A stretch of DNA of 62,312 bases, taken from positions 1 to 62,312 of the forward strand of contig PBNR01000075.1 in assembly GCA_002723195.1 (NCBI GenBank), read 5' to 3'. Of the stretch, positions 1 to 62,312 are shown piece after piece. The translations under genes were made by a program, and so were the position numbers. Within the stretch, counting starts at the first letter, position 1, and each line of letters starts with the position of its first letter. The stretch comes from Gammaproteobacteria bacterium. GTDB taxonomy: Bacteria > Pseudomonadota > Gammaproteobacteria > Pseudomonadales > Pseudohongiellaceae. The notes beneath the pieces were generated by a model. The model was not told the DNA's origin and searched no databases. It saw only the letters and a program-made list of their open reading frames with translations.

Positions 1-192
1 ACAGATGCAGTAACAGATCTTTGTCTTGAAGTTGCCCCTCACAAAGGGTCTCTTCAGGACACAGAAAATGAGTTTGCACATACTCATGGGCATTTCAATT
101 CAAACAAACTGTTTGAAGATGCTTTTGAGTTAGCAGACTCCATTACCGCTCCCGAAGAGGAGCAGAAAGGGCATCATAATGCCATTAAATAA
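1..192 (+). CDS. 3' end of a CDS truncated by the window start, unknown function
   Basis: Frame 1 is open from base 1 to TAA at 190-192 (TDAVTDLCLEVAPHKG...NAIK*); overlaps the next ORF by 14 nt. Confidence 0.6.
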   Translation, partial: TDAVTDLCLEVAPHKGSLQDTENEFAHTHGHFNSNKLFEDAFELADSITAPEEEQKGHHNAIK

Positions 193-670
193 GATATTTC
201 CTGAATCGGACGAGTACACAGAACTCGATCATTTATATGAGTTGAAGAGTCTTCAAGAAGACCTTCTACGTGACGAAATTGACCCACCACAATTTGAAGC
301 ACCAGATTGGGATAAGCGAGCGGCAAGAGATTTTGCCGAAGCGCTTGAAAGGGACAATTTCAAAGAAGAAATGAAACAACGATATGAAGAAAGGAGGAAA
401 ATGGAACAAAAAGAAAAAGAACAGATAAAGGCAAAAGTACCAATTTGGGTAACTCGACCCCAAAAGCAACTGCTTAATCGGTTTTTGAAAAGACAAAGAC
501 CAAAAGCCAAAAGGACAGTATGGCGTGAGATAGCCAGCGCACTTTATGTGTCAGGGCTAAGAACTTATGACGAGATCAATCAAATGATTGACCTCTGTGA
601 ACAAGGTGAAGTCGATAAAGATCTCTACTTCACCGATATTCTTAGAGTTGAGTTCATGAAGGAGGACTAA
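179..670 (+). CDS. hypothetical protein, charged/helical
   Basis: 163-aa ORF overlapping the upstream CDS; no family recognised. Confidence 0.75.
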   Translation: MPLNKIFPESDEYTELDHLYELKSLQEDLLRDEIDPPQFEAPDWDKRAARDFAEALERDNFKEEMKQRYEERRKMEQKEKEQIKAKVPIWVTRPQKQLLNRFLKRQRPKAKRTVWREIASALYVSGLRTYDEINQMIDLCEQGEVDKDLYFTDILRVEFMKED

Positions 671-813
671 CGGGTGAGGAGGGGGTCTGCGGAACCTTGG
701 GCAATTTATGGAAGCGCATAGTTCGGCTTCCCCCTCCAAACCTTCGTCTATGCCTTGGCAGACAAGAACACCATCATATTTGATTTTTGTTGGTGACTAT
801 TGCAACTAACAGA

Positions 814-1554
814 TTATGAAACTTTATTAATAGCCTCAATTATTTCGGCTTTTTTCAAGCCTTTAGATGTTATTCCTAAATCGTCTGCGATTACTTTGAG
901 TTCTGCAACCTTTAAATCTTCCAATTCTGGAAGAACCGAGACTTCTTCTTCAGTCGTCTCTGTCTCATCTTCTACGGGTGGCTCCACAGCCTTTAAGACA
1001 GGAGCAGGAGGTGCTTTAGGGACAGAAGCACCTATCTTCAATCCTTCTCTTATTTTGTTCCAATCCATAAGCCCCGGTGCTGTGATTTCATCATGTCCGG
1101 GAAACCCATACAGAGGAACGATACCTTCAAACTTTTGAAGAGTGTCTGGTCCTAAAGAAGTATGCATTGGCACTTCGTTTATCGTAAGCCCAACACCTTC
1201 TATGTCACAAATGACACGCAACAGTCGTCCCAGATTTACCGAATTTTCTTCAGACAAGGAAATAGAAGTTTGTTTATGAATAGCAACAAACACACAACGA
1301 GACTTGACTTGAGGTTGCGAAACATCAAATGTGCCAATTACAGACCTTGTGGAATCAGCAATCTTATAGATCTTGAATTCTTTAGGATCAACAAGATAAT
1401 GAGGACGATGCCCAAAGGGATCTCGATCCCATGCACCCATAGCCTGTTCAACATGATCCATTTCTGTTGATTCCAGAACTATTTTTGCCCCGTGGTCTGG
1501 AAGTTCTCCACCTATTTTGTGGGGTCTTTGAGAACGATCTTCTATTTCAAACAT
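814..1554 (-). CDS. hypothetical protein with C-terminal SAP/Rho-N-like helix-extended-helix
   Basis: C-term LEDLKVAELKVIADDLGITSKGLKKAEIIEAI matches the SAP/Rho-N pattern; N-terminal part unrecognised. Confidence 0.75.
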   Translation of the reverse strand: MFEIEDRSQRPHKIGGELPDHGAKIVLESTEMDHVEQAMGAWDRDPFGHRPHYLVDPKEFKIYKIADSTRSVIGTFDVSQPQVKSRCVFVAIHKQTSISLSEENSVNLGRLLRVICDIEGVGLTINEVPMHTSLGPDTLQKFEGIVPLYGFPGHDEITAPGLMDWNKIREGLKIGASVPKAPPAPVLKAVEPPVEDETETTEEEVSVLPELEDLKVAELKVIADDLGITSKGLKKAEIIEAINKVS

Positions 1555-1580
1555 GAGACGAGTTTACATCAATTGATGAG

Positions 1581-2036
1581 TTAGAAGTCCAATTCTTCAT
1601 CAAAGGGATCGCCAGCCGGTGCGGATGCGGCAGGAGCAGAGGACTGCTGTGGCTTTGCTTGACTCTTGTCTCCACGCTGTACTCGAACCATGCTTTCAAT
1701 ATCTTCAACTGGAATAAATACATCATCCGCAACGACTTGCATGGCATAACGTGTATCACCAGTAGTTGCATCTTCCCAACTACGTTCTTCAAGTCTACCT
1801 TCTACTTGGCAACGCATACCCTTTTGTACGATTGTCGAAGTTTGTTCTGCGAGGTCACCCCAAAGTTGGCAATTAACGAAAGATGTTTGAGTCTTCTCCC
1901 AATCTTCGCCGTTCCTTTTCCAGCGCTCTACGGCTAAACGAAGCCGTAACATTGCGGTTCCACTATTGGCGTATCTAAGTTCTACGTCAATTACGTTGTT
2001 ACCTTTAACAGTGATATTTGCGGATGAGCGTGCCAT
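1581..2036 (-). CDS. ssb: single-stranded DNA-binding protein
   Basis: OB-fold SSB pattern (LRLAVERWKRNGEDWEKTQTSFVNCQLWGDLAEQ...GMRCQVEGRLEERSWED) and acidic C-terminal tip DPFDEELDF. Confidence 0.93.
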   Translation of the reverse strand: MARSSANITVKGNNVIDVELRYANSGTAMLRLRLAVERWKRNGEDWEKTQTSFVNCQLWGDLAEQTSTIVQKGMRCQVEGRLEERSWEDATTGDTRYAMQVVADDVFIPVEDIESMVRVQRGDKSQAKPQQSSAPAASAPAGDPFDEELDF

Positions 2037-2116
2037 ATTAATCTCCTAATACTATTCGTTGATTGCTCTGCAATAAAAAGTGTATCGTGGATACAGAGGC
2101 AACGCAAGGGGCGATA

Positions 2117-2344
2117 ATGCAGAAAATAGACGATGCAAAGTTACTAGTTCATGACCATTTGGTGAGTGTTCTAATGGATTTAGTAGTAGCAGAAGATGAA
2201 GAAGATATGGAACTTGCTAAAAGTGAAATGAGTGACATGGTTGATCTATTGTTTGAATCTCTTCAAATAAGTTTTTCTTCTAGATCCAAAAGCGAGGACG
2301 AAACTGTTTTCCAGTGTGAAGTTACAGTCCCTGATCTTCAATAG
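2117..2344 (+). CDS. small acidic hypothetical protein
   Basis: ORF 2063..2344; the ATG at 2117 is a plausible start (MQKIDDAKLLVHDHLVSVLMDLV...). Opposite strand to its neighbours. Confidence 0.45.
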   Translation: MQKIDDAKLLVHDHLVSVLMDLVVAEDEEDMELAKSEMSDMVDLLFESLQISFSSRSKSEDETVFQCEVTVPDLQ

Positions 2345-3086
2345 CCATTTGTTTTTTAATAAATTCTGTTACTTGAGATGCGGTTGTTGGTAGTTCAGAA
2401 TAAGTCGGGTGTGATTTTAAATATCGAATAAAGTCATACCAAGAGGATTGTTGTTCTGCATCATTAAATACCAACGTGTATTGGATTACAGTTTTAGCCC
2501 CTGCTGATCCTGTTGCAGTAGCCCCTTGAGTGACTATTGATTCCATTGTTTCTTCATCTACAACTGCTGGAGGTATTGAAGACGTAGAGGTATCCGGTTC
2601 TGTTATGAGGGTAGGTGGAGTCCAGCCGTCATTGCTTCCTTCTAAAGGAACGGTTGAAATAGTTGGTGGTTCTATGGTTGCTATTTCAAAATCATCCCAT
2701 CCTAGTTCTTCAAAAAATTGCGGCATTTCTTCGACTACTGAAAGAAGCATCTCATGGAGGAGGCTTTGATCCTCATCTCCAAGATCGGAGGTTCTGTTAT
2801 CCGCTAAGGCAAATGCAATTGCCTTGTCATGGTCAAAAGGAACATTAAGAACAGCAATGTGTGTCCATCCTAATTTTGTTGCTGCGGCTAATTGATGGTT
2901 CCCCGCTATGACAGTAGATTTCCCGTCTTCGTCTGCAACTGCAACAATTGGTTTAACCTGTCCGAACTCTTTATATGATGCCGCAATAGCATCTATGTTT
3001 CCTTTGCGGGGATTGCCGGGAAGAGTTTTCAAACCTTCAATAGGAACAAGAAGATTTTCTAAATCTGGACTTACTTGATGGATCAT
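2322..3086 (-). CDS. ParB/sulfiredoxin-like nuclease-domain protein
   Basis: LVPIEGLKTLPGNPRKGNIDAIAASYKEFGQVKPIVAVAD...VIAGNHQLAAATKLGW...ALADNRTSDLG is the ParB N-terminal signature. Confidence 0.88.
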   Translation of the reverse strand: MIHQVSPDLENLLVPIEGLKTLPGNPRKGNIDAIAASYKEFGQVKPIVAVADEDGKSTVIAGNHQLAAATKLGWTHIAVLNVPFDHDKAIAFALADNRTSDLGDEDQSLLHEMLLSVVEEMPQFFEELGWDDFEIATIEPPTISTVPLEGSNDGWTPPTLITEPDTSTSSIPPAVVDEETMESIVTQGATATGSAGAKTVIQYTLVFNDAEQQSSWYDFIRYLKSHPTYSELPTTASQVTEFIKKQMAIEDQGL

Positions 3087-3418
3087 GTTTGTGCCCTTAC
3101 GTTAGCGGCGAGAGTCCTAAGAGAGTCCAAAGCAGTTCTAATAGAGTTTAGTTTTTCTTTCTTTGCCTTTAAAAGGGCATCTGCCATTTTTAATTCATAG
3201 TGTTCATCGGTCAACTTGTAGTCTGCCCATGATTCGCGTTCCTTTATAGAGCCTTTTGCGGCTAGGTATTCTTTAGCCCAAGAGCCTTTGTAACGTGCTT
3301 CTTTTTTGGATTGATCTATTGCCAACACTTCAAAGGCTTCAGTGTGATCCTCCAACTCGTCTGTAAGCCTTAAAATATTTTCTTCGACATCAACTTGTGT
3401 AATTGGTGTTGTCCTCAT
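3083..3418 (-). CDS. hypothetical phage protein, helical
   Basis: 111-aa ORF overlapping both neighbours by 4 nt in a minus-strand operon. Confidence 0.75.
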   Translation of the reverse strand: MRTTPITQVDVEENILRLTDELEDHTEAFEVLAIDQSKKEARYKGSWAKEYLAAKGSIKERESWADYKLTDEHYELKMADALLKAKKEKLNSIRTALDSLRTLAANVRAQT

Positions 3419-3780
3419 ATAAGTCCCTCTTCTTTGGCTATTACTTTAAGTCTGTCTGCTTCTTCTTCCCAGTCGAACTTGTCAATACAGTTTCGTTTTT
3501 CAATAAGTTCGTCAAACTTGTCGTCTCCGATTTTGTCAATAGTAAAGATCCCAAACTCCACAGGATTATCTGTAAAGAAACGATGACAAGAAGCACATAA
3601 ACAAAAAGCATTATCTAAATCAGTCCTAGTCCATGAATATTTACGACTGATGATATGAGCGCATTGAAGAAAGGCTTGTTCTCCTGCACCACATTTCTCA
3701 CAACGTCCTTTTGACCTAGTGATAAGTGCATGTAATTTAGTTGCCCTGCCTTTGGCACCTTTGCCGTAAATGTTACTCAT
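3415..3780 (-). CDS. HNH-type endonuclease / recombination protein-like
   Basis: RCEKCGAGEQAFLQCAHIISRKYSWTRTDLDNAFCLCASCHRFFTDNP: two CxxC knuckles with central AHII...N...C..CH. Confidence 0.85.
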   Translation of the reverse strand: MSNIYGKGAKGRATKLHALITRSKGRCEKCGAGEQAFLQCAHIISRKYSWTRTDLDNAFCLCASCHRFFTDNPVEFGIFTIDKIGDDKFDELIEKRNCIDKFDWEEEADRLKVIAKEEGLI

Positions 3781-4856
3781 CTAACGCTTTCTAAGATTTT
3801 TTCTAATCTTAGTGCACCTTTTTTCACATCTAAGTTTTGTACTGCATCCCAATTTCTTTTTGCTTCTTCGGCGCGTACTTCTGGATCGGCAAGTGCTTTA
3901 AAAGCCTTTTGCCATTCGATAAATTTCCTTGCTATTCGACCTACTCCATATTCTTCTCTAAAGCGTTGATATTCAGGAGATTTTGAAGTGACAAAAGGAA
4001 TACCCGCCGCAGCATATTCAAGAGGCTTTATCCATGATTTAGCATGATTAAATGGAATGTCGTTAAGAGGGCAAACCCCAATATCGAATGGAAGCATTCT
4101 TGGCAGTTTTGTTGGAGAAACCATTGGGTAAAGACTTACTCTTTGTTGGGTTACCCCAGTCTCTTCCCAGAATGTGGGATGCCCTCCGTAATAGCCGGTG
4201 TGATGAAAAGAGAATTGATCTTCTGGTAATTGCCCAAAAACTCCTTTTAATTCGTTTAAATCATCGCTTCTGTGACCCGTAGACCCGTGCCATCCGATAA
4301 TTGTTCTTCCATCTTGGTGTTGACGTGGGGTGAACTTATCGAAATCGACATGGTTTTCTAAAATGACTACTTCTTTAGCGCCAAGTTTTTGCTTTGCTTT
4401 TTGTTCCAAGAAGGGAGTCGAAACTACAACAACATCCGAATTGGCAATAGCATTTCGATAATGAACGATGTTCTGTTCTTTGTTGATTCTTGGATCAATT
4501 TTAGATTTAGCAAAGTGGGTTGTGTGAAGTCCCCAGTACCAATCATCTAAATCTTGGACAATTGTTTGACCATTACTTTTAGCGATTTTTATGTTTTCAC
4601 CTATTGAGTCAAACATCCATCTTTGCATGTAGATGATTTCGCAATCAAAATGATGCTGTTCTTCCCAGTCTGTAACCCCAAAAATCCCTAAATCGTTGTT
4701 GTATACAAGTGTGCCTATTACGTTATTAACATCGACAAGATGTTTACGATATTGTCCTATGCGTATCCATCCTGAGCCTCCCATGGTTGGTGTGCCATCT
4801 TCTTCCATGACACTTTGAGACCAATCTGCTGTGGCGAAGCCTACTTTGTAATCCAT
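3777..4856 (-). CDS. glycosyltransferase (GT-B type, GT1/GT4-like)
   Basis: GRTIIGWHGSTGHRSDD..., KSWIKPLEYAAAGIPFVTSKSPEYQRFREEYGVGRIA: GT4-like donor-site motif. Confidence 0.82.
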   Translation of the reverse strand: MDYKVGFATADWSQSVMEEDGTPTMGGSGWIRIGQYRKHLVDVNNVIGTLVYNNDLGIFGVTDWEEQHHFDCEIIYMQRWMFDSIGENIKIAKSNGQTIVQDLDDWYWGLHTTHFAKSKIDPRINKEQNIVHYRNAIANSDVVVVSTPFLEQKAKQKLGAKEVVILENHVDFDKFTPRQHQDGRTIIGWHGSTGHRSDDLNELKGVFGQLPEDQFSFHHTGYYGGHPTFWEETGVTQQRVSLYPMVSPTKLPRMLPFDIGVCPLNDIPFNHAKSWIKPLEYAAAGIPFVTSKSPEYQRFREEYGVGRIARKFIEWQKAFKALADPEVRAEEAKRNWDAVQNLDVKKGALRLEKILESVR

Positions 4857-4865
4857 ATAAAGATA

Positions 4866-5354
4866 TTAGTCAACCCACGGTTTGAGTTTACGCTCCATGT
4901 CAATAAAAGACCAATCTCCATTAATGGAAGACCACAAAGCAAGGTCTATAGGGGTTGGTTCAAAACCATTCTCTGACATAAGTTTTTTATGTTCTTGAAT
5001 TGCTTTAGTTAAAAATGATGCAAGAGATTCATCCGTATCGTCACCTAGCGCTAAAAGTTTTTCGCATTCTGAAATCTTTTGCATTACATAAAAACGAAAT
5101 CTACTAATCTTCGTTTTCTTCTCATCGCTGTTTATTTTATATTCAGTCACCATTCGACTGGGAAGACTCTCAATCGCAGTTTTTTCATCTTGTGTTAATT
5201 CAGAAATTTGTTCATCAAGATTTTCTATTAATTCAAGAAGCGAATCTTTCCAACGATTTAAATTTTCTGGAAGTCTAAGGTAGTCAGATTTCTCTTGTGG
5301 TAAAAGATTCTTAACATCTTCTGAAACTAAACGATCAAATGTAGCGTCATCCAT
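4866..5354 (-). CDS. hypothetical protein
   Basis: ORF 4866..5411; the internal ATG (MDDATFDRL...) at about 5354 gives less overlap with the upstream gene. Confidence 0.6.
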   Translation of the reverse strand: MDDATFDRLVSEDVKNLLPQEKSDYLRLPENLNRWKDSLLELIENLDEQISELTQDEKTAIESLPSRMVTEYKINSDEKKTKISRFRFYVMQKISECEKLLALGDDTDESLASFLTKAIQEHKKLMSENGFEPTPIDLALWSSINGDWSFIDMERKLKPWVD

Positions 5355-5365
5355 GAGTTCAATCC

Positions 5366-6133
5366 TTACGACCAAGCCGGACAGATTTTTTTGTAAGCAC
5401 ACCAATTGCAAAGTGGACCTGTTTTTGTGGGAAAGACTCCTGTTTCACAACCTTTAACTACTCCATCCCATGTTTGATTTATAAGTTTTAGTACTGTGCG
5501 CCTACGTTCTTTTGTTGGTGCATATTTTTTACGTTCTTTAAACTTCACATACATTATTTCAGCATTATCGACTTGAATGTCGTTTAACCGTTCAAGCATC
5601 TCTACATACAGAATAATCTGGAATACCTTGTCACCTTCGTACTGTGGCTTAGAAACTTTTCCTGTTTTGTAATCTGCAACTGTCAAAGATCCGTCATGCT
5701 CTTCTATCCACCTGTCGATATATCCCAACAGGGGAACACCGTCTATCTCAGCCGAAAACTTGTCTTCTATCCCACGTATTTTTACTTTTGTGGGGTCTTC
5801 CATAGAAAAAATGTTTTCGACACACCACCAAGCACTCCAACGAAAATCATTAACTTTCTGATCTGTTCTTATCCCTATCAAAGCAACTTCTTCTTTAAAT
5901 TTGTTCTCCCATAAATTTCGGGCAATTGTTCGTGCTTCTGCAATGATTCTTTCTTCAGGAGGAAGTGCATAAAACTCTTCTAATATCTCATGCACAAAAG
6001 AACCCATAATCATGGGTTGCGTCGTTGGTTCGGGAATTTTATCTAGACGAGAAAACCGATACCTTAAAGGACACTGTTCATACGTGGAGATACTCGAAGC
6101 AGATAGGTGAGTGGGCAGTTCTAAAGATGTCAT
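5366..6133 (-). CDS. PD-(D/E)XK exonuclease, RecB/Cas4-like
   Basis: LSASSISTYEQCPLRYRFSRLDKIP...GSFVHEILEEFY...LLGYIDRWIEE...VADYKTGK...CNWCAYKKICP (PDDEXK_1 motifs plus Cys cluster). Confidence 0.92.
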   Translation of the reverse strand: MTSLELPTHLSASSISTYEQCPLRYRFSRLDKIPEPTTQPMIMGSFVHEILEEFYALPPEERIIAEARTIARNLWENKFKEEVALIGIRTDQKVNDFRWSAWWCVENIFSMEDPTKVKIRGIEDKFSAEIDGVPLLGYIDRWIEEHDGSLTVADYKTGKVSKPQYEGDKVFQIILYVEMLERLNDIQVDNAEIMYVKFKERKKYAPTKERRRTVLKLINQTWDGVVKGCETGVFPTKTGPLCNWCAYKKICPAWS

Positions 6134-6271
6134 TTATTCTGATTTCATTTTCTCCAAAAATGACATTCCGAAAGTAGGCAATTCATCACAAATAGGTTCT
6201 TCCCATATAGGTACGGGATATCCAAAAATATAGGTAAGAGTTATTTCTTCATCTGGTGCTTTTGGCAACAC
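6134..6271 (-). CDS. small hypothetical protein (45 aa, GTG start)
   Basis: Reverse-strand reading VLPKAPDEEITLTYIFGYPVPIWEEPICDELPTFGMSFLEKMKSE*, abutting the nuclease gene; not in the ORF track. Confidence 0.4.
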   Translation of the reverse strand: MLPKAPDEEITLTYIFGYPVPIWEEPICDELPTFGMSFLEKMKSE

Positions 6272-6383
6272 GCTTTCCTTTCTTCTTTGGCCATGGCTTA
6301 GATTCGACTTCTACTCCTCTAGCCTTCAAAATATGGTTTCGGGTAAAACAATCTTTACCTTGGTTACGAATGTCATCATTCAT
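6249..6383 (-). CDS. small basic hypothetical protein (44 aa)
   Basis: Reverse-strand ATG at 6383: MNDDIRNQGKDCFTRNHILKARGVEVESKPWPKKKGKRVAKSTR*; overlaps the annealase end and the next small ORF. Confidence 0.4.
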   Translation of the reverse strand: MNDDIRNQGKDCFTRNHILKARGVEVESKPWPKKKGKRVAKSTR

Positions 6384-7020
6384 AGTTGCCTTCTATAGTT
6401 TCTCCGCCCATCATCAAACGTATTACTTCAACTTGGCATTGTGCAAAGTCGTCTGAATCCATGGAACGATTGGGTTTTTCATCTTTAAAACCTTGTTCCT
6501 TAAACCATTCACGGAACTGGTTCTTTTTCTCATCATCCAGAGACTTGAAATTCTCAGCAAATACTTGCCAATGTTCCCCTTCTACTGGATAAGACTCTTC
6601 AATATCTAATGCTAGTGATTCTTCACTTCGTGCAAGATGCAAGGCAATACCGAAGCCTTGACATGCTTTTTTGAAAGCATCTGATGAGGCTGATTTGAAG
6701 TCGTTGCCGAGATCCATTACTCCGCCTTGTTTCATCATTTTGACTTTTGCACCGCCGTATGCTTCTTTAACAGCCATTTGTCCATCAACATTGGCTGTTA
6801 CTCGGACATGAGCGATAACACTATCTTTGTATTCAGGTTGAACATGACATTTGAGGATTTCGTAATTCCAATTACCTGTTCCTAAAACTTTGTTAAGTCT
6901 CGCTATGTACTCTGCGACAGCGACATAATCGAAACTTCTTCCACCGACAGATCTTTGGTAAATCAGTATGTCGTCAAATGGCTCTGCTAATTGTTCTGCT
7001 TGCGTTTTTTCACCCATCAT
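6376..7020 (-). CDS. Rad52/22-family single-strand annealing protein
   Basis: GGRSFDYVAVAEYIARLNKVLGTGNWNYEI...AVKEAYGGAKV...MDLGNDFKSASSDAFKKACQGFGIALHLAR is the Rad52-type core. Confidence 0.88.
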   Translation of the reverse strand: MMGEKTQAEQLAEPFDDILIYQRSVGGRSFDYVAVAEYIARLNKVLGTGNWNYEILKCHVQPEYKDSVIAHVRVTANVDGQMAVKEAYGGAKVKMMKQGGVMDLGNDFKSASSDAFKKACQGFGIALHLARSEESLALDIEESYPVEGEHWQVFAENFKSLDDEKKNQFREWFKEQGFKDEKPNRSMDSDDFAQCQVEVIRLMMGGETIEGNYE

Positions 7021-7504
7021 TACTCCTATAAATTAAATTAGTTATTGGATCTTGAACTTCACAGTATTCATCAGGGTCGATACCCAATTCTTTTAATGCT
7101 GTAACCCTCCAATAGGAAGGTGAAGCATACTCAAGAAGTTCTTGAATTTGTTCCTCTGCCGACTTCATAAGTTCTCCTGTGTCCATGTCGATACTTCGAT
7201 CATGTATTTTTTTGGCAACCTGTGAAGCAAGTTCTTTGTGATCCCATTTTTTACGAGGATTACCAGTTTTAGTTTCAACTGAAAATTGTTGTGTGCTCAT
7301 TGGGGTGTGATCCCAATCGGAATCTAAAATTAAATCAGAGACTTCTTTCTGAAGTAACTGAATATCCTTTTTTGCTTGGTTGAGCATCCAACCTAGATAC
7401 ATCAAACGAACAAGCCGTTCGGGATCATCAGCAGTTTTTTCGTGAACGATAGCGTCATTCAAACGCATCAACGTTTCGTTTGTTTCTTCTTGGAGACCCA
7501 TCAA
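7010..7504 (-). CDS. hypothetical protein in the recombination operon
   Basis: 164-aa ORF overlapping the annealase gene; no family assigned. Confidence 0.7.
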   Translation of the reverse strand: MMGLQEETNETLMRLNDAIVHEKTADDPERLVRLMYLGWMLNQAKKDIQLLQKEVSDLILDSDWDHTPMSTQQFSVETKTGNPRKKWDHKELASQVAKKIHDRSIDMDTGELMKSAEEQIQELLEYASPSYWRVTALKELGIDPDEYCEVQDPITNLIYRSNDG

Positions 7505-7576
7505 TTCTCTCCTCGGTTAGTAGTAGATAGTGACTCTAAAATATCATTGTTGTCATTTTAAAGCAAGGATGTGACA

Positions 7577-7590
7577 ATTAACCAGTTAAT
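7577..7590. promoter_or_regulatory. operator-like dyad ATTAAC-CA-GTTAAT
   Basis: Perfect 6+6 inverted repeat with 2-nt centre in the divergent gap upstream of 7504(-) and 7661(+); GAC/GTC flanks extend it with a one-base bulge. Confidence 0.45.
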
Positions 7591-7660
7591 GTCGCACGAT
7601 ACCACCATCCCCGTCTTGTATATTGGTTGACTGGTTTTGGCACATGACAAGAAAGAAGTA

Positions 7661-7798
7661 ATGAAAACTAGAATAAAAAAAGTATTGAAGACATTAAAAC
7701 CCCGTCCGCATTACAGCCAGTACTACTTGACAGACCGACGGTCTTGGTCAGACAGTTACGAACGAGAAATCGCAAAATATTTTTGGAGCAGGTTTTAA
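7661..7798 (+). CDS. small basic/aromatic hypothetical protein (45 aa)
   Basis: MKTRIKKVLKTLKPRPHYSQYYLTDRRSWSDSYEREIAKYFWSRF*, preceded by GAAAGAAG and followed at once by a terminator; not in the ORF track. Confidence 0.5.
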   Translation: MKTRIKKVLKTLKPRPHYSQYYLTDRRSWSDSYEREIAKYFWSRF

Positions 7799-7799
7799 C

Positions 7800-7820
7800 C
7801 GAACACTTGTTCGTTTTTTT
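7800..7820 (+). terminator. rho-independent terminator
   Basis: CGAAC-actt-GTTCG-TTTTTTT directly after the stop of the 45-aa ORF. Confidence 0.7.
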
Positions 7821-7879
7821 GCTCTTTTTATAACTAAGTCTTTTAAAAACTTATATTTTTTAATAATTTTAGTCGTTAC

Positions 7880-8272
7880 TCTGTGATTTATGAGTTGAGA
7901 GTTTTTGGCCCTCCAAAAGGAGAAGCCAAAATTTACTCCGTATCATTATTGAGCGGTCGTAACAGGCACCTAGTATTCCGAATAAAAGAATGTGTCGGTC
8001 AGCGGGCATCCACATTTTGTCCAATTTTGCACGATCGCGATCGTACAAATATTTCATTCTGGTATTAGTGCTGACTGCTGCCAAGTTCCACCACAAAATG
8101 TAGTTCAGTGCGCCTCACCATAAGGCGTGAAAATCCAAGCCCTTCTTACGGGCGAATGACGCTGGTTAGGCGACAGGCTGTTTCACAGTGTCCTTGCCGT
8201 GGTGTCACTGAGCCAGATCGGATTTTTATTGTAGAAGCCGACCATACTCTCACAGGTTGAGGGTTGTCAACC
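7880..8272. other. candidate structured noncoding RNA or packaging-signal region
   Basis: About 400 nt with several hairpins by eye: TTTTGGC-c-CTCC-aaaa-GGAG-aa-GCCAAAA (7903-7931), CGCCT/AGGCG (8111-8127), GCCC/GGGC (8139-8153), GGCT..CAGTG/CACTG-AGCC (8176-8214), GGTTGA/TCAACC (8255-8272), plus the palindrome ACGATCGCGATCGT (8031-8044). Confidence 0.45.
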
Positions 8273-9576
8273 TAAACGATGATAGAAATTCTGCCTTTTT
8301 GTCGGTGACCTAATCCAGCGACCTCGTTAAAGCATCCTGAAGTGGCATCCACTTGGTCATCATGCCAACTTGCTTCGGGGAACGTAGCCATTTCATCAAG
8401 GAAGTCTGAGATCCATGGACCTCGTACTAGCCGCACATTGTTGTTTGCTACGGCGGCGGCAAATGGGCGTGCTCTTGTAGTTTTGTCTCCTGTGGATCGT
8501 ATCCCCATAAAGTCAGATCCCGGTAAAACGTAACGAGCGTATTGGTCTATAAGATTTTTACCGCTACTACCCGGTTCCATTTCCATTCTGATTGGAACAT
8601 GTGGTCCATCTACTTGAGCAGTTTCCGCAATGAGACGTTCAATGTCTGCACCAGTCTTTCTTACTCGTTGTATGTCAATTATATAAAAGATGCCTTTGTC
8701 GAATGCTCCCAACACACCAACAGTGAAGTCGGGGTCGGGGTTGACGTGTGAAGGTTCTGTTGCGGCGAGATCCCAAAAGCGACACCATTCTGGATTGGTG
8801 AAATCAGGAAGGTCTGTTGGTTCTTGGATTATGAAAGATTCCCTGTTGAAGAGTGAGCCTGAAGTCACTGCCCACCAGTCGCCATTCTCTAGTCGCTGTC
8901 TTTCTATCGGATCTATCTCTTGTAGCGCCCGCCGGTATGAGTCAGGATCAATGCCGGGATTGTCATCTAAGAAACTAGGAACAAAAATTCTGTCGTCATT
9001 GTCTTCTGCTTCTACGATAAATCTTTGACGAACCCAGTTTGGTGCAGGGTTGGATGCCGCACGCATTCTCAATGGAACTTCTGCTAGAGGTCCAGAGTTG
9101 GGTTTACGCAAACGAGAGAAGAGATAACGATAATCAAATTCTCTTATTTCAGTAACCTCATCCATTCCGATAAATTGAAACTCGGATGACTTGTATCTAA
9201 GATAGTCATTTTGATTATTTAAGTATCCAAAAGTGACTCTTGCGCCAGATGGGAATGTGGCTACATAAGTTGAGCCGTTCCATTTTATTTCGTCGTGTAC
9301 CTTCACCCATGAAAGAAATCTATCCATAAGAGCACCGGGTAGTGAGAGGTCGGCATAGGTGCGACGGAAAAGAATAGCAGAGTAATCAGGGATATCTACA
9401 TATTGCAGTGCCGCCATCAGAAGAGCAGAAGACTTCCCTCCACCTGCGGCACCTCCGAATAATGCTTCGAGAGCGGTAGATCTGAGGTATGTTTTTTGTG
9501 TTAAAGAAGGTTCTTCGGGGCAATATATTGGAGGCTTTGGTTGAAGGAACTCATAGATGTCTGTCCAATCGGTCAT
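8272..9576 (-). CDS. terL: terminase large subunit
   Basis: Walker A FGGAAGGGKSSAL, Walker B-like QFIGMDEVTEI, nuclease motifs RFWDLAATEPS...DPDFTVGV and WHDDQVDATSG. Confidence 0.96.
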   Translation of the reverse strand: MTDWTDIYEFLQPKPPIYCPEEPSLTQKTYLRSTALEALFGGAAGGGKSSALLMAALQYVDIPDYSAILFRRTYADLSLPGALMDRFLSWVKVHDEIKWNGSTYVATFPSGARVTFGYLNNQNDYLRYKSSEFQFIGMDEVTEIREFDYRYLFSRLRKPNSGPLAEVPLRMRAASNPAPNWVRQRFIVEAEDNDDRIFVPSFLDDNPGIDPDSYRRALQEIDPIERQRLENGDWWAVTSGSLFNRESFIIQEPTDLPDFTNPEWCRFWDLAATEPSHVNPDPDFTVGVLGAFDKGIFYIIDIQRVRKTGADIERLIAETAQVDGPHVPIRMEMEPGSSGKNLIDQYARYVLPGSDFMGIRSTGDKTTRARPFAAAVANNNVRLVRGPWISDFLDEMATFPEASWHDDQVDATSGCFNEVAGLGHRQKGRISIIV

Positions 9577-9630
9577 TTTGCGTTACACTTTCACTAGCCG
9601 TATACCTAATATTAATGGAGAGTAACTGTT

Positions 9631-9795
9631 ATGGACTTTAAAACACTTTTCTCCAGATCCACTATTGCTCATGTCTGCATGGTATCCGCTGTAATACTAT
9701 TAGGTTTAGGTTTTGCACAATTTGACATCGGTTGGGGTCTCGTTTCGTGGGGTCTCAGTTTAGGTGTATACGGCTATTTGTTAGGCGCTGAATAA
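9631..9795 (+). CDS. small membrane protein (54 aa)
   Basis: MDFKTLFSRSTIAHVCMVSAVILLGLGFAQFDIGWGLVSWGLSLGVYGYLLGAE*, 1-2 TM segments, ends just before the portal start; not in the ORF track. Confidence 0.55.
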   Translation: MDFKTLFSRSTIAHVCMVSAVILLGLGFAQFDIGWGLVSWGLSLGVYGYLLGAE

Positions 9796-9797
9796 AT

Positions 9798-11996
9798 ATG
9801 GCATGGAATACAAGTAATAAAGCGTTAGGCGGAGGGGATAAAAAGTCCGTTTCTATTGGTGCCCCAATATCTTACAACTCAGGAATTACTGGCAAGCCCT
9901 ACTCTGATGGATGGGACATAGAACGTGCCTATCGTGAGGGTTTAGGAAAGGTTACTTGGGTATATAGGGCTATTGATGCTATTGCAAGTAATCAAGCAAG
10001 GCTTCCTATTATGTTCCTTGAGGACAACTCCCCGTATGGGGAACGAGTCCCACGGGAAAAAGAGAACAAAGAATTAACGACTCTTTTAAACCAACGTACT
10101 AATGATGGTGAAAGTTCTTTTGCTTTTCGTTATCGACTTTCATCTCAATTATTGATGAGTACTCGTGGGGTGTTCATAGAAATTGTTAGGGGTCGTGGTG
10201 GGACACCTGTTGCTTTGCATTTGTTACCCCCACAAAGCACGGCTCCAGTTCCAGATCAGAAAAAGTTTGTTTCTTCTTTTGAAGTAGAATTACCCGGAGG
10301 TAAGAAACAGAGGATTAATCCTAAGAATGTAATTTGGATTCGTCGTCCACATCCGCTTGATCCTTATTTGTCAATGACACCTATGGAATCTGCTGGTGTG
10401 GCAATTGAAACTGAACAATTGGCAAAACTTTATAATCGAAATTTTTTATTAAATGATGGTCGTCCGGGTGGGCTTTTAGTTTTACGAGGTCAGATAGATG
10501 AAGATGACAAGCAAGAACTTGCGGCGCGGTTTAGGGGGAATCTTTCTAGGACTGGTGGGATCGGTGTTATCTCATCCGATGATGGAGCAGATTTCGTTGA
10601 CACAGCGGCAAGTCCGAGAGATGCGGCGTGGGACACGCTCCGCCAAATCACCAAGGAAGAGATCCTTGCAGCATTTGGAGTGCCGGAATCAATAATAGGA
10701 AATGCTTCAGGTCGAACATTTGCTAATGCTGCTGAAGAAGGTCGTGTGTTTTGGGGTGAAACCATGGACCCGCACATCGAACTAATTTCAAGAGGACTTG
10801 ATGTATTGGATGATAAGTATTACATCACATTTGATACGTCTACTGTGCCGATATTAGAAATGGGTAAACAAGAACGTGATAGGTATTATTTGAACGAAGT
10901 TCAACAAGGTCTTATTACTCCTAATGAATATCGTGAAAGAACAGGAAAAGTAAAAGTAGATTCGTATCTTGCTGATTCCATGTTGGCTAGTCCTAACTTG
11001 GCACCTATTGGTAATACTGAAGAGGCAATGCCTAAAGAAGAAGCAATGCCTGCCGCACCGGGTGGTGTTCCGGGTGCTCCGGGTGCTCCTGCACCTGAGG
11101 GTCAAGCACCTACACCTGAAGGTCAAGCGGCTCCTCCAATACCAGAACCCAATGAAATGGCAGAACCAGACTTGCCGGATGGCGCTTTCCCTAAAGATGG
11201 AGTGCCAGAAGATATAGAAATTAAGAGGTTTGATCTAGAGGAATCTTGGGAAACCAAAGCCGCTCAAGACGTTGACCGTTGGGAAGCAATATTCAAGCGT
11301 TCACTCGAAAGATACTTTGAGCGTCAAGAACGAGTAGTAACAGAGAAGGTAAGCGGAGCAAAAGCAAAACGTCTTTTAAACACAGGAGAACTTAAAGTCG
11401 AAAACATCTTTGATATGGATGTTTGGAACAAGCAGTTACGAGAAGATCTTGGACCTGTAATCGAAGGCGCAATGATGGAGGCTTCCACCACGGCATTAAA
11501 GGAATCAGACGAGAAAATTGATACTTCAGAAGAAGAAGTTCAAGAATATGTCTCTTCTCAGTTGGATCGTGTAGAGAATGTCAATGAAACAACAAAGAAA
11601 GAACTAGCGGCGGCGATTCTTTTAGCCGCTTTATTGGTCGGTGATGATGAAAGTTCTGCTCCAATTTCTGCAAAAATAGCCCTTTTAGGGACAAGTGTTG
11701 CCGCAGTTTTTGCTGCTTTATTAACAAAAAGACTGCTTATGACCTCAGAAGTTGAGAGTAATGCGGCTTACAATGCTGGATTATTCTTTGGTGGAACTCG
11801 TGCGGGAGCATTGAATAAGACGTGGATTACCCGAAAAGATGCAAAAGTACGGGCTGGGCACGCTGTTATCGACAGTAAAACAGTGGATATTGCGGATAGT
11901 TTTAAATCAGGATCAATTTTAAGGTTCCCCGGTGATCCTTTAGCGCCACCTGAACTTGTTATTAACTGTCGTTGCTTAATCAAGTTTGGAGAATAG
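9798..11996 (+). CDS. portal protein fused to C-terminal MuF-like head morphogenesis domain
   Basis: HK97-type portal (WVYRAIDAIASNQARLPIMF...ITKEEILAAFGVPESIIGN...ANAAEEGRVFW); C-term NAGLFFGGTRAGALNKTWITRKDAKVRAGHAVIDSKTV...PGDPLAPPELVINCRCLI is MuF-like. Confidence 0.93.
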   Translation: MAWNTSNKALGGGDKKSVSIGAPISYNSGITGKPYSDGWDIERAYREGLGKVTWVYRAIDAIASNQARLPIMFLEDNSPYGERVPREKENKELTTLLNQRTNDGESSFAFRYRLSSQLLMSTRGVFIEIVRGRGGTPVALHLLPPQSTAPVPDQKKFVSSFEVELPGGKKQRINPKNVIWIRRPHPLDPYLSMTPMESAGVAIETEQLAKLYNRNFLLNDGRPGGLLVLRGQIDEDDKQELAARFRGNLSRTGGIGVISSDDGADFVDTAASPRDAAWDTLRQITKEEILAAFGVPESIIGNASGRTFANAAEEGRVFWGETMDPHIELISRGLDVLDDKYYITFDTSTVPILEMGKQERDRYYLNEVQQGLITPNEYRERTGKVKVDSYLADSMLASPNLAPIGNTEEAMPKEEAMPAAPGGVPGAPGAPAPEGQAPTPEGQAAPPIPEPNEMAEPDLPDGAFPKDGVPEDIEIKRFDLEESWETKAAQDVDRWEAIFKRSLERYFERQERVVTEKVSGAKAKRLLNTGELKVENIFDMDVWNKQLREDLGPVIEGAMMEASTTALKESDEKIDTSEEEVQEYVSSQLDRVENVNETTKKELAAAILLAALLVGDDESSAPISAKIALLGTSVAAVFAALLTKRLLMTSEVESNAAYNAGLFFGGTRAGALNKTWITRKDAKVRAGHAVIDSKTVDIADSFKSGSILRFPGDPLAPPELVINCRCLIKFGE

Positions 11997-12091
11997 TTAG
12001 TTTACTAAAACTACTTTAAGTAAACTCTTCACCACTGGCATTCAAATAAGTTGTACTATCTTGTTAATAGTTCGCTATATGAGGTACCACT

Positions 12092-13426
12092 ATGTCAGCA
12101 CTCACTTTTCCAGACGACACCGAAGTAGCAGATATCCAATTTAAAGCCCGTGCAGGTCAAGTAAACATTGATAAAGCACAGGGGATAGTTGAATGTTTTG
12201 TCGCTGCTATCGGCAATAAAGATTCAGTTGGAGACATCATCGTCCCCGGCGCTTTTGATGCTTCTTTAAAGCGTCGCAAGCCTCGTGTTGTATGGGGACA
12301 CAACTGGAACGAACCAATTGGAAAAGTGTTGGACATCAGTGAAGTGGCTCCTCGTGACCCCCGTCTTCCCGAAAAGATGAGATTAGCAGGTGTGGGAGGA
12401 CTCTACGCACGAGTTCAGTTCAATATGAATTCTCAAAGAGGTAAGGAAGCATTTGCAAATGTTTCCTTTTTTGGTGAAGAACAAGAATGGAGCATTGGTT
12501 ATAAAACACTTGATGCAGATTATGACTCCCAACATCAAGCAAATGTTTTAAAAGAGGTAGAACTTTACGAAGTTTCTCCGGTTTTGCATGGCGCTAATCA
12601 ATTGACAGGAACTCTGTCAGTTAAAGGCGGAGAAAATGCAGAATGCGGAACGGACGGTGAACTTTGTGCAGTTAAAGATTTCCTCGAAACAGAACCGATT
12701 GAACAGAAAACTCTAGAAACAGAAGAGGAAGTTACACAGTTGAAGCAAATGCTTGAAAAAGCAATCAACACTGCATTTGATCAAGAAGCCACGTTGTGGG
12801 ATTTTGATGATGCGAAGGCTGTGATAACAAAAAATGATGAGGCGTGGGTTATTTCGTACAGTTTCAATAAAGATGAAAATGAATTTTTGTTTTCACAACC
12901 TAAAGCAGCAGTGCTTGAAACTTTTGTTCGTGTTCTGGATGAAGATACGAAAACAGATTGTGGTTGTGGATGCAAGGGTGCTCCGGGTGGATGCCAAGAT
13001 GCAAAGTCTTTAGAAGATGACATGGAAGTCAAAGCGGGTCGAAAGATTTCTTCTCGTAATGTGCAAAAAATATCTCAAGTTATAGATATTTTGCAAAGCA
13101 TTGTTTCCGAAGTTATGCCTTCTGAAGGACCACTAGAGCGTAAAGAAGGACCAGAAGAGAAAGTTCTTCTCGCTGGAACATACGATACATATTCTGAAAG
13201 TCTTCCCTTTGAATGTAAAACGGAAGATGAAATAGTCGATGTTGTAGAAGCATTGGCTGGAGAAGGTGTTGCGGTTAAATTCCCAACTCCTGAAGCATTC
13301 GCCTCTGGTAATAAAACTCTTGAAGTTTTAATGCCAGAAGACGAGGAAGTAAAAGTAAGCGTTGCCCACGCAATGGGTAAGGCTTTGTCAAACATTGAAT
13401 GGTTAACAACCGAGCCTGCCCAATAG
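12092..13426 (+). CDS. HK97-family prohead protease with C-terminal extension
   Basis: IVECFVAAIGNKDSVGDIIVPGAFDASLKRRKPRVVWGHNWNEPIGKVLDI...EWSIGYKTLDADYD...EVELYEVSPVLHGAN. Confidence 0.92.
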   Translation: MSALTFPDDTEVADIQFKARAGQVNIDKAQGIVECFVAAIGNKDSVGDIIVPGAFDASLKRRKPRVVWGHNWNEPIGKVLDISEVAPRDPRLPEKMRLAGVGGLYARVQFNMNSQRGKEAFANVSFFGEEQEWSIGYKTLDADYDSQHQANVLKEVELYEVSPVLHGANQLTGTLSVKGGENAECGTDGELCAVKDFLETEPIEQKTLETEEEVTQLKQMLEKAINTAFDQEATLWDFDDAKAVITKNDEAWVISYSFNKDENEFLFSQPKAAVLETFVRVLDEDTKTDCGCGCKGAPGGCQDAKSLEDDMEVKAGRKISSRNVQKISQVIDILQSIVSEVMPSEGPLERKEGPEEKVLLAGTYDTYSESLPFECKTEDEIVDVVEALAGEGVAVKFPTPEAFASGNKTLEVLMPEDEEVKVSVAHAMGKALSNIEWLTTEPAQ

Positions 13427-13438
13427 GAGTCAAAAATT

Positions 13439-15223
13439 ATGGCTGAAGAAAACAATACAGAAGAAGTTGAAACTGAAGAGAAAACTCTTGAGGATCAACT
13501 TGCTGCTTTAGAAGAGGTTGCAGCCTCTTTTGAAGACGAAGCGGAAACTAAAGCGGATGTGTCTAGTTATGCATCGGAAGATTCTGAAGGTGGTGAAGAA
13601 GAAGCCGCCGAAGAAGAAGCCGCCGAAGAAGAAGATTCTGAAGAAGAAGATTCTGAAGAAGAAGCCGTTGAAGAGGAAGCCGCCGAAGAAGAAGGCGTGG
13701 AAGCCAAGTCTGAAGAAGAAGACATGGAAGAAAAAGTTGCAGCAGCAGTTGAAGAGGTTCTTGCCGAAGGTGAAGAAGCCGATGAAAAAGCCGCAACTCT
13801 TACAGGTTTTCCTCATGATCGTGTAGTCCTAGATGATGAAGATCAAGAGGATGATTCAGAAGAATTGATGAAGCCTCCGGGTGGCATTGAAGATGCTAAA
13901 GAACACGGAGGCAAAAAGCGCCGTGTTGTTGTTGTAGAAATGGACCCCGATGACATCACTGACGACATGAAGGCTTATGTAGTTGAAGTGGATGACGATG
14001 AAAAAGCCATGGGCGAAGAAGAGCCTGTTGCTACAGTTCCAGTCGCTTCAGCAGGAGCACCTCCTGAATTAGCCGAAGAAGAAGCCGAAGAAGAAGAAGA
14101 AGACGAAGATGACGATATGAAAGGTTGGGGTAAGAAACCCGGCAAAAATCGTCTTGCTCGTTTAATGGCTTTGGCTAATGGTGATGATGACGAAGATGAA
14201 GATGAAAAAGAAGAAGTACCTAATCTTCCTACAGCCGTTTTGGTTGGCAAAGAAGACGAAGTACCTGAAAATGGTATTTATGGTCTTCTCGATCAAGATG
14301 CTTTGAATAATCGACTAGAACGACTTGGAACAGAGGCTAAATCTCTAAACAGTGATTCATTCCTTTGCTCTATAGAGCGATCTGTACGCACAGGAGATGT
14401 TTGCAATTTCTGTCGTGGCGGATGTGCCCAAGAAAAGGGACTTCCGGGTCTGTTGGAAATTGAAGTAATGGCTGAACAAGAATTCAAGGGAGAGGTTGTC
14501 GATTCAGGTTATGCACCAAAAGATGACATCTTCGTTTTGGATATAAAAACAGATGAAGGATATATCGAAAGTTATTATGCAGGAAATGGTTCTCCATTGG
14601 GATGGATCAGACTAGAAAATGACGTAGAAGAGAAAACTGCTGAAGAAGTGGAAGGAACTACAATTATTTCCTTCCAAGAAGCAGAACAAGTTGCCTTAAA
14701 GAACATTGAAGGCAAATCTCTTGGAGTCGATGTTGACATCTTTGAAGGTGCTGATGCATACGTTGTGGAAATCGACGGTACGGATGGAAAGTCTTACGAC
14801 GCTTATGTAGGTGTTGACGGACAGTTCCTTGGTTCGGACATGATCGACCTTAGTGATGACGAAGAAGCAGAGATCAAAGAGTTGATTGCTGAAAAAGATG
14901 CTCTTGAAGCAGAAGTAAAACTCAAGAGGATTTACAGCGGAGAGCAACTCAAAGATCTTATTGCTGACGGTCTTGCAATGGAAGATGGCATGTATCCAAT
15001 CGTTGTAGTCGATGATCTTTCCACGGCGATTACTGCTTCTGCTCGTACAAAGTCACAGGAAGTAAGAGATCACATCACAAAACGTGCAAATGAATTGGAA
15101 TCAACTGAACTTATTCCTGAAGAATGGGATGAAGTTAAGGCCGCTGAAGTAGCGGAGTTTGAGGCTTCTTTGATGGAACTTCAAATGATGGAAGTTGAAA
15201 CTGATAATACGGACACGGAGTGA
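13439..15223 (+). CDS. Glu-rich scaffold-like head protein with PepSY-like domain and shared C-terminal DGxYPI module
   Basis: Long EEEAAEEE tracts; SFQEAEQVALKNIEGKSLGVDVDIFEGADAYVVEIDGTDGKSYDAYVGVDGQFLGS (PepSY-like); LAMEDGMYPIVVVDDLSTAI...HITKRANELESTELIPEEW. Located between protease and capsid genes. Confidence 0.75.
   Translation: MAEENNTEEVETEEKTLEDQLAALEEVAASFEDEAETKADVSSYASEDSEGGEEEAAEEEAAEEEDSEEEDSEEEAVEEEAAEEEGVEAKSEEEDMEEKVAAAVEEVLAEGEEADEKAATLTGFPHDRVVLDDEDQEDDSEELMKPPGGIEDAKEHGGKKRRVVVVEMDPDDITDDMKAYVVEVDDDEKAMGEEEPVATVPVASAGAPPELAEEEAEEEEEDEDDDMKGWGKKPGKNRLARLMALANGDDDEDEDEKEEVPNLPTAVLVGKEDEVPENGIYGLLDQDALNNRLERLGTEAKSLNSDSFLCSIERSVRTGDVCNFCRGGCAQEKGLPGLLEIEVMAEQEFKGEVVDSGYAPKDDIFVLDIKTDEGYIESYYAGNGSPLGWIRLENDVEEKTAEEVEGTTIISFQEAEQVALKNIEGKSLGVDVDIFEGADAYVVEIDGTDGKSYDAYVGVDGQFLGSDMIDLSDDEEAEIKELIAEKDALEAEVKLKRIYSGEQLKDLIADGLAMEDGMYPIVVVDDLSTAITASARTKSQEVRDHITKRANELESTELIPEEWDEVKAAEVAEFEASLMELQMMEVETDNTDTE
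13596..13740 (+). repeat. low-complexity GAAGAAGCCGCC/GAAGAAGAT coding repeat
   Basis: Imperfect tandem GAAGAAGCCGCCGAAGAAGAA units encoding (E)n(A/D/S) runs. Confidence 0.7.
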
Positions 15224-15227
15224 GAGT

Positions 15228-15482
15228 GTGTCTGATTCCGACGACATAAAGGCAGTAGTAAGACTTAACGCAGATGGGTCAATGACTCGTGTTGAACGTG
15301 TTTCGTCTTCTCAATCGTCTGATGATGACTGGCAAAAAGATCCGATGACTTTGCTTCTTATGGCTTATCGAGAAATGTTAAATAAGCCGGACTGTAGTCC
15401 TTTATTAGATCCTCTTATGGATGTAATAAGACAAAAAGAGCGGATGATGGTACAACGCAACAAACCAATGGAAGGTTATTAA
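15228..15482 (+). CDS. small hypothetical protein
   Basis: ORF track 15195..15482; GTG at 15228 (VSDSDDIKAVVRLNADGSMTRVERV...) fits better after the upstream stop. Confidence 0.65.
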   Translation: MSDSDDIKAVVRLNADGSMTRVERVSSSQSSDDDWQKDPMTLLLMAYREMLNKPDCSPLLDPLMDVIRQKERMMVQRNKPMEGY

Positions 15483-15485
15483 ACC

Positions 15486-15740
15486 ATGGATAAGAAAAGT
15501 TATTTCGACCCGAATCTGGGAAGGATTGTGCATGTAGGTGAAGAGCCAGAGGCTCCTGCTCCTGCTCCCGCTCCAGAACCAGAGCCTGAGGCTGAAGCCA
15601 CAGGTGAAAGGGCGAGAAATGATAAAGGTCATTACGTGAAGGATGATCCAAATACGGCTGATGTTAATGAGGCATATGTAGACGGAAAAACTCCAACAAA
15701 GAAAAAGGCCGCAGCAAAGAAAAACACAAAGAAAAAGTAA
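15486..15740 (+). CDS. small protein with Pro/Glu-Ala tract and Lys-rich C-terminus
   Basis: MDKKSYFDPNLGRIVHVGEEPEAPAPAPAPEPEPEAEATG...KKKAAAKKNTKKK. Confidence 0.7.
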   Translation: MDKKSYFDPNLGRIVHVGEEPEAPAPAPAPEPEPEAEATGERARNDKGHYVKDDPNTADVNEAYVDGKTPTKKKAAAKKNTKKK

Positions 15741-15755
15741 TCACCCTAAGGGAGT

Positions 15756-18700
15756 ATGATGAGTGATACAGAACTTGAGGTTAAAGCACCTTGGGACGCA
15801 ATTGACATACTCCCGCAGGAGAGGATTACCGGCGACATTCTTCGTGGTCGGGGACCGAGACGCGGGAATCTTGAGAGACTTCTTAAGTATTGGCGACCCA
15901 TTATGCGTAAGCCCGGTGGATTTCGCCGTTGCATAATCATTCTTGCTAATCATCCTGAGTTGTATCCACTTCAGCCATTATGTGCATGGCTTCATCATGA
16001 AACCACTGGCTTGTGGCCGAATGAAGGAAACCACCACGAAGGTGGAAAACTTGGTCCTGTCTTGCGTGGGTTTGGCGGTCGTGCCGCTAGGCGTGTAGTG
16101 CCGGGGAAACGTAGGCGCAGGAGACGTAAAAGTGATGACGGTGCTGTGGAAATGGCTAGTTGGCGTTTGTATAGAAGGCATTCTCGTGCGATTAAGGGTG
16201 TTAGCACTCAGTTGATTAACGGCAATGTAAATGCTGTTGATTTTAAGGCTGCACGTTTTGTTGCTGGTTTCCAGTCTGTTCCTGTTCCTTCAACTTGGGA
16301 GTGGGATGAGAATTATCCAAATGATGTAAAAGTTGAAACTTTTGAAGATTTGCTTTCAACGAAAGTTGGTTTGGTCACTTCCCATGGACGTTTAGGTCGA
16401 AGCCTTCAAGGTCTTGCATCATTCTTTATTCCCGGTGATATGGGCAAGTATCGCAGTCCATTGAGGTCTGCTCTTTATGGTGCTCTAACTCCGGGAGGTG
16501 GAGGAGGGCGAGGCATGGGAGGAGGTCGTCCTTCTATCGGGGGAAGGGCTTTACGTTGTCCGACTGGTTATGTAAATGGCGGACGATTTACAGACCCAAG
16601 TCTTACAAATTGTGGTGGACTTGTTTTTGATGTTCCTGCTGATGGTCCGGGTGCTGTTACGGCGGCTGACCGTAGCAAGATTACTCGTCGTTTCAGAGGC
16701 GGAGATGATTTAGAAGATGTCGCACGCGACATTGTGGTGAAGAAACCTAAGGGTGATCCTTTTGCTGTTGTGCGTGAAGCGGCAATGAAACCAAAGTCAA
16801 CACCAAATGAGAAGCGTCGTAATTCTGTTGTAACTGATGTCACGTCTTATGCATCTGAAAACAAAAACACGACACGAATTGTTCGTAGGGATGGCGTGGT
16901 TTTTGAGCCTCGTGTTGGTCCTGATGAATTAGTCAAAATGAGAGGTCATGACAATCTTAAAGATTCTGTTTATGTGACTTCTAAAATTCCAAGAAGAGGA
17001 AGTTTGGCTTCAGACGAATTGCGTCTTTTAACAAAAGGTGTAAAAAGCGTTGATTATGTTTTTCCAGAAGGAACTCTAAAAGTTGAACGAAAAAAAGAAA
17101 TAAGTTCTACCGTTGGCGCAAAAATGCGTACTCGCTGGTCTGCACTGAGCAGAGATCCAGATGTGCAAATTAACCCGATACAAGCAATAGAAAATTGGGT
17201 AAGAGAATTTCCTAAAGAAATTGAAATTACTTCAACATTTAAAAAGATTCCTAATGCCAACGAGCGTGTAGTTGTTTATTCCTCTACAGGCGAACGAAGG
17301 ATTGTGCCCAAGTGGGTATTTTCGTTGTATCTGTCAGACAAGGCTCCACGGAGACCTAAAGGAAGAAAACCCTTTACGACGGTTCGTCCTAAAAATGGGG
17401 AAAAGGTTATTCATCATAAAAGACCGGAACGAGATGAATATGCTGCATTATTAGTTGAATATAAGTCTCTTGGGTTTAATGCTGATTTTCGGATGCCGGT
17501 TCATAAAAAGAATGTTTCTGATATTCGGATTAGCCACACTTATGGTTTAAATAAGGATTCTTTAATTGATATTAAAGCCGCTCGTTTAGATCTTGCTCCT
17601 CATTATCAAGAGATGGCTATAAAGCGTCTTGGAAGGCGTAGTTTGGCTGGGCGTTCGATTTCTCGTATGGCTCGGCGGATGCCGAAAGTTGTTCCTTATG
17701 ACAGGAACGCTAGGGATGGCGATAATGATGGAATAGTTCAAGAAGGAACTATTTGGGAACGCCCTAATGGTGCTTTGTTCAGAGGCGTGCGAGACGGGGC
17801 AAGAAAACTTGTTGGTTCAGTTGATTTAGTCGATGCTAATGGAAATCAGATTGACTATAAACCGGGTGATCACGAGCGTTCTCCTTTACGTCGTAGAGAT
17901 GTGGGACAGAGGCGGAGAGAACTTGGTGAAAGGGTTATCCGTGACCGTGATGAAAGAATGGGTGCTGAAGCAGATTTTGGTCCCATAGAACGGCGTAGAG
18001 AATTGCGTCGTCTTCGTTTACAACGTGCTATGCGTGGGATTGAAAGAACTCCTGATAGGCGTGAACGTCGTGCTGATCGGTTGGATGCAAGAGCGCAACG
18101 AGACGAAGATCGTGGAAGGGCTGATCTTGAGTTGGCTGAAGAGATTCGTCAATTCAGGATTGAACGTAATGAAATGGAAGACCGTCACAGGCGTGAGATG
18201 GCGGAGTTGAATGAGAGGAATCCACGTTCTAGAGGAAGAAATCGTGAAAGAAGGCAGGAGCGTCGCGAAGAGCGTAGAGATCGAATGGACGAAAGGCTTG
18301 TCCGAGCAGGTGAAGCCGGTGATCGTTTAATTCGTCGTCGTGATGAAAGAGAAGGGGCTGAAGCAGTCTTTGAACCACGAAGAGAACGTAGGGGTATTAG
18401 AGATCGTGTCGATGCAGGACTAGCAAGAGCAGGCGAAAGGGCTGGCGATCTTATTGATCGTCGCGATCGTGAAGCCGGTGCTGCGGCAGATTTTAGAGAA
18501 ATAGATGAAAGAAACAGAGAAAGACGTGAACGCAGGGCTGGTATAGGACAAAGAATGCGTGACATTCTTGGTGTAAAGAAGCGTGACCAGTCTGAACGTG
18601 AGATGGAAGACAGGATGATCGGCAATGTTGCTGATGATGACAGAGAAGATGCTCGTGTTGCACTTGAGGTAGACATTCTTAATGCTGAAAATATTGGCAT

Positions 18701-20768
18701 ACCTGAACACAATGAAAAAGAAATGGCTGCTATTGCCAAAGCGCAAGTGGTTGGAGAATTGCTGCCCGAATCTGAAGTTGAAGATGAGGTGGATATTAAT
18801 TGGGTGACAAATCTTTTAGGGGAATCTGGAATTTCAATTGTTGATTCTCCTGAGTTAAGAGATGTTTTTGATGAAGAGATGATAGAGATCAAAGCGTTTT
18901 TAGAGGATGTTAATGATGAAGAATTGGGCGTTGCAGGAAGATGGAGAGGTGTTTCTTTAGGCGATAATTTCGTTAGGACATTTGAAGATGACGGACGGGG
19001 TTCGCCAAGATCTTTTGTGAGATTGAGCGTAGGAGCACTTCGTAATATTGCAAGACTTGATGATGATGATGATGGAAGCATATGGGATCATGATCGGATA
19101 GTGGCTGACTTAGAAAGAAATAACGGTGACGATGGGGTCGTTGAATTTAGTATTTCACGTTTAGAAAAGCGTTTAGCAACTCTAGAAAAAGCACAAACTA
19201 CAAAAAGAGCGGCGATTATGTATTCCGCTAAAGAAATAGATGGTTTTAGAATTGATGACGATGGTGTTATAGATTATCGGCTTCGAGCCGTAGGTGATGA
19301 CCGTATAGATACTGAAGATCAAAGAGATCGTTTTGCTCATTATGTCAGAATAGAAATGGCTAAACAGGATAATGATAAAATCCTAGAAGAGAAAGCAAAA
19401 ATTTTATCTACTTTAGATGACTTGAATCGAACTCCGGGTGATGTTGTTGATGCTGTAGTTGCTGATGTTCCAGATCCCATACAAGCAATAAGAAATCAAG
19501 ATATTGATGAATTTGAGGCAGAACTTGTAGCACATCTTTTAGACAAGCGTTTTGATGTTGTTTCTAAACAATATGACAGGACAGGTAAACCAAAAATAAA
19601 TCCTGAAGATCATGGTTTAGATAAAGATTCTTTAATTGCAGCCATCCAAAATGATGATATAACGCCAATCAAATCTCAATTGGAATCTTTTTTCCAAAGT
19701 GCTTTGAGATTAGGTGAAGGGAATACTTTTCAAGGTGTAGATGGATGGGAGTTTAGGATTTTAAACCGTAATGGTGAAACTCCAGTATTGGATTATTCTG
19801 GAAGGCAAGGTCGTTTAGACGTTTCTTTGGGTAGCAGTGAAGGAAAAATTTGGTATCGGAAACGAAACCGTAATGGAACTTGGACAGATTGGAGTAATGA
19901 CCAAGGTGGGTACACCAAACGCACTATTAGTTTTAAAGTCTCGAATGATGGAACTTTACAGATAGATCCTCAGAATCGAATGATGTTTCCGTCAGGTAAT
20001 GGCAGCAAATTAAAAGGTTCAGGTTTCGCTACCTTCTTTAATTACAACGCCTTTCTTCATTGGAAACAATTGGGAGCAGAGAAGGTTCATGTAACTACTT
20101 CTACTGATGGTCCTGTTTTTTGGGCTATGCAAGGTTTCGATAACCCTGATGTCACAAAAAGAGTGTTAAAAAGACTTAAAGATGCAATTGATAATAATGA
20201 CATGAATACCCCAATTCAAACTGATGAACAACGTGAAAGAATGTTGCGAATTTGGGAAATGCATCAGTCGGGAAGACCTGTAAATATGTTGATGATTCAT
20301 TCAGCATTAAAATGGGATGGCAAGCACGATTGGGAAAAACTATCAATTAGTAGAAATGCAGATGGAACATACAAAAAGGCTCGACGAAATTTAGGAATTG
20401 CAAAAACTAGATACGGACAGTGGTTCCTTGATAACGGTCGCATGTCTGAAGGTTGGTTCCATTTAGGAGACGAAACTCCTATAGGCAAATACTTGAATGG
20501 CATTATAGGAAATATAGGAAACATGGACGAAATTGACGACAATATCGCTGACCCATGGGGAGGAAGAGGCGCATATGTTGTAAATAACGGCAGAGTTGTG
20601 CGAGGACCAGTAAGGGCAAGTATTGGCGGTAGCCAGTTAGGTACTAATGACCGCTTGTATCCTGTGACAGACCCAGTGGTTATTGGTGATTTAGAAAGAC
20701 GAGGGTTACGCCCAATGACGGCTATAGGCCAAAATGATAGAGATCAGTTAGTTGCGGGGGCGAGATAA
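15756..20768 (+). CDS. giant head-operon protein (1670 aa): Excalibur-like DxDNDGxxQE module, Arg/Glu coiled repeats, GNAT-like C-terminal segment
   Basis: One uninterrupted ORF. VPYDRNARDGDNDGIVQEGTIWERPNGALFRG shared with the 2101-aa protein; RxGAxADF repeats; LKGSGFATFFNYNAFLHWKQLGAEKVHVTTSTDGPVFWAMQGFD resembles GNAT motif A/B. Confidence 0.8.
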   Translation: MMSDTELEVKAPWDAIDILPQERITGDILRGRGPRRGNLERLLKYWRPIMRKPGGFRRCIIILANHPELYPLQPLCAWLHHETTGLWPNEGNHHEGGKLGPVLRGFGGRAARRVVPGKRRRRRRKSDDGAVEMASWRLYRRHSRAIKGVSTQLINGNVNAVDFKAARFVAGFQSVPVPSTWEWDENYPNDVKVETFEDLLSTKVGLVTSHGRLGRSLQGLASFFIPGDMGKYRSPLRSALYGALTPGGGGGRGMGGGRPSIGGRALRCPTGYVNGGRFTDPSLTNCGGLVFDVPADGPGAVTAADRSKITRRFRGGDDLEDVARDIVVKKPKGDPFAVVREAAMKPKSTPNEKRRNSVVTDVTSYASENKNTTRIVRRDGVVFEPRVGPDELVKMRGHDNLKDSVYVTSKIPRRGSLASDELRLLTKGVKSVDYVFPEGTLKVERKKEISSTVGAKMRTRWSALSRDPDVQINPIQAIENWVREFPKEIEITSTFKKIPNANERVVVYSSTGERRIVPKWVFSLYLSDKAPRRPKGRKPFTTVRPKNGEKVIHHKRPERDEYAALLVEYKSLGFNADFRMPVHKKNVSDIRISHTYGLNKDSLIDIKAARLDLAPHYQEMAIKRLGRRSLAGRSISRMARRMPKVVPYDRNARDGDNDGIVQEGTIWERPNGALFRGVRDGARKLVGSVDLVDANGNQIDYKPGDHERSPLRRRDVGQRRRELGERVIRDRDERMGAEADFGPIERRRELRRLRLQRAMRGIERTPDRRERRADRLDARAQRDEDRGRADLELAEEIRQFRIERNEMEDRHRREMAELNERNPRSRGRNRERRQERREERRDRMDERLVRAGEAGDRLIRRRDEREGAEAVFEPRRERRGIRDRVDAGLARAGERAGDLIDRRDREAGAAADFREIDERNRERRERRAGIGQRMRDILGVKKRDQSEREMEDRMIGNVADDDREDARVALEVDILNAENIGIPEHNEKEMAAIAKAQVVGELLPESEVEDEVDINWVTNLLGESGISIVDSPELRDVFDEEMIEIKAFLEDVNDEELGVAGRWRGVSLGDNFVRTFEDDGRGSPRSFVRLSVGALRNIARLDDDDDGSIWDHDRIVADLERNNGDDGVVEFSISRLEKRLATLEKAQTTKRAAIMYSAKEIDGFRIDDDGVIDYRLRAVGDDRIDTEDQRDRFAHYVRIEMAKQDNDKILEEKAKILSTLDDLNRTPGDVVDAVVADVPDPIQAIRNQDIDEFEAELVAHLLDKRFDVVSKQYDRTGKPKINPEDHGLDKDSLIAAIQNDDITPIKSQLESFFQSALRLGEGNTFQGVDGWEFRILNRNGETPVLDYSGRQGRLDVSLGSSEGKIWYRKRNRNGTWTDWSNDQGGYTKRTISFKVSNDGTLQIDPQNRMMFPSGNGSKLKGSGFATFFNYNAFLHWKQLGAEKVHVTTSTDGPVFWAMQGFDNPDVTKRVLKRLKDAIDNNDMNTPIQTDEQRERMLRIWEMHQSGRPVNMLMIHSALKWDGKHDWEKLSISRNADGTYKKARRNLGIAKTRYGQWFLDNGRMSEGWFHLGDETPIGKYLNGIIGNIGNMDEIDDNIADPWGGRGAYVVNNGRVVRGPVRASIGGSQLGTNDRLYPVTDPVVIGDLERRGLRPMTAIGQNDRDQLVAGAR

Positions 20769-21034
20769 TGAGTTTTTTAAACAAAGAAGTAAAAGAACAA
20801 CTAAATAAATACGTTGACGGGCGAAACAACGCAGAGCGTTTAGGGATTGTTGAATTGGTGGCACAGTTTGTAGTCCACGATTTACCTACCGAGCAAAATA
20901 AAGAAGATGCTTTGCTTTACTCGAAGTATTACCTATCTACTGATAGGGGTAAAGAGGATTTAAGGGAGTTGTATCTTCCTGCTCTTTCTTGGGCAGAAGA
21001 ACGAGGCGGAGAAGGAGACGACGATGAGTCGTGA
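20768..21034 (+). CDS. small acidic protein (88 aa) coupled to the 1670-aa protein
   Basis: TAATG overlap with the upstream stop; acidic C-terminus GGEGDDDES. Confidence 0.7.
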   Translation: MSFLNKEVKEQLNKYVDGRNNAERLGIVELVAQFVVHDLPTEQNKEDALLYSKYYLSTDRGKEDLRELYLPALSWAEERGGEGDDDES

Positions 21035-24000
21035 ATTCTCTTTTCTGGATGAAATAAGTTTTAAAGCCCGTGTTTTTGAGTTAAGTCATTTTCCTGTTTC
21101 AGTTAAGTCTCCAGCAGGGATTATTAGGCGTGTTCCTAAGATTGTGCCTTATGATCCTGATGCTCGTGATGCTGACAATGATGGCTTAGTTCAAGAAGGA
21201 ACTATTTGGGAACGTCCTAGTGGCGCTCTTTTCAGAGGGTTACAGCGTGGTGCTAGAGCACTCGCAGGTGCTGTTGATCTTGTAGATGGAAGCGGTAATA
21301 AAATAGATTACAAGCCGGGTGATTCTGAGAACTCTCCTCTTCGTGGAGGCAGGGTTGAGCGTCGTATCCGTGGGCGTGGTCAACGTCGTTTAAATAGGGC
21401 AGAGCGCAGAAGGCAACGTGCTCAACGTGATCGGAATCGTGCACCTGAACAGCGTGAAGAACTTGATGCTTTAGATCAGCAAATTGCACGGCTTGAAAAT
21501 GCTGTGGCTGAAGACAGTCGTGAAAGACTATTAGCGGCTGAAGCGGCGCGTGAAGAGTTTGATCAAAATATGAATTCATTTTTGGATGGATTTATAGAGG
21601 GCTGGTCTGGAATCAAAAAAGGACCAAGATCACAAAGAGGTGACAAGGTACAACTTGATGCTGAAAAATTGGAAGGTGAGCGCCGTCAAGTAGGTGATGC
21701 TAATGATCGTGAACCTTTAAAAGATCACGAAGATTTATTTGATGATGAAATCCTTCCTGAAGAAATTGATCGTGATGAGCATCGTCGTAAATTGGATGAA
21801 GATCCTGACTACAGAAGAGAATGGAATAGGCGTTTAGCGGAAGAAGGCGAACATCGGCGTGCTGATGGGACAGTGGTTCCTCCGAGGGATGAACAAATTC
21901 CACGGGATGCTCCTGAAGCAGATGCACCTGAAGCAAGAGATATTCAGGAACTTCGTGACGAGATTCTGGATACTCCAGTTGGGGAACTTGTTAATAGTTA
22001 CCCAGAAGAAACAGCAGTTTTACGGAGCACACTTAGCGCTGTAGATGATCCGCTAACGCTTTTGGATGTTCCACTTAGAGATTTACCTGATGAAAATTTG
22101 CCGGTACAACTGGATGAGGCTGGTCGTTTACGAGGAGATGGAACATCTTTTGATGAAGAAAACATCAACGAAATTCTTGATGCAATAGTACCTGAAAATG
22201 TTCCAGAAACTCCTGAAAGTCAAGGAGGGGGTGCTCCTGATCCTGACGCTGACATTCCAGAAGATGATGCGTCGCTATCACCTAGAGAAAGATTGGTTGC
22301 AATATATCGACAAGATATGGAGCGGATAGAAGGGGATCTTGCACGCGGAGGAGAGGATTCAGACAGTGACGCGGAACAAGCGGAACAAATTGATAGGAAT
22401 ATCGACTTTATTGATTCGTTTGTGGAGGAAGTGGATTCTTCTCTTGATGCAGGTGCCATATCTGAGGAAGAGCGTGACAATTGGGTAGGAAGAGCGACCC
22501 GTGTTCGAGACCGATTAGATGCGGAACGGATTGCTATTCGTCGGGATATTGAAGATCGCGATAGTCAAATTGATGCCGATATGGATGCTGAAGAGGATCG
22601 GGGCAGGATAGTTGAAGGTTCTTTTTCTAATCTTAAACAACGAATGGAAGACGAGGGCATTAGGCGAGGCGAATCGCTTGATGGAACGGCTAGGCGAAGG
22701 TTTTTAAGGGGTCTATCTGATACGGAAGTAGAAGATGCTTTCAGAGATTCTGTTGCTCAGGGTGATGCAAGGACGGAAGTAAGGAGACGATTACGAAGAG
22801 ATGAAGTGAGCGTTGAATCTAGGGCTGTTGCAGATGAATATGCTAAAAGACTGTTCAATAAGTTTGCTGATGATCACGCTGATTCTTATTTTGATGAAGG
22901 CGGACCAGATTTCAATCCTGACAATTGGGAACCTTTGGAGGAGTTGCGTGAAACTCTTGCTGAAGCAGAGTGGACTCATTTAGAAGACGCTTTAAACAAT
23001 TGGGGCAATGGTAATACTGGTGAAGAGGGACTCAGCCGAGTTTATTGGGATCAAGTTGATGGTGATCCTGAGAATCTTGCTATGTGGAGTCCTTTTATAG
23101 AGGAATTTGAAGCAGAAGTTTCTAACGCTAATCCTTACAATCCTTTTGAATTTCGTCCACCAGAAGTTCGTGGCGATCAGTTCTACGATAACGAATCATG
23201 GATCGAAGGCGATTTTGCTTTTGATAATGAGGCGTTTACTTTCTCAATTGCAGAGGCTATAAGGAATGGCGACGATCAGACGCTACAGGGAACGGCACGG
23301 TCGTTAAGGCGTTACCGTGATGAATTGTCTGTAACTGAGTTGAATGGTGATAAGGGTCGCCGGTTAGATGAACTTGAAGACATTTTCCGTACTGAGGGTG
23401 GTAATCGTGCAGAAGAATTATTAGATCCTGACTTGCCTGATTCTGATTCGCCTGAGGCGGATTTGGCTGTTCAACAGCAAGAAAATTTAATAAATGAGTG
23501 GAATAACCTTCTTGATGATCCTGACGATGCACTTCTGTTTAGGAGTGTCGATGAGTTGGGTCAGATCGCTAGGGGAGAGTTTCCTGTCGGTGATATTGAT
23601 CCAGTAACCGCAGAGCAGAGAGCCTCGTTTCAGCGGCTTGCTCGTAGACAAATAGAGCAAAGGAACGTAGAGAGAGAACTTCCAAGCGGTGAAACAATTT
23701 TTGATGTTGCTGATATGGATGATGATCAGTTGGACACACGGATTGCTGGTTTAGTAGCCGCTGATCCTGTTGGGGATAATGCTTTGATTTCAGCGCAACT
23801 TAATGCATTGAAATTAGAGCGTCAACGAAGAATGCGTGGCGATTTTGAGGCTGAGGCTGTTGAAAGTATTGTTAAAGATTTAGATAATGACGAACTTGAT
23901 GAAATTATTGCGGGAGGGGACACACCGTTAAGTGAAATGCTTGGTGAGTCTGCCCGAATTTCAGCGGAGATAGAAAAGCGTGATCGGAGTAATGAAACTC

Positions 24001-27000
24001 CTGCTCTTCCTGAATTGAATGAAGCAGAAGCCTTTGTGCCTGTTGATCAAGAATTGGCAGCGTGGGGTGATGGTGTTAATGAAGGAATGGGTGATCATCC
24101 AGCAGCCTTAGAAATGTTGCAACTTATTCCACCTGATCAACGCAGTGATTTTGAGGATGCACTTTATTCAAATGATCAGCGGGGTCTTGAGGGGATAATT
24201 AATAGTTTTGAAGCAGAAGCAAATCGTCTTCCTATTTTGCCGGGTGATCCCGATCCAAATGATGCTATTAGGGAGTTCAGGCGATTTATAGATGCACAAC
24301 GAGCAAGAAGAGATCGTGAAAGAGATCTAAAAGGTTTGGTGGAAGACCCACATGGGCGTGTCCGTGAGACTCAGGCCAAACTTTACAAAGCCCAAAGGAT
24401 TGTTGATCAAGTTGTAAATGGACGTGTAAGTGACGAAGAATTAGACATTGCGATAAACGCTTTATCAGATTTTCAAAACCCTAGAGCAGTTGTTAATAGA
24501 GGCGATGCCATCAAGAACCATAATTTCTTGCATTCGTACAGGCAGAATCTAATTGCTCTTCGTGAAATAAGAAAAGGCGATATTGATGCGAATCCTGATG
24601 TTCGTGATGTTTTGGATGTCGAATGGGTAGATGCAGATGGTAAGTCAGCGATTGATCAAACTCTAATCAGAGATGTTGTTGATAGGTTAGATTTAAAAAT
24701 TCAGGGATTGCGTGACAAAAGACGTAATTGGAAAAAAGAATTACGTGAACGCCGTAAACAGAATGTAGATGTCGTTGATCCAAATGTCGAATCCTTTGAC
24801 CTTGAAGATGTTGAAGAATTTGAAAAAGCAATAGGTGTTCGGTATGCCTTGCATCAGAAATATTTAGATATTAAAGATCGCCCTAAATTTGAACTTGCTA
24901 AAGAGTCTCTTAAAAGGAATCGACAGAGTTTATATGACGGCACCCGTGGCAGGCGACAAGATCAAGGTGATTTGGCTCAGTTGGGCATATGGCGTGGGGA
25001 ACTGTTTGAAACAGGTGAAAGTCTTGACGCTATAGGTGGAGTGGATCAAAAAGATTACAACGGTTTAAATGATGCTGATTTGGTGAGAGCGATTGAAGAG
25101 CAATTATTACCAAATGTGAGAAAAAAGATTAAACGAGAAAATAATGGTCGGGCGCACTATAGAAATGATGGTAGGGATTTAGGTGTTCCCGGTATTGATG
25201 GACATATAGCCAATGTGGATCGTGCTTTAGAAGAAGTGAATAGACGCTGGGATGCTGCTCCGGCCGGTGGTGAAGTTCGTGATCAAATTGGTGGTGTAAG
25301 ACGAAAACTTAAAAATCTTAAATCAGGTAGAGGTCATAATCTTGAGATAGAACGTGAGTTTCGCGTACAAACAGAAGTGCAACGTATAGCAAATGTTAGA
25401 GAGAAAGATGGGAATGCTCGTGACGCAGTTCAAAATAGAAAAGATCTCAATAATTCCTTAGAGAACATTTTAGCGGTTAATGGATTAGCAGAACTAGACG
25501 CTGATGCCATTACGTCCATTCTGGAAGACCCTGACAATGAGAACGCTCCACGGTTGTTTTTAGAATTAAAAAATTGGAGGAGCGGAGCCTACGATATCGG
25601 CAGGACGGATGGTGTGAATCCTTCTGATTTCTTTGACGAAAATGATAATTGGAATCCAATGACTTCATTGCCAGAAGGAGTGGGAGAGGCAAACAGTTCG
25701 TTCCGAAGCAATGTAGATATTGTTGACGGTGTTATATCGGATCATAGTTCAAGAATGCGGGGGCGTGTTTTTGATGATTTTGAAGACAGAAGAAATGTAG
25801 ATTTAGCAAATCTTCAAGACATGGTGGACAGAAATCCTGATCTTGATGGTGAGGAGGGGGAAGATTTCCATTCATTGATGGAGTTAGTTAAAGATGAATT
25901 TGATAATTTGGATGCCCCTGATACAAATGATTCTGCTTCTTTCAATAATCGTTATAACGCTTTTAAACAGACACTTGCTGGACTACAAGACGTTGGGCAC
26001 GAAAGATTAGAACGAAAAGAAGTTGATGACCACATACAGTTGGCAGAGGATTTACTGTCTCCTAACCCACAGGCATTTGAGGGTTTGAGTATCGAAGAAC
26101 GTAAAGCCCTTGTTCTAGATGCCTTAGGAAATAATACGTTCATGCAAGTTGCCTCCTTCAGAGGCCGAGGAGTAAATCAATACGTTAGTGAAATTGTTGG
26201 TTATAACGATCGGTTGAGAGACCTGTGGAAAGGTTTTGATGTTGAGGTTTATAGGGAACGGCGGGCTGCTAACGGTATAGAAGAGTTGCCTGATCGTCCT
26301 AATCGTAAGGGTATGGATGTTGCAGTTGTAAGCGATTTCCAGTCTGGGTTAGCAGATTATGACAGTGATGGTCGTGCAGTAATTAAACAGGTTCCTATTG
26401 GTAATAAAGGAATGAATACGCAAGGAGATGCAGATACATATTTGGCTAACGGTGGACATCTAAAAGATGTGCCTACTGAATATTTGATAAAAGCAATTAG
26501 AAGTAATACTACTAATATGAATCAGGACGGTGATATAGATCCAACAAAACGATTCTCTGCGTACAAAATCGGAGATGGCGGAGTTAATACCCCCGGAGGT
26601 TTGAACGCTGTTATAGATAAGGCGACTGGAGCAGAACTAGGTCTTAAGTATGAAAACCTTAGAACTCGCGATGGGGCTTACGGGTATAGAGAAGATGTAA
26701 GTGAAGTTATGTCTGCACGAATAGCAGAAGATTTAGGTCTTTTGCAAGGTGCAGTAGTGCGTGGTGGCGCTCTTTCCGGCAATAATGACGCAAAGCGTGC
26801 GAATCCGCTTGTTTTTGAGTTAGCAGGATCTGTGGTTCATGATGGTTCATTTGAAAAGCCAGATGGTTTAAGAAGAAATGGCGATGTTGGCGATTTAGTT
26901 AGAGGTACCGTGTTGGACGCTATTTTGCATCATACGGATAGACATGAAAAGAATTATTTTCAGTACACAGATCGTAATGGCAATCTAAGGCTTTATGTGA

Positions 27001-27329
27001 TTGACAACGGACTGATAGATGCTAATCGTAATAATGATATGAATTCTGCGGCTGTACTGTCTGTGAAAAAATATCTTAAAAACGGGCAAAATAGTGGCAA
27101 TTCAGGTTGGATTAATAGGTTGAAAGATGTAGATAATAGTGAAATTCAACCTCATTTACAAGATGTGTTAACTCGTTTGGATGCGATGGATATTGATGCT
27201 TTACAAAATGAATTGTTGAATATGATGCCAGAAGTAGATGCCGACAGGGTGGATATTGAATGGCTTAAGAAAAGAATAGAAGATATCAAAAGGTTAGGTC
27301 TTCAAGGAATATTGGAGTTGTGGAGATGA
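21024..27329 (+). CDS. giant head-operon protein (2101 aa): Excalibur-like module, long charged helical region, PI3/4-kinase-like C-terminal domain
   Basis: VPYDPDARDADNDGLVQEGTIWERPSGALFRG near the N-terminus; C-term GTVLDAILHHTDRHEKNYFQYTDRNGNLRLYVIDNGL matches the D-x(6)-DRH-x2-N ... ID-N-G catalytic pattern of PI3/4K-like kinases. Confidence 0.8.
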   Translation: MSREFSFLDEISFKARVFELSHFPVSVKSPAGIIRRVPKIVPYDPDARDADNDGLVQEGTIWERPSGALFRGLQRGARALAGAVDLVDGSGNKIDYKPGDSENSPLRGGRVERRIRGRGQRRLNRAERRRQRAQRDRNRAPEQREELDALDQQIARLENAVAEDSRERLLAAEAAREEFDQNMNSFLDGFIEGWSGIKKGPRSQRGDKVQLDAEKLEGERRQVGDANDREPLKDHEDLFDDEILPEEIDRDEHRRKLDEDPDYRREWNRRLAEEGEHRRADGTVVPPRDEQIPRDAPEADAPEARDIQELRDEILDTPVGELVNSYPEETAVLRSTLSAVDDPLTLLDVPLRDLPDENLPVQLDEAGRLRGDGTSFDEENINEILDAIVPENVPETPESQGGGAPDPDADIPEDDASLSPRERLVAIYRQDMERIEGDLARGGEDSDSDAEQAEQIDRNIDFIDSFVEEVDSSLDAGAISEEERDNWVGRATRVRDRLDAERIAIRRDIEDRDSQIDADMDAEEDRGRIVEGSFSNLKQRMEDEGIRRGESLDGTARRRFLRGLSDTEVEDAFRDSVAQGDARTEVRRRLRRDEVSVESRAVADEYAKRLFNKFADDHADSYFDEGGPDFNPDNWEPLEELRETLAEAEWTHLEDALNNWGNGNTGEEGLSRVYWDQVDGDPENLAMWSPFIEEFEAEVSNANPYNPFEFRPPEVRGDQFYDNESWIEGDFAFDNEAFTFSIAEAIRNGDDQTLQGTARSLRRYRDELSVTELNGDKGRRLDELEDIFRTEGGNRAEELLDPDLPDSDSPEADLAVQQQENLINEWNNLLDDPDDALLFRSVDELGQIARGEFPVGDIDPVTAEQRASFQRLARRQIEQRNVERELPSGETIFDVADMDDDQLDTRIAGLVAADPVGDNALISAQLNALKLERQRRMRGDFEAEAVESIVKDLDNDELDEIIAGGDTPLSEMLGESARISAEIEKRDRSNETPALPELNEAEAFVPVDQELAAWGDGVNEGMGDHPAALEMLQLIPPDQRSDFEDALYSNDQRGLEGIINSFEAEANRLPILPGDPDPNDAIREFRRFIDAQRARRDRERDLKGLVEDPHGRVRETQAKLYKAQRIVDQVVNGRVSDEELDIAINALSDFQNPRAVVNRGDAIKNHNFLHSYRQNLIALREIRKGDIDANPDVRDVLDVEWVDADGKSAIDQTLIRDVVDRLDLKIQGLRDKRRNWKKELRERRKQNVDVVDPNVESFDLEDVEEFEKAIGVRYALHQKYLDIKDRPKFELAKESLKRNRQSLYDGTRGRRQDQGDLAQLGIWRGELFETGESLDAIGGVDQKDYNGLNDADLVRAIEEQLLPNVRKKIKRENNGRAHYRNDGRDLGVPGIDGHIANVDRALEEVNRRWDAAPAGGEVRDQIGGVRRKLKNLKSGRGHNLEIEREFRVQTEVQRIANVREKDGNARDAVQNRKDLNNSLENILAVNGLAELDADAITSILEDPDNENAPRLFLELKNWRSGAYDIGRTDGVNPSDFFDENDNWNPMTSLPEGVGEANSSFRSNVDIVDGVISDHSSRMRGRVFDDFEDRRNVDLANLQDMVDRNPDLDGEEGEDFHSLMELVKDEFDNLDAPDTNDSASFNNRYNAFKQTLAGLQDVGHERLERKEVDDHIQLAEDLLSPNPQAFEGLSIEERKALVLDALGNNTFMQVASFRGRGVNQYVSEIVGYNDRLRDLWKGFDVEVYRERRAANGIEELPDRPNRKGMDVAVVSDFQSGLADYDSDGRAVIKQVPIGNKGMNTQGDADTYLANGGHLKDVPTEYLIKAIRSNTTNMNQDGDIDPTKRFSAYKIGDGGVNTPGGLNAVIDKATGAELGLKYENLRTRDGAYGYREDVSEVMSARIAEDLGLLQGAVVRGGALSGNNDAKRANPLVFELAGSVVHDGSFEKPDGLRRNGDVGDLVRGTVLDAILHHTDRHEKNYFQYTDRNGNLRLYVIDNGLIDANRNNDMNSAAVLSVKKYLKNGQNSGNSGWINRLKDVDNSEIQPHLQDVLTRLDAMDIDALQNELLNMMPEVDADRVDIEWLKKRIEDIKRLGLQGILELWR

Positions 27330-27619
27330 GATTCGGATATATATACCCATCAGCAATATCACCAAAGAATGACAATATGAAACTAATCTTTATTGAAAAA
27401 TCAGATAAAGAAGTAGAAGTTCACACTAATGAAGGCATGGGTGCTAAAAAACGGTGGGAACAGATGATTGAACGAGATATCGAAAGTTATGGTGGTGTCT
27501 CTCTTGAAGGTTTAATGAATGGCTTTTCTTACTACACAAAAGAAATAGGCGAATATAGTGGTGATGATAAAGATCGTATTGACGGTTTGATTAAATACAT
27601 GGAACAAGAAGATGCCTAA
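27326..27619 (+). CDS. small acidic protein coupled to the 2101-aa protein
   Basis: ATGA overlap with the upstream stop (alternative GTG at 27320); MRFGYIYPSAISPKNDNMKLIFIEKSDKEVEVHTNEG.... Confidence 0.65.
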   Translation: MRFGYIYPSAISPKNDNMKLIFIEKSDKEVEVHTNEGMGAKKRWEQMIERDIESYGGVSLEGLMNGFSYYTKEIGEYSGDDKDRIDGLIKYMEQEDA

Positions 27620-28370
27620 AGACCCAGTTATTTCTACAACGCTTCCAAGCAAAAGACAAGCCTTGAAGGTTGGGAAGATGATTGGGTGCACTGGTGCCCA
27701 TAAGAAAAAGGGCGGTTGGGGTCTTTGTGAGTCTGAAGACTTGTTAAGGGTTTTAATTAAAAAAGGATCAAAAGCATATCGAGAAGCAAGAGACGGCAAA
27801 AAAGAGAAATCAGCCTGTTGCGAGGGTTGTGCTGAAACAAAAGTTAATGCGGCTGACAAAAAACTAATTTTTGGAACTCGAACTGAAGCCGAGTCTGCTG
27901 CTTTAGAAATGGGATGCTCTGGAGCACATCAACATGGAATCGGTAAATGGATGCCGTGTGAAACGATGGAACAATTTAGTGCTATCAGAAGTTCACCGAA
28001 TAAACGGAGAATAGTCATAGAGACACCCACGATGAAGAGACAGCGAAGAATCATTGAGTTGCCTAAAGCAACACAAAGAGATTGGCAACCATTAATCAAT
28101 AGGGGTGTTCGTGGTATAGAGACTTTGCCGGGTGGCGGTTTAGTGGCAGGTAAGCGTTATTACACAGATGAAAGGCGTGAAGATTACGCTGAACGTGGTT
28201 TAGCGATGCCTGATGGTTCTTACCCAATTCGTGATGTTGGGGACTTGAAAAATGCTATACAAGCCTTTGGTAGGGCAAAAAACAAGCCTGCTGTTAAGCG
28301 TCATATTAAAAAAAGGGCTAGAAAACTAGGGCGTTTGGACTTAATTCCTGCTAATTGGCGAAATTCTTAG
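27612..28370 (+). CDS. head-operon protein with two GCxGAH...WxxC repeats and a C-terminal DGxYPI/IPxxW module
   Basis: IGCTGAHKKKGGWGLCES and MGCSGAHQHGIGKWMPCET; C-term LAMPDGSYPIRDVGDLKNAIQAFGRAKNKPAVKRHIKKRARKLGRLDLIPANW. Confidence 0.75.
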   Translation: MPKDPVISTTLPSKRQALKVGKMIGCTGAHKKKGGWGLCESEDLLRVLIKKGSKAYREARDGKKEKSACCEGCAETKVNAADKKLIFGTRTEAESAALEMGCSGAHQHGIGKWMPCETMEQFSAIRSSPNKRRIVIETPTMKRQRRIIELPKATQRDWQPLINRGVRGIETLPGGGLVAGKRYYTDERREDYAERGLAMPDGSYPIRDVGDLKNAIQAFGRAKNKPAVKRHIKKRARKLGRLDLIPANWRNS

Positions 28371-28513
28371 ACCACTACCTATAGCAGTTGCAGTGAGTTT
28401 GTATATCTGTAACATAAACTAATTTTGTTCATATCGGCTGATGGTGCTTACCTACGCCGACTGAAAATAAGAAACAATTATTAGTCGGAACACACGAATA
28501 GGAGTAAGCGACT

Positions 28514-29821
28514 ATGGCATTTGACGACAGTCGGCTGAAAGAACTTCAAGGCGCATTGCGTGAGAAGATGACAGCCAATAACGAGATTGCCGATTCTTTC
28601 AAAACGGAAGATGGTGCAATCGTAATAGATCAGGAGCGCAAGGCTGCTTTTGATCAAAACATGGGTGAAATTAAAGAAATTAAATCACTTATTGACAGCA
28701 TGGAAGACATGCAAACAGTTGCCGATTGGGGCAGCGAGGCTCCAGCAGAGTCCTTGGCAAAGGTTGCTGACGCAGACGGAACTATGGCTTCGGTTACCGT
28801 TCCTACTGGTGTTAAGAGCCTTGGTCAGGCTTTCATTGAGTCAGACGAATTCCAAGCCATGATGACTCGTGGCGCAGGCACCATGGATAGCCCTTATGGG
28901 ACTAAAACCCTTTATGGTGATGACTACAACGTGAAGGATGTTTATTCAGCCCTTCCTAGTGGTACTCCTGCTTCATTTGGAACGATCACTCGTGATCCAA
29001 TCGTCCCACAGGCACAGCGTCGTACACGAGTAAGGGATCTTTTCCCAAGCCGTTCGACCAACGCCGCAGTAATTGAGTATTTCCGCATGAGCGGGTTCAC
29101 GAATAACGCAAGTACAGTTCCAGAACGTGCTTCATCTGCCTTTGGCGCAAAGCCACAGACAACGATGGCATTCACTGGCGTACAAGCACCAGTTCGTACC
29201 ATCGCTCACTGGGAAGCCGCTCACCGTAATGTTCTTTCCGATGAACCGCAATTGCGTTCAATCATCGACAACGAACTTCTTTACGGTCTACGCCTTCATG
29301 AGGATGCTCAGATCCTTTCAGGTGCAGGCACCAGCGAAGACTTAACAGGTATTTTGAATACTTCTGGTATTCAGACATACTCATGGTCTTCAGGTGCAAG
29401 TACTCCAGTTAAGGACACCAAGGCAGATGCTATTAGACGTGCAGCGACACTCTCGTTCCTCGCCTACTACGAGCCAACTGGTGTGATCCTTAACCCCAAC
29501 GACTGGGAAGACATCGAATTGACCAAAGATTCAAATGGTCAGTACTTGATGGCAGTTTCCATCGTTGCTGGTGCAGAGTCACGCATCTGGCGTATTCCTG
29601 TTGTAGACACCCCAGCAATCGCTTCGGGCACAGCCCTTATCGGTTCGTTCGGTCAAGGTGCTCAACTGTATGACAGGGAAGAGGCTACAATTCGTGTCAG
29701 CGAACAGCACAGCGATTTCTTCGTTCGGAATGCAATCGTCATTCTGGCGGAACAGCGTCTAGCCCTTGCGGTTAAGCGTCCAGAATCGTTTGTGAAAGTC
29801 ACCTTTGATGCTGCTCCTTAA
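28514..29821 (+). CDS. major capsid protein, HK97 fold
   Basis: Helical N-terminal region then LGQAFIESDEFQAMM...; RTRVRDLFPSRSTN..., APVRTIAHWEAAHRNVLSDEPQLRSIIDNELLYGLRLHEDAQILSGAGTSEDLTGIL: classic HK97-type capsid. Confidence 0.94.
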   Translation: MAFDDSRLKELQGALREKMTANNEIADSFKTEDGAIVIDQERKAAFDQNMGEIKEIKSLIDSMEDMQTVADWGSEAPAESLAKVADADGTMASVTVPTGVKSLGQAFIESDEFQAMMTRGAGTMDSPYGTKTLYGDDYNVKDVYSALPSGTPASFGTITRDPIVPQAQRRTRVRDLFPSRSTNAAVIEYFRMSGFTNNASTVPERASSAFGAKPQTTMAFTGVQAPVRTIAHWEAAHRNVLSDEPQLRSIIDNELLYGLRLHEDAQILSGAGTSEDLTGILNTSGIQTYSWSSGASTPVKDTKADAIRRAATLSFLAYYEPTGVILNPNDWEDIELTKDSNGQYLMAVSIVAGAESRIWRIPVVDTPAIASGTALIGSFGQGAQLYDREEATIRVSEQHSDFFVRNAIVILAEQRLALAVKRPESFVKVTFDAAP

Positions 29822-29868
29822 TTAGGAGACGGTGAATAAGTCATAGACTGACACTGACAACATGTAAG

Positions 29869-29896
29869 ATCCCCCAGAGAAATCTGGGGGATTTTT
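29869..29896 (+). terminator. strong rho-independent terminator after the capsid gene
   Basis: ATCCCCCAGA-gaaa-TCTGGGGGAT-TTTT, 10-bp perfect stem. Confidence 0.9.
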
Positions 29897-29917
29897 ACTT
29901 TCCTAGAAAAGGGTGAC

Positions 29918-29947
29918 TTGACAGACTAGTGTGACTTGTGATATAAT
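29918..29947 (+). promoter_or_regulatory. consensus sigma70-type promoter with GTGACTTG direct repeats
   Basis: TTGACA (29918-29923), 18-nt spacer, TATAAT (29942-29947); GTGACTTG at 29913-29920 and 29931-29938. Confidence 0.85.
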
Positions 29948-29980
29948 AGGGTTATAGCCTATAGATGAACAAGGGGATAG

Positions 29981-30385
29981 ATGAGGGAAACTTCTAAAAT
30001 TAATCAACGGCGTACTCGTGCGCTCCACCAAAAACAACGTGAGGACAAGGTTGCACAAGGTTGGCAATTCTCAGAGGAGTACCATGGTGCAGGACTTCCG
30101 TTAGTTAAAGGGCGACGATTTAAATTTAAACCGAAAGAGTTTATCTATAAGGGAGTGAATTACGGAATTGTAAGTAAGGCAGGTTGGTATAGGTTCATTG
30201 AACATGTGGTTCACCCAAATGGAACAGAATGGATTGAGTGTTATGGTCCATATACGAAATCTGGTTCTGCTAAAACAGGTTGTGGGTATCAATCTTTTGA
30301 ACCTGATTGCATTGTGCAAGTGGAACGCAAGTTGAAAGATCCTATTGAGGATCATAAAGCCCGCAAAGAAGCAGAGTTAGGGTAA
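29981..30385 (+). CDS. hypothetical protein
   Basis: 134-aa ORF starting 33 nt downstream of the consensus -10. Confidence 0.75.
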   Translation: MRETSKINQRRTRALHQKQREDKVAQGWQFSEEYHGAGLPLVKGRRFKFKPKEFIYKGVNYGIVSKAGWYRFIEHVVHPNGTEWIECYGPYTKSGSAKTGCGYQSFEPDCIVQVERKLKDPIEDHKARKEAELG

Positions 30386-30856
30386 GGCTTTAATTATTGA
30401 ATGTCCATCTTCCCCAAAAGATAGATGAACCTTTTGTGCTTGTTTGATGATGACATCCGTATATTTTTGTTTGGGATTGGGAGGGGCTAAGGTTCCATCA
30501 ACTCTGTACAACTGACGTTGGTAAACTTCTGTAGTTAAGAAATCTAGGGATTCTTTTGTCCATGTTGGTTTTTTCATTACAAAAGTTTCATTTAAATAAG
30601 GGTCATATTTAACTTCGTATGATTCATCTAATGGTTCTTCAGTGGGGATGCCTCTAATAAAAGCATGTACGTTTTTGCGTTTTTCTTTCAGAACTCTTTT
30701 TCTGCCTGCGGGCTGAACTGTAAATGTTACTTCTTTTAAAGTGATTGATTTAACCCGATCAATGACTTTTCCTTTTTGTCTTCCGTTTAGTGCGCGTACA
30801 CTAAAACAGTCTTTATGTAAGTTTCTGTAGACTTCGACTCTTTGCGAGGATGGCAT
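30377..30856 (-). CDS. hypothetical protein
   Basis: 159-aa ORF; convergent with 29981..30385. Confidence 0.7.
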   Translation of the reverse strand: MPSSQRVEVYRNLHKDCFSVRALNGRQKGKVIDRVKSITLKEVTFTVQPAGRKRVLKEKRKNVHAFIRGIPTEEPLDESYEVKYDPYLNETFVMKKPTWTKESLDFLTTEVYQRQLYRVDGTLAPPNPKQKYTDVIIKQAQKVHLSFGEDGHSIIKALP

Positions 30857-30868
30857 GACTTTTACTTT

Positions 30869-31105
30869 TTAAGGCGTGTTTTCTAAATATGAATTCCAAA
30901 GAGCACGATGCACCAAGCATTCTTTGCAAGAAGAAACTGGATTGGGAGGAAGAGGACCATGTACATCAGGGTCTGCTTCGTAAACTTCTCCTACGAAGTA
31001 GCAGTGTCCACAAATACCGTCTGTTTCGTTCCAAGCACCTGCCATTATTGATACATCCAATGCATCAATAACTTGATCTAAAGTGAAATGCTCAGGGATA
31101 GCCAT
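30869..31105 (-). CDS. small putative zinc-binding protein
   Basis: ICGHCYF...SCKECLVHRALWNSYL, two CxxC pairs; upstream gene follows closely. Confidence 0.65.
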   Translation of the reverse strand: MAIPEHFTLDQVIDALDVSIMAGAWNETDGICGHCYFVGEVYEADPDVHGPLPPNPVSSCKECLVHRALWNSYLENTP

Positions 31106-31114
31106 ACTTAAATG

Positions 31115-33016
31115 TTATCTGATTGGGCAGGCTCCTGTGGCACAATCATCATCTAAGAGTTCACTCATTCCAGCATTAATAAGAATTTTTTCGTCATTAA
31201 CCTGTGAAAGCATTTCTTGGTATTTATCTAAAGTTATTTCTTCTAAAGGTGCTTGTTCAAAACCGTGTTCGCTGTGAAGAAGGAAAGAAACAGATTTCAT
31301 TGTTTCCCAGTTGATTCTTAAGAAGTCTTGAACACTTTCAAGTTCTCCGGGTTTGATGTAAACAGTTACTGAAACAGCGTTATCTGCCCATTCTTCTTGT
31401 AAGCGACATTGAAGTTTAAGTTGATCAACTGCGGTCATCTCTTCAGCAAGAACAGTTCCTTCGGGAAACTCACAAGGGAATTCGACAACTTTTGTTCTGT
31501 TGTCGTTGTTAACCCATTCAACGTGGTAGCCACGCTGTTCGCAGTAATCCAATAGTGGATCGGTAGAAGCCATGCGTACTCTACGGATGTGATGTTTGCT
31601 ATATCCGGGGTGTCCGCCGGGTGTTACACCACCGAGAAGGCTTAATGTTCCACTTGGTTTAACTGTTGTTAAGCGAACTGAAGTTGGCCATTCTTTGTAA
31701 GAAGACCAGAAAGCATCAAAGTCATAAAGTGCTTCATAGGCGGGTGAAAGCCAATCAAGTTTGTCTAATGCTTGTGTTACACCAGTAACACCAAGTCCAA
31801 GACGCATATTTTTGCTTGTAATTTCATCTGACTCACGATCTAAATAAGGAAGAGCCGCTACAGCCTTTTGAATTTTGTAAAGAAGTTTTGAAATGTCAAT
31901 TAGTTCTTCTTGGCTTTCAATGTTTGGCAACATTATTTCTGCAAGATTGCAGGATTCACGGTTTGCAAGTCCAATTTCTGCACATGGATTTGTGCCTTCT
32001 ATTGTTTTGTCTTCACGAACTTCAAAACGACGGGCGTATTTTCTTGAAGCATCCAAGTTGAATAATCCGTAAGGTTCACCGTTTCCTTTATACCCTTCCC
32101 AGAACACGTCTGGAATACCTTCTATGTCAGAGGTGACAATGCTGTTGTTTGACATTGCACGATGGTATGGAACATTTCCTAAGTCCCATCTTTTTGCGTG
32201 GAGATAGTCAATATCGAATGGGCTACCAAGAGCAATCTCTGCACTTCTGCGGACATTGCCTGCTACGACAACTGATCCAATGATGTTGCAAATATCCAAA
32301 ACTTCGACTGCGCGAAGATTTCGACCTATAGCCCCATTAAGGACAGCGCAAATTTTACTTACACCTTCTACAAGAATGCCCGGTCCAGATGCGGTTCCGC
32401 CAAATGTGCGAATAGGTTCTCCTGCCGCTCTAATTAGTTGTGTCGAATACGTGAATTCTGTTGGGTCGTTCTTGTCTCCTAAGTAAGTTTTTACTGCACG
32501 GAGGAGACACTCTGCCCAACCTTCTCTTTTGTCTGGAACAATGTAATCAGCATCGGCAACGTCATGGTTATCCACGGCACCTTGACGTACTACGCCAAGA
32601 CGAATTGGATTAAGGACAGAAAAGCCAACACCTCCACCAAGCATGAGGCGTTCAAACATCCAAGAAAAATCTTCTGGTTTTTGAATATCGACAAACCAGC
32701 AATTACAAAGGCTGTCTCCACCTAAACGAAAGTTGTTGGGTGTTCCCAACTGCCAGAGCATTCGTCCACCGGGCATACCTTTTAAATTAAACATGTAATC
32801 GAACATGCGTTCGGCTTCTTCGTCGCTTAGTTCTGCTCCGATTTCATTGGCACCATCGACTACACGTCTACAGGTCTCCCACCATTCTTCTGTTTGACCT
32901 GTGTCTTCATCAACAATGCGTGCATACGTTCGTTTATAGACAATGTATCCAAGTCCGTTAAACCCCCAAGGGGCTGCTTTTTGAGTATAGGGTTCTAAGA
33001 ATTTTTCGTTAAGCAT
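31115..33016 (-). CDS. nrdJ: adenosylcobalamin-dependent (class II, monomeric RTPR type) ribonucleotide reductase
   Basis: GGRMLWQLGTPNN...DSLCNCWFV, GGGVGFSVL, EGTNPCAEIGLANRESCNLAEI, KPSGTLSLLGGVTPG, C-terminal DDDCATGACPIR. Confidence 0.95.
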   Translation of the reverse strand: MLNEKFLEPYTQKAAPWGFNGLGYIVYKRTYARIVDEDTGQTEEWWETCRRVVDGANEIGAELSDEEAERMFDYMFNLKGMPGGRMLWQLGTPNNFRLGGDSLCNCWFVDIQKPEDFSWMFERLMLGGGVGFSVLNPIRLGVVRQGAVDNHDVADADYIVPDKREGWAECLLRAVKTYLGDKNDPTEFTYSTQLIRAAGEPIRTFGGTASGPGILVEGVSKICAVLNGAIGRNLRAVEVLDICNIIGSVVVAGNVRRSAEIALGSPFDIDYLHAKRWDLGNVPYHRAMSNNSIVTSDIEGIPDVFWEGYKGNGEPYGLFNLDASRKYARRFEVREDKTIEGTNPCAEIGLANRESCNLAEIMLPNIESQEELIDISKLLYKIQKAVAALPYLDRESDEITSKNMRLGLGVTGVTQALDKLDWLSPAYEALYDFDAFWSSYKEWPTSVRLTTVKPSGTLSLLGGVTPGGHPGYSKHHIRRVRMASTDPLLDYCEQRGYHVEWVNNDNRTKVVEFPCEFPEGTVLAEEMTAVDQLKLQCRLQEEWADNAVSVTVYIKPGELESVQDFLRINWETMKSVSFLLHSEHGFEQAPLEEITLDKYQEMLSQVNDEKILINAGMSELLDDDCATGACPIR

Positions 33017-33030
33017 TTCTTCCTCTGGCT

Positions 33031-33061
33031 TACTGTGAGGTTTTTAGATGGACTCACAGTA
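33031..33061 (-). promoter_or_regulatory. inverted repeat TACTGTGAG-N13-CTCACAGTA upstream of nrdJ
   Basis: Perfect 9-bp dyad with 13-nt spacer ending about 15 bp upstream of the nrdJ start. Confidence 0.55.
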
Positions 33062-33088
33062 TGTCACTAACTGTAAATACTGAAAGGG

Positions 33089-33364
33089 TTAAATCAGTCC
33101 AAAATTTTCTGCGTCTGACCTGCTGATTCGCGTTCCTGCTGGTACTACTAATACCTTTCCTAAATGATTAGGTGTTACCCATCTCCTTTCTATGATGTCT
33201 TCTTCGACAAGAACACTATTATCATTTTCCTCGTCTTTAAAAATTATGCTGTGATCGTCTTCGTTGCAATCCCCTGTTGGGTGACCGCAGACAATGCAAG
33301 CACCAAAGTCGGGCGCGACGAAGGTCACACCGGGGATTGAAATTTCGTCGCTTCTACCAACCAT
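33089..33364 (-). CDS. hypothetical protein, Cys-containing
   Basis: ORF 33089..33433; internal ATG (MVGRSDEISIPGVTFVAPDFGACIVCGHPTGDCNEDDHS) avoids overlap with the terminator hairpin. Confidence 0.6.
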   Translation of the reverse strand: MVGRSDEISIPGVTFVAPDFGACIVCGHPTGDCNEDDHSIIFKDEENDNSVLVEEDIIERRWVTPNHLGKVLVVPAGTRISRSDAENFGLI

Positions 33365-33406
33365 TATTAGACCATACACCAAATTTTTAGTTTGTGGCGA
33401 CACGCG

Positions 33407-33431
33407 AAAAGAGAGGGCACGAAGCCCTCTC
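33407..33431 (-). terminator. rho-independent terminator on the minus strand
   Basis: Minus strand: GAGAGGGC-ttcgt-GCCCTCTC-TTTT, downstream of the 84-aa gene. Confidence 0.75.
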
Positions 33432-33462
33432 AATTCGACCTATGGTGAGTTAGGAAATTAAA

Positions 33463-33717
33463 TTATGAAATATCTGATTCTGCGTAACGCTCGTCTTTAC
33501 CAAGTTCGTTGTATGCATGGTCGAAGAATTTTTCATACTGGTCTGGGTAAAGCAATTCCAAAGCCTTGTGTGCTTTGTAAGAAGCCGTCATCTTTCGACG
33601 TTGGCGAACTTTGCGAGCCTCTTTCGACTTAGCCGCTTCTTCTTGCTCTTCTTCTGTTGGTAGGGAGGAAGATAGGAGTTGGTCCAATACTTCCTGCTCC
33701 GCTGGGGTGATATTCAC
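33463..33717 (-). CDS. hypothetical protein
   Basis: 84-aa ORF MNITPAEQEVLDQLLSSSLPTEEEQEEAAKSKEARKVRQRRK.... Confidence 0.7.
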   Translation of the reverse strand: MNITPAEQEVLDQLLSSSLPTEEEQEEAAKSKEARKVRQRRKMTASYKAHKALELLYPDQYEKFFDHAYNELGKDERYAESDIS

Positions 33718-33800
33718 GGTGATCCTCCTCAGTTAAGTTAAATAGTAAATAACCGTGTGAAAGTAGATTACAAAGTTTTTTATCTTAAAGCAAGAGGCTA

Positions 33801-34100
33801 TTAAGAATTTCTTTGTGCATTATTTAAAGCCATAAATATGAGTTTTAGAAAAAGAAGCACGAAAAACAGTCTATAAGCCGAAAAGAAGCCAATTCCGGGC
33901 ATTAAAAAGTCGGCATTAGGAAAAGCACTTATAAGAATATTATTTACATACATTAATATAAGTCCACCTAAAGCGCTTAATCCACCTAAGGCGATACATA
34001 CTCCTACTAGCATTCCGAATTTAGATCGTTGCATGGGTGTATTTCCTTCGTGTTGTGTAAATCCTTGGATCATTCTGTCGAATTCTTTATCTACGTTCAT
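33801..34100 (-). CDS. small membrane protein, two TM segments
   Basis: FGMLVGVCIALGGLSALGGLILMYV and YRLFFVLLFLKLIFMAL hydrophobic stretches. Confidence 0.7.
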   Translation of the reverse strand: MNVDKEFDRMIQGFTQHEGNTPMQRSKFGMLVGVCIALGGLSALGGLILMYVNNILISAFPNADFLMPGIGFFSAYRLFFVLLFLKLIFMALNNAQRNS

Positions 34101-34242
34101 TATCGTGCTCGCTATTAACTATTTGAGAAATTCTAGATTTGGATAAGTCAAATCGTTCTGCTAATTGAGACAAACTGTGACCTTGTGCTCTAAGAGCCAA
34201 TATTAGCCTATTCCTACCTGTCAAAGTTAGTTCGTTTGTCAT
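34087..34242 (-). CDS. 51-aa helix-turn-helix protein
   Basis: Reverse-strand ATG at 34242: MTNELTLTGRNRLILALRAQGHSLSQLAERFDLSKSRISQIVNSEHDNERR*; clear HTH; absent from the ORF track; overlaps the membrane protein start. Confidence 0.7.
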   Translation of the reverse strand: MTNELTLTGRNRLILALRAQGHSLSQLAERFDLSKSRISQIVNSEHDNERR

Positions 34243-34326
34243 TAAAGGCAATAGTACCTGATACAGAGAAAGCCTGCAATGGGGTAAACTTTTTTGAATT
34301 AGATTCTATTTACAGGAGTGTTTATT

Positions 34327-34482
34327 ATGCCGATTCCAGATACCTCAGCGGATAGAGAAATTGGGCCGGGTGGTAGAGGGCGACGTAGGCGTACTAGAAG
34401 TCCGGGGTTAATTGATAGGGGCGCTAATTGGCTTCGTGGGGCTGGACGTAGAGCCGCCGCCCGTCAAGCAGCCAGAAGGTAG
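34327..34482 (+). CDS. 51-aa arginine-rich basic protein
   Basis: MPIPDTSADREIGPGGRGRRRRTRSPGLIDRGANWLRGAGRRAAARQAARR*, preceded by ACAGGAGTG; absent from the ORF track. Confidence 0.6.
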   Translation: MPIPDTSADREIGPGGRGRRRRTRSPGLIDRGANWLRGAGRRAAARQAARR

Positions 34483-34488
34483 GATTAA

Positions 34489-35127
34489 ATGGCTTTAGCA
34501 TCAGTTGCAGATCTCAAAAAGTATATGGATATCACATTTTCCAATACTCAAGAAGAGGCTGCTTTAATGATTCTTACCGGATTAGAAGCAGACTTGGAAC
34601 ATTACATAGGACGACCTGTAACAGCGGCATCTTTCAGCGAAACCTATGTAGCGGAAGCAAATTACACAGGCTCCTCTGCGTATAGTTTTTTCTACGATTA
34701 CAACATCGACAGAACGCTGACCACGGTTACTGATGTAACTAAACCTCCATATGTTTTGTACACAAGACAAACTCCAATAGTTTCTGTTGCTTCAGTTACT
34801 GTTCAAGGTCAAACAGATTCTTCTGCCACGACTCAAACAGTAGGTAATGATTATGTGGTTCGCAGATATGGAATAGACATGTTTCGGGTTAACGACAACG
34901 ACAAAATTGTTATTAATTACACCGCTGGTTTAGATTCAACAGCAGATAATACAAGCGCGCTTAAACTTGTTATTTTACGTGCGGCTTCAAGAGAAGTACA
35001 AAACTTGCATGATGACGTGGTGGGCATGAAAGATCTAACTACACGAAATGTCGCTCCAGTCGAAACAGGCTTCACAATGGAGGAACTTAATTCCGTCAAG
35101 CGATGGCGGCGCGTCAGGGTGGCCTAG
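34489..35127 (+). CDS. head-tail connector/adaptor (gp6-like)
   Basis: MALASVADLKKYMDITFSNTQEEAALMILTGLEADLEHYIGRPV...; position after head genes. Confidence 0.82.
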   Translation: MALASVADLKKYMDITFSNTQEEAALMILTGLEADLEHYIGRPVTAASFSETYVAEANYTGSSAYSFFYDYNIDRTLTTVTDVTKPPYVLYTRQTPIVSVASVTVQGQTDSSATTQTVGNDYVVRRYGIDMFRVNDNDKIVINYTAGLDSTADNTSALKLVILRAASREVQNLHDDVVGMKDLTTRNVAPVETGFTMEELNSVKRWRRVRVA

Positions 35128-35130
35128 ACA

Positions 35131-35640
35131 ATGGCAAACGAAATCAGAATCACTGTAAGGCAACGGGATAAAGAACGTATAAAACTTTATTTCCGTAACA
35201 TGCGACGAAGAGCAGAAAACTTTAGTGCTCAGTTGCGTTGGGCAAGAGACGAATTAAAAAAGGCAAACAGAGACAACTTTAGAACTCAAGGTTTGGCTTC
35301 AGGTGAGGCTTGGAACGCTTTAGATCTAGAATACCAGTCTTGGAAAATTCAGCGTTATGGGAACCTTCCTACGATGATTCGTGAAGGGGATTTGTATCGT
35401 GACCTTACGACACTTTCAGGTCGTGTAAATCACATAGGTTTACAAACAGCAACATTTGGCACAGACTTGGAATATGCAAAGTTTCATCAGACTGGAACTA
35501 GGTTTATGCCTGCTCGTAAGATTGTGTTTGTGCCTAAACGATTTGCTCGCGGTTTGGCTAATGAAGTCGCTGACTATTTGGTATATGGTATTAAGGGTAC
35601 TCGTGAGTATAAGAGATTGAAAGCGGCGGTGTTTGACTAA
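35131..35640 (+). CDS. neck/tail-completion protein (Mu gpG / virion morphogenesis-like)
   Basis: LDLEYQSWKIQRYGNLPTMIREGDLYRDLTT...YAKFHQTGTRFMPARKIVFVP. Confidence 0.75.
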   Translation: MANEIRITVRQRDKERIKLYFRNMRRRAENFSAQLRWARDELKKANRDNFRTQGLASGEAWNALDLEYQSWKIQRYGNLPTMIREGDLYRDLTTLSGRVNHIGLQTATFGTDLEYAKFHQTGTRFMPARKIVFVPKRFARGLANEVADYLVYGIKGTREYKRLKAAVFD

Positions 35641-36530
35641 TGGTTGCAACAATGGAAGGTCCAGCAAAAGCCAAAAAATATGTGAGCGATTTTTTAGCAT
35701 CTGATCTACCAACAAGGTGTATGAACTATCGAAACACCTTGTACTTATCGGATAGCGAATTGCCAAACCCAGTTAAATATTTAACTTATGAGCCTTTAAC
35801 AATGGATAATTGGCCGACGATTATTACATTAGTCGAATCAACTTCACGTATTCAACGAGATAATCAAGGACCACAATTTGATCCTGAGTATCAAGTTATT
35901 TATCGTATGCGAACTTATGTTTGGGTTCGTGCTGTTGGTCCAGATGTGGTTACAACTGCACGAGACAATATGACTATGGTCGTCAGAGATGCTTTATTAG
36001 ATCGTCCTGCATTGAGGGGTGCCGCAGAAGAAGGCACTGTTGCAGATATCAAAGTTGATGAAGGAACAATCACAGAAGATTTTTCCGATTTGACTTTGTT
36101 AAAAGGTGAGCGTTTTCTTGCTGCTTCTTTTCTTTCTTATGACTTGAGTCTGTATGAGGTTGTAAGTAGAGCAGGCTTAGGAACTATGACAACAGGTGTT
36201 GTTAACGATTCTTTGATCGAGAAAGTTCCTAATGCTCCTACTTTTGCTACCGCGTCAGCAGGTGACACAACTGCGTCATTAACGTGGAAGGCACCAACAT
36301 GGGATGGTGGTGGGAACGATGCAATAAAGGGGTACACAATCCAGTACTCCACGGATAAGGGAACCAGTTGGACGACTGTTGTTGCTGATACTGCTTCAAC
36401 AAATCCTGCCCATACTCTTACTTCTTTGACTAACAATAAGTCTTATACCTTCAGGGTTGCTGCTTTAAACGATGCAGGAACTGGCGCATATTCATCTTCT
36501 TCAATCGCTGTAATACCTACATCTTCATAA
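35640..36530 (+). CDS. tail terminator-like protein with C-terminal fibronectin type III domain
   Basis: C-term PNAPTFATASAGDTTASLTWKAPTWDGGGNDAIKGYTIQYSTDKGTSWTTV...LTSLTNNKSYTFRVAALNDAGTGAYSSSS is Fn3; N-terminal role from position. Confidence 0.8.
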   Translation: MVATMEGPAKAKKYVSDFLASDLPTRCMNYRNTLYLSDSELPNPVKYLTYEPLTMDNWPTIITLVESTSRIQRDNQGPQFDPEYQVIYRMRTYVWVRAVGPDVVTTARDNMTMVVRDALLDRPALRGAAEEGTVADIKVDEGTITEDFSDLTLLKGERFLAASFLSYDLSLYEVVSRAGLGTMTTGVVNDSLIEKVPNAPTFATASAGDTTASLTWKAPTWDGGGNDAIKGYTIQYSTDKGTSWTTVVADTASTNPAHTLTSLTNNKSYTFRVAALNDAGTGAYSSSSIAVIPTSS

Positions 36531-36555
36531 TAGGTAATAGTGGTATTGTTAATTA

Positions 36556-36591
36556 CAGGTCTGAAACCTGCCATGAAACACAGTTTCTGGC
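36556..36591 (+). promoter_or_regulatory. two tandem hairpins upstream of the sheath gene
   Basis: CAGGT-ctgaa-ACCTG then GCCA-t-GAAAC-aca-GTTTC-TGGC in the 36531-36642 gap. Confidence 0.4.
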
Positions 36592-36642
36592 ATGTAAGAT
36601 TTGAAAACGTAAGTTCGGAATAAGCCAACTGGAGGCGCACGA

Positions 36643-38142
36643 ATGCCGGGAGTAGTAGTAAACACCGCAGTTCGCAGTGGTCCTGCGACTACTGGTGAAA
36701 TAATTTCAGCACAGGCTTTCTTTGTAGGCACGACTGTTAGAGGTAAGGCGACCGAGCCTACTCTTATCAGGAATCTCACTGAATATAAGAAATTCTTTGG
36801 AGGTTACGTCTCAGGAAACCTTTATGCCCATGCTCAAACATATTTTGAGGAGGGTGGAAGTCGTTTGTATGTTCAGCGTGCCGTAGCAGATGATGCAGCA
36901 GCAGGTACAAGAGCCATCACCAGTAGTGCTGGTTCTACCGTGGCAACTTTTACTGCCGCTGATGTGGGTGCTTGGGCATCCAACTTGACCGTTCAGGTAT
37001 TAGCCGGTGACGTGTCAGGCGTTCGTCTTCAAGTAGTTCTTGACAGTGAGATTGTTTTAACAACCGCTGACCTTGGAACCTTGGACGAAGTAATCAATAC
37101 AATTAATGGCTCGAATGATGTTAAGCATCTTGTAACCATCGCTAAGGAATCTGGAGCAAGTGCTCTTCCTCAGGCTGGTTCTGCTCTTGCAATGACGGGT
37201 GGCGCTGATGGAACAATGGTTACCGACGGTGGCACTACAGATAATTATGTTGAAGCATTAGCGAAAATGCCAAAAGATTTAGGTCCGGGTGCTGTTTCTA
37301 TTCCGGGTGTAGCAACTGCCAATACATATTGGCAAGACGTTGTTACTCATGCCGCTCAAAATGATCGAATTGCGATTTGTTCGTTTGCTTCTTCAAACAC
37401 GATGAGTGCAGCAAAAACGGCAGTTAGTTCTGCAAGCCCTGCTCTTTACACAAATGCAAATGCTCAAAATGCGGCTTTCTATTATCCGTGGGTAAAGATC
37501 CCTGATCCGGCTGATGCTGGTTTGACGGTTGCAATTGCCCCTGATGCTTATGTGTGTGCCGCTCGGTCAAAGGCTGCAAATGCGGCTAAAGGCCCATGGC
37601 GAGTTGGTGCAGGTCTAATTTCTGAAGCGAAGTTTGTTACTGGCTTATCAATGCCAGCAACTGAAAGCATGACTAAGACCAATGCTGACAATCTTGATAG
37701 CGCTCGCATCAATGCATTACGAGTAATCAATGGCAAGGTTAGGGTTTATGGTGCTCGCTCAGTTTCTTCCACGGAAAATGATTGGCGTTTCATAACTTCT
37801 CGTGATGCGCTTAATCACATCACATATGAATGCGAAAAGCGTTTAGAAGATTATGTCTTTTCAACAATTGATGGACGAGGAGGCTTGTTTAATAAGATCA
37901 AGGCTTCAATCGTTAGCATTCTTGAACCCATTCGCAAAGCGGGTGGTGTATATGAGGCTTACGGCTCTGATGGAGTTCGTTTAGATCCGGGTTATACAGT
38001 GACATGTGATAATTCCAATAACCCGACAGCAAACTTGAATGTTGGCACAGTTACTGCGGATGTTGCAGTGAGAGTGTCTGCTGTGGGTGATAAAATCAAT
38101 GTAAATATTACTAAGTCGAATCTTACGGCTGGGACTTTATAA
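36643..38142 (+). CDS. contractile tail sheath protein
   Basis: MPGVVVNTAVRSGPATTGEIISAQAFFVGTTVRG...FGGYVSGNLYAHAQTYFEEGGSRLYVQRAV and C-term ...RFITSRDALNHITYECEKRLEDYVFSTIDGRGG. Confidence 0.95.
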   Translation: MPGVVVNTAVRSGPATTGEIISAQAFFVGTTVRGKATEPTLIRNLTEYKKFFGGYVSGNLYAHAQTYFEEGGSRLYVQRAVADDAAAGTRAITSSAGSTVATFTAADVGAWASNLTVQVLAGDVSGVRLQVVLDSEIVLTTADLGTLDEVINTINGSNDVKHLVTIAKESGASALPQAGSALAMTGGADGTMVTDGGTTDNYVEALAKMPKDLGPGAVSIPGVATANTYWQDVVTHAAQNDRIAICSFASSNTMSAAKTAVSSASPALYTNANAQNAAFYYPWVKIPDPADAGLTVAIAPDAYVCAARSKAANAAKGPWRVGAGLISEAKFVTGLSMPATESMTKTNADNLDSARINALRVINGKVRVYGARSVSSTENDWRFITSRDALNHITYECEKRLEDYVFSTIDGRGGLFNKIKASIVSILEPIRKAGGVYEAYGSDGVRLDPGYTVTCDNSNNPTANLNVGTVTADVAVRVSAVGDKINVNITKSNLTAGTL

Positions 38143-38162
38143 AGGTTAGGAGTTTAGAATAA

Positions 38163-38606
38163 ATGGCTGCTGGACAAAAACTTTCACAGAGGCAGATTGT
38201 TGGGAGTATCGAAGGAATCGGTACATCTCCTCGATTTGACGGCTATTTCGCACAAGTAAGTGGTGGTGAAGTAACTGCCGCTGTAGAAAAGGTCTATGAT
38301 GGTGGCGAACGCTTCCCAGAGACCCTTTGTGCTCCTGCTGACATTGGAGACATTACGGTGACTCGTCATTATGAGGTAGAACGTGATGGAACACCTCTAA
38401 ATGCTCTTCGCCCTCTGATTGGTCAGGCTTATTACAACATTCTTATAGAACACACCGATTGCGATATTAAGGTGGCTGGAACTCAACGTCAATACACAGA
38501 GGCTCTCTGCGTAGGGATGACAGAACCAGATGGTGATGCTGCTTCAGGTGCTCCTGCGGCTTATAGCCTTACCTTTTCTGTAGGAAGTATCGGGGAATCA
38601 ACCTGA
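38163..38606 (+). CDS. tail tube protein
   Basis: 147 aa directly after the sheath gene; beta-rich. Confidence 0.8.
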   Translation: MAAGQKLSQRQIVGSIEGIGTSPRFDGYFAQVSGGEVTAAVEKVYDGGERFPETLCAPADIGDITVTRHYEVERDGTPLNALRPLIGQAYYNILIEHTDCDIKVAGTQRQYTEALCVGMTEPDGDAASGAPAAYSLTFSVGSIGEST

Positions 38607-38719
38607 TAATACGTGCTTTAAAAGCATATTAGATTAATACTTAATAACTTAAACTTGAAACCCTCGTTTATACGGGTGTAAGATCTGGTGTATCCAGATA
38701 CATATCAGGAGTGTGCATA

Positions 38720-39262
38720 ATGGCAGAAACAGACGAGTCTCCTAAAAAGGAAGCGAAAAATACTATTACTATGGATGTCCCCGAAGAGGGATCTTTACAG
38801 TCTAGATCTACGGCAAAGCCCACGATTTTAGAACAATTACGGACAGAGATATCAAAAAAGGTTGAGCGTCCTGAAATAGAGATTCCTATTCCAGAGCGTG
38901 AGCATGTTTCTGTTCGGTTTTCTCCGAATATTACTCAACATCAGTTGCGTGCATGGCGGAAAAATTCGGGTGAAAACACTAAAGATGGGTTTGATCCGTT
39001 GAAGTTTGCTTGCTATGTAGTGGGTTCTACTTGTACCGCTATTCTTATCAATGATGAAATTGCTCAAGATGAGAATGGTGTGGATGTAACTTTTGCTTCC
39101 CCTGAGATTCTTGAAATGACAAATGATATTCGTCCTATTCCCGATGGTATTCGTAGATTTTATGGGGTTGACCCTCACCTTGAAGCCACGGCATTGACCA
39201 TTTTGGATCATGCAGGATACGGAGACGAGGTAGATGCCGTCGAAAACCCTACGAAAGAATAA
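38720..39262 (+). CDS. tail assembly chaperone (upstream, G-like)
   Basis: Between tube and tape measure; ATG at 38720 after AGGAG; followed by an overlapping -1 frame ORF. Confidence 0.75.
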   Translation: MAETDESPKKEAKNTITMDVPEEGSLQSRSTAKPTILEQLRTEISKKVERPEIEIPIPEREHVSVRFSPNITQHQLRAWRKNSGENTKDGFDPLKFACYVVGSTCTAILINDEIAQDENGVDVTFASPEILEMTNDIRPIPDGIRRFYGVDPHLEATALTILDHAGYGDEVDAVENPTKE

Positions 39263-39456
39263 TAGAAGAATTTACAGAATCTCCTATTATTCAGACTGCG
39301 GCTAGATTGGGTGAAGTCTTTTATACAGATCCACTTAAATTATTAGATGTTACAGAAGACGAATGGGCTATTCGAGTAGCATGTGCTCAGGTGATTGCTG
39401 CTGATCGTGAAGACGAAAAAAAGAAGCGAGAGGCAAAAACATCTAGAACGTATTAG
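39241..39456 (+). CDS. -1 frameshift extension of the tail assembly chaperone (GT-like)
   Basis: -1 frame open 39241-39456 (RKPYERIIEEFTESPIIQTAARLGEVFYTDPLKLLDVTEDEWAIRVACAQVIAADREDEKKKREAKTSRTY*); no ATG/GTG near its start; CGAAAAC at 39241-39247 just before the frame-0 stop. Confidence 0.7.
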   Translation, partial: RKPYERIIEEFTESPIIQTAARLGEVFYTDPLKLLDVTEDEWAIRVACAQVIAADREDEKKKREAKTSRTY

Positions 39457-39479
39457 TTAACTTAGAAAGCCTGTGCGCT

Positions 39480-42400
39480 ATGGCGGTTGAAGAAAAGGTA
39501 GTCATAAAGGTCGAGATCGACCCAGATATGACTAGAGCCGCAGCAGTCAATACTTTTCTCTCTACTTTAGATAGAAATGCACAGAAGGTAAACAGGACTC
39601 TAAATAAGACTGCTGATACGTTTAGAAAAGATTTAGGTAGAGCGTTAGCCCAAACTGCCGCAAGAATGGCTGATTTTGGTAGGGGCTTAATCAAACTTAA
39701 CCTTAAAACATTCGGTGTTGAGTTGGCTCTTGTTACTGCTGGTTTGCTGAGTATGAAAGCGGCGTTAGCCACTGGTAACGGCATTATGAAAGCGTGGGCG
39801 AATACTGTTAAATTTGCGCGCGCGGCTACGGCAGGTCTTGCCGCTGGCGTTACCGCATTGGTTGCTACTTTGACGGCCGCTAATCGACAATTCCAACAAT
39901 TCCAATTGGCTCCTTTCGTGGGTGGAGTTAAAAACGCTCGAACAGCGATGGGCAGTATGGGAGTTGGTAGTGGCGCTGTTATGGGTGTGCAAGCGATGAG
40001 TCAAGCCATGGCTACTTTGGCTAAATCAGGTACTGATGTTACGAAAATTGGTCCAATTTTACGACAAGTTGGAAACATAGCAAGTGGCGACCCTAAGCAG
40101 TTTCAGGCTTTAACAAAAGCGATGGCTACTGTTCAATCGACAGGTAAGACTGCGGCTGGTGTTAAAGCGTTACAAGGTTTAGGACCGGCTTTTGCTGATG
40201 CGGCTAAAAGGGCTGGCAGTATGAGTGGTCAGCAATTTATGACTGCTTTGCAATCTGGTGGTTTAACTCCACAGGGATTTAAGGGTCAGTTGGGGGCATT
40301 GGATCAGACTCTTATGGGTGGCGCAAAAGGCATGGTCACTCGTATGTACACGTCATTAGCAGATGTCGGTAATATCTTTTTAGATCCTTTGCGTAACGCT
40401 ATGACTGATGCGGAAAAGATTCTTTCAGGTGGATTGTTCCGAATGATGGGAGCAATCAGGCAGTTCGGTTTGGATACGTTTGTTCCCGGTTTTGTGAATG
40501 TGTTGCAGAGATTTATTGATTGGATGGTGCTTCTAACCAATCGAGATCTACCCAAATTGATGGGTTATTTAACAGCGATTGCTGATTGGTGGAGAGATTT
40601 CAAATCAGGCATGAGTAAGTTTTTTGGCAAAATGGGCGACGGAATGAGAAAGTTTTCTGAGTCTGCCGAAATTGCTTGGGAAATGACTAAAGCCCTTTTC
40701 GGTGAAATTAAACGATTTATAAGTGGAACTTTCGATAAGTGGGATTCAGGAATTGTTAACAATGCGAGAGCATTTGAAGATTTTGGTAGGTCATTAGGAA
40801 ATTTACTTGTTGCCGTGTTGGAGATGTTGACACGCTTTAAAGATACTTTTTTTGATGCTATGCCGACTTTGACAAACTTTTTTGATTTCATTGCAAATAA
40901 TGTTTTCCCTGCTTTGGGTAATTTTGCTAGTACTTTTTTGACTGCGTTTACGCAAGCATTGCCAGTGGTTGAGCAAGTCACTCGCTTATTGCTACCTCTT
41001 TTAGAAATGTTGAATGCGACGTTGGGTGGTATCGGTGGAATACCGGGTATAGGTGGAATGCTTGTTGCTGGTTTAGGTATGGCGACTTTAACTAGGGGTG
41101 GTCGTGCAGGCACGGCGGCTTTTGGTAGAGGTGCGATGAATCCGCTGATGAGTACGGCTGGTATGGCTGCTTGGCCTGCTGTTATGGCTGGTATGGGTAA
41201 AAAATTCGGTGGAACAAAGTTGGGTGCAAGGTTTCAGGCAGGAGTTGGTGGAGCGAGAAGTTTCTTTGGCAATAAACTCGGTGATTCTAGACGAGGAATG
41301 CCAACGGGTATGCATGGACCTGCCGCTCCGTCAAGATTAGCAAGATTCGGGCATAAATACATGAGTGGCAGAAGGTTGAGTGCTGGTATGGGTGCTATGG
41401 GTGGACTCATGGGGCTTTCAGGTGTGATGAGCGCCACTACGACAGGTGGAGGAATTGGAGCAGGTGCCTTGGGTGGTGCTTCGATGGGTGCGATGTTTGG
41501 ACCATGGGGTGCTTTGGCTGGTGGAATTATCGGTGGTGTCGCAGGTGGTATTAAAGGATGGCTCAAACGAGATGCAATGAAAGATGCTGGTGAAGAATTA
41601 GCAGCCACAATGGTTTCCGACACCTTAGAGGCTATGGGTGATGCAAGTAGAGCAGGTCGAGCGCAGATTCTTGCCGATTATGATGCACTTCTCGCAAATG
41701 AAGGAGCGTTGAAACAGAGGGCAGAGCAAGAAGGTGTCGATTTGGGCACTTTGAGAAGCGGTTTGACGAACAAACGAATCAAGTTGATGCAAGAACAAAC
41801 AGCGTTAAATACTCAACTAGATCTTTCTTTAAGTAAATTGGCACAGACAACTGGACTGACAAATAAAGAAATCGAAAAGATGGCTGACAATATGGGGATC
41901 GCTGTTCATACTGCGGTTGGACGAGCAGCATTTATGATTGAACACACGTCTGGTTTCGGTAGTTGGAACAAGTCACAAGTATCCTCTGCGATTGAAGATG
42001 CTTATTGGAATCGTGTAAGAAATGGTGCTTTTGCAGGACGAGTAAATATCACTAAAACAGGTCAACAGAGTCGTGCGGCTACTGCGAATTTGTTTGCTTC
42101 GATGCAGGGTGGCGGTCCATTAGATAATGAACTTGCTGATAGGACGATGCAAGCATTCATGGCTGAAGGTGCGGCTTTAGGTTTGCGTGGCGGAGCGTTG
42201 ATGAACTGGATTGATCAAGGTCTCCGCGGCATGGGTGCTCGTGCTGATGGTTTGGGTTGGGGTGTTGGTGGTAGTGCAGCGATGGACGATTTTGTTAAAA
42301 CGGGATTGCGTGCATCGGCAGGTGCCAAAGAGGATTTCATGAAGGGTGCGTTTGCCACTCAGATTAAACAAAGATTAAAACTGATAAACCCAGAAATGAC

Positions 42401-42785
42401 TCAAGGTGCTATTAATGCAAAATTGAAGGACGCTTGGTCTATGGGTGATCCTGACACCTATCTCGCTAATTTGAATACACAGATTCACACAAAGGCTGCG
42501 GAAGAAGTCATGATGCTGGCTGGCGCGGCGCAAGATGCTGGTACTTCTTTAGTGGGATTTGCTGGCATAATGCAGGCAATTGTGAGTGGAGATAAAGAGG
42601 CTATAGATCTTTGGTTGTCTCAGAACAGGAAAACTGAAGGATCTACTGGTCCTCCAGCAGAAAACCAAAATTCTTATGGATACTCACCGACGGTGAGTAG
42701 TGCAAGCGAAAACGCTTTGTTTCAGGCTTTACAAAACGGAGTGAGCGCCATCCCTGACAATTGGAACGCTCCCAAGGGCGAATAA
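39480..42785 (+). CDS. tail tape measure protein
   Basis: 1101 aa, Ala/Gly-rich helical with hydrophobic segments, directly after the chaperones. Confidence 0.92.
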   Translation: MAVEEKVVIKVEIDPDMTRAAAVNTFLSTLDRNAQKVNRTLNKTADTFRKDLGRALAQTAARMADFGRGLIKLNLKTFGVELALVTAGLLSMKAALATGNGIMKAWANTVKFARAATAGLAAGVTALVATLTAANRQFQQFQLAPFVGGVKNARTAMGSMGVGSGAVMGVQAMSQAMATLAKSGTDVTKIGPILRQVGNIASGDPKQFQALTKAMATVQSTGKTAAGVKALQGLGPAFADAAKRAGSMSGQQFMTALQSGGLTPQGFKGQLGALDQTLMGGAKGMVTRMYTSLADVGNIFLDPLRNAMTDAEKILSGGLFRMMGAIRQFGLDTFVPGFVNVLQRFIDWMVLLTNRDLPKLMGYLTAIADWWRDFKSGMSKFFGKMGDGMRKFSESAEIAWEMTKALFGEIKRFISGTFDKWDSGIVNNARAFEDFGRSLGNLLVAVLEMLTRFKDTFFDAMPTLTNFFDFIANNVFPALGNFASTFLTAFTQALPVVEQVTRLLLPLLEMLNATLGGIGGIPGIGGMLVAGLGMATLTRGGRAGTAAFGRGAMNPLMSTAGMAAWPAVMAGMGKKFGGTKLGARFQAGVGGARSFFGNKLGDSRRGMPTGMHGPAAPSRLARFGHKYMSGRRLSAGMGAMGGLMGLSGVMSATTTGGGIGAGALGGASMGAMFGPWGALAGGIIGGVAGGIKGWLKRDAMKDAGEELAATMVSDTLEAMGDASRAGRAQILADYDALLANEGALKQRAEQEGVDLGTLRSGLTNKRIKLMQEQTALNTQLDLSLSKLAQTTGLTNKEIEKMADNMGIAVHTAVGRAAFMIEHTSGFGSWNKSQVSSAIEDAYWNRVRNGAFAGRVNITKTGQQSRAATANLFASMQGGGPLDNELADRTMQAFMAEGAALGLRGGALMNWIDQGLRGMGARADGLGWGVGGSAAMDDFVKTGLRASAGAKEDFMKGAFATQIKQRLKLINPEMTQGAINAKLKDAWSMGDPDTYLANLNTQIHTKAAEEVMMLAGAAQDAGTSLVGFAGIMQAIVSGDKEAIDLWLSQNRKTEGSTGPPAENQNSYGYSPTVSSASENALFQALQNGVSAIPDNWNAPKGE

Positions 42786-42800
42786 CACGGAGGTTAACTA

Positions 42801-43622
42801 ATGGCAGGAACAGTTTCAGTTTGGATAGAAGGAGAAGCAGATACGTTAGTTGAACAACGTATCTCTAAAGTTGCTCGTGTCTATATACGTCAAGTCGCTG
42901 GTGAAACATCAAAATCTTCTCACGTACCTGCTGCCACTTTGCCGCCTTCAATAACTGCAAGGATGGAGTCAGCGCAGAGAGCAATTAGCACGATTGGTTT
43001 AGACAAGGGATTGTTTCCTAGCACCATTGTGAGATCGGAAGATAAGTCTAATTTGTTGAGTTTTGAATTCCCGTATGGTCCAAAGCGGGTTCAATATGGG
43101 GGACATGCTTTGCAATACACAGAAATTAGGAGACCGGGAATGAAGTCGTTACTTCGTTCCACGAATCCTACAAATAGAACTATTGGCATGAATGCTGTTA
43201 TTGCAGATAGAACTACACATGGGATAGGTTCCTGTGAGAAACAGTTGCAAATTTTAAAAGATATGTCGATAGGGGATATTGACGTTGAGTTTGTGCATGG
43301 TGTTGTGACTTTTCCTGCACGTTTAAGAATCACTGGTTTCAGTGTTGATTCTGTTGAAAGAACTCTGCAAGGAGAAATTACTAAAGCGAGAGTTTCTTTA
43401 AACCTTAAAGAGTCCATTCCTCTGAATGTCGAGATGGTTTGGTTGAAAGCAGTTAAAGAAGAACCAAAACCCATTGCTGTTCTTCCGGGTGAAGAGAACA
43501 AACCACAACTTGAAGGAACCAATATGCAAGAGGTTGTAGATCCAATAATAGCGAAATCAGGTTTAACTGGGCTTAATGCAGGTTTTAATTCAACTACTGC
43601 TAATTTGTTAGGTATTTTGTGA
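42801..43622 (+). CDS. baseplate/tail-tip adaptor protein
   Basis: Position after tape measure; FEFPYGPKRVQYGGHALQYTEIRRPGMKSLL.... Confidence 0.65.
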   Translation: MAGTVSVWIEGEADTLVEQRISKVARVYIRQVAGETSKSSHVPAATLPPSITARMESAQRAISTIGLDKGLFPSTIVRSEDKSNLLSFEFPYGPKRVQYGGHALQYTEIRRPGMKSLLRSTNPTNRTIGMNAVIADRTTHGIGSCEKQLQILKDMSIGDIDVEFVHGVVTFPARLRITGFSVDSVERTLQGEITKARVSLNLKESIPLNVEMVWLKAVKEEPKPIAVLPGEENKPQLEGTNMQEVVDPIIAKSGLTGLNAGFNSTTANLLGIL

Positions 43623-43639
43623 ATCAGTGGGTGATTTGA

Positions 43640-45010
43640 ATGACAGACAGAATAGAAGGATTAACTTTAGACGATTTAAGAATTGCGGAAGTAGGCACCG
43701 AGCGAGAAGTTGAAATAACTGAAGCAATCAGAAATCTTAAAGTTTCTTTATCTGCAACCATGGTTTCACAACTCACTTTTGATGTGTTTGATCCTAATTT
43801 TGAGATGTTGAAAAACAATTATTTTCAGATACGCCGCCCCATGTCATACAAGGGTTATAAATTTGAAATTACAGCAGTAAATATAAACCGATCAGGTGGA
43901 GCACATGACAAGGTTTCTGTTGCTGCTCGTTCTGAAGCGATTCAAAAAATGTCTAGAGCCAAAGGTGCTAAGACTTGGAATTCTTCAGACACGAAAAAAA
44001 TAAGTGCAGCAGAAGTGGCTTTTCAGGAAGCAAAAGCATTTGGTTTGCAAACTTTTATTCAGCAAACCCCTGAAAAAGGTTCAATTACTCGTATGCAGTC
44101 AGAACAAACTGATGAATCAACATGGGATGTTTTAAGGAGGCTTGCTGCTGATGAAGAGTACATGGTGTTCGAGGCTTACGGTATTTTGTATTTCACTTCT
44201 GAAGAATACCTTTTAGAACGTCAACCATTTATAAAAGTAAATTGTTCTAATTCAACGAATTACACGATAGAGAGTTTAAATCGTCCAGATGAAAACGATC
44301 CTTGGTATCCCTATGCTTTTTCTATGACTGCAAACGATAATGAAACAGCAGGTTCGATGGCTACTCTCAAAATTGGACGAGAAAATGGAATGAAACTTCG
44401 CCCCGGTATGGGTATTGAATTTTCAAATATTGGGTTATTTGGTGCTAGAAGACATGTAATTACAGATGTTGATTGGCTGGAAGGAAGTCGAGAACCTGTC
44501 ACTGTTAAGGCAAGAACTATTATAGAAACAAAAGATACTGTTGCTGATGAGACCAAAGGAAGAGGAATTATTCCTTATGGAAGCCGCAGTCTGTATATGG
44601 GTGTTTCGGATGGTAATGACATAGAGCGTTTACAAGATTATTTAAAACACCACGGTTATTTTGCTGGTGCATCTAGTAGAACTTTTGATTCAAATACGGA
44701 AGCCGCTGTGAAACGATGGCAAACAGCCAACAAATTAGGTAAAGAAATAAGAACGGAGATTTCTGATTTAGATCCTAATGATCGTGCTTTCTTTGGTGAC
44801 AAATCAACCTTAACTACATATGAGGTTGATGGTATTATCAATAGTGATGACTGGGAAGTTATTATGAAACCTAAAGACACTTCTCGCCGGTGGATAGCAT
44901 GGGCAGATGTTTCTTTAGACGAATACACTGAGGCATATAGAAATGCTGGGTCTGTGGAAACAGACTCTCATGCTCCTGTGCATGATGCTGATAGAAAGTT
45001 TATGCAATAA
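43640..45010 (+). CDS. baseplate hub (gpD/gp27-like) with embedded peptidoglycan-binding-like motif
   Basis: Hub-like region (KGYKFEITAVNINRSGGAHDKVSVAARSEAIQKM) and DIERLQDYLKHHGYFAGASSRTFDSNTEAAVKRWQTANKLG (PG_binding_1-like). Confidence 0.78.
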   Translation: MTDRIEGLTLDDLRIAEVGTEREVEITEAIRNLKVSLSATMVSQLTFDVFDPNFEMLKNNYFQIRRPMSYKGYKFEITAVNINRSGGAHDKVSVAARSEAIQKMSRAKGAKTWNSSDTKKISAAEVAFQEAKAFGLQTFIQQTPEKGSITRMQSEQTDESTWDVLRRLAADEEYMVFEAYGILYFTSEEYLLERQPFIKVNCSNSTNYTIESLNRPDENDPWYPYAFSMTANDNETAGSMATLKIGRENGMKLRPGMGIEFSNIGLFGARRHVITDVDWLEGSREPVTVKARTIIETKDTVADETKGRGIIPYGSRSLYMGVSDGNDIERLQDYLKHHGYFAGASSRTFDSNTEAAVKRWQTANKLGKEIRTEISDLDPNDRAFFGDKSTLTTYEVDGIINSDDWEVIMKPKDTSRRWIAWADVSLDEYTEAYRNAGSVETDSHAPVHDADRKFMQ

Positions 45011-45011
45011 A

Positions 45012-46277
45012 ATGGGTCAATGGAAAACACCACAAAAACCGGCATCAAAAACGATTACCCCTTCAGGGTTTTATCAAGGAATTGTCACAGAAGTAATTGC
45101 TACAGAATTAGATCCTTACAAAATTAAAATTGATGTTCCGCGGTTGGGGCACACTAATGCAGGCCCATACCCTTATGTTGGTCCTCCGCCACAGATCGCT
45201 GACGATGTTTGGGTGAGTTTTCATGAGGGTCGCCCGAATGATTTGATTATTTTTAATGCAGGTCATCAAAACAATGATGACATCACTGAAGGTGTTTACC
45301 GTTTCGGTGGCGCTACAGAAGAGTTTGGGGTAACAGTTCATATTGAACCTACAAGCCATGCGGATTCTGCCCGTGCTTCTGTGAGGTTAGACAAGACCAT
45401 GATTGGGGGTGGTGGCGATACGGGCGGAAATAATGGTGCCACACGAGGCGATTTTGGGATATACGATTGGCAGACAGGCCAGTGGACAATGTATCAGTCA
45501 GGTGCTTGGGGCGGATATGCGACTAGCACATACAACGGTGTTGCTAGAAGTTCTTTAGCGAACTGGGATAATACTAGCATTTCATTTCGTGGAGGTAACA
45601 GGCACGGAACTCCAAGCGGTGATTTTTATCGTTCGTTGACTATTTATCCTAGTTATGACAATAGTTCTGGTACTGGCACCGAAATTTTCTTTATGAGTTG
45701 GAATGATTCTGGAACCTTGGGGCATACTGCGCCTCACTCGAATGGACAGAGTTATTACTGGATTACACTTGGGAAATATGGTTATTGGGGCGGTTCGATT
45801 CATCCGACTATTGATGACACTTTTGATCTTGGTTGGTCGAGTTACCGTTGGGATGATATTTACGCTACGAATAGTTCTATCCAAACATCTGATGTGAATC
45901 TTAAAAAAGACATTGAAGATTCAGATTTAGGTTTAGATTTTATTAAAAGTCTCCGTCCTGTTTCGTACAAATGGAAAGAAACAAAAGGTAAAGAAGGTGT
46001 ACGAAAGCATTATGGACTTATAGGGCAAGAAGTTGAAACTGTTTTAGGAGACAAAGCATCAGAAACTGCTTTTTGGACAAAAACTACCGCCCCAGCAGAA
46101 GAAGAACTAAAACAATCAGAAGTAGCCGGTCCAGATGGAACGAAGTATATGGATGGTCCTGTTCGACCGGCAAGAGACGAAGAAACCCGTCAAGGGTTGC
46201 GATATGGCGAATTAATAGCACCTTTAATTAAAGCAATTCAAGAGTTAGAAGCACGTATTGCGGCTCTGGAGAGTTGA
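45012..46277 (+). CDS. baseplate spike-like OB protein with C-terminal S74 intramolecular chaperone
   Basis: N-term GFYQGIVTEVIATELDPYKIKIDVPRLG...DDVWVSFHEG; C-term TSDVNLKKDIEDSDLGLDFIKSLRPVSYKWK...HYGLIGQEVE (Peptidase_S74). Confidence 0.85.
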   Translation: MGQWKTPQKPASKTITPSGFYQGIVTEVIATELDPYKIKIDVPRLGHTNAGPYPYVGPPPQIADDVWVSFHEGRPNDLIIFNAGHQNNDDITEGVYRFGGATEEFGVTVHIEPTSHADSARASVRLDKTMIGGGGDTGGNNGATRGDFGIYDWQTGQWTMYQSGAWGGYATSTYNGVARSSLANWDNTSISFRGGNRHGTPSGDFYRSLTIYPSYDNSSGTGTEIFFMSWNDSGTLGHTAPHSNGQSYYWITLGKYGYWGGSIHPTIDDTFDLGWSSYRWDDIYATNSSIQTSDVNLKKDIEDSDLGLDFIKSLRPVSYKWKETKGKEGVRKHYGLIGQEVETVLGDKASETAFWTKTTAPAEEELKQSEVAGPDGTKYMDGPVRPARDEETRQGLRYGELIAPLIKAIQELEARIAALES

Positions 46278-46339
46278 TGCTTCTATACTGATAGTTGGTT
46301 GAAGAGGGGAATACATAAGCCAACCTGAAGGTAAATATA

Positions 46340-47089
46340 ATGTCAATCCCCGTTAAGAAAGGCGTTGACCTTTCGTTGTTGCATCCACGTTTCGTGAAGA
46401 GACTGGAAGCATTTTTTAATGATCCGCGTATAAAAGGGCGAGTCCGAGTGACTAGTGGATGCCGAACTTACGCTAAACAAAAATATTACTATGATGGATA
46501 TAAGGCTCGTAAGGCTGGATTCAATCTTGCCGCTAACCCTGATAGACGTTTTGGACCAAAAGGTTTAAACGGTCAAGGGATATGGCGGGGGGCTTGGCAT
46601 ATGGAGCAAGAAGACGGTTATTGTTACGCGGTGGACTTCGGTCTTTGTGGTAGTGGTATCAAAACATGGGAAGTGCAAAACATTGCCAAGTCTTATGGTA
46701 TTCATCCAACTGTTGCTTCGGAATGGTGGCATCACCAACCAAGACAATCAGCCGATTGGTTTGATGCCCCTGCTTTGGTTAATGGTGGAATAAAAGAAGA
46801 AACTAAAGAGCCTGTTATGGATTGGGTGGCTTTGGCTAAATACTTTGAAGAATTAACGGCTGAAATTCAAACTAATCCAATTAGACGAAAAGAACGCTCT
46901 GAACGTGTGAAAGTTATGCAACGACGTTTGGGTGCTTTAGGTATTGATTGTGGAACTCCAGACGGAATTTTTGGCTGGAAAACTTGGAGAAAAGTACGCC
47001 AATTCCAAAGAATTAATCGTCTTCCTCGTGATGGGGTTGTGGGTGCAGGGACGTGGGCTGAAATGTGGGGAGATGAGCCACTCTCATAG
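46340..47089 (+). CDS. M15-family (VanY-like) peptidase plus peptidoglycan-binding domain; endolysin or tail lysin
   Basis: RVRVTSGCRTYAKQKYYYDGYKA...GAWHMEQEDGYCYAVDFGL...EWWHHQP; C-term VKVMQRRLGALGIDCGTPDGIFGWKTWRKVRQFQRIN. Confidence 0.9.
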   Translation: MSIPVKKGVDLSLLHPRFVKRLEAFFNDPRIKGRVRVTSGCRTYAKQKYYYDGYKARKAGFNLAANPDRRFGPKGLNGQGIWRGAWHMEQEDGYCYAVDFGLCGSGIKTWEVQNIAKSYGIHPTVASEWWHHQPRQSADWFDAPALVNGGIKEETKEPVMDWVALAKYFEELTAEIQTNPIRRKERSERVKVMQRRLGALGIDCGTPDGIFGWKTWRKVRQFQRINRLPRDGVVGAGTWAEMWGDEPLS

Positions 47090-47159
47090 GTTTGTTTCAT
47101 TGTTATTGATAGAAGCAAGGTAAAATTCGTTTAGTTACTGATGTTAAAGTAGGGATTCT

Positions 47160-47453
47160 ATGGAAGTTTTATCTTTCCCATTAAAGTTTTCGGCAGAAGG
47201 GGACTTTATAAGAGTTGACGATACTTCTGATATTTATAAGGCAGAACAGGTTAGAGCCTTCATTTCAACACATAGAAATGAACGTGCTTTGTTTCCTAGT
47301 TTTGGAACAGATGATCCAACTTTTGATGATTTCACAGGTAGTACACTTGTAGCGGAATTTGCAAATTTTTATGATACATCAATTATTATTGATCATATTG
47401 ATGTAATTAAAAAACAGGGCGCAGTTTCAAATATCGAAGTAAATTTTTTATAG
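47160..47453 (+). CDS. baseplate wedge gp25/W-like protein
   Basis: IYKAEQVRAFISTHRNERALFPSFGTDDPTFDD; directly upstream of the J-like gene. Confidence 0.82.
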   Translation: MEVLSFPLKFSAEGDFIRVDDTSDIYKAEQVRAFISTHRNERALFPSFGTDDPTFDDFTGSTLVAEFANFYDTSIIIDHIDVIKKQGAVSNIEVNFL

Positions 47454-47462
47454 GAGTAAATT

Positions 47463-49100
47463 ATGGCTTCTCCAGATTTTTCTACATACGTTGATTTAAC
47501 ACCGTTTGATTCAACGGTTTCTAACATTTTGGAAGAAGGTATTGAACAGGCGCGTACCTTATTGCCCCAGTGGACTCCTCGTGCTGGACAGACAGAAACG
47601 ACGATGATGGAGGCTATCGCTTATCAGACATCAAATTTAGTTAATGCAGCGAACAGGTTGCCGGGTTCAACAGTTGAAACACTTTTAAAGTTGTTTGGTG
47701 TTACTCGTTCTAATGGTGTTAAATCAACTGCGACTATAACAATCAATTTTACTGACACGGCTGGCTATACGATTCCTGCTAGTACTGCATTTGCTCATTA
47801 TGCATCTGATGGTTCTGTTTATGTTTACCTTTTAGATGCTGATGCGGAAGTTGCAAGTGGAGCAAATCAATTAACTTTACAAGAAATTACTGCTCAAGAA
47901 GTTGGAGCGTTATACAACACTCCTTCTAATGGGGCGACACTCCAAGTTTTATCAACTATTCCTTATATTAGTAGCATTGTTTTTGACGCTAAACCTTCTG
48001 GAGGTTTAGACGCAGAAACTGATTCAGAATATTTCACTCGTGGAACTGGCATTCTTTCAAGTTATTCATCAGTGTTGGCTACAGAAGATCAAATACGGTC
48101 TTACATTTTAACGAATTATGCAAGTACAGCGTTTCGTGTTAAGGCGTACAACATGCGCCGTTATGCAGATAGAAACATTGTCACCTTTGGGGGAACAGCC
48201 AACACGGGTGGAAAACATAAAGGCTATGTTCTTGTTTCTTTAGCAGGACAAAATGTTAATGATTACTCTCAGTCAATTAATGATGCGACCGTTTCAGCCG
48301 CAAACATTGCAACAATTTCTACAGCACTCACATCGAAAGTCGCTTCGGGTATAACCATTGAGATACATAATGCTGAACTAATTGGAATAGGCATAACGGC
48401 AGAGGTTTATAAAGTGAGTACTGCTGCTTCTGGAACAGTTCAAACAGCGATTCAAACAGCGCTTAAAAGTTATTTGGATTCTGATGCTTGGGACTGGGGA
48501 GAAGTAATCAGAGTAAACGAAATAATTAGTCTGCTTGATAAAGTCACTGATGTTGATTATGTCAAGTCTGTAACTTTGACTCTTCCTGAAGAAACAGTGG
48601 CTGCTGCTACTACAGCAGATTTAGGAACTGTTACCTATGCCAATGGAACACTAGGTGTGGGTGCAACTTTAACAAATGGTGGAAGCCAAGCGGCGTTTTC
48701 TATAGACGGTCAATCACCGACTGCTAATAGTCGCATACTGGTTAAAGACCAGTCAAGTGCTCTTCAAAACGGTATTTATACGCTATCAACTGTCGGTGAC
48801 GGTTCTACGAATTGGGTTTTAACTCGTGCAGGTGATGCGGATACGACCACGGAAATGGTTGTTAATAAGTTTGTTTGGGTTACGGCAGGAACAGCAAATG
48901 GTAGTAAAGGTTTTGCTTGCAGTGCCGCTGGAACAATAGGGACAGACAGTGTTTCTTTCACGCAAACAACTACTGCTACTCGTGCAGAAATTCTTGGTAG
49001 CGATTCGACTTTAGGTGACGGAGGTTTGTCGGGAGATATTCGTTTAGCCCATTTGGGAATGTTGACTTATCCGAGCACTTTGACAATTACGGTGTCTTGA
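47463..49100 (+). CDS. baseplate J-like protein with embedded fibre-type module
   Basis: GIEQARTLLPQWTPRAGQTETTMMEAIAYQTSNLVNAANRLPGSTVETLLKLFGV...; C-terminal NSRILVKDQSSALQNGIYTLSTVGDGSTNWVLTRAGDAD. Confidence 0.87.
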   Translation: MASPDFSTYVDLTPFDSTVSNILEEGIEQARTLLPQWTPRAGQTETTMMEAIAYQTSNLVNAANRLPGSTVETLLKLFGVTRSNGVKSTATITINFTDTAGYTIPASTAFAHYASDGSVYVYLLDADAEVASGANQLTLQEITAQEVGALYNTPSNGATLQVLSTIPYISSIVFDAKPSGGLDAETDSEYFTRGTGILSSYSSVLATEDQIRSYILTNYASTAFRVKAYNMRRYADRNIVTFGGTANTGGKHKGYVLVSLAGQNVNDYSQSINDATVSAANIATISTALTSKVASGITIEIHNAELIGIGITAEVYKVSTAASGTVQTAIQTALKSYLDSDAWDWGEVIRVNEIISLLDKVTDVDYVKSVTLTLPEETVAAATTADLGTVTYANGTLGVGATLTNGGSQAAFSIDGQSPTANSRILVKDQSSALQNGIYTLSTVGDGSTNWVLTRAGDADTTTEMVVNKFVWVTAGTANGSKGFACSAAGTIGTDSVSFTQTTTATRAEILGSDSTLGDGGLSGDIRLAHLGMLTYPSTLTITVS

Positions 49101-49101
49101 A

Positions 49102-52100
49102 ATGGCGACTACTGATACGTCATTCAATCTTCTCAAAATAGACGGAGAAGTATTTAATACTGCTAAATGGACTGTTTCTAATGCTTCGATTTCGCACATC
49201 ACGGATGTGGGAATGAGGGCAACAAGTTTTAAAAGTGCTTCTCGAACAGATGGTTTTCTTTTAAGTTCTTTGGCTGCTGGAGAAGTAAGTGTATCTTCAA
49301 CAGTTTTTCCTGTGGATTCCAAAGAATCATATTTGATTACAGGAATTATCGCTATTGGTTCAAAACTTGGCGGTCAAACTTGCAAAGTAAGAATTGAATA
49401 TTTTGATACAACTAGTGGTCTGGCGATGGAATATGCCGGACAAGCAGCAAGTGAAGGATCGTGGGTTGCCTCCACGACGGCACATGAAAAAACACAGGTA
49501 GCCTCCACGGAATCGTCAGCAACTTCGCCGGAGCGTCATGTCTTAAGTTTGAGAAGTCATTCTTATGGATATACGCATGGAACTCCCTATGAGGGTATGA
49601 ATCGTTTTTGGGTTCCGCAGGGTGCTTCGTATGCGAAAGTTATTTTTTCTGTTGCATCTGCTACAGCGGCTGATCAAGGTTTTGTTTTGTCGGATGTTTC
49701 TGTGGCAAAAGTAAGCAATCTTTTAAATAATCCCACATTGAACACTACTTATAACTTGTTGCCAGAATTTATGAGAACTGATGACGAAAAGGAACAACAG
49801 TCAGGTAATCGGTTTGGTCAAAGTCTTGTTTTGAAAAGATTGTTGGCTTCTTCTTTTGCGTATGGAATAAAAGTAGGAGAAGAAATTGTAGATTGGTATT
49901 ACGAAAGAGCAGAAGACTCTCTTACAAACACTGAAAGCAATTCAAGTTTAACAGATCCTCTTGTAGCCAAAGATGCTTATTTACCTTGGTTGGCTCAAAT
50001 GTTGGGTGTTGTTTTAACTAACCCGTTTACTGGTTTGAACATGTGGATTGCTTTACCGGGGTGGGATGAAGACATAGATCAAACGAATTGGCAATCCATT
50101 GACCTTTTAGACGCTGAATCAGCAGAAGATAGTGTTACTTGGACAAAAGTAAGATCTTCTACTTATGAAGATGTTCAGGCTTACAGGTACCAGATTCTTT
50201 ACGGTTATAACGGAATAAATGCCGGTAAACCAGAATCAATGCGTGGATATTTAAAAACAATTCTTGATACGGACACTCCAGATAGTTATTTCACAAGAGT
50301 AAAAGGGAATGACAGAGAAACTCCTTTTCTTCTTAAGTATGTTTATGACAGTGAAGTAGACCCTGATCCTGATGGAACGAGAGTTAATACTGAAATGACT
50401 CCCACTTTAGGTATGGGCGTTGTTGCTTCTCAGTCTTCAAGATTGAGCGATGCAGGGGTTATTGCTTATGAAACAAAGAATATTACAGAAAAGAACATTC
50501 CGGGTTCTGGAGCAACTTCTGACGACGACACGGTTTTAATACTTGGAAGTAATGCATGTATGTCTATTCCTGATCAAACAGGATCTGGGCGACATATTTC
50601 TTTGGTTAATGCTTCTATATCTGATCCGAAAGCCTCTCAGTATGGGATTATTGCAGGAGCACGTTACGAAGAAGGTTTTGCTTTTTATCCAAGTGCAACA
50701 ACTGGATCTGGTGCTCATATAAATATGGCGGCAAATAATACGGGCTTGTCAGGAACAAATGTTGATTATATTTTTCATGTTTCTGATATTGCTTATGGAA
50801 ATTCCTCTGACATTATTTTATTTGAACAAGGGACATCAGGAAATTCTAATTACAGGGCTTGTGTTGTAGATGAAACAGGTGTTTTGAAGCATCTGACTGG
50901 CGCTTCTGGTCAAGTTGCTTCAACTGCTTATTCGGCATCAACTCACCCCATTGAATATGATTTCACAACAGCAGGTAATCGTTGGATACGAATCTCAGCG
51001 ACTTCCTCCACGACAAAGTTTTATGTCGGTCCAAGCATGATTGATGTTTGTCATCCAACGACACATTTAATTAATTCGATTGGTTTATCTTCTCCAAACA
51101 TGTATGACAATTCTTTAGCGGCTTCTTTTTTCAAAGTCGCTCATGCAAGTAACGGAATAGTTGGATATAGGGCAATTATTAATAATGGTGTATTGGATAG
51201 TCAGTATGCAGGGTTCGGTCTGTCATCAGTTTCAGATTTCAATTTGACAACTTATTCAGGAACTACAGGAACTGCCGCAAGTACAATCACAGAACTTTAT
51301 GACGGTGTTGACGATTTTGATCAAGACTCGACATTAAACACTGGTGCTAACACCTGTAAATTTAATATTGCTTACGAGGCTTCTCCTGTGCCTGTAGCCA
51401 ATTGGATTGCCTTACCTCACACGGGAACAGATTATCTGTACATGGGGAATCAGAGCAGTTCGGGGGACAGTATTGTTGTCTCAGGAATGGATTCAGATAC
51501 TTACAACTGGACTGTGACTTATACGGATGGAACTACAGCGACAGGAACAGCATCGTCTGTAACCACGATTACTTGGAATGCTGGCACGTATGGTGGTAAG
51601 CAGATCGCATCAATTCTTGCTGATGGAACAAAAGATTATACGTTTCTTCCAAGTGTCATTTCGGCGCATACTGCAACTGCAAGCACGGGAACAGATTCCA
51701 CTGGTGGAACATGGACAATAAATCGTGCATGGGAAGCCGCCGATGCATACCAATTTTCCACGATTGTAGATAGAGATTTGTTTCAGACAAATAGAGAAGG
51801 GGCAGGTTGTGCTCCTAATCTTAGTGTTTCACAATCAGATGCTTTAACAATGTCTTTGCATTATCGACGTTTTAAAACAGACAGCGGTAATGATAATTGG
51901 ATTTTTAAACATCCTAATTTTCAGATGAAGTTTAGTGGTAGTGGGGTTACATTTAACGTGACTGATGCTTTTGATAGTTCTACGACTGCAATCAATACTG
52001 CAACATTAACTTGGGATGACACTAGTCGCGTTGGGCAATGGAATTACATTGCGCTAGTACGTGATGTAATAAATTCAAAAATTCACATATACGCAAATGG

Positions 52101-52287
52101 AAGTCTTGTTGGTAGTGCAACTGACACAAGTGTAAATGGTACTAACTTACAGACGGGGAGTGCTACAGGGAACGTGGTATTTCATACTGATAATGAACCC
52201 GGTTGGCAATTCAACCATTTTGCAATATTTAAAGAAGCATTATCTGCAACAGATATAGAAAGAGTAAGGCAGACACTACCTACATGA
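49102..52287 (+). CDS. tail protein I-like baseplate protein with LamG/concanavalin-like C-terminus
   Basis: NNPTLNTTYNLLPEFMRTDDE...LLASSFAYGIKVGEEIVDWYYERAED; C-term LTMSLHYRRFKTDSGNDNWIF...WNYIALVRDVINSKIHIYANGSLVGSA. Confidence 0.78.
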   Translation: MATTDTSFNLLKIDGEVFNTAKWTVSNASISHITDVGMRATSFKSASRTDGFLLSSLAAGEVSVSSTVFPVDSKESYLITGIIAIGSKLGGQTCKVRIEYFDTTSGLAMEYAGQAASEGSWVASTTAHEKTQVASTESSATSPERHVLSLRSHSYGYTHGTPYEGMNRFWVPQGASYAKVIFSVASATAADQGFVLSDVSVAKVSNLLNNPTLNTTYNLLPEFMRTDDEKEQQSGNRFGQSLVLKRLLASSFAYGIKVGEEIVDWYYERAEDSLTNTESNSSLTDPLVAKDAYLPWLAQMLGVVLTNPFTGLNMWIALPGWDEDIDQTNWQSIDLLDAESAEDSVTWTKVRSSTYEDVQAYRYQILYGYNGINAGKPESMRGYLKTILDTDTPDSYFTRVKGNDRETPFLLKYVYDSEVDPDPDGTRVNTEMTPTLGMGVVASQSSRLSDAGVIAYETKNITEKNIPGSGATSDDDTVLILGSNACMSIPDQTGSGRHISLVNASISDPKASQYGIIAGARYEEGFAFYPSATTGSGAHINMAANNTGLSGTNVDYIFHVSDIAYGNSSDIILFEQGTSGNSNYRACVVDETGVLKHLTGASGQVASTAYSASTHPIEYDFTTAGNRWIRISATSSTTKFYVGPSMIDVCHPTTHLINSIGLSSPNMYDNSLAASFFKVAHASNGIVGYRAIINNGVLDSQYAGFGLSSVSDFNLTTYSGTTGTAASTITELYDGVDDFDQDSTLNTGANTCKFNIAYEASPVPVANWIALPHTGTDYLYMGNQSSSGDSIVVSGMDSDTYNWTVTYTDGTTATGTASSVTTITWNAGTYGGKQIASILADGTKDYTFLPSVISAHTATASTGTDSTGGTWTINRAWEAADAYQFSTIVDRDLFQTNREGAGCAPNLSVSQSDALTMSLHYRRFKTDSGNDNWIFKHPNFQMKFSGSGVTFNVTDAFDSSTTAINTATLTWDDTSRVGQWNYIALVRDVINSKIHIYANGSLVGSATDTSVNGTNLQTGSATGNVVFHTDNEPGWQFNHFAIFKEALSATDIERVRQTLPT

Positions 52288-52315
52288 AGTGTAAGATTAT
52301 CTTAGGAGTAACGGT

Positions 52316-53008
52316 ATGGCTATAACTTATGGAAACAGATTCACATCGCTACCTAACTGGTCGTCCAGTTTGGATGCTTTCAGTCGTGTTCAGTTTAATG
52401 ATGCTTTTACAGATGTAAATTCAAATGCGGCTGGATGGTCAGAAAGTACAGGTACTGAGTCAGGAACTAAAAGTGGATTTTTTCATTACAACTCAACTGC
52501 TAATACTCTAAAAGTTTATTCTTCTGGTGAAACAGCATGGGTCACAATAAGTGATGGAACAGAGGTTCGGGCTTCAACAGCAACAACTAAAGGTGATATT
52601 TTTGCTGCTACCGCAGCGAATACTGTAACAAGATTGGCGGCTGGGGCTAACGGAAAAGTTTTAAAAGCAGATTCTGGTGAAAGCACAGGTTTGGCTTGGG
52701 CGGATGCTGTTTTAAGTGTTACAGGAACTGCTAATGAAGTGGATGCATCTACGTCATCTGGTGCGGTAACTGTAGGACTGCCAAATGATATAACTATTGC
52801 CGGTATTCTAACTTTAGACAGTATTGGCATAGCAGCAGTTCAATCTTCAAGCGAATCATTTGCTAATAATGATACTTCTATCATGACCTCTGCGGCCATT
52901 GAGGATAAGATCTTGGCATACAGTTATGCGGCAGATGCTGATTTAACAACTAATAACGTAAAGGTTCATGACGTAGAAACTATGTTCCACATGGAGGTTA
53001 TGGTCTAA
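52316..53008 (+). CDS. tail fibre protein
   Basis: WVTISDGTEVRASTATTKGDIFAATAANTVTRLAAGANGKVLKADSGESTGLAWA fibre repeat style. Confidence 0.75.
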   Translation: MAITYGNRFTSLPNWSSSLDAFSRVQFNDAFTDVNSNAAGWSESTGTESGTKSGFFHYNSTANTLKVYSSGETAWVTISDGTEVRASTATTKGDIFAATAANTVTRLAAGANGKVLKADSGESTGLAWADAVLSVTGTANEVDASTSSGAVTVGLPNDITIAGILTLDSIGIAAVQSSSESFANNDTSIMTSAAIEDKILAYSYAADADLTTNNVKVHDVETMFHMEVMV

Positions 53009-53340
53009 TGGCAATGACTCAAACTAAACTGCACGCTCCGTCACAATTGGGGAGTACAACCTCAACTTTGTATACGGTTCCTGCTTCGACTACGACAATT
53101 TTGAAGCAAATCGCTTTGTGTAACACCTCTGCAACGGCTAGAACGGTGCAGTTATATGTAGTGCCTAATGCAGGTACAGCAGGTGTTGCCAATGCTTTGG
53201 TATACGATATGACTGTTGATTCTAAAGCAACAGTATTCGTCAACTTGTCGTCAGTTATGGAAACAGGTGCGACTTTACAAGGTCAAGCAAGTGTGGCTTC
53301 AGCGATAACGATTCATTCTTCTGGCATACAGGAGACATAA
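53008..53340 (+). CDS. small virion/fibre-associated beta-rich protein
   Basis: 110 aa, TATG-type overlap; TSTLYTVPASTTTILKQIALCNTSATARTVQLYVVP. Confidence 0.7.
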   Translation: MAMTQTKLHAPSQLGSTTSTLYTVPASTTTILKQIALCNTSATARTVQLYVVPNAGTAGVANALVYDMTVDSKATVFVNLSSVMETGATLQGQASVASAITIHSSGIQET

Positions 53341-53342
53341 TC

Positions 53343-53999
53343 ATGGGGCGGCTGGTTAGGCTCGGCGCTCCCGATGCTCTCGCAGATTTTTATGACTCTC
53401 CATCCCACATCTTTGGAAGTGGGGAAGATGGCTCTGTCCAAATTAGCGCCAATACAACCCTGACAGAAGATAAGTACTATTTGGATTTAACAGTCGATGC
53501 CACGAAAACTTTGAATACAGCCGGATATCGAGTATTTGTTCAAAGAAACTTATATCTTTACGGAACTATTGGAATGACGGCTGGTCCTTCTTCCGCTGGT
53601 TCTTTGGGGATAGGTACACAGGATGCGGCGGTTACTAATTCATTAGGGGGTGCTTCCGCTAGTCACACTGTTACGGCTCCTACTGCTGCTTTAGGTGGAA
53701 CAAAGTGGTATAAAAATCCTTTAAATGCTATTGATGGTTATTCGTTTGATCCTAGTAATGGAAACCTCAGTCTTTTGAAAGGTGGAGCGGGTGACGGAAC
53801 CAATTATGGAGGCGGTGTAGTAGTTGTTTGTGCTCGTTATTTATCGGGAGATGGAGCGATTTCTGCAACAGCATCAGGGAATGCTGGTGGCGGAGTTGTG
53901 TTTTTGATTTCGTCAGATAAAAGCCATTCATACACCTTGAGCGCGGCTGGTGCAGGTACAGGCTCCGCAGGAAACACGTATTTCTTAGAGGCGGACTAG
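53343..53999 (+). CDS. tail fibre / receptor-binding-like protein
   Basis: GSGEDGSVQISANTTLTEDKYYLDLTVDATKTLNTAGYRVFVQRNLYLYGTIG; homologous segment in the next gene. Confidence 0.72.
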   Translation: MGRLVRLGAPDALADFYDSPSHIFGSGEDGSVQISANTTLTEDKYYLDLTVDATKTLNTAGYRVFVQRNLYLYGTIGMTAGPSSAGSLGIGTQDAAVTNSLGGASASHTVTAPTAALGGTKWYKNPLNAIDGYSFDPSNGNLSLLKGGAGDGTNYGGGVVVVCARYLSGDGAISATASGNAGGGVVFLISSDKSHSYTLSAAGAGTGSAGNTYFLEAD

Positions 54000-54000
54000 C

Positions 54001-55305
54001 ATGGCTGATCCAAAATACGATCAGGGTGTCCGCAGGGATAAGGACATTATTCCTTATGTTGTTGAAGTTTTACCAGAAGATGAGTTTGGTGATCTTCAAT
54101 TTGATGGGGATTTAATTTATGGGCATGGTGCTGATGGTGATGTAACAATCACAGGTGATACATCATTGTCTGAAGACATGTATTACAACAATCTGACTAT
54201 TAATAGTGGTGCGACTTTAAACCCTAATGGGTTCAGGGTTTTTGTTAAAAACACTCTTGCTTTGAACGGCGATTTGGGTATTAAAGACACTGTGTCAAGT
54301 GTGACTACAGGGACTTTAGAAGGAACTGTAGGAGTTGGGGCAAATGTTGTTGACGGTTTAGGCGGAGCAGGTGAACCTGATGGTTACGTTCCGGGTTATA
54401 CGTTTACGGGATCTGGTTCTAAAACTACTTCTGCTGGTGTTGCTTCTAAAGATTTTTATGATCTTCGTGATGCTATTAATGCTTACAAACAACGTGGCGA
54501 AACTTTTTTCCGCGCTAAAGGCGGAGCAGGTGGTGGAACAGGTGCAGATGGAGCAGATGTTGCTGGAACAGACGGATCGTATCCTCCGAACGCTAGTTCT
54601 GTGGGAGCAGAAGGAGGAAAAGGAGCGGCAGGAACGGGTGGATCTGGTGGAACTGGAGGTCGTGGTGGAGGGGTAGTTATGGTTTCCGCTCGGACGATCA
54701 CAGGGTCTGGCGGATTATATTGCGAAGGTGGCGCTGGGAATGATGGTACGGCAGGAACCACAGGCGATACTGCTCCCGATTATTTTCAGCCAGCGACAGG
54801 CGGATACCAGCCTGCTACATTTAACTCACACGCCACCGTTGAATTTGGCATAATTGGTTATCAAGAGCAAGTAACTGGGAATACTTTTGTTGGAAATGGT
54901 GATGGACACGCAGCGTATTCAGGTCCGCCATGCACAGACGGTCAGCATGTTCCTGCTTATTATTTAGACGCTACTTGGCATCTTCCAGCATTTTTTGTTT
55001 GCAACGCACACACCGATTACCCAGCCCAGCCAGAAACTTTCACTGAAAACCCTGTCCACGGAGAAGTGGCGCAGTACGGCAATCATGCTGGTGTCGGGTA
55101 TGCATACACACCGGGGCAGAGTTTTTATGTTGCCGCTGTTACATATCCGGGTGGTGCTGGAGGAATAGGGGCGACAGGTCAACGTGGGGGACGCGGAGGC
55201 GGAGGTGCTCTAATAGTGGTCACTAGAAAGGCTGGAACACCGAGTTACACTTACAATACAGGAGTTAATGGCGCTTTAATTGCCTTAGATAGTGCCAATG
55301 TTTAA
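54001..55305 (+). CDS. Gly-rich tail fibre / adhesin-like protein
   Basis: GHGADGDVTITGDTSLSEDMYYNNLTINSGATLNPNGFRVFVKNTLALNGDLG; polyglycine-rich GAAGTGGSGGTGGRGGG region. Confidence 0.75.
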   Translation: MADPKYDQGVRRDKDIIPYVVEVLPEDEFGDLQFDGDLIYGHGADGDVTITGDTSLSEDMYYNNLTINSGATLNPNGFRVFVKNTLALNGDLGIKDTVSSVTTGTLEGTVGVGANVVDGLGGAGEPDGYVPGYTFTGSGSKTTSAGVASKDFYDLRDAINAYKQRGETFFRAKGGAGGGTGADGADVAGTDGSYPPNASSVGAEGGKGAAGTGGSGGTGGRGGGVVMVSARTITGSGGLYCEGGAGNDGTAGTTGDTAPDYFQPATGGYQPATFNSHATVEFGIIGYQEQVTGNTFVGNGDGHAAYSGPPCTDGQHVPAYYLDATWHLPAFFVCNAHTDYPAQPETFTENPVHGEVAQYGNHAGVGYAYTPGQSFYVAAVTYPGGAGGIGATGQRGGRGGGGALIVVTRKAGTPSYTYNTGVNGALIALDSANV

Positions 55306-55758
55306 ATGCAAACCATATTTTTTGTTCCAAAGGACGAAAACCCAGATGACTATGTTGATGATTGCAGTCTTTGGGGGCTACCGATAGTTCACGGTGTTAG
55401 TAATAAATTAACTGAACATAATTTAAATTTTGAAAAAGCAGGAGTTTTAAAGATCCCTGAAAAGAATAATTTCTTTTACAAAGAAGAATTTCCTGTGGGG
55501 TTTCATCAGAAAGCAACATTAGAAAATGACTTTTATGATTTACGAAACGATTTTACGTTAAATGTTTTCAACAAACGTGCTGGTGAGTTGGAGTACGAAA
55601 ATCTAAAACCTTTTTTTGCGGAGAAACATCGTGTTAGGTGGGTGTTTCAAATTATTAAAACAGGCAAATATGATTTGACTGTTCTTAAAAATGGTGAACC
55701 TTTTAATGATGATAAGAATATTTTTTATGTTTTTTTGCGGGAAAAATTATGGAATTAA
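55306..55758 (+). CDS. hypothetical protein in the oxygenase/halogenase cassette
   Basis: 150 aa, overlaps the next gene by 10 nt; no family recognised. Confidence 0.7.
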   Translation: MQTIFFVPKDENPDDYVDDCSLWGLPIVHGVSNKLTEHNLNFEKAGVLKIPEKNNFFYKEEFPVGFHQKATLENDFYDLRNDFTLNVFNKRAGELEYENLKPFFAEKHRVRWVFQIIKTGKYDLTVLKNGEPFNDDKNIFYVFLREKLWN

Positions 55759-56513
55759 TCGCAGCAGGTATTGCTCTGTGGCGTAATGCTTTTGAAATTG
55801 AAGATGGTTTTGCAGAAGAGTATTTTGCTTATCGGTTTGAACAGAGTCGAGGGGTTTCTTGGAGGGGCGACAAGGCTTTAGTCAAAGAAAATTTGGCGTA
55901 TTATGAAAGTGGTGCTAATCCTTTACGAGTTGGTAATTACTCGTTAGATGAGACTTTTACAGAAGACAATAAATACGATTCATACAGTTTGTATTTGCAT
56001 AAAGTTTTAATGAAAGGATTAAAGGATTATTTAAAAACATACCCTGTATTGCAAAAAGATATTCATTTTATTGAAAACTATAGACTTGTCTACTATCAGC
56101 CCGGTGATTATATGAGATTACACAGTGACCAATCGTGGAGCGGTAATGAAGGTCGTTCTGAACCTGCTGACCTAATTGAAAATGAAAATGGGCTTAGAAC
56201 TATTTGTTGTATCCAACATTTAAGTTCATCTTCCGATGGGGAAGATCCTGAATGGGGCGAATTTGATGGGGGTGAAGTTTCTTGGCCGTATGTGACAGAT
56301 AAATCTTTTATGCCTCAACAGGGAGACATGCTGATTTATCCCGCGAATTTTTTATACTCACATCAAGTAGACAGGGTTTTAAGTGGGCATCGAATATCTA
56401 ATTTGGTTTGCATAGGGCATGGGAAGATTCCTCCGAGGGTTAAGCCTTTTGGACCATTGGGATACGAGTATTTAGATTTTAAAGATGAGAAAATAGATTG
56501 GAAAGGTTGGTAG
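55749..56513 (+). CDS. 2OG-Fe(II) oxygenase (prolyl-4-hydroxylase-like)
   Basis: YQPGDYMRLHSDQSW (HxD) ... FDGGEVSWPYVTDKSFMPQQGDMLIYPANFLYSHQVDRVLSGHRISNLVCI. Confidence 0.88.
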   Translation: MELIAAGIALWRNAFEIEDGFAEEYFAYRFEQSRGVSWRGDKALVKENLAYYESGANPLRVGNYSLDETFTEDNKYDSYSLYLHKVLMKGLKDYLKTYPVLQKDIHFIENYRLVYYQPGDYMRLHSDQSWSGNEGRSEPADLIENENGLRTICCIQHLSSSSDGEDPEWGEFDGGEVSWPYVTDKSFMPQQGDMLIYPANFLYSHQVDRVLSGHRISNLVCIGHGKIPPRVKPFGPLGYEYLDFKDEKIDWKGW

Positions 56514-56515
56514 TA

Positions 56516-57106
56516 ATGAAAGTGGAAATGCCTGTTCCTTGTTTGCGGATGCATGAAGATTGGTATCCCGAATGTGACAAATTATTAGAAAGTGTTATAG
56601 GAGCGGCAGAGAAAGAATATTCTATTTGCCCTTGGATGCGTTCTAGGGTTGCTGCCCAAACTGGAAATGTTGATGCATTTGACTATAGAAGTAGTGTCCA
56701 ATGTTCACTTCAAGACATTTTGGTGAGTTCCGATCCTGATTTCGCAGAGGTGCGTCGTTCTGTAGAGCATTTCACGCTACGAATTGATGAATTGATACGA
56801 GATTACAATGAAAGTTATGAAACAGGCATCAAACAAAGTGAAGGCTTTCATGTTTTAAGATATCAAAACAAAGCAGAATATCGTAATCATCACGATCATG
56901 GAGTTATGAATCAGCGAACTTTAAGTTTGGTTATGTTTTTGAATGATGATTATGAAGGTGGAGAATTAGAATTTCCTTATTTTGATTACAAAGTAGTTCC
57001 TCGAAAAGGGAAAGTTGTTTTGTTTCCTTCTAGTTTTGCGTATTCGCATATAGCGCATCCTGTTGAAGAAGGAACAAAGTACACGGCTATTAATTGGTAC
57101 AAGTAA
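56516..57106 (+). CDS. second 2OG-Fe(II) oxygenase
   Basis: FHVLRYQNKAEYRNHHDHG...LSLVMFLNDDYEGGELEFPYFDYKVVPRKGKVVLFPSSFAYSHIAHPVEEGTKYTAINW; ATG at 56516 preferred over 56498. Confidence 0.88.
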   Translation: MKVEMPVPCLRMHEDWYPECDKLLESVIGAAEKEYSICPWMRSRVAAQTGNVDAFDYRSSVQCSLQDILVSSDPDFAEVRRSVEHFTLRIDELIRDYNESYETGIKQSEGFHVLRYQNKAEYRNHHDHGVMNQRTLSLVMFLNDDYEGGELEFPYFDYKVVPRKGKVVLFPSSFAYSHIAHPVEEGTKYTAINWYK

Positions 57107-58582
57107 ATGCGTATTGTGGTTGTCGGGCGTGGTAACGCTGGGTTTATTTCTTCTTTAATTTTAAGACGTGCTTTTCCTAATTTTCCGATAACTATTATTG
57201 GTTCTCAGGAAGTTCCAATAATAGGAGTTGGAGAAGGCAGTCAAGAGCATTTGGCAATATTTTTAGATTATTGCAAGTTGGAGCGGGCTGAAATACTTCC
57301 AGCATCTTTAGCAACTTTAAAAAAAGGAATCCGATTTGAAAATTGGGGCAGTTCTTTTCCTGACTATTTTCATGCAATTGTGGGAGGACCACAAGACTTT
57401 TCACTTGGAAGTTTCGGATTTAATGCCGAGTATGCAGAACTGCTCAGGACAGAAACCCCAATTTCAGAAGGTCTTGTCACAAAAGAAAGAATCTTTTCAG
57501 ATGAAACAAGTGTTAATCAACCATTCAGATCTGTAAATCAATACCATTTTGACACTTATGAATTAAATGACTATTTCACTCTTAAAGCAAAACAAAGAAA
57601 TATTCAAGTTGTTGATGGTCATGTAGAAAAAGTTAATACAAAAGACGGCATCATAGGCAGTGTCGTATTAAAAGATGGCTCTTTGATAAACGGTGATTTT
57701 TGGATTGATGCTTCTGGTTTTAATCGCATTTTGATGTCTCACCTTTCGGAAAATAATTGGTGTTCTTATAGTGATTATCTTTTAACTGATTCTGCTATTG
57801 CTTTCCGTACTCCATTAGATGAAAGTGGAAAAATACATCCTTACACTCGTGCAAGAGCCTTGAGTTCAGGGTGGGCTTGGGAAATCCCCACGCAAACGCA
57901 AAGAGGTAATGGATATGTTTATTCTTCTCAATTTTGCAGTGAAGAAGAAGCAGTTGCCGAAATGGAAAAGTTGCTTAATGTAGAAATATCTGAATATCGA
58001 ACATTTACCTTTGATCCGGGTCATTTAAAAGACATTTGGGTGGGTAACTGTGTGGGAATGGGTCTTGCGGGTTCTTTTATAGAGCCTTTAGAAGCAACGT
58101 CAATTGGAACCACTATCGCTCAAACAAATGGGCTGTTGCAGTATTTGGCGAGTTATCAACCCAGTAATGACAATTCACGGCAACAATATAAAGAAGGTTT
58201 TGAAGCATTGATGTCTAATATTTTGGACATGATCAGACTGCATTATGTTAGCGATCGTGAAGACACTCCATTCTGGAAAGCACAAAAAGAGGCTCCTCTT
58301 ACTGAAAGTTTAGAAAAACTTCTAGATTTATGGAAAGAAAAAGTGCCAGACGTTTCAGATATAAGAATCAAAAACAGGGAAATGCATATGTTTTTTGGTT
58401 CTAATTTTTATTTAGTGGCACAAGCGCAAGGGCTACTAGATCCACAACTCGCTGAAAAGAGTTTGGATGCATATGGTTTATCAGAATCAATTAAAGATGT
58501 AATGTATAAAATAAGGGAACATCACTTGTCTAGCCCTTATGAGGATCATGCTGAAGCGATTAAAAGACTCTCATCTAATTAG
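57107..58582 (+). CDS. flavin-dependent tryptophan-halogenase-family protein
   Basis: FAD motif VVGRGNAGF; GVGEGSQEHL; LATLKKGIRFENW (catalytic Lys region); GWAWEIPTQTQRGNGYVYSSQF (WxW-IP); VGNCVGMGLAGSFIEPLEATSI. Confidence 0.9.
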   Translation: MRIVVVGRGNAGFISSLILRRAFPNFPITIIGSQEVPIIGVGEGSQEHLAIFLDYCKLERAEILPASLATLKKGIRFENWGSSFPDYFHAIVGGPQDFSLGSFGFNAEYAELLRTETPISEGLVTKERIFSDETSVNQPFRSVNQYHFDTYELNDYFTLKAKQRNIQVVDGHVEKVNTKDGIIGSVVLKDGSLINGDFWIDASGFNRILMSHLSENNWCSYSDYLLTDSAIAFRTPLDESGKIHPYTRARALSSGWAWEIPTQTQRGNGYVYSSQFCSEEEAVAEMEKLLNVEISEYRTFTFDPGHLKDIWVGNCVGMGLAGSFIEPLEATSIGTTIAQTNGLLQYLASYQPSNDNSRQQYKEGFEALMSNILDMIRLHYVSDREDTPFWKAQKEAPLTESLEKLLDLWKEKVPDVSDIRIKNREMHMFFGSNFYLVAQAQGLLDPQLAEKSLDAYGLSESIKDVMYKIREHHLSSPYEDHAEAIKRLSSN

Positions 58583-59300
58583 AACATATGCGGATTTACC
58601 TAAGGTTAATCCCGGAGAAATCCTAGTTTCGCCTATTGTGGATGATTGTTTAGAGTTTCCTCCTGTTATTAATGAAACAACTTGGCCAGATTGGTTTAGA
58701 GATCCCCGAATAGCAGAACCCGGAACGATTGCCAGTTGTAAAGGAATACAAGATTTATTAAGTACAGGTATTACTTTTCATTTGTGGTGTGATTATGAAT
58801 TTTATTGGGATGCACCAAAACAAAGTTTTAGTGCTAGGGCAAGCGATCCGAGATTTTCTGCTGAAAGTTTTCCTTATTCAAATACGGTTGGATGTCCGAT
58901 TGCAAATGCTCGTAAGATGAGGGAATCTAGTTGGCCGAAACTGGTGAATCCTTGGTGTGTAAAAACGGCAAAAGGTTACTCTTCACTTTTAATACCCACT
59001 CTTTATGACGCAGATCCTAAATATCATGCTTTGCCGGGGATTGTTCACACGGATTACTACCACGCTGTTAATGCGGTTTTACAAATTAATACCGATGAAG
59101 AATTTATCATTAAAGCCGGAACACCTTTATTTCAGTTAATTCCATTTAAACGTAAAGATAACATTTCTAAAATGACAGTTGTTCCTCATGAAGCCGCTGT
59201 AAAAATGCGGGCACGAGGCGTGGCATATGGGAATATTAACCCATTCAGCAGGAGAGGTCTTTATAGGAAACATCAGCGCAAGGCTGACGCTGATTCTTAA
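58539..59300 (+). CDS. conserved phage-type protein with dUTPase/dCTP-deaminase-like motif
   Basis: Overlaps the halogenase gene 3' end by 44 nt; KLVNPWCVKTAKGYSSLLIPTLYDADPKYHALPGIVHTDYYHAVNAVLQINTDEEFIIKAGTPLFQLIPFKR. Confidence 0.65.
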   Translation: MRIMLKRLKDSHLIRTYADLPKVNPGEILVSPIVDDCLEFPPVINETTWPDWFRDPRIAEPGTIASCKGIQDLLSTGITFHLWCDYEFYWDAPKQSFSARASDPRFSAESFPYSNTVGCPIANARKMRESSWPKLVNPWCVKTAKGYSSLLIPTLYDADPKYHALPGIVHTDYYHAVNAVLQINTDEEFIIKAGTPLFQLIPFKRKDNISKMTVVPHEAAVKMRARGVAYGNINPFSRRGLYRKHQRKADADS

Positions 59301-59321
59301 AAGATCGACTAATATCTCTGC

Positions 59322-59582
59322 ATGGCAGACGAAACCCCAGATATCGGCAAGCAAATAGTTGATGTAGAAGCAGCCGACAAATTTGGAGAGGATTTACCCG
59401 TAGTTGTCAAAGACTATGTGGTCGTTGCTGAAATCATGACAGATGAAGGTAGTAGTTTGTTGGTTTCTACTGGGGCAACTACGACTCCGTGGGCTGTTTA
59501 TGGGCTTTTACAGTATGGTGAACGGTTTTTTGAAGATCAGTTCTATAACCCCAACTTTAACCCAGATATAGGCAATGAATGA
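59322..59582 (+). CDS. small hypothetical protein
   Basis: 86-aa ORF MADETPDIGKQIVDVEAADKFGEDLP.... Confidence 0.65.
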   Translation: MADETPDIGKQIVDVEAADKFGEDLPVVVKDYVVVAEIMTDEGSSLLVSTGATTTPWAVYGLLQYGERFFEDQFYNPNFNPDIGNE

Positions 59583-59604
59583 TATAGACTGTTTTTTGAA
59601 GAGG

Positions 59605-59630
59605 TCTGCCAAGGCAGAGGGCAGATTTTC
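59605..59630 (+). terminator. terminator/attenuator-like hairpin
   Basis: TCTGCC-aaggcagag-GGCAGA-TTTTC between 59582 and 59656. Confidence 0.5.
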
Positions 59631-59655
59631 TAAACTATCTTTAATGAGGTAAATA

Positions 59656-60003
59656 ATGCCCGCTGGTGTATACAATTTTAACTGTGAACAAGGTTCAACC
59701 TTTGAAAGAGTCATTGAAGTAACTAATAATGATGACACCATTAAAAACCTTGATGGTGTAACTGCAAGAATGCAAGTTAGAACTTCAGTAGATGCATCAT
59801 CTGCTTTAGTTGAATTTACTACTGAAAATGGACGCATCACTATTAACGGTGAATTAGGGACTATAACTTTATCTTTATCAGCCTCAGATACTGCTGGCTT
59901 AACACAAGGTGGAGTATATGATTTAGAATTAGTAGATGCTTCAAGCAATGTAGAACGTCTTATAGAGGGCAATTTTAATCTAGAACAGAATGTGACAGTT
60001 TAA
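59656..60003 (+). CDS. tail-associated Ig-like/BppU-N-like protein
   Basis: MPAGVYNFNCEQGSTFERVIEVTNNDDTIKNLDGVTARMQVR...GVYDLELVDASSNVERLIEGNFNLEQNVT. Confidence 0.75.
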   Translation: MPAGVYNFNCEQGSTFERVIEVTNNDDTIKNLDGVTARMQVRTSVDASSALVEFTTENGRITINGELGTITLSLSASDTAGLTQGGVYDLELVDASSNVERLIEGNFNLEQNVTV

Positions 60004-60461
60004 TGGCGGTTTATAACGTAACAACAGAAGAAATTAGAAACATCGTTACTACAACCGCGGCTGACCCAAATAAGGTCTATGTCAAGGTAATGTCAACAGT
60101 TGGCAGTTCTAGCGCCATTTTGTTGGATGGAACCACGGCACCTACTAGTGCGACTGGGGCAAATGGAAATTGGTATATTCATCGTGTCGCATCCTCTGGC
60201 GAAGCACGTTTATATGGACCAAAAGACTCTGGTACATGGTCTGCTGATTACATAACGATTACTGGATCTAACCGACATGTGCATACACAAGGCTCTGCGG
60301 CTACGACTTGGACGGTTACACACACATTAGGAGGCAGACCTTCTGTAACAGTTGTAGATTCTACCGGCACAGTGGTGGTAGGTGATGTACAATATGACTC
60401 GGATACGCAGGTTACAATTACGTTTTCTGCGGCATTTTCAGGATCGGCTTATTTGACGTAG
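60003..60461 (+). CDS. tail fibre-associated protein
   Basis: 152 aa; AATTWTVTHTLGGRPSVTVVDSTGTVVVGDVQYDSDTQVTITFSAAFSGSAYL, similar in style to the end of the next ORF. Confidence 0.75.
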   Translation: MAVYNVTTEEIRNIVTTTAADPNKVYVKVMSTVGSSSAILLDGTTAPTSATGANGNWYIHRVASSGEARLYGPKDSGTWSADYITITGSNRHVHTQGSAATTWTVTHTLGGRPSVTVVDSTGTVVVGDVQYDSDTQVTITFSAAFSGSAYLT

Positions 60462-60474
60462 TTCCGAGGTACAT

Positions 60475-62025
60475 ATGGCGCAGAAGTTTGTCACTAATTT
60501 AAATATCAACCAGAACGAACTTCAGAACGCCAAATTTCAGTTTTCTGCTGGAGATCCGGGTTCTGGTGAGTTCGAGGGTCGATTAATTTATGACACCACG
60601 AACAATATAATCAAGTATTACAACAGTAGTGCTTGGAAACAAGTTGTCACTGATGTCACTTCTAATACAACTGCTTTAACAGTTACGGCTGGTACGGCAG
60701 GAAGTCCTCAATTAACGATTGCGGAAGCAAATGGTTCTACTGCTGGAATTATGTCAGCAGCCCATTACACGCTTGTAAATAATGCTACGGAAGCGGACAC
60801 TGCTTCTACAATTATGAAGCGTGATGCTAGTGGACACGTAAATGTAACAAAGGTAACAGGTTTAGCAGAACCGACTAATTCTAGTGATGCGGCAACAAAA
60901 GGCTATGTAGACGCTCGTGCCGCTGGATTAGATCCAAAAGAATCAGTTGTTGCGGCTTCGACAGCAAATGTGACTTTAGCAAGCGCTGTTGAAAATGGTG
61001 ACACTTTAGATGGTGTAACACTTTCTACAGGCGACAGGATCTTACTTAAAGATCAATCAACAGGTTCTCAAAATGGTGTTTACACGGTTAATGCTTCTGG
61101 TGCGCCAACTCGTGCTACGGATTTCGACACAGGCACAGAGGCAACTGCTGGATGTTTCTTCTTCGTGGAGCAAGGTACTGCAAATGCAAATCGTGGTTAC
61201 GTTTTACAGTCAAAGTCGGGTGGCGGTTCTTACACAATAGATACTGACACTCTTGTCTTTTCGCAATTCTCAGGCGCAGGGCAAATAGATGCTGGTGCTG
61301 GTTTAACAAAGAGCGGCGATGTATTAAATGTTGGCGCAGGCGATGGAATCACAGTTAACGCAAATGATGTTGCTTTAGCAAGTAGTACAGCAGGTGACGG
61401 AATTACTTTCACTTCTGGTGTTCTTTCAATTTCTACAAGTGCGGCTGGTGACGGTCTAGGAATAGCAAGCGGTGTTCTTTCCGTCAATATTGCGTCTGCT
61501 GGAGGTTTAGAAACCTCTGGAGACAATGTTCAAATCAAAATAAATACTGGTGTCGCTGGTCTGGAAACAGACAGTAGCGGTTTGGCTCTCAAATCAGATA
61601 TAGCAGGCACAGGTATTAGTTTCACCGCAGGTATTTTAAGCGCCGATGCATCAAACCTTGCGGCAAGCGGTTCAGGTGGTGTAACAGGAACCCTTCCAGT
61701 AGGAAGCGGTGGTACAGGTGCAACAACTGCCGCTGATGCAAGAGCAAATGGTTATCTTGCGGCTGGTGATTCTTCTGGAGGAACGAGAACCACAAGTAAT
61801 CCATTAATAAGTCGTACAGTTGCACAAAATGTAGGAGATGCTTCTGCTACCTCTTACACAATTACTCACGGTTTAGGTACTCGTGATGTAACAGTTCAGG
61901 TTTATGACAGTTCAAGTTATGACACGATTATTTGTGACGTAGTTCGGACGGATACCCACTCTGCAACGATCTCGTTCTCCACGGCTCCTGCAAGTAATGC
62001 ATACCGAGTAGTGGTAACAGGTTAG
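60475..62025 (+). CDS. large tail fibre protein
   Basis: NSSDAATKGYVDARAAGLDPKESVVAAS...GDRILLKDQSTGSQNGVYTVNASGAPTRATDFD...; repeated GLxxxSGVLSV units. Confidence 0.88.
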   Translation: MAQKFVTNLNINQNELQNAKFQFSAGDPGSGEFEGRLIYDTTNNIIKYYNSSAWKQVVTDVTSNTTALTVTAGTAGSPQLTIAEANGSTAGIMSAAHYTLVNNATEADTASTIMKRDASGHVNVTKVTGLAEPTNSSDAATKGYVDARAAGLDPKESVVAASTANVTLASAVENGDTLDGVTLSTGDRILLKDQSTGSQNGVYTVNASGAPTRATDFDTGTEATAGCFFFVEQGTANANRGYVLQSKSGGGSYTIDTDTLVFSQFSGAGQIDAGAGLTKSGDVLNVGAGDGITVNANDVALASSTAGDGITFTSGVLSISTSAAGDGLGIASGVLSVNIASAGGLETSGDNVQIKINTGVAGLETDSSGLALKSDIAGTGISFTAGILSADASNLAASGSGGVTGTLPVGSGGTGATTAADARANGYLAAGDSSGGTRTTSNPLISRTVAQNVGDASATSYTITHGLGTRDVTVQVYDSSSYDTIICDVVRTDTHSATISFSTAPASNAYRVVVTG

Positions 62026-62035
62026 GGGTGAGGTA

Positions 62036-62312
62036 ATGGCACAGAAATTCAAAACCCCAATCAACATAGAAGAACTTGCCGCTACGTCTACTGAGGCGTT
62101 TACGGTCAAATTAGATGCAGAGAGTACAGAACGAATCATCATTACTGCTGACGGAAAGATGACTTGGGGTAGTGGAGCCGCAACAGGCGATACAACTCTT
62201 TATCGTTCTGCGGCGAACACTTTGAAAACAGATGACACTTTTGAAGCAAGTGCAGGTGTTGTAACAATGGCTGATGCCGATACACCTACTGCATCTCTTT
62301 CAGATGGTGCTC
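62036..62312 (+). CDS. tail fibre protein, truncated by the window end
   Basis: ATG at 62036 open to the end: MAQKFKTPINIEELAATSTEAFTVKLDAESTERIIITADGKMTWGSGAATGDTTLYRSAANTL.... Confidence 0.75.
   Translation, partial: MAQKFKTPINIEELAATSTEAFTVKLDAESTERIIITADGKMTWGSGAATGDTTLYRSAANTLKTDDTFEASAGVVTMADADTPTASLSDGA

Follow-up and report, generated by a model that had tools for sequence, protein, structure and literature searches.

The window, that is, the whole stretch of DNA analysed here, is an entire contig of 62.3 kb, from a phage, within a binned genome (G000:C75), along which the open reading frames (ORFs) are closely packed except for a gap at positions 7505–8271. This gap is flanked by an ORF at 7010–7504 and by the ORF at 8272–9576, which encodes the terminase large subunit (PHROG 979, E = 5.8e-100), both on the minus strand; the operon beyond the gap consists of the ORF at 7010–7504, a Rad52-like gene (6376–7020) and a RecB/Cas4-like nuclease gene (5366–6133). 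The sequence-only reading had drawn attention to a gap of about 770 nt beside the terminase, with consecutive stems and a 14 bp palindrome inside it; the gap is present in the ORF list, and both the stems and the palindrome are present in the sequence. The minus-strand fold of 7880–8272 gave a z-score of -2.89, with one of 100 shuffled sequences folding equally well, and the plus-strand fold gave a z-score of -1.82, with four of 100 equally good; models built from one sequence across all 393 nt were uninformative. Since single-sequence folding was just moderately better than that of the shuffles, conservation had to decide.

Terminase relatives in IMG/VR carry a similar block directly 3′ of the terminase gene. 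Across 25 distinct sequences (alignment A3), a nine-helix structure of 44 pairs is paired in 97.3% of cases, and 17 of the 44 pairs (75 cells) have changed on both sides, whereas controls with slid partners were paired in 40–49% of cases, with 0–5 pairs changed on both sides. The observed covariation score was reached by none of 500 shuffles, with the structure named from one relative, the 25 sequences being closely related and the null ignoring the tree. The comparison with related contigs that had been proposed as a check thus yielded strong covariation, and with a structure conserved in 25 relatives the block rises above the chance level of single-sequence folding. Compensatory changes occur in P1, P3, P4, P4a and P7, and P2 is invariant.

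A protein-coding block could be argued from the ORFs at 7869–8096 (minus strand) and 7883–8068 (plus strand), which are both open in the window. However, the indels of the relatives are not in multiples of three and shift the frame, no frame is free of stops across the relatives, and neither ORF in the gap has a PHROG match, leaving protein coding with a negligible probability; conserved coding at 7869–8096, which the sequence-only reading had itself named as fatal to its proposal, is absent. The suggested search for GOLLD, ROOL and HEARO gave no match at the gathering threshold or at E ≤ 10, and every other Rfam family was excluded with them: cmscan with Rfam 15, of the window at the gathering threshold and of 7400–8400 at E ≤ 10, returned no relevant match and two chance hits only. 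For the wider family described below, Rfam searches covering up to 16 loci likewise gave no relevant match. The window RNA is a new family, outside every family in Rfam.

Taken together, the gap very probably holds a stand-alone gene encoding a structured noncoding RNA, predicted on the minus strand with its own σ70-type promoter; this degree of confidence covers the RNA gene itself and not the packaging role discussed below. The putative promoter (8241–8270, minus strand) has a −35 hexamer TTGACA at 8270–8265, a spacer of 18 nt and a −10 hexamer TATGGT at 8246–8241, with a predicted start at around 8234. Its hexamers are kept in place in most of 18 relatives, with a spacer that varies in sequence, in forms such as TTGACA/T, 16–18 nt and TATGGT/TATAGT/TATGTT-like, with TAGGGT in L017 and TACGGT in L004. 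The RNA gene is predicted to span 7876–8234 on the minus strand, directly 3′ of the terminase large-subunit gene, giving an RNA of about 300–360 nt that is delimited at the 5′ end by the promoter and at the 3′ end by the point where conservation stops, at CAGAGTAA. This predicted 3′ end is uncertain, because the relatives showed no conserved terminator. The transcribed strand had been left undecided by the sequence-only reading; the minus strand, that of the terminase, can now be assigned, mainly from the promoter, with other strand evidence that is modest (G–U against A–C in paired cells is 34 to 12, and 12 to 12 when one column pair is removed).

Read from the 5′ side, the first helix of the predicted minus-strand RNA is P0, a variable hairpin seen by eye (CAGTG/CACTG, 8186–8210), whose variants, likewise read by eye and standing outside the formal count, include CTCGATG/CATCGAG in L007 and CACAG/CTGTG in L001. 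P1 (8157–8175) is a covarying stem with the 7 nt loop CTAACCA (8169–8163), in which one pair changes among C–G, G–C and U–A and another between C–G and U–A. It is followed by P2 (8139–8153), the invariant hairpin GCCC-GTAAGAA-GGGC after TTC, and by P3 (8111–8127), the hairpin CGCCT-TATGGTG-AGGCG, with changes on both sides in four of its five pairs. We propose a kissing contact in which TGGT (UGGU) of the P3 loop could pair with the ACCA found in that of P1. P4 (8012–8101) is formed by ACATTTTGT (8101–8093) and ACAAAATGT (8020–8012) around P4a, with changes on both sides in five of nine pairs, and P4a (8067–8092) is the hairpin GGTG-GA-ACT-TGGCAGC-AGT-CAG-CACT, the inner three pairs of which all covary. 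The alignment then shows a nearly invariant strand, GATGCCCGCTGACC (7997–8010), in which GCTG(A)CC (GCUGRCC) may form a proposed pseudoknot, one without covariation, with the P4a loop GGCAGC. P5 (7965–7991), seen by eye, pairs ATTCT with GGAAT and is followed by CTAGGTGCC; its compensatory changes (CGCTT/AAGCG, CTCCC/GGGAG and ACCCCC/GGAGGGT) were also read by eye, outside the formal count. The long 3′ hairpin P7 (7898–7939), GGAGT...TTTTGG...CTCC-TTTT-GGAG...CCAAAA.ACTCT, covaries. The window RNA has all of the features of its own family, namely the 7 nt P1 loop, UUC, GCCC-GUYAGAR-GGGC, P3, P4/P4a, GATGCCCGCTG, P7 and a position 3′ of the terminase.

The perfect 14 bp palindrome ACGATCGCGATCGT (8031–8044) had been counted as part of the structured block; it exists, but it lies outside the conserved fold, in a 24 nt insert (8026–8049) in the variable P4 loop that is limited to the window and L007/L053. 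As a lineage-specific insert, it was ruled out as a structural core or as an att/dif site. Near-identical copies are found in other marine phage contigs, even within genes, and form a dispersed palindromic element, (T)ACGATCGCGATCGTGCAAA, at intergenic sites, in the RNA loop and in ORFs of phage contigs: in G000:C45 (L286/L287) at 11716, 17925, 28205 and 33893, and in L028, L289, L290, L291 and L292. The copies within ORFs form Thr-rich linkers, for example in a peptidoglycan-hydrolase-like ORF in C45, and the element may represent a small mobile palindrome carried by phages.

A CGAACNNNNGTTCG box (7800–7813) lies in the interval from the RNA to the following gene and is either a LexA-like operator of the kind found in Gram-positives or the terminator hairpin of a small plus-strand ORF. 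Perfect boxes occur at 7800–7813 and at 32800–32813 and resemble the Gram-positive SOS operator; sites with at most one mismatch number six against 1.3 expected, and one box stands ahead of the Rad52/RecB-like operon. These boxes hint at an actinobacterial or similar host. The small ORF, which is antisense and lies outside the RNA (7661–7798, plus strand), encodes 45 amino acids (MKTRIKKVLKTLKPRPHY...EREIAKYFWSRF); it has relatives in L001, L007, L018 and L025 and a second form in L023 and L027, and is missing in other phages.

The RNA is kept by every clade relative at the level of at least 82% in the terminase for which the downstream DNA is covered. The same bin contains a second copy, with 80% identity, on contig C3 (G000:C3:12026–12739), where the terminase is 92% identical; this contig is a second, related phage contig of the binned genome. 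The phage contigs may be contaminants of the bin, because other genomes of the family lack the RNA. Further away, L048 and L092, which came from the pattern scan, likewise have the RNA directly 3′ of a terminase that is about 71% identical. Sister phages with terminases 68–71% identical have no block, their next gene usually following 22–85 bp after the terminase, and the window-family model found nothing in them. In a terminase tree the RNA-bearing rows are the window clade (16 rows, 99%) and L092/L180, so that one gain or loss of the module can suffice, with a root that is unsure because of a very long outgroup branch. Searches of INPHARED phages with the window-family, L048, L124, L142, L128, L110 and L143 elements as queries gave no RNA match, and a pattern search of GTDB genomes gave 43 matches, all of them weak and partial against the family profile. 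The model, run on 137 genomes of the family, 369 of the class and 399 of the phylum, recovered just the two copies of the window genome and weak matches; the class-level match L298 was rejected as lying inside an amidohydrolase-like gene, the phylum-level match L299 spans 51 positions only and L242 was rejected as a chance match. The E-values of R1 are rough.

Focusing on the P2 motif TTCGCCCGTNAGANGGGC, a scan of IMG/VR returned 92 stretches, among which the invariance of P2 is built into the search pattern; a P2 variant of the same length with one swapped pair gave six matches, all in genes. Many of the 92 matches belong to other phages, where a different stem, again with a 7 nt loop, stands ahead of the motif. 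A stem of at least four pairs precedes P2 in 30 of 71 distinct matches, compared with 10.8% at random positions, and the window family, with just three contiguous pairs in this stem, stands outside those 30. The window-family model scored 25–37 bits in eight loci (L127, L117, L119, L128, L143, L106, L122 and L124) against 11–18 bits in gene-internal matches. The same loop–loop pattern appeared in 38 of 48 pairs from a hand-made list, against 34.8 by permutation, with four of 5000 permutations as high. The 3′ parts differ between subfamilies; subfamilies A and B contain a pseudoknot-type hairpin with compensatory changes. Members of these two subfamilies are L103, L110, L118, L123, L127, L131, L143 and their relatives, in which the P1 loop CUUAUCA accompanies the hairpin AGCG-UGAU-CGCU and an H-type pseudoknot, GAGU-GGAACCGU-ACUC-AAA-ACGG, and the RNA sits between divergent head and early genes. 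Membership of a superfamily is likely for L127, L117, L143, L119, L106/L128 and L122/L124 and unproven beyond these, with L142, L114, L134, L139/L154, L111/L126 and L161 being less certain members of the wider family.

The 5′ domain (P1 with its 7 nt loop, UUC and the hairpin GCCC-GUYAGAR-GGGC) appears to recur in phages whose terminases are of at least three other types. Terminases of PHROG 38 and PHROG 9 were found near several of the wider-family RNAs (PHROGs, tblastn), at distances of 0.56 kb in L143, 0.66 kb in L124, 0.76 kb in L142, 0.95 kb in L117, 1.6–1.7 kb in L128/L106 and 3.0 kb in L127, and mostly 4–8 kb in subfamilies A and B; across related phages the 5′ module lies about 0.07–8 kb from the terminase, on either strand. 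Since subfamilies A and B have terminases akin to the L106 enzyme (about 53% identity), the independent lineages number about four or five, and with 4–8 kb between RNA and terminase in A/B the proximity is loose. The phage contig of L106 also carries, about 3 kb from the RNA, a Pistol ribozyme match (11841–11906, 64.6 bits) and a tRNA.

As to function, the RNA would be transcribed from its own σ70-type promoter just 3′ of the terminase large-subunit gene, its 300–360 nt or so would fold into P0–P5 and P7, probably with a P1–P3 loop–loop contact and a P4a pseudoknot, and it would act in trans, as RNA, by binding a phage or host protein. Tentatively, this partner may belong to the head and packaging programme, making the RNA a trans-acting member of the packaging/late module; such a partner is guessed because the RNA accompanies terminase genes of unrelated types. 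Given that terminase and head genes repeatedly accompany the RNA, a role in packaging or head assembly is our best single guess, possible rather than probable, and a regulatory or anti-host function has about the same likelihood. It is rather doubtful that the window RNA represents one branch of an undescribed superfamily which, in several lineages of tailed phages whose terminases are unrelated, serves as an RNA component of packaging or head assembly, outside the phi29 group. The regulatory or decoy alternative, that is, an RNA directed at the host (an sRNA sponge, or an inhibitor of host RNA polymerase or of defence) for which the terminase site is merely a tolerated insertion point, shares the RNA gene with our preferred reading and differs in function. 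In its favour, the module carries its own promoter and separates two genes that stand side by side in sister phages, the terminase is 4–8 kb away in A/B, and compact pseudoknotted RNAs are often protein-binding, whereas retention in every clade member with data, with no patchiness, and the repeated nearness to terminases of unrelated types speak against it; we regard it as a possible explanation, short of a probable one.

The RNA could also be a cis-acting leader of the following operon, for processive antitermination as in HK022 put or for sensing a metabolite or protein. In the window a promoter immediately precedes the RNA, which is oriented towards this operon, the 5′ modules of L142 and L124 point into the gene cluster with the terminase, and in subfamily A a promoter-like TTGAAC-16-TATAAA lies upstream (by eye) and early genes are faced. 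However, sequences resembling promoters and LexA sites, together with the antisense small ORF in some relatives, intervene before the next gene, the distance to which varies; sister phages have the same operon without the RNA, put is much smaller, and L106/L128 have no operon in the same direction behind it. As the RNA of L106/L128 opposes the genes on both sides and the window RNA would have its own promoter, an RNA working in trans is a better fit than a leader, which we consider unlikely. Packaging sites are often found near terminase genes, and the adjoining terminase would agree with a pac or cos site in which the hairpins are DNA palindromes read by the enzyme. Nevertheless, whole helices change sequence with pairing kept, a promoter is present, no array of repeated binding sites was found in the block, its sole true palindrome is a recent insert and the entire block is missing from related phages. 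Because the conserved object is RNA-like, with compensatory pairs and a promoter, and because the distance and strand of the 5′ module relative to the terminase vary, a pac or cos site gains nothing from these data and is very improbable. The sequence-only reading had offered a conserved noncoding RNA or a packaging site; its first half stands, on covariation, promoter and absence of coding, and its second half gains no support, the conserved object being RNA-like.

A new family of large structured RNAs is seldom found in phages. A compact RNA with a defined promoter and fold, a mapped neighbourhood and several sister subfamilies makes direct tests practical. GOLLD and ROOL are large, ornate, pseudoknotted noncoding RNAs of phages, still without a known function (PMC12286853). 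The window RNA is similarly noncoding, structured and phage-encoded, but it has no Rfam match at E ≤ 10 and measures about 300–360 nt compared with more than 800 nt for many GOLLD RNAs; moreover, GOLLD and ROOL are often near tRNA islands, whereas tRNA genes were sought in the window and none was found. HK022 put, a hairpin pair of about 70 nt that acts in cis on the nascent transcript, resembles the window RNA in that hairpins of a phage RNA directly follow a promoter; the window RNA greatly exceeds it in size, and members of its wider family in some phages have no operon behind them. The pRNA of phi29, a member of a group of phages with protein-primed replication, is likewise a phage-encoded structured RNA, and a similar role would agree with the link to packaging genes, although the window RNA differs in architecture and size and matches no packaging-RNA model in Rfam. 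If the terminase link reflects function, RNA-assisted packaging would be extended beyond phi29; even otherwise, the finding adds a family of RNAs in marine phages that annotation at present overlooks.

Follow-up and report, generated by a model that had tools for sequence, protein, structure and literature searches.

A probable PI3/PI4-kinase-like domain at the C-terminus of a giant protein encoded among the head genes of a contractile-tailed phage

What would a kinase-like domain do at the end of a 2101-residue protein whose gene lies among the head genes of a phage? The window analysed here (62,312 nucleotides) is the entire contig C75 of an 86-contig bin, and it encodes a contractile-tailed phage. 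Its genes include those for a terminase, a portal-MuF fusion, an S78 protease, a 594-aa protein, two giant proteins (giants 1 and 2), a DUF3721 protein and the capsid, as well as a head-tail adaptor, neck, sheath and tube proteins and a class II ribonucleotide reductase. The order portal, protease, ~600-aa protein, giant 1, giant 2 is conserved, and the giants are placed between the prohead protease and major capsid genes:

9798-11996 (+): portal-MuF fusion (Phage_portal, 9e-52; Phage_Mu_F, 2.8e-6, just under the cut-off)
12092-13426 (+): prohead protease, S78 (PF04586, 1.3e-14; phrog_80, 2.4e-35)
15756-20768 (+): giant protein 1, 1670 aa, without the kinase module (shared motif at aa ~633-712)
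21024-27329 (+): giant protein 2, 2101 aa, ending in the kinase-like domain (one uninterrupted ORF of 2101 codons)
28514-29821 (+): major capsid protein, HK97 type (PF05065, 6.7e-45)

The capsid protein is 48% identical to that of Brevibacterium phage Cantare, in a 46-48% range that includes Gordonia phages; one of these phages, ChisanaKitsune, has an annotated VIP2-like ADP-ribosyltransferase between portal and capsid. The DUF3721-containing protein (27612-28370, +) is encoded in the interval between giant 2 and the capsid and is kept in two relatives, the phage contigs C3 and L012. The B12-dependent (class II) ribonucleotide reductase (31115-33016, -) lies on the opposite strand, between the capsid and the tail genes.

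The initial annotation had placed a PI3/4-kinase-like domain of giant 2 at 26290-27110. We found that the domain itself holds but that its right limit cuts the C-lobe: conservation extends to the protein end (last codon 27324-27326), and the module of ~315 residues begins near 26388 and continues to the stop. The DRHxxN loop and the IDNG peptide are present where they had been claimed, at aa 1963-1977 and aa 1991-1999 of the ORF at 21024-27329 (+). Of the two pieces that had been read as N-lobe, GLKYENLR belongs there and holds K1875, whereas DGRAVIKQVPIG is the start of a helical segment ahead of the N-lobe. This pre-kinase segment, which reads QVPIGNKGMNTQ...GGHLKDVPTEYLIKAI, is kept across the family. 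The elements of the module are as follows:

26388-27326 (+): PI3/PI4-kinase-like module, aa 1789-2101, with the helical pre-kinase segment (family profile, AlphaFold2 model, Foldseek)
26640-26663 (+): GLKYENLR, beta-3 strand with the probable ATP-binding K1875 (model strand 87-91 ends at the lysine; L013 and L057 register)
26694-26741 (+): alpha-C-like helix with E1894 (E invariant in 14/14; model helix 105-119)
26910-26954 (+): catalytic loop VLDAILHHTDRHEKN, aa 1963-1977, with D1972, H1974 and N1977 (D, H and N invariant in 14/14)
26994-27020 (+): metal-binding element YVIDNGLID, aa 1991-1999, with D1994 (D invariant in 14/14)

Giant 2 carries a complete kinase catalytic set, namely K1875, E1894, D1972-R-H-x-x-N1977 (D1972-R-H-E-K-N1977 in the window) and D1994-N-G, in which the DFG equivalent is DNG and the F is not kept. 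The E, D, H, N and metal-binding D are invariant across all 14 aligned members of the family; lack of conservation of the catalytic Asp and Asn in homologues had been set beforehand as grounds for refutation, and the assignment survives this test. The beta-3 lysine is most probably K1875: its register is backed by L013 (YYMKK) and by a held-out L057 relative (VIDKATGAELGLKY vs FIDTKTGQMIGVKY), with the caveat that in the MAFFT alignment A3 the lysine column is filled by its neighbour K1866.

Using a profile built from the 13 relatives, with the window left out, we recovered the window domain at E=1.5e-27 (93.1 bits), while the best of 1000 shuffles in the same test reached 0.45, which rules out a chance motif. 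The other 132 window ORFs searched with the kinase profile gave no comparable score. In leave-one-out tests, each of the 14 members was recovered by the profile of the others at 3.1e-14 or better. Beyond the window, giant head-region proteins finish in this domain on 12 contigs of IMG/VR, which came from alignment-based scans, and on C3, a related phage contig of the same bin. Both C3 giants (1969 and 1937 aa) end in a kinase-like domain, with the motifs DQHEQN...IDFG and DRHPGN...IDLAW. The window protein sequence, scanned alone, gave no match in IMG/VR or GTDB, and when the window kinase, four further members of the family and the N-terminus of the giant were searched by tblastn in 50,697 phage records, none had a relative there. 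Among 298 same-order genomes besides the bin, one matched the kinase profile, weakly (7.9e-4), and the domain is therefore not a common host gene. One IMG/VR contig (L057, 832-14972) encodes three kinase-like proteins of 1057, 1500 and 1122 aa.

When the family profile (14 members) was compared with the PDB, all 60 of the matches listed belonged to the PI3K/PI4K/PIKK superfamily, including mTOR (best, 4e-4), PI4K-beta, Vps34, DNA-PK and ATM; the window domain alone had no significant match among PDB sequences. PF00454 (PI3_PI4_kinase) matches 11 of the 14 members one by one, with a best value of 7.1e-7. The C3 paralogues score 19.3 and 17.5 bits against a cut-off of 27.1, and the window's own domain gave no Pfam match and did not reach the curated PF00454 cut-off. 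We therefore name the window copy PI3/4-kinase-like through the homology of its relatives and do not file it as a PF00454 member. With this qualification, the family profile, the PF00454 matches of 11/14 members and the PDB matches listed bear out the PI3/4-kinase-like assignment of the initial annotation. Two other profiles that it had put forward found no place here: HipA_C (PF07804) was ruled out, with no HipA match in the 14 members at E<=1, and actin-fragmin kinase (PF09192) was absent from the Pfam matches of all 14. Fam20C (PF06702) was also ruled out, with a single member matched at E=0.19. The phage family phrog_3162, whose function is not assigned, overlaps the catalytic region and matches 5/14 members there (best 1.5e-6; window copy 0.6).

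For the fold, single-sequence prediction of the domain gave a pLDDT of 36.5, and AlphaFold2 with 12 sequences gave a model of medium confidence (pLDDT 64.5, pTM 0.65), in which 94 of the 317 modelled residues had a pLDDT below 50. The order of elements in the model is that of kinases: beta strands, an alpha-C helix with E1894, strands that pair round the catalytic region, and a helical C-lobe. A predicted fold other than a bilobal kinase was to count against the initial annotation; the structure search with this medium-confidence model returned mainly kinases: the Foldseek matches listed from the PDB were nearly all kinases by fold, and the most probable were PI4KII alpha and beta (probability 0.80-0.97). 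The E-values were weak (best 0.014) and the TM-scores low (~0.2-0.35), which is expected because the lobe packing is uncertain in the model. Among viral proteins the top match (E=1.5e-10) came from an uncultured tailed phage, in a protein annotated as PI3/4-kinase, and gp16 of the halovirus HSTV-2 was among the first five. With PF00454 kinases (PI4KII, PI4K-beta, Vps34, PIKKs) the giant 2 domain shares the DRHxxN loop, an IDxG-type element, the beta-3 K, the alpha-C E and, by a medium-confidence prediction, the kinase fold. It differs in that the window copy falls below profile detection, reads DNG in place of DFG, is C-terminal to ~1780 residues of phage protein and follows a family-specific helical pre-kinase segment. 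Kinase ancestry of the giant 2 C-terminus is well supported, and its last ~315 residues are probably a divergent PI3/PI4-kinase-like domain that is active and serves as a C-terminal effector module.

Evolutionary rates differ within the family. In three related kinase modules dN/dS is ~0.25-0.30, which indicates constraint in this one set of relatives; in the L027/L028 pair it is near 0.8 (0.117/0.151), and constraint is not uniform. The window kinase forms a long branch in the gene tree (swap or fast evolution), a poorly resolved tree in which its placement is not reliable. Over its N-terminal ~290 aa, giant 2 shares 50-55% identity with the giant 2 proteins of relatives.

Both giants, in C75 and C3 alike, share a DxDxDGxxQEGTIWERP module, and giant 1 has a further conserved domain:

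19521-20555 (+): ~330-aa domain of giant 1, which precedes the kinase in several relatives (alignment A9)
21114-21344 (+): N-terminal module of giant 2 with the DADNDGLVQEGTIWERP motif (alignment A2, 66-73% identity)

The kinase module is found on giant 2 alone in the window, on both giants in C3, where the orthologue of giant 1 bears it, on giant 2 in L012 and L044, and on giant 1 alone in L048, L050 and L051, in which a complete giant 2 is without it. In L031, giant 1 ends with a Fic domain (HPFEDGNGR), in the place that the kinase occupies in other relatives. The module has been gained, lost or exchanged between the two giants, and such kinase/Fic and giant-to-giant variation is how effector modules would be expected to behave. 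Within a single chain of the window, the kinase is the only recognisable effector domain; the chains of relatives also carry pentapeptide repeats, a Fic domain or the conserved domain of ~330 aa. In giant 1 this last domain, conserved across 12 relatives, has an HPW-like element and the invariant residues W, R, N, G, H and Y; it had no relative in Pfam or the PDB, and is possibly a second enzyme. An acetyltransferase identity had been suggested by eye, and profile searches gave it no support. The L031 giant (8066-18094) is 3343 aa long and has pentapeptide repeats besides its C-terminal Fic domain.

We consider it fairly probable that the giant 2 kinase is a virion-packaged, host-modifying enzyme of the polyvalent-protein type, for which we infer packaging, activity and substrate. 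The giant would be made late, together with the head proteins, taken up by the prohead, where the S78 protease may trim it, and ejected along with the DNA; the kinase would then move phosphate from ATP to host molecules early in infection. Its targets would most likely be proteins, the choice of protein over lipid being a judgement only. A virion or head association of giant 2 fits its gene position, and host-molecule modification by a packaged enzyme appears, by analogy, the likeliest role. Polyvalent proteins (Iyer et al. 2017, PMC5512222) are large phage proteins that carry enzymatic effector modules, have their genes together with those of the virion and are presumed to be injected. Giant 2 is likewise a giant protein encoded among virion genes, whereas the kinases of polyvalent proteins are of a shortened serine/threonine/tyrosine type or zeta-toxin-like, not PI3/4K-like; together with T4 Alt, these proteins are the precedent for packaged modifying enzymes (PMC5512222). 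T4 Alt, a packaged ADP-ribosyltransferase that modifies host proteins immediately on entry, is an analogue in how it works, but it has another fold and chemistry and no kinship with the giant 2 kinase. Packaged enzymes of this kind act on the host ahead of any phage gene expression. If the giants are packaged, PI3/4K-like kinases would join the arsenal of uncultured phages for such pre-expression action.

The gene position also agrees with a kinase fold that works while particles are assembled, in the infected cell or the prohead, on capsid, scaffold or the giants, and is not delivered onward, since the genes stand among head genes and adjoin the prohead protease and capsid. We regard this as unlikely: variable presence on two giants, and Fic in the same slot, suit exchangeable effectors better. 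Less credible is a strict lipid kinase that phosphorylates the host's phosphatidylinositol at the membrane as the phage enters. PI4KII is indeed the closest solved fold by Foldseek probability, the nearest capsid relatives infect actinobacteria, and actinobacteria make phosphatidylinositol; however, protein kinases (mTOR, ATM, DNA-PK) are among the PF00454 relatives, so the substrate cannot be read from the fold. Kinase folds with other chemistry exist (SelO), and the Fic domain in L031 is an AMPylating one, but the ordinary DRHxxN/D set, whose sequence gives no pointer to SelO's inverted nucleotide site, makes AMPylation, other nucleotidyl transfer or a small-molecule or aminoglycoside-type kinase very improbable. 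A pseudokinase serving as a binding or structural module is the least probable reading, for although the window copy has DNG instead of DFG and is less conserved than its own protein's N-terminus (25% vs 50% identity to C3_1937), its catalytic residues are all retained, and even very divergent relatives keep E, D, H, N and D without exception.

For a virion-packaged kinase that modifies the host, parts of the picture are already known: PI3/4K-like domains are annotated in the structural regions of haloviruses and some uncultured phages, and virion-delivered effectors are an established theme. In the haloviruses HSTV-2 and HRTV-11, gp16 (a 'phosphatidylinositol kinase') likewise has a C-terminal PI3/4K-like domain and lies near the capsid gene, but it is a 490-aa protein of an archaeal virus with another carrier. 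The carrier part resembles a neck protein of the HK97 gp10 type, and the family profile matches gp16 weakly (19.4 bits). HSTV-3 gp16 has a related neck-like N-terminus and no kinase, with an HEFGH (zincin-like) stretch instead. The gp16 genes lie at 10647-12119 of L059 (HSTV-2) and at 2480-4945 of L061 (HSTV-3).

In the open-licence literature searched, we found no description of the giant carriers, of the two-gene exchangeable arrangement or of this kinase family. A tentative reading, to which we give somewhat less than even credence, is that the head cluster holds a previously undescribed two-gene locus in which the DxDxDGxxQEGTIWERP giants deliver exchangeable C-terminal enzymes, chiefly PI3/4K-like kinases acting on host proteins upon entry. 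If true, the locus would represent a class of virion-delivered PI3/4K-like kinases. Kinase/Fic exchange and movement between adjacent giants suggest that further effectors may be found at the C-termini of the giants in the protease-capsid interval, and phage families filed as unknown, such as phrog_3162, gain a candidate function.

As to the bin itself, no 16S gene was found in its 86 contigs. Its only two WhiB genes are both on contig C45 (7718-7918, -; 26196-26390, +), possibly another actinophage, possibly a stray contig from an actinobacterium.
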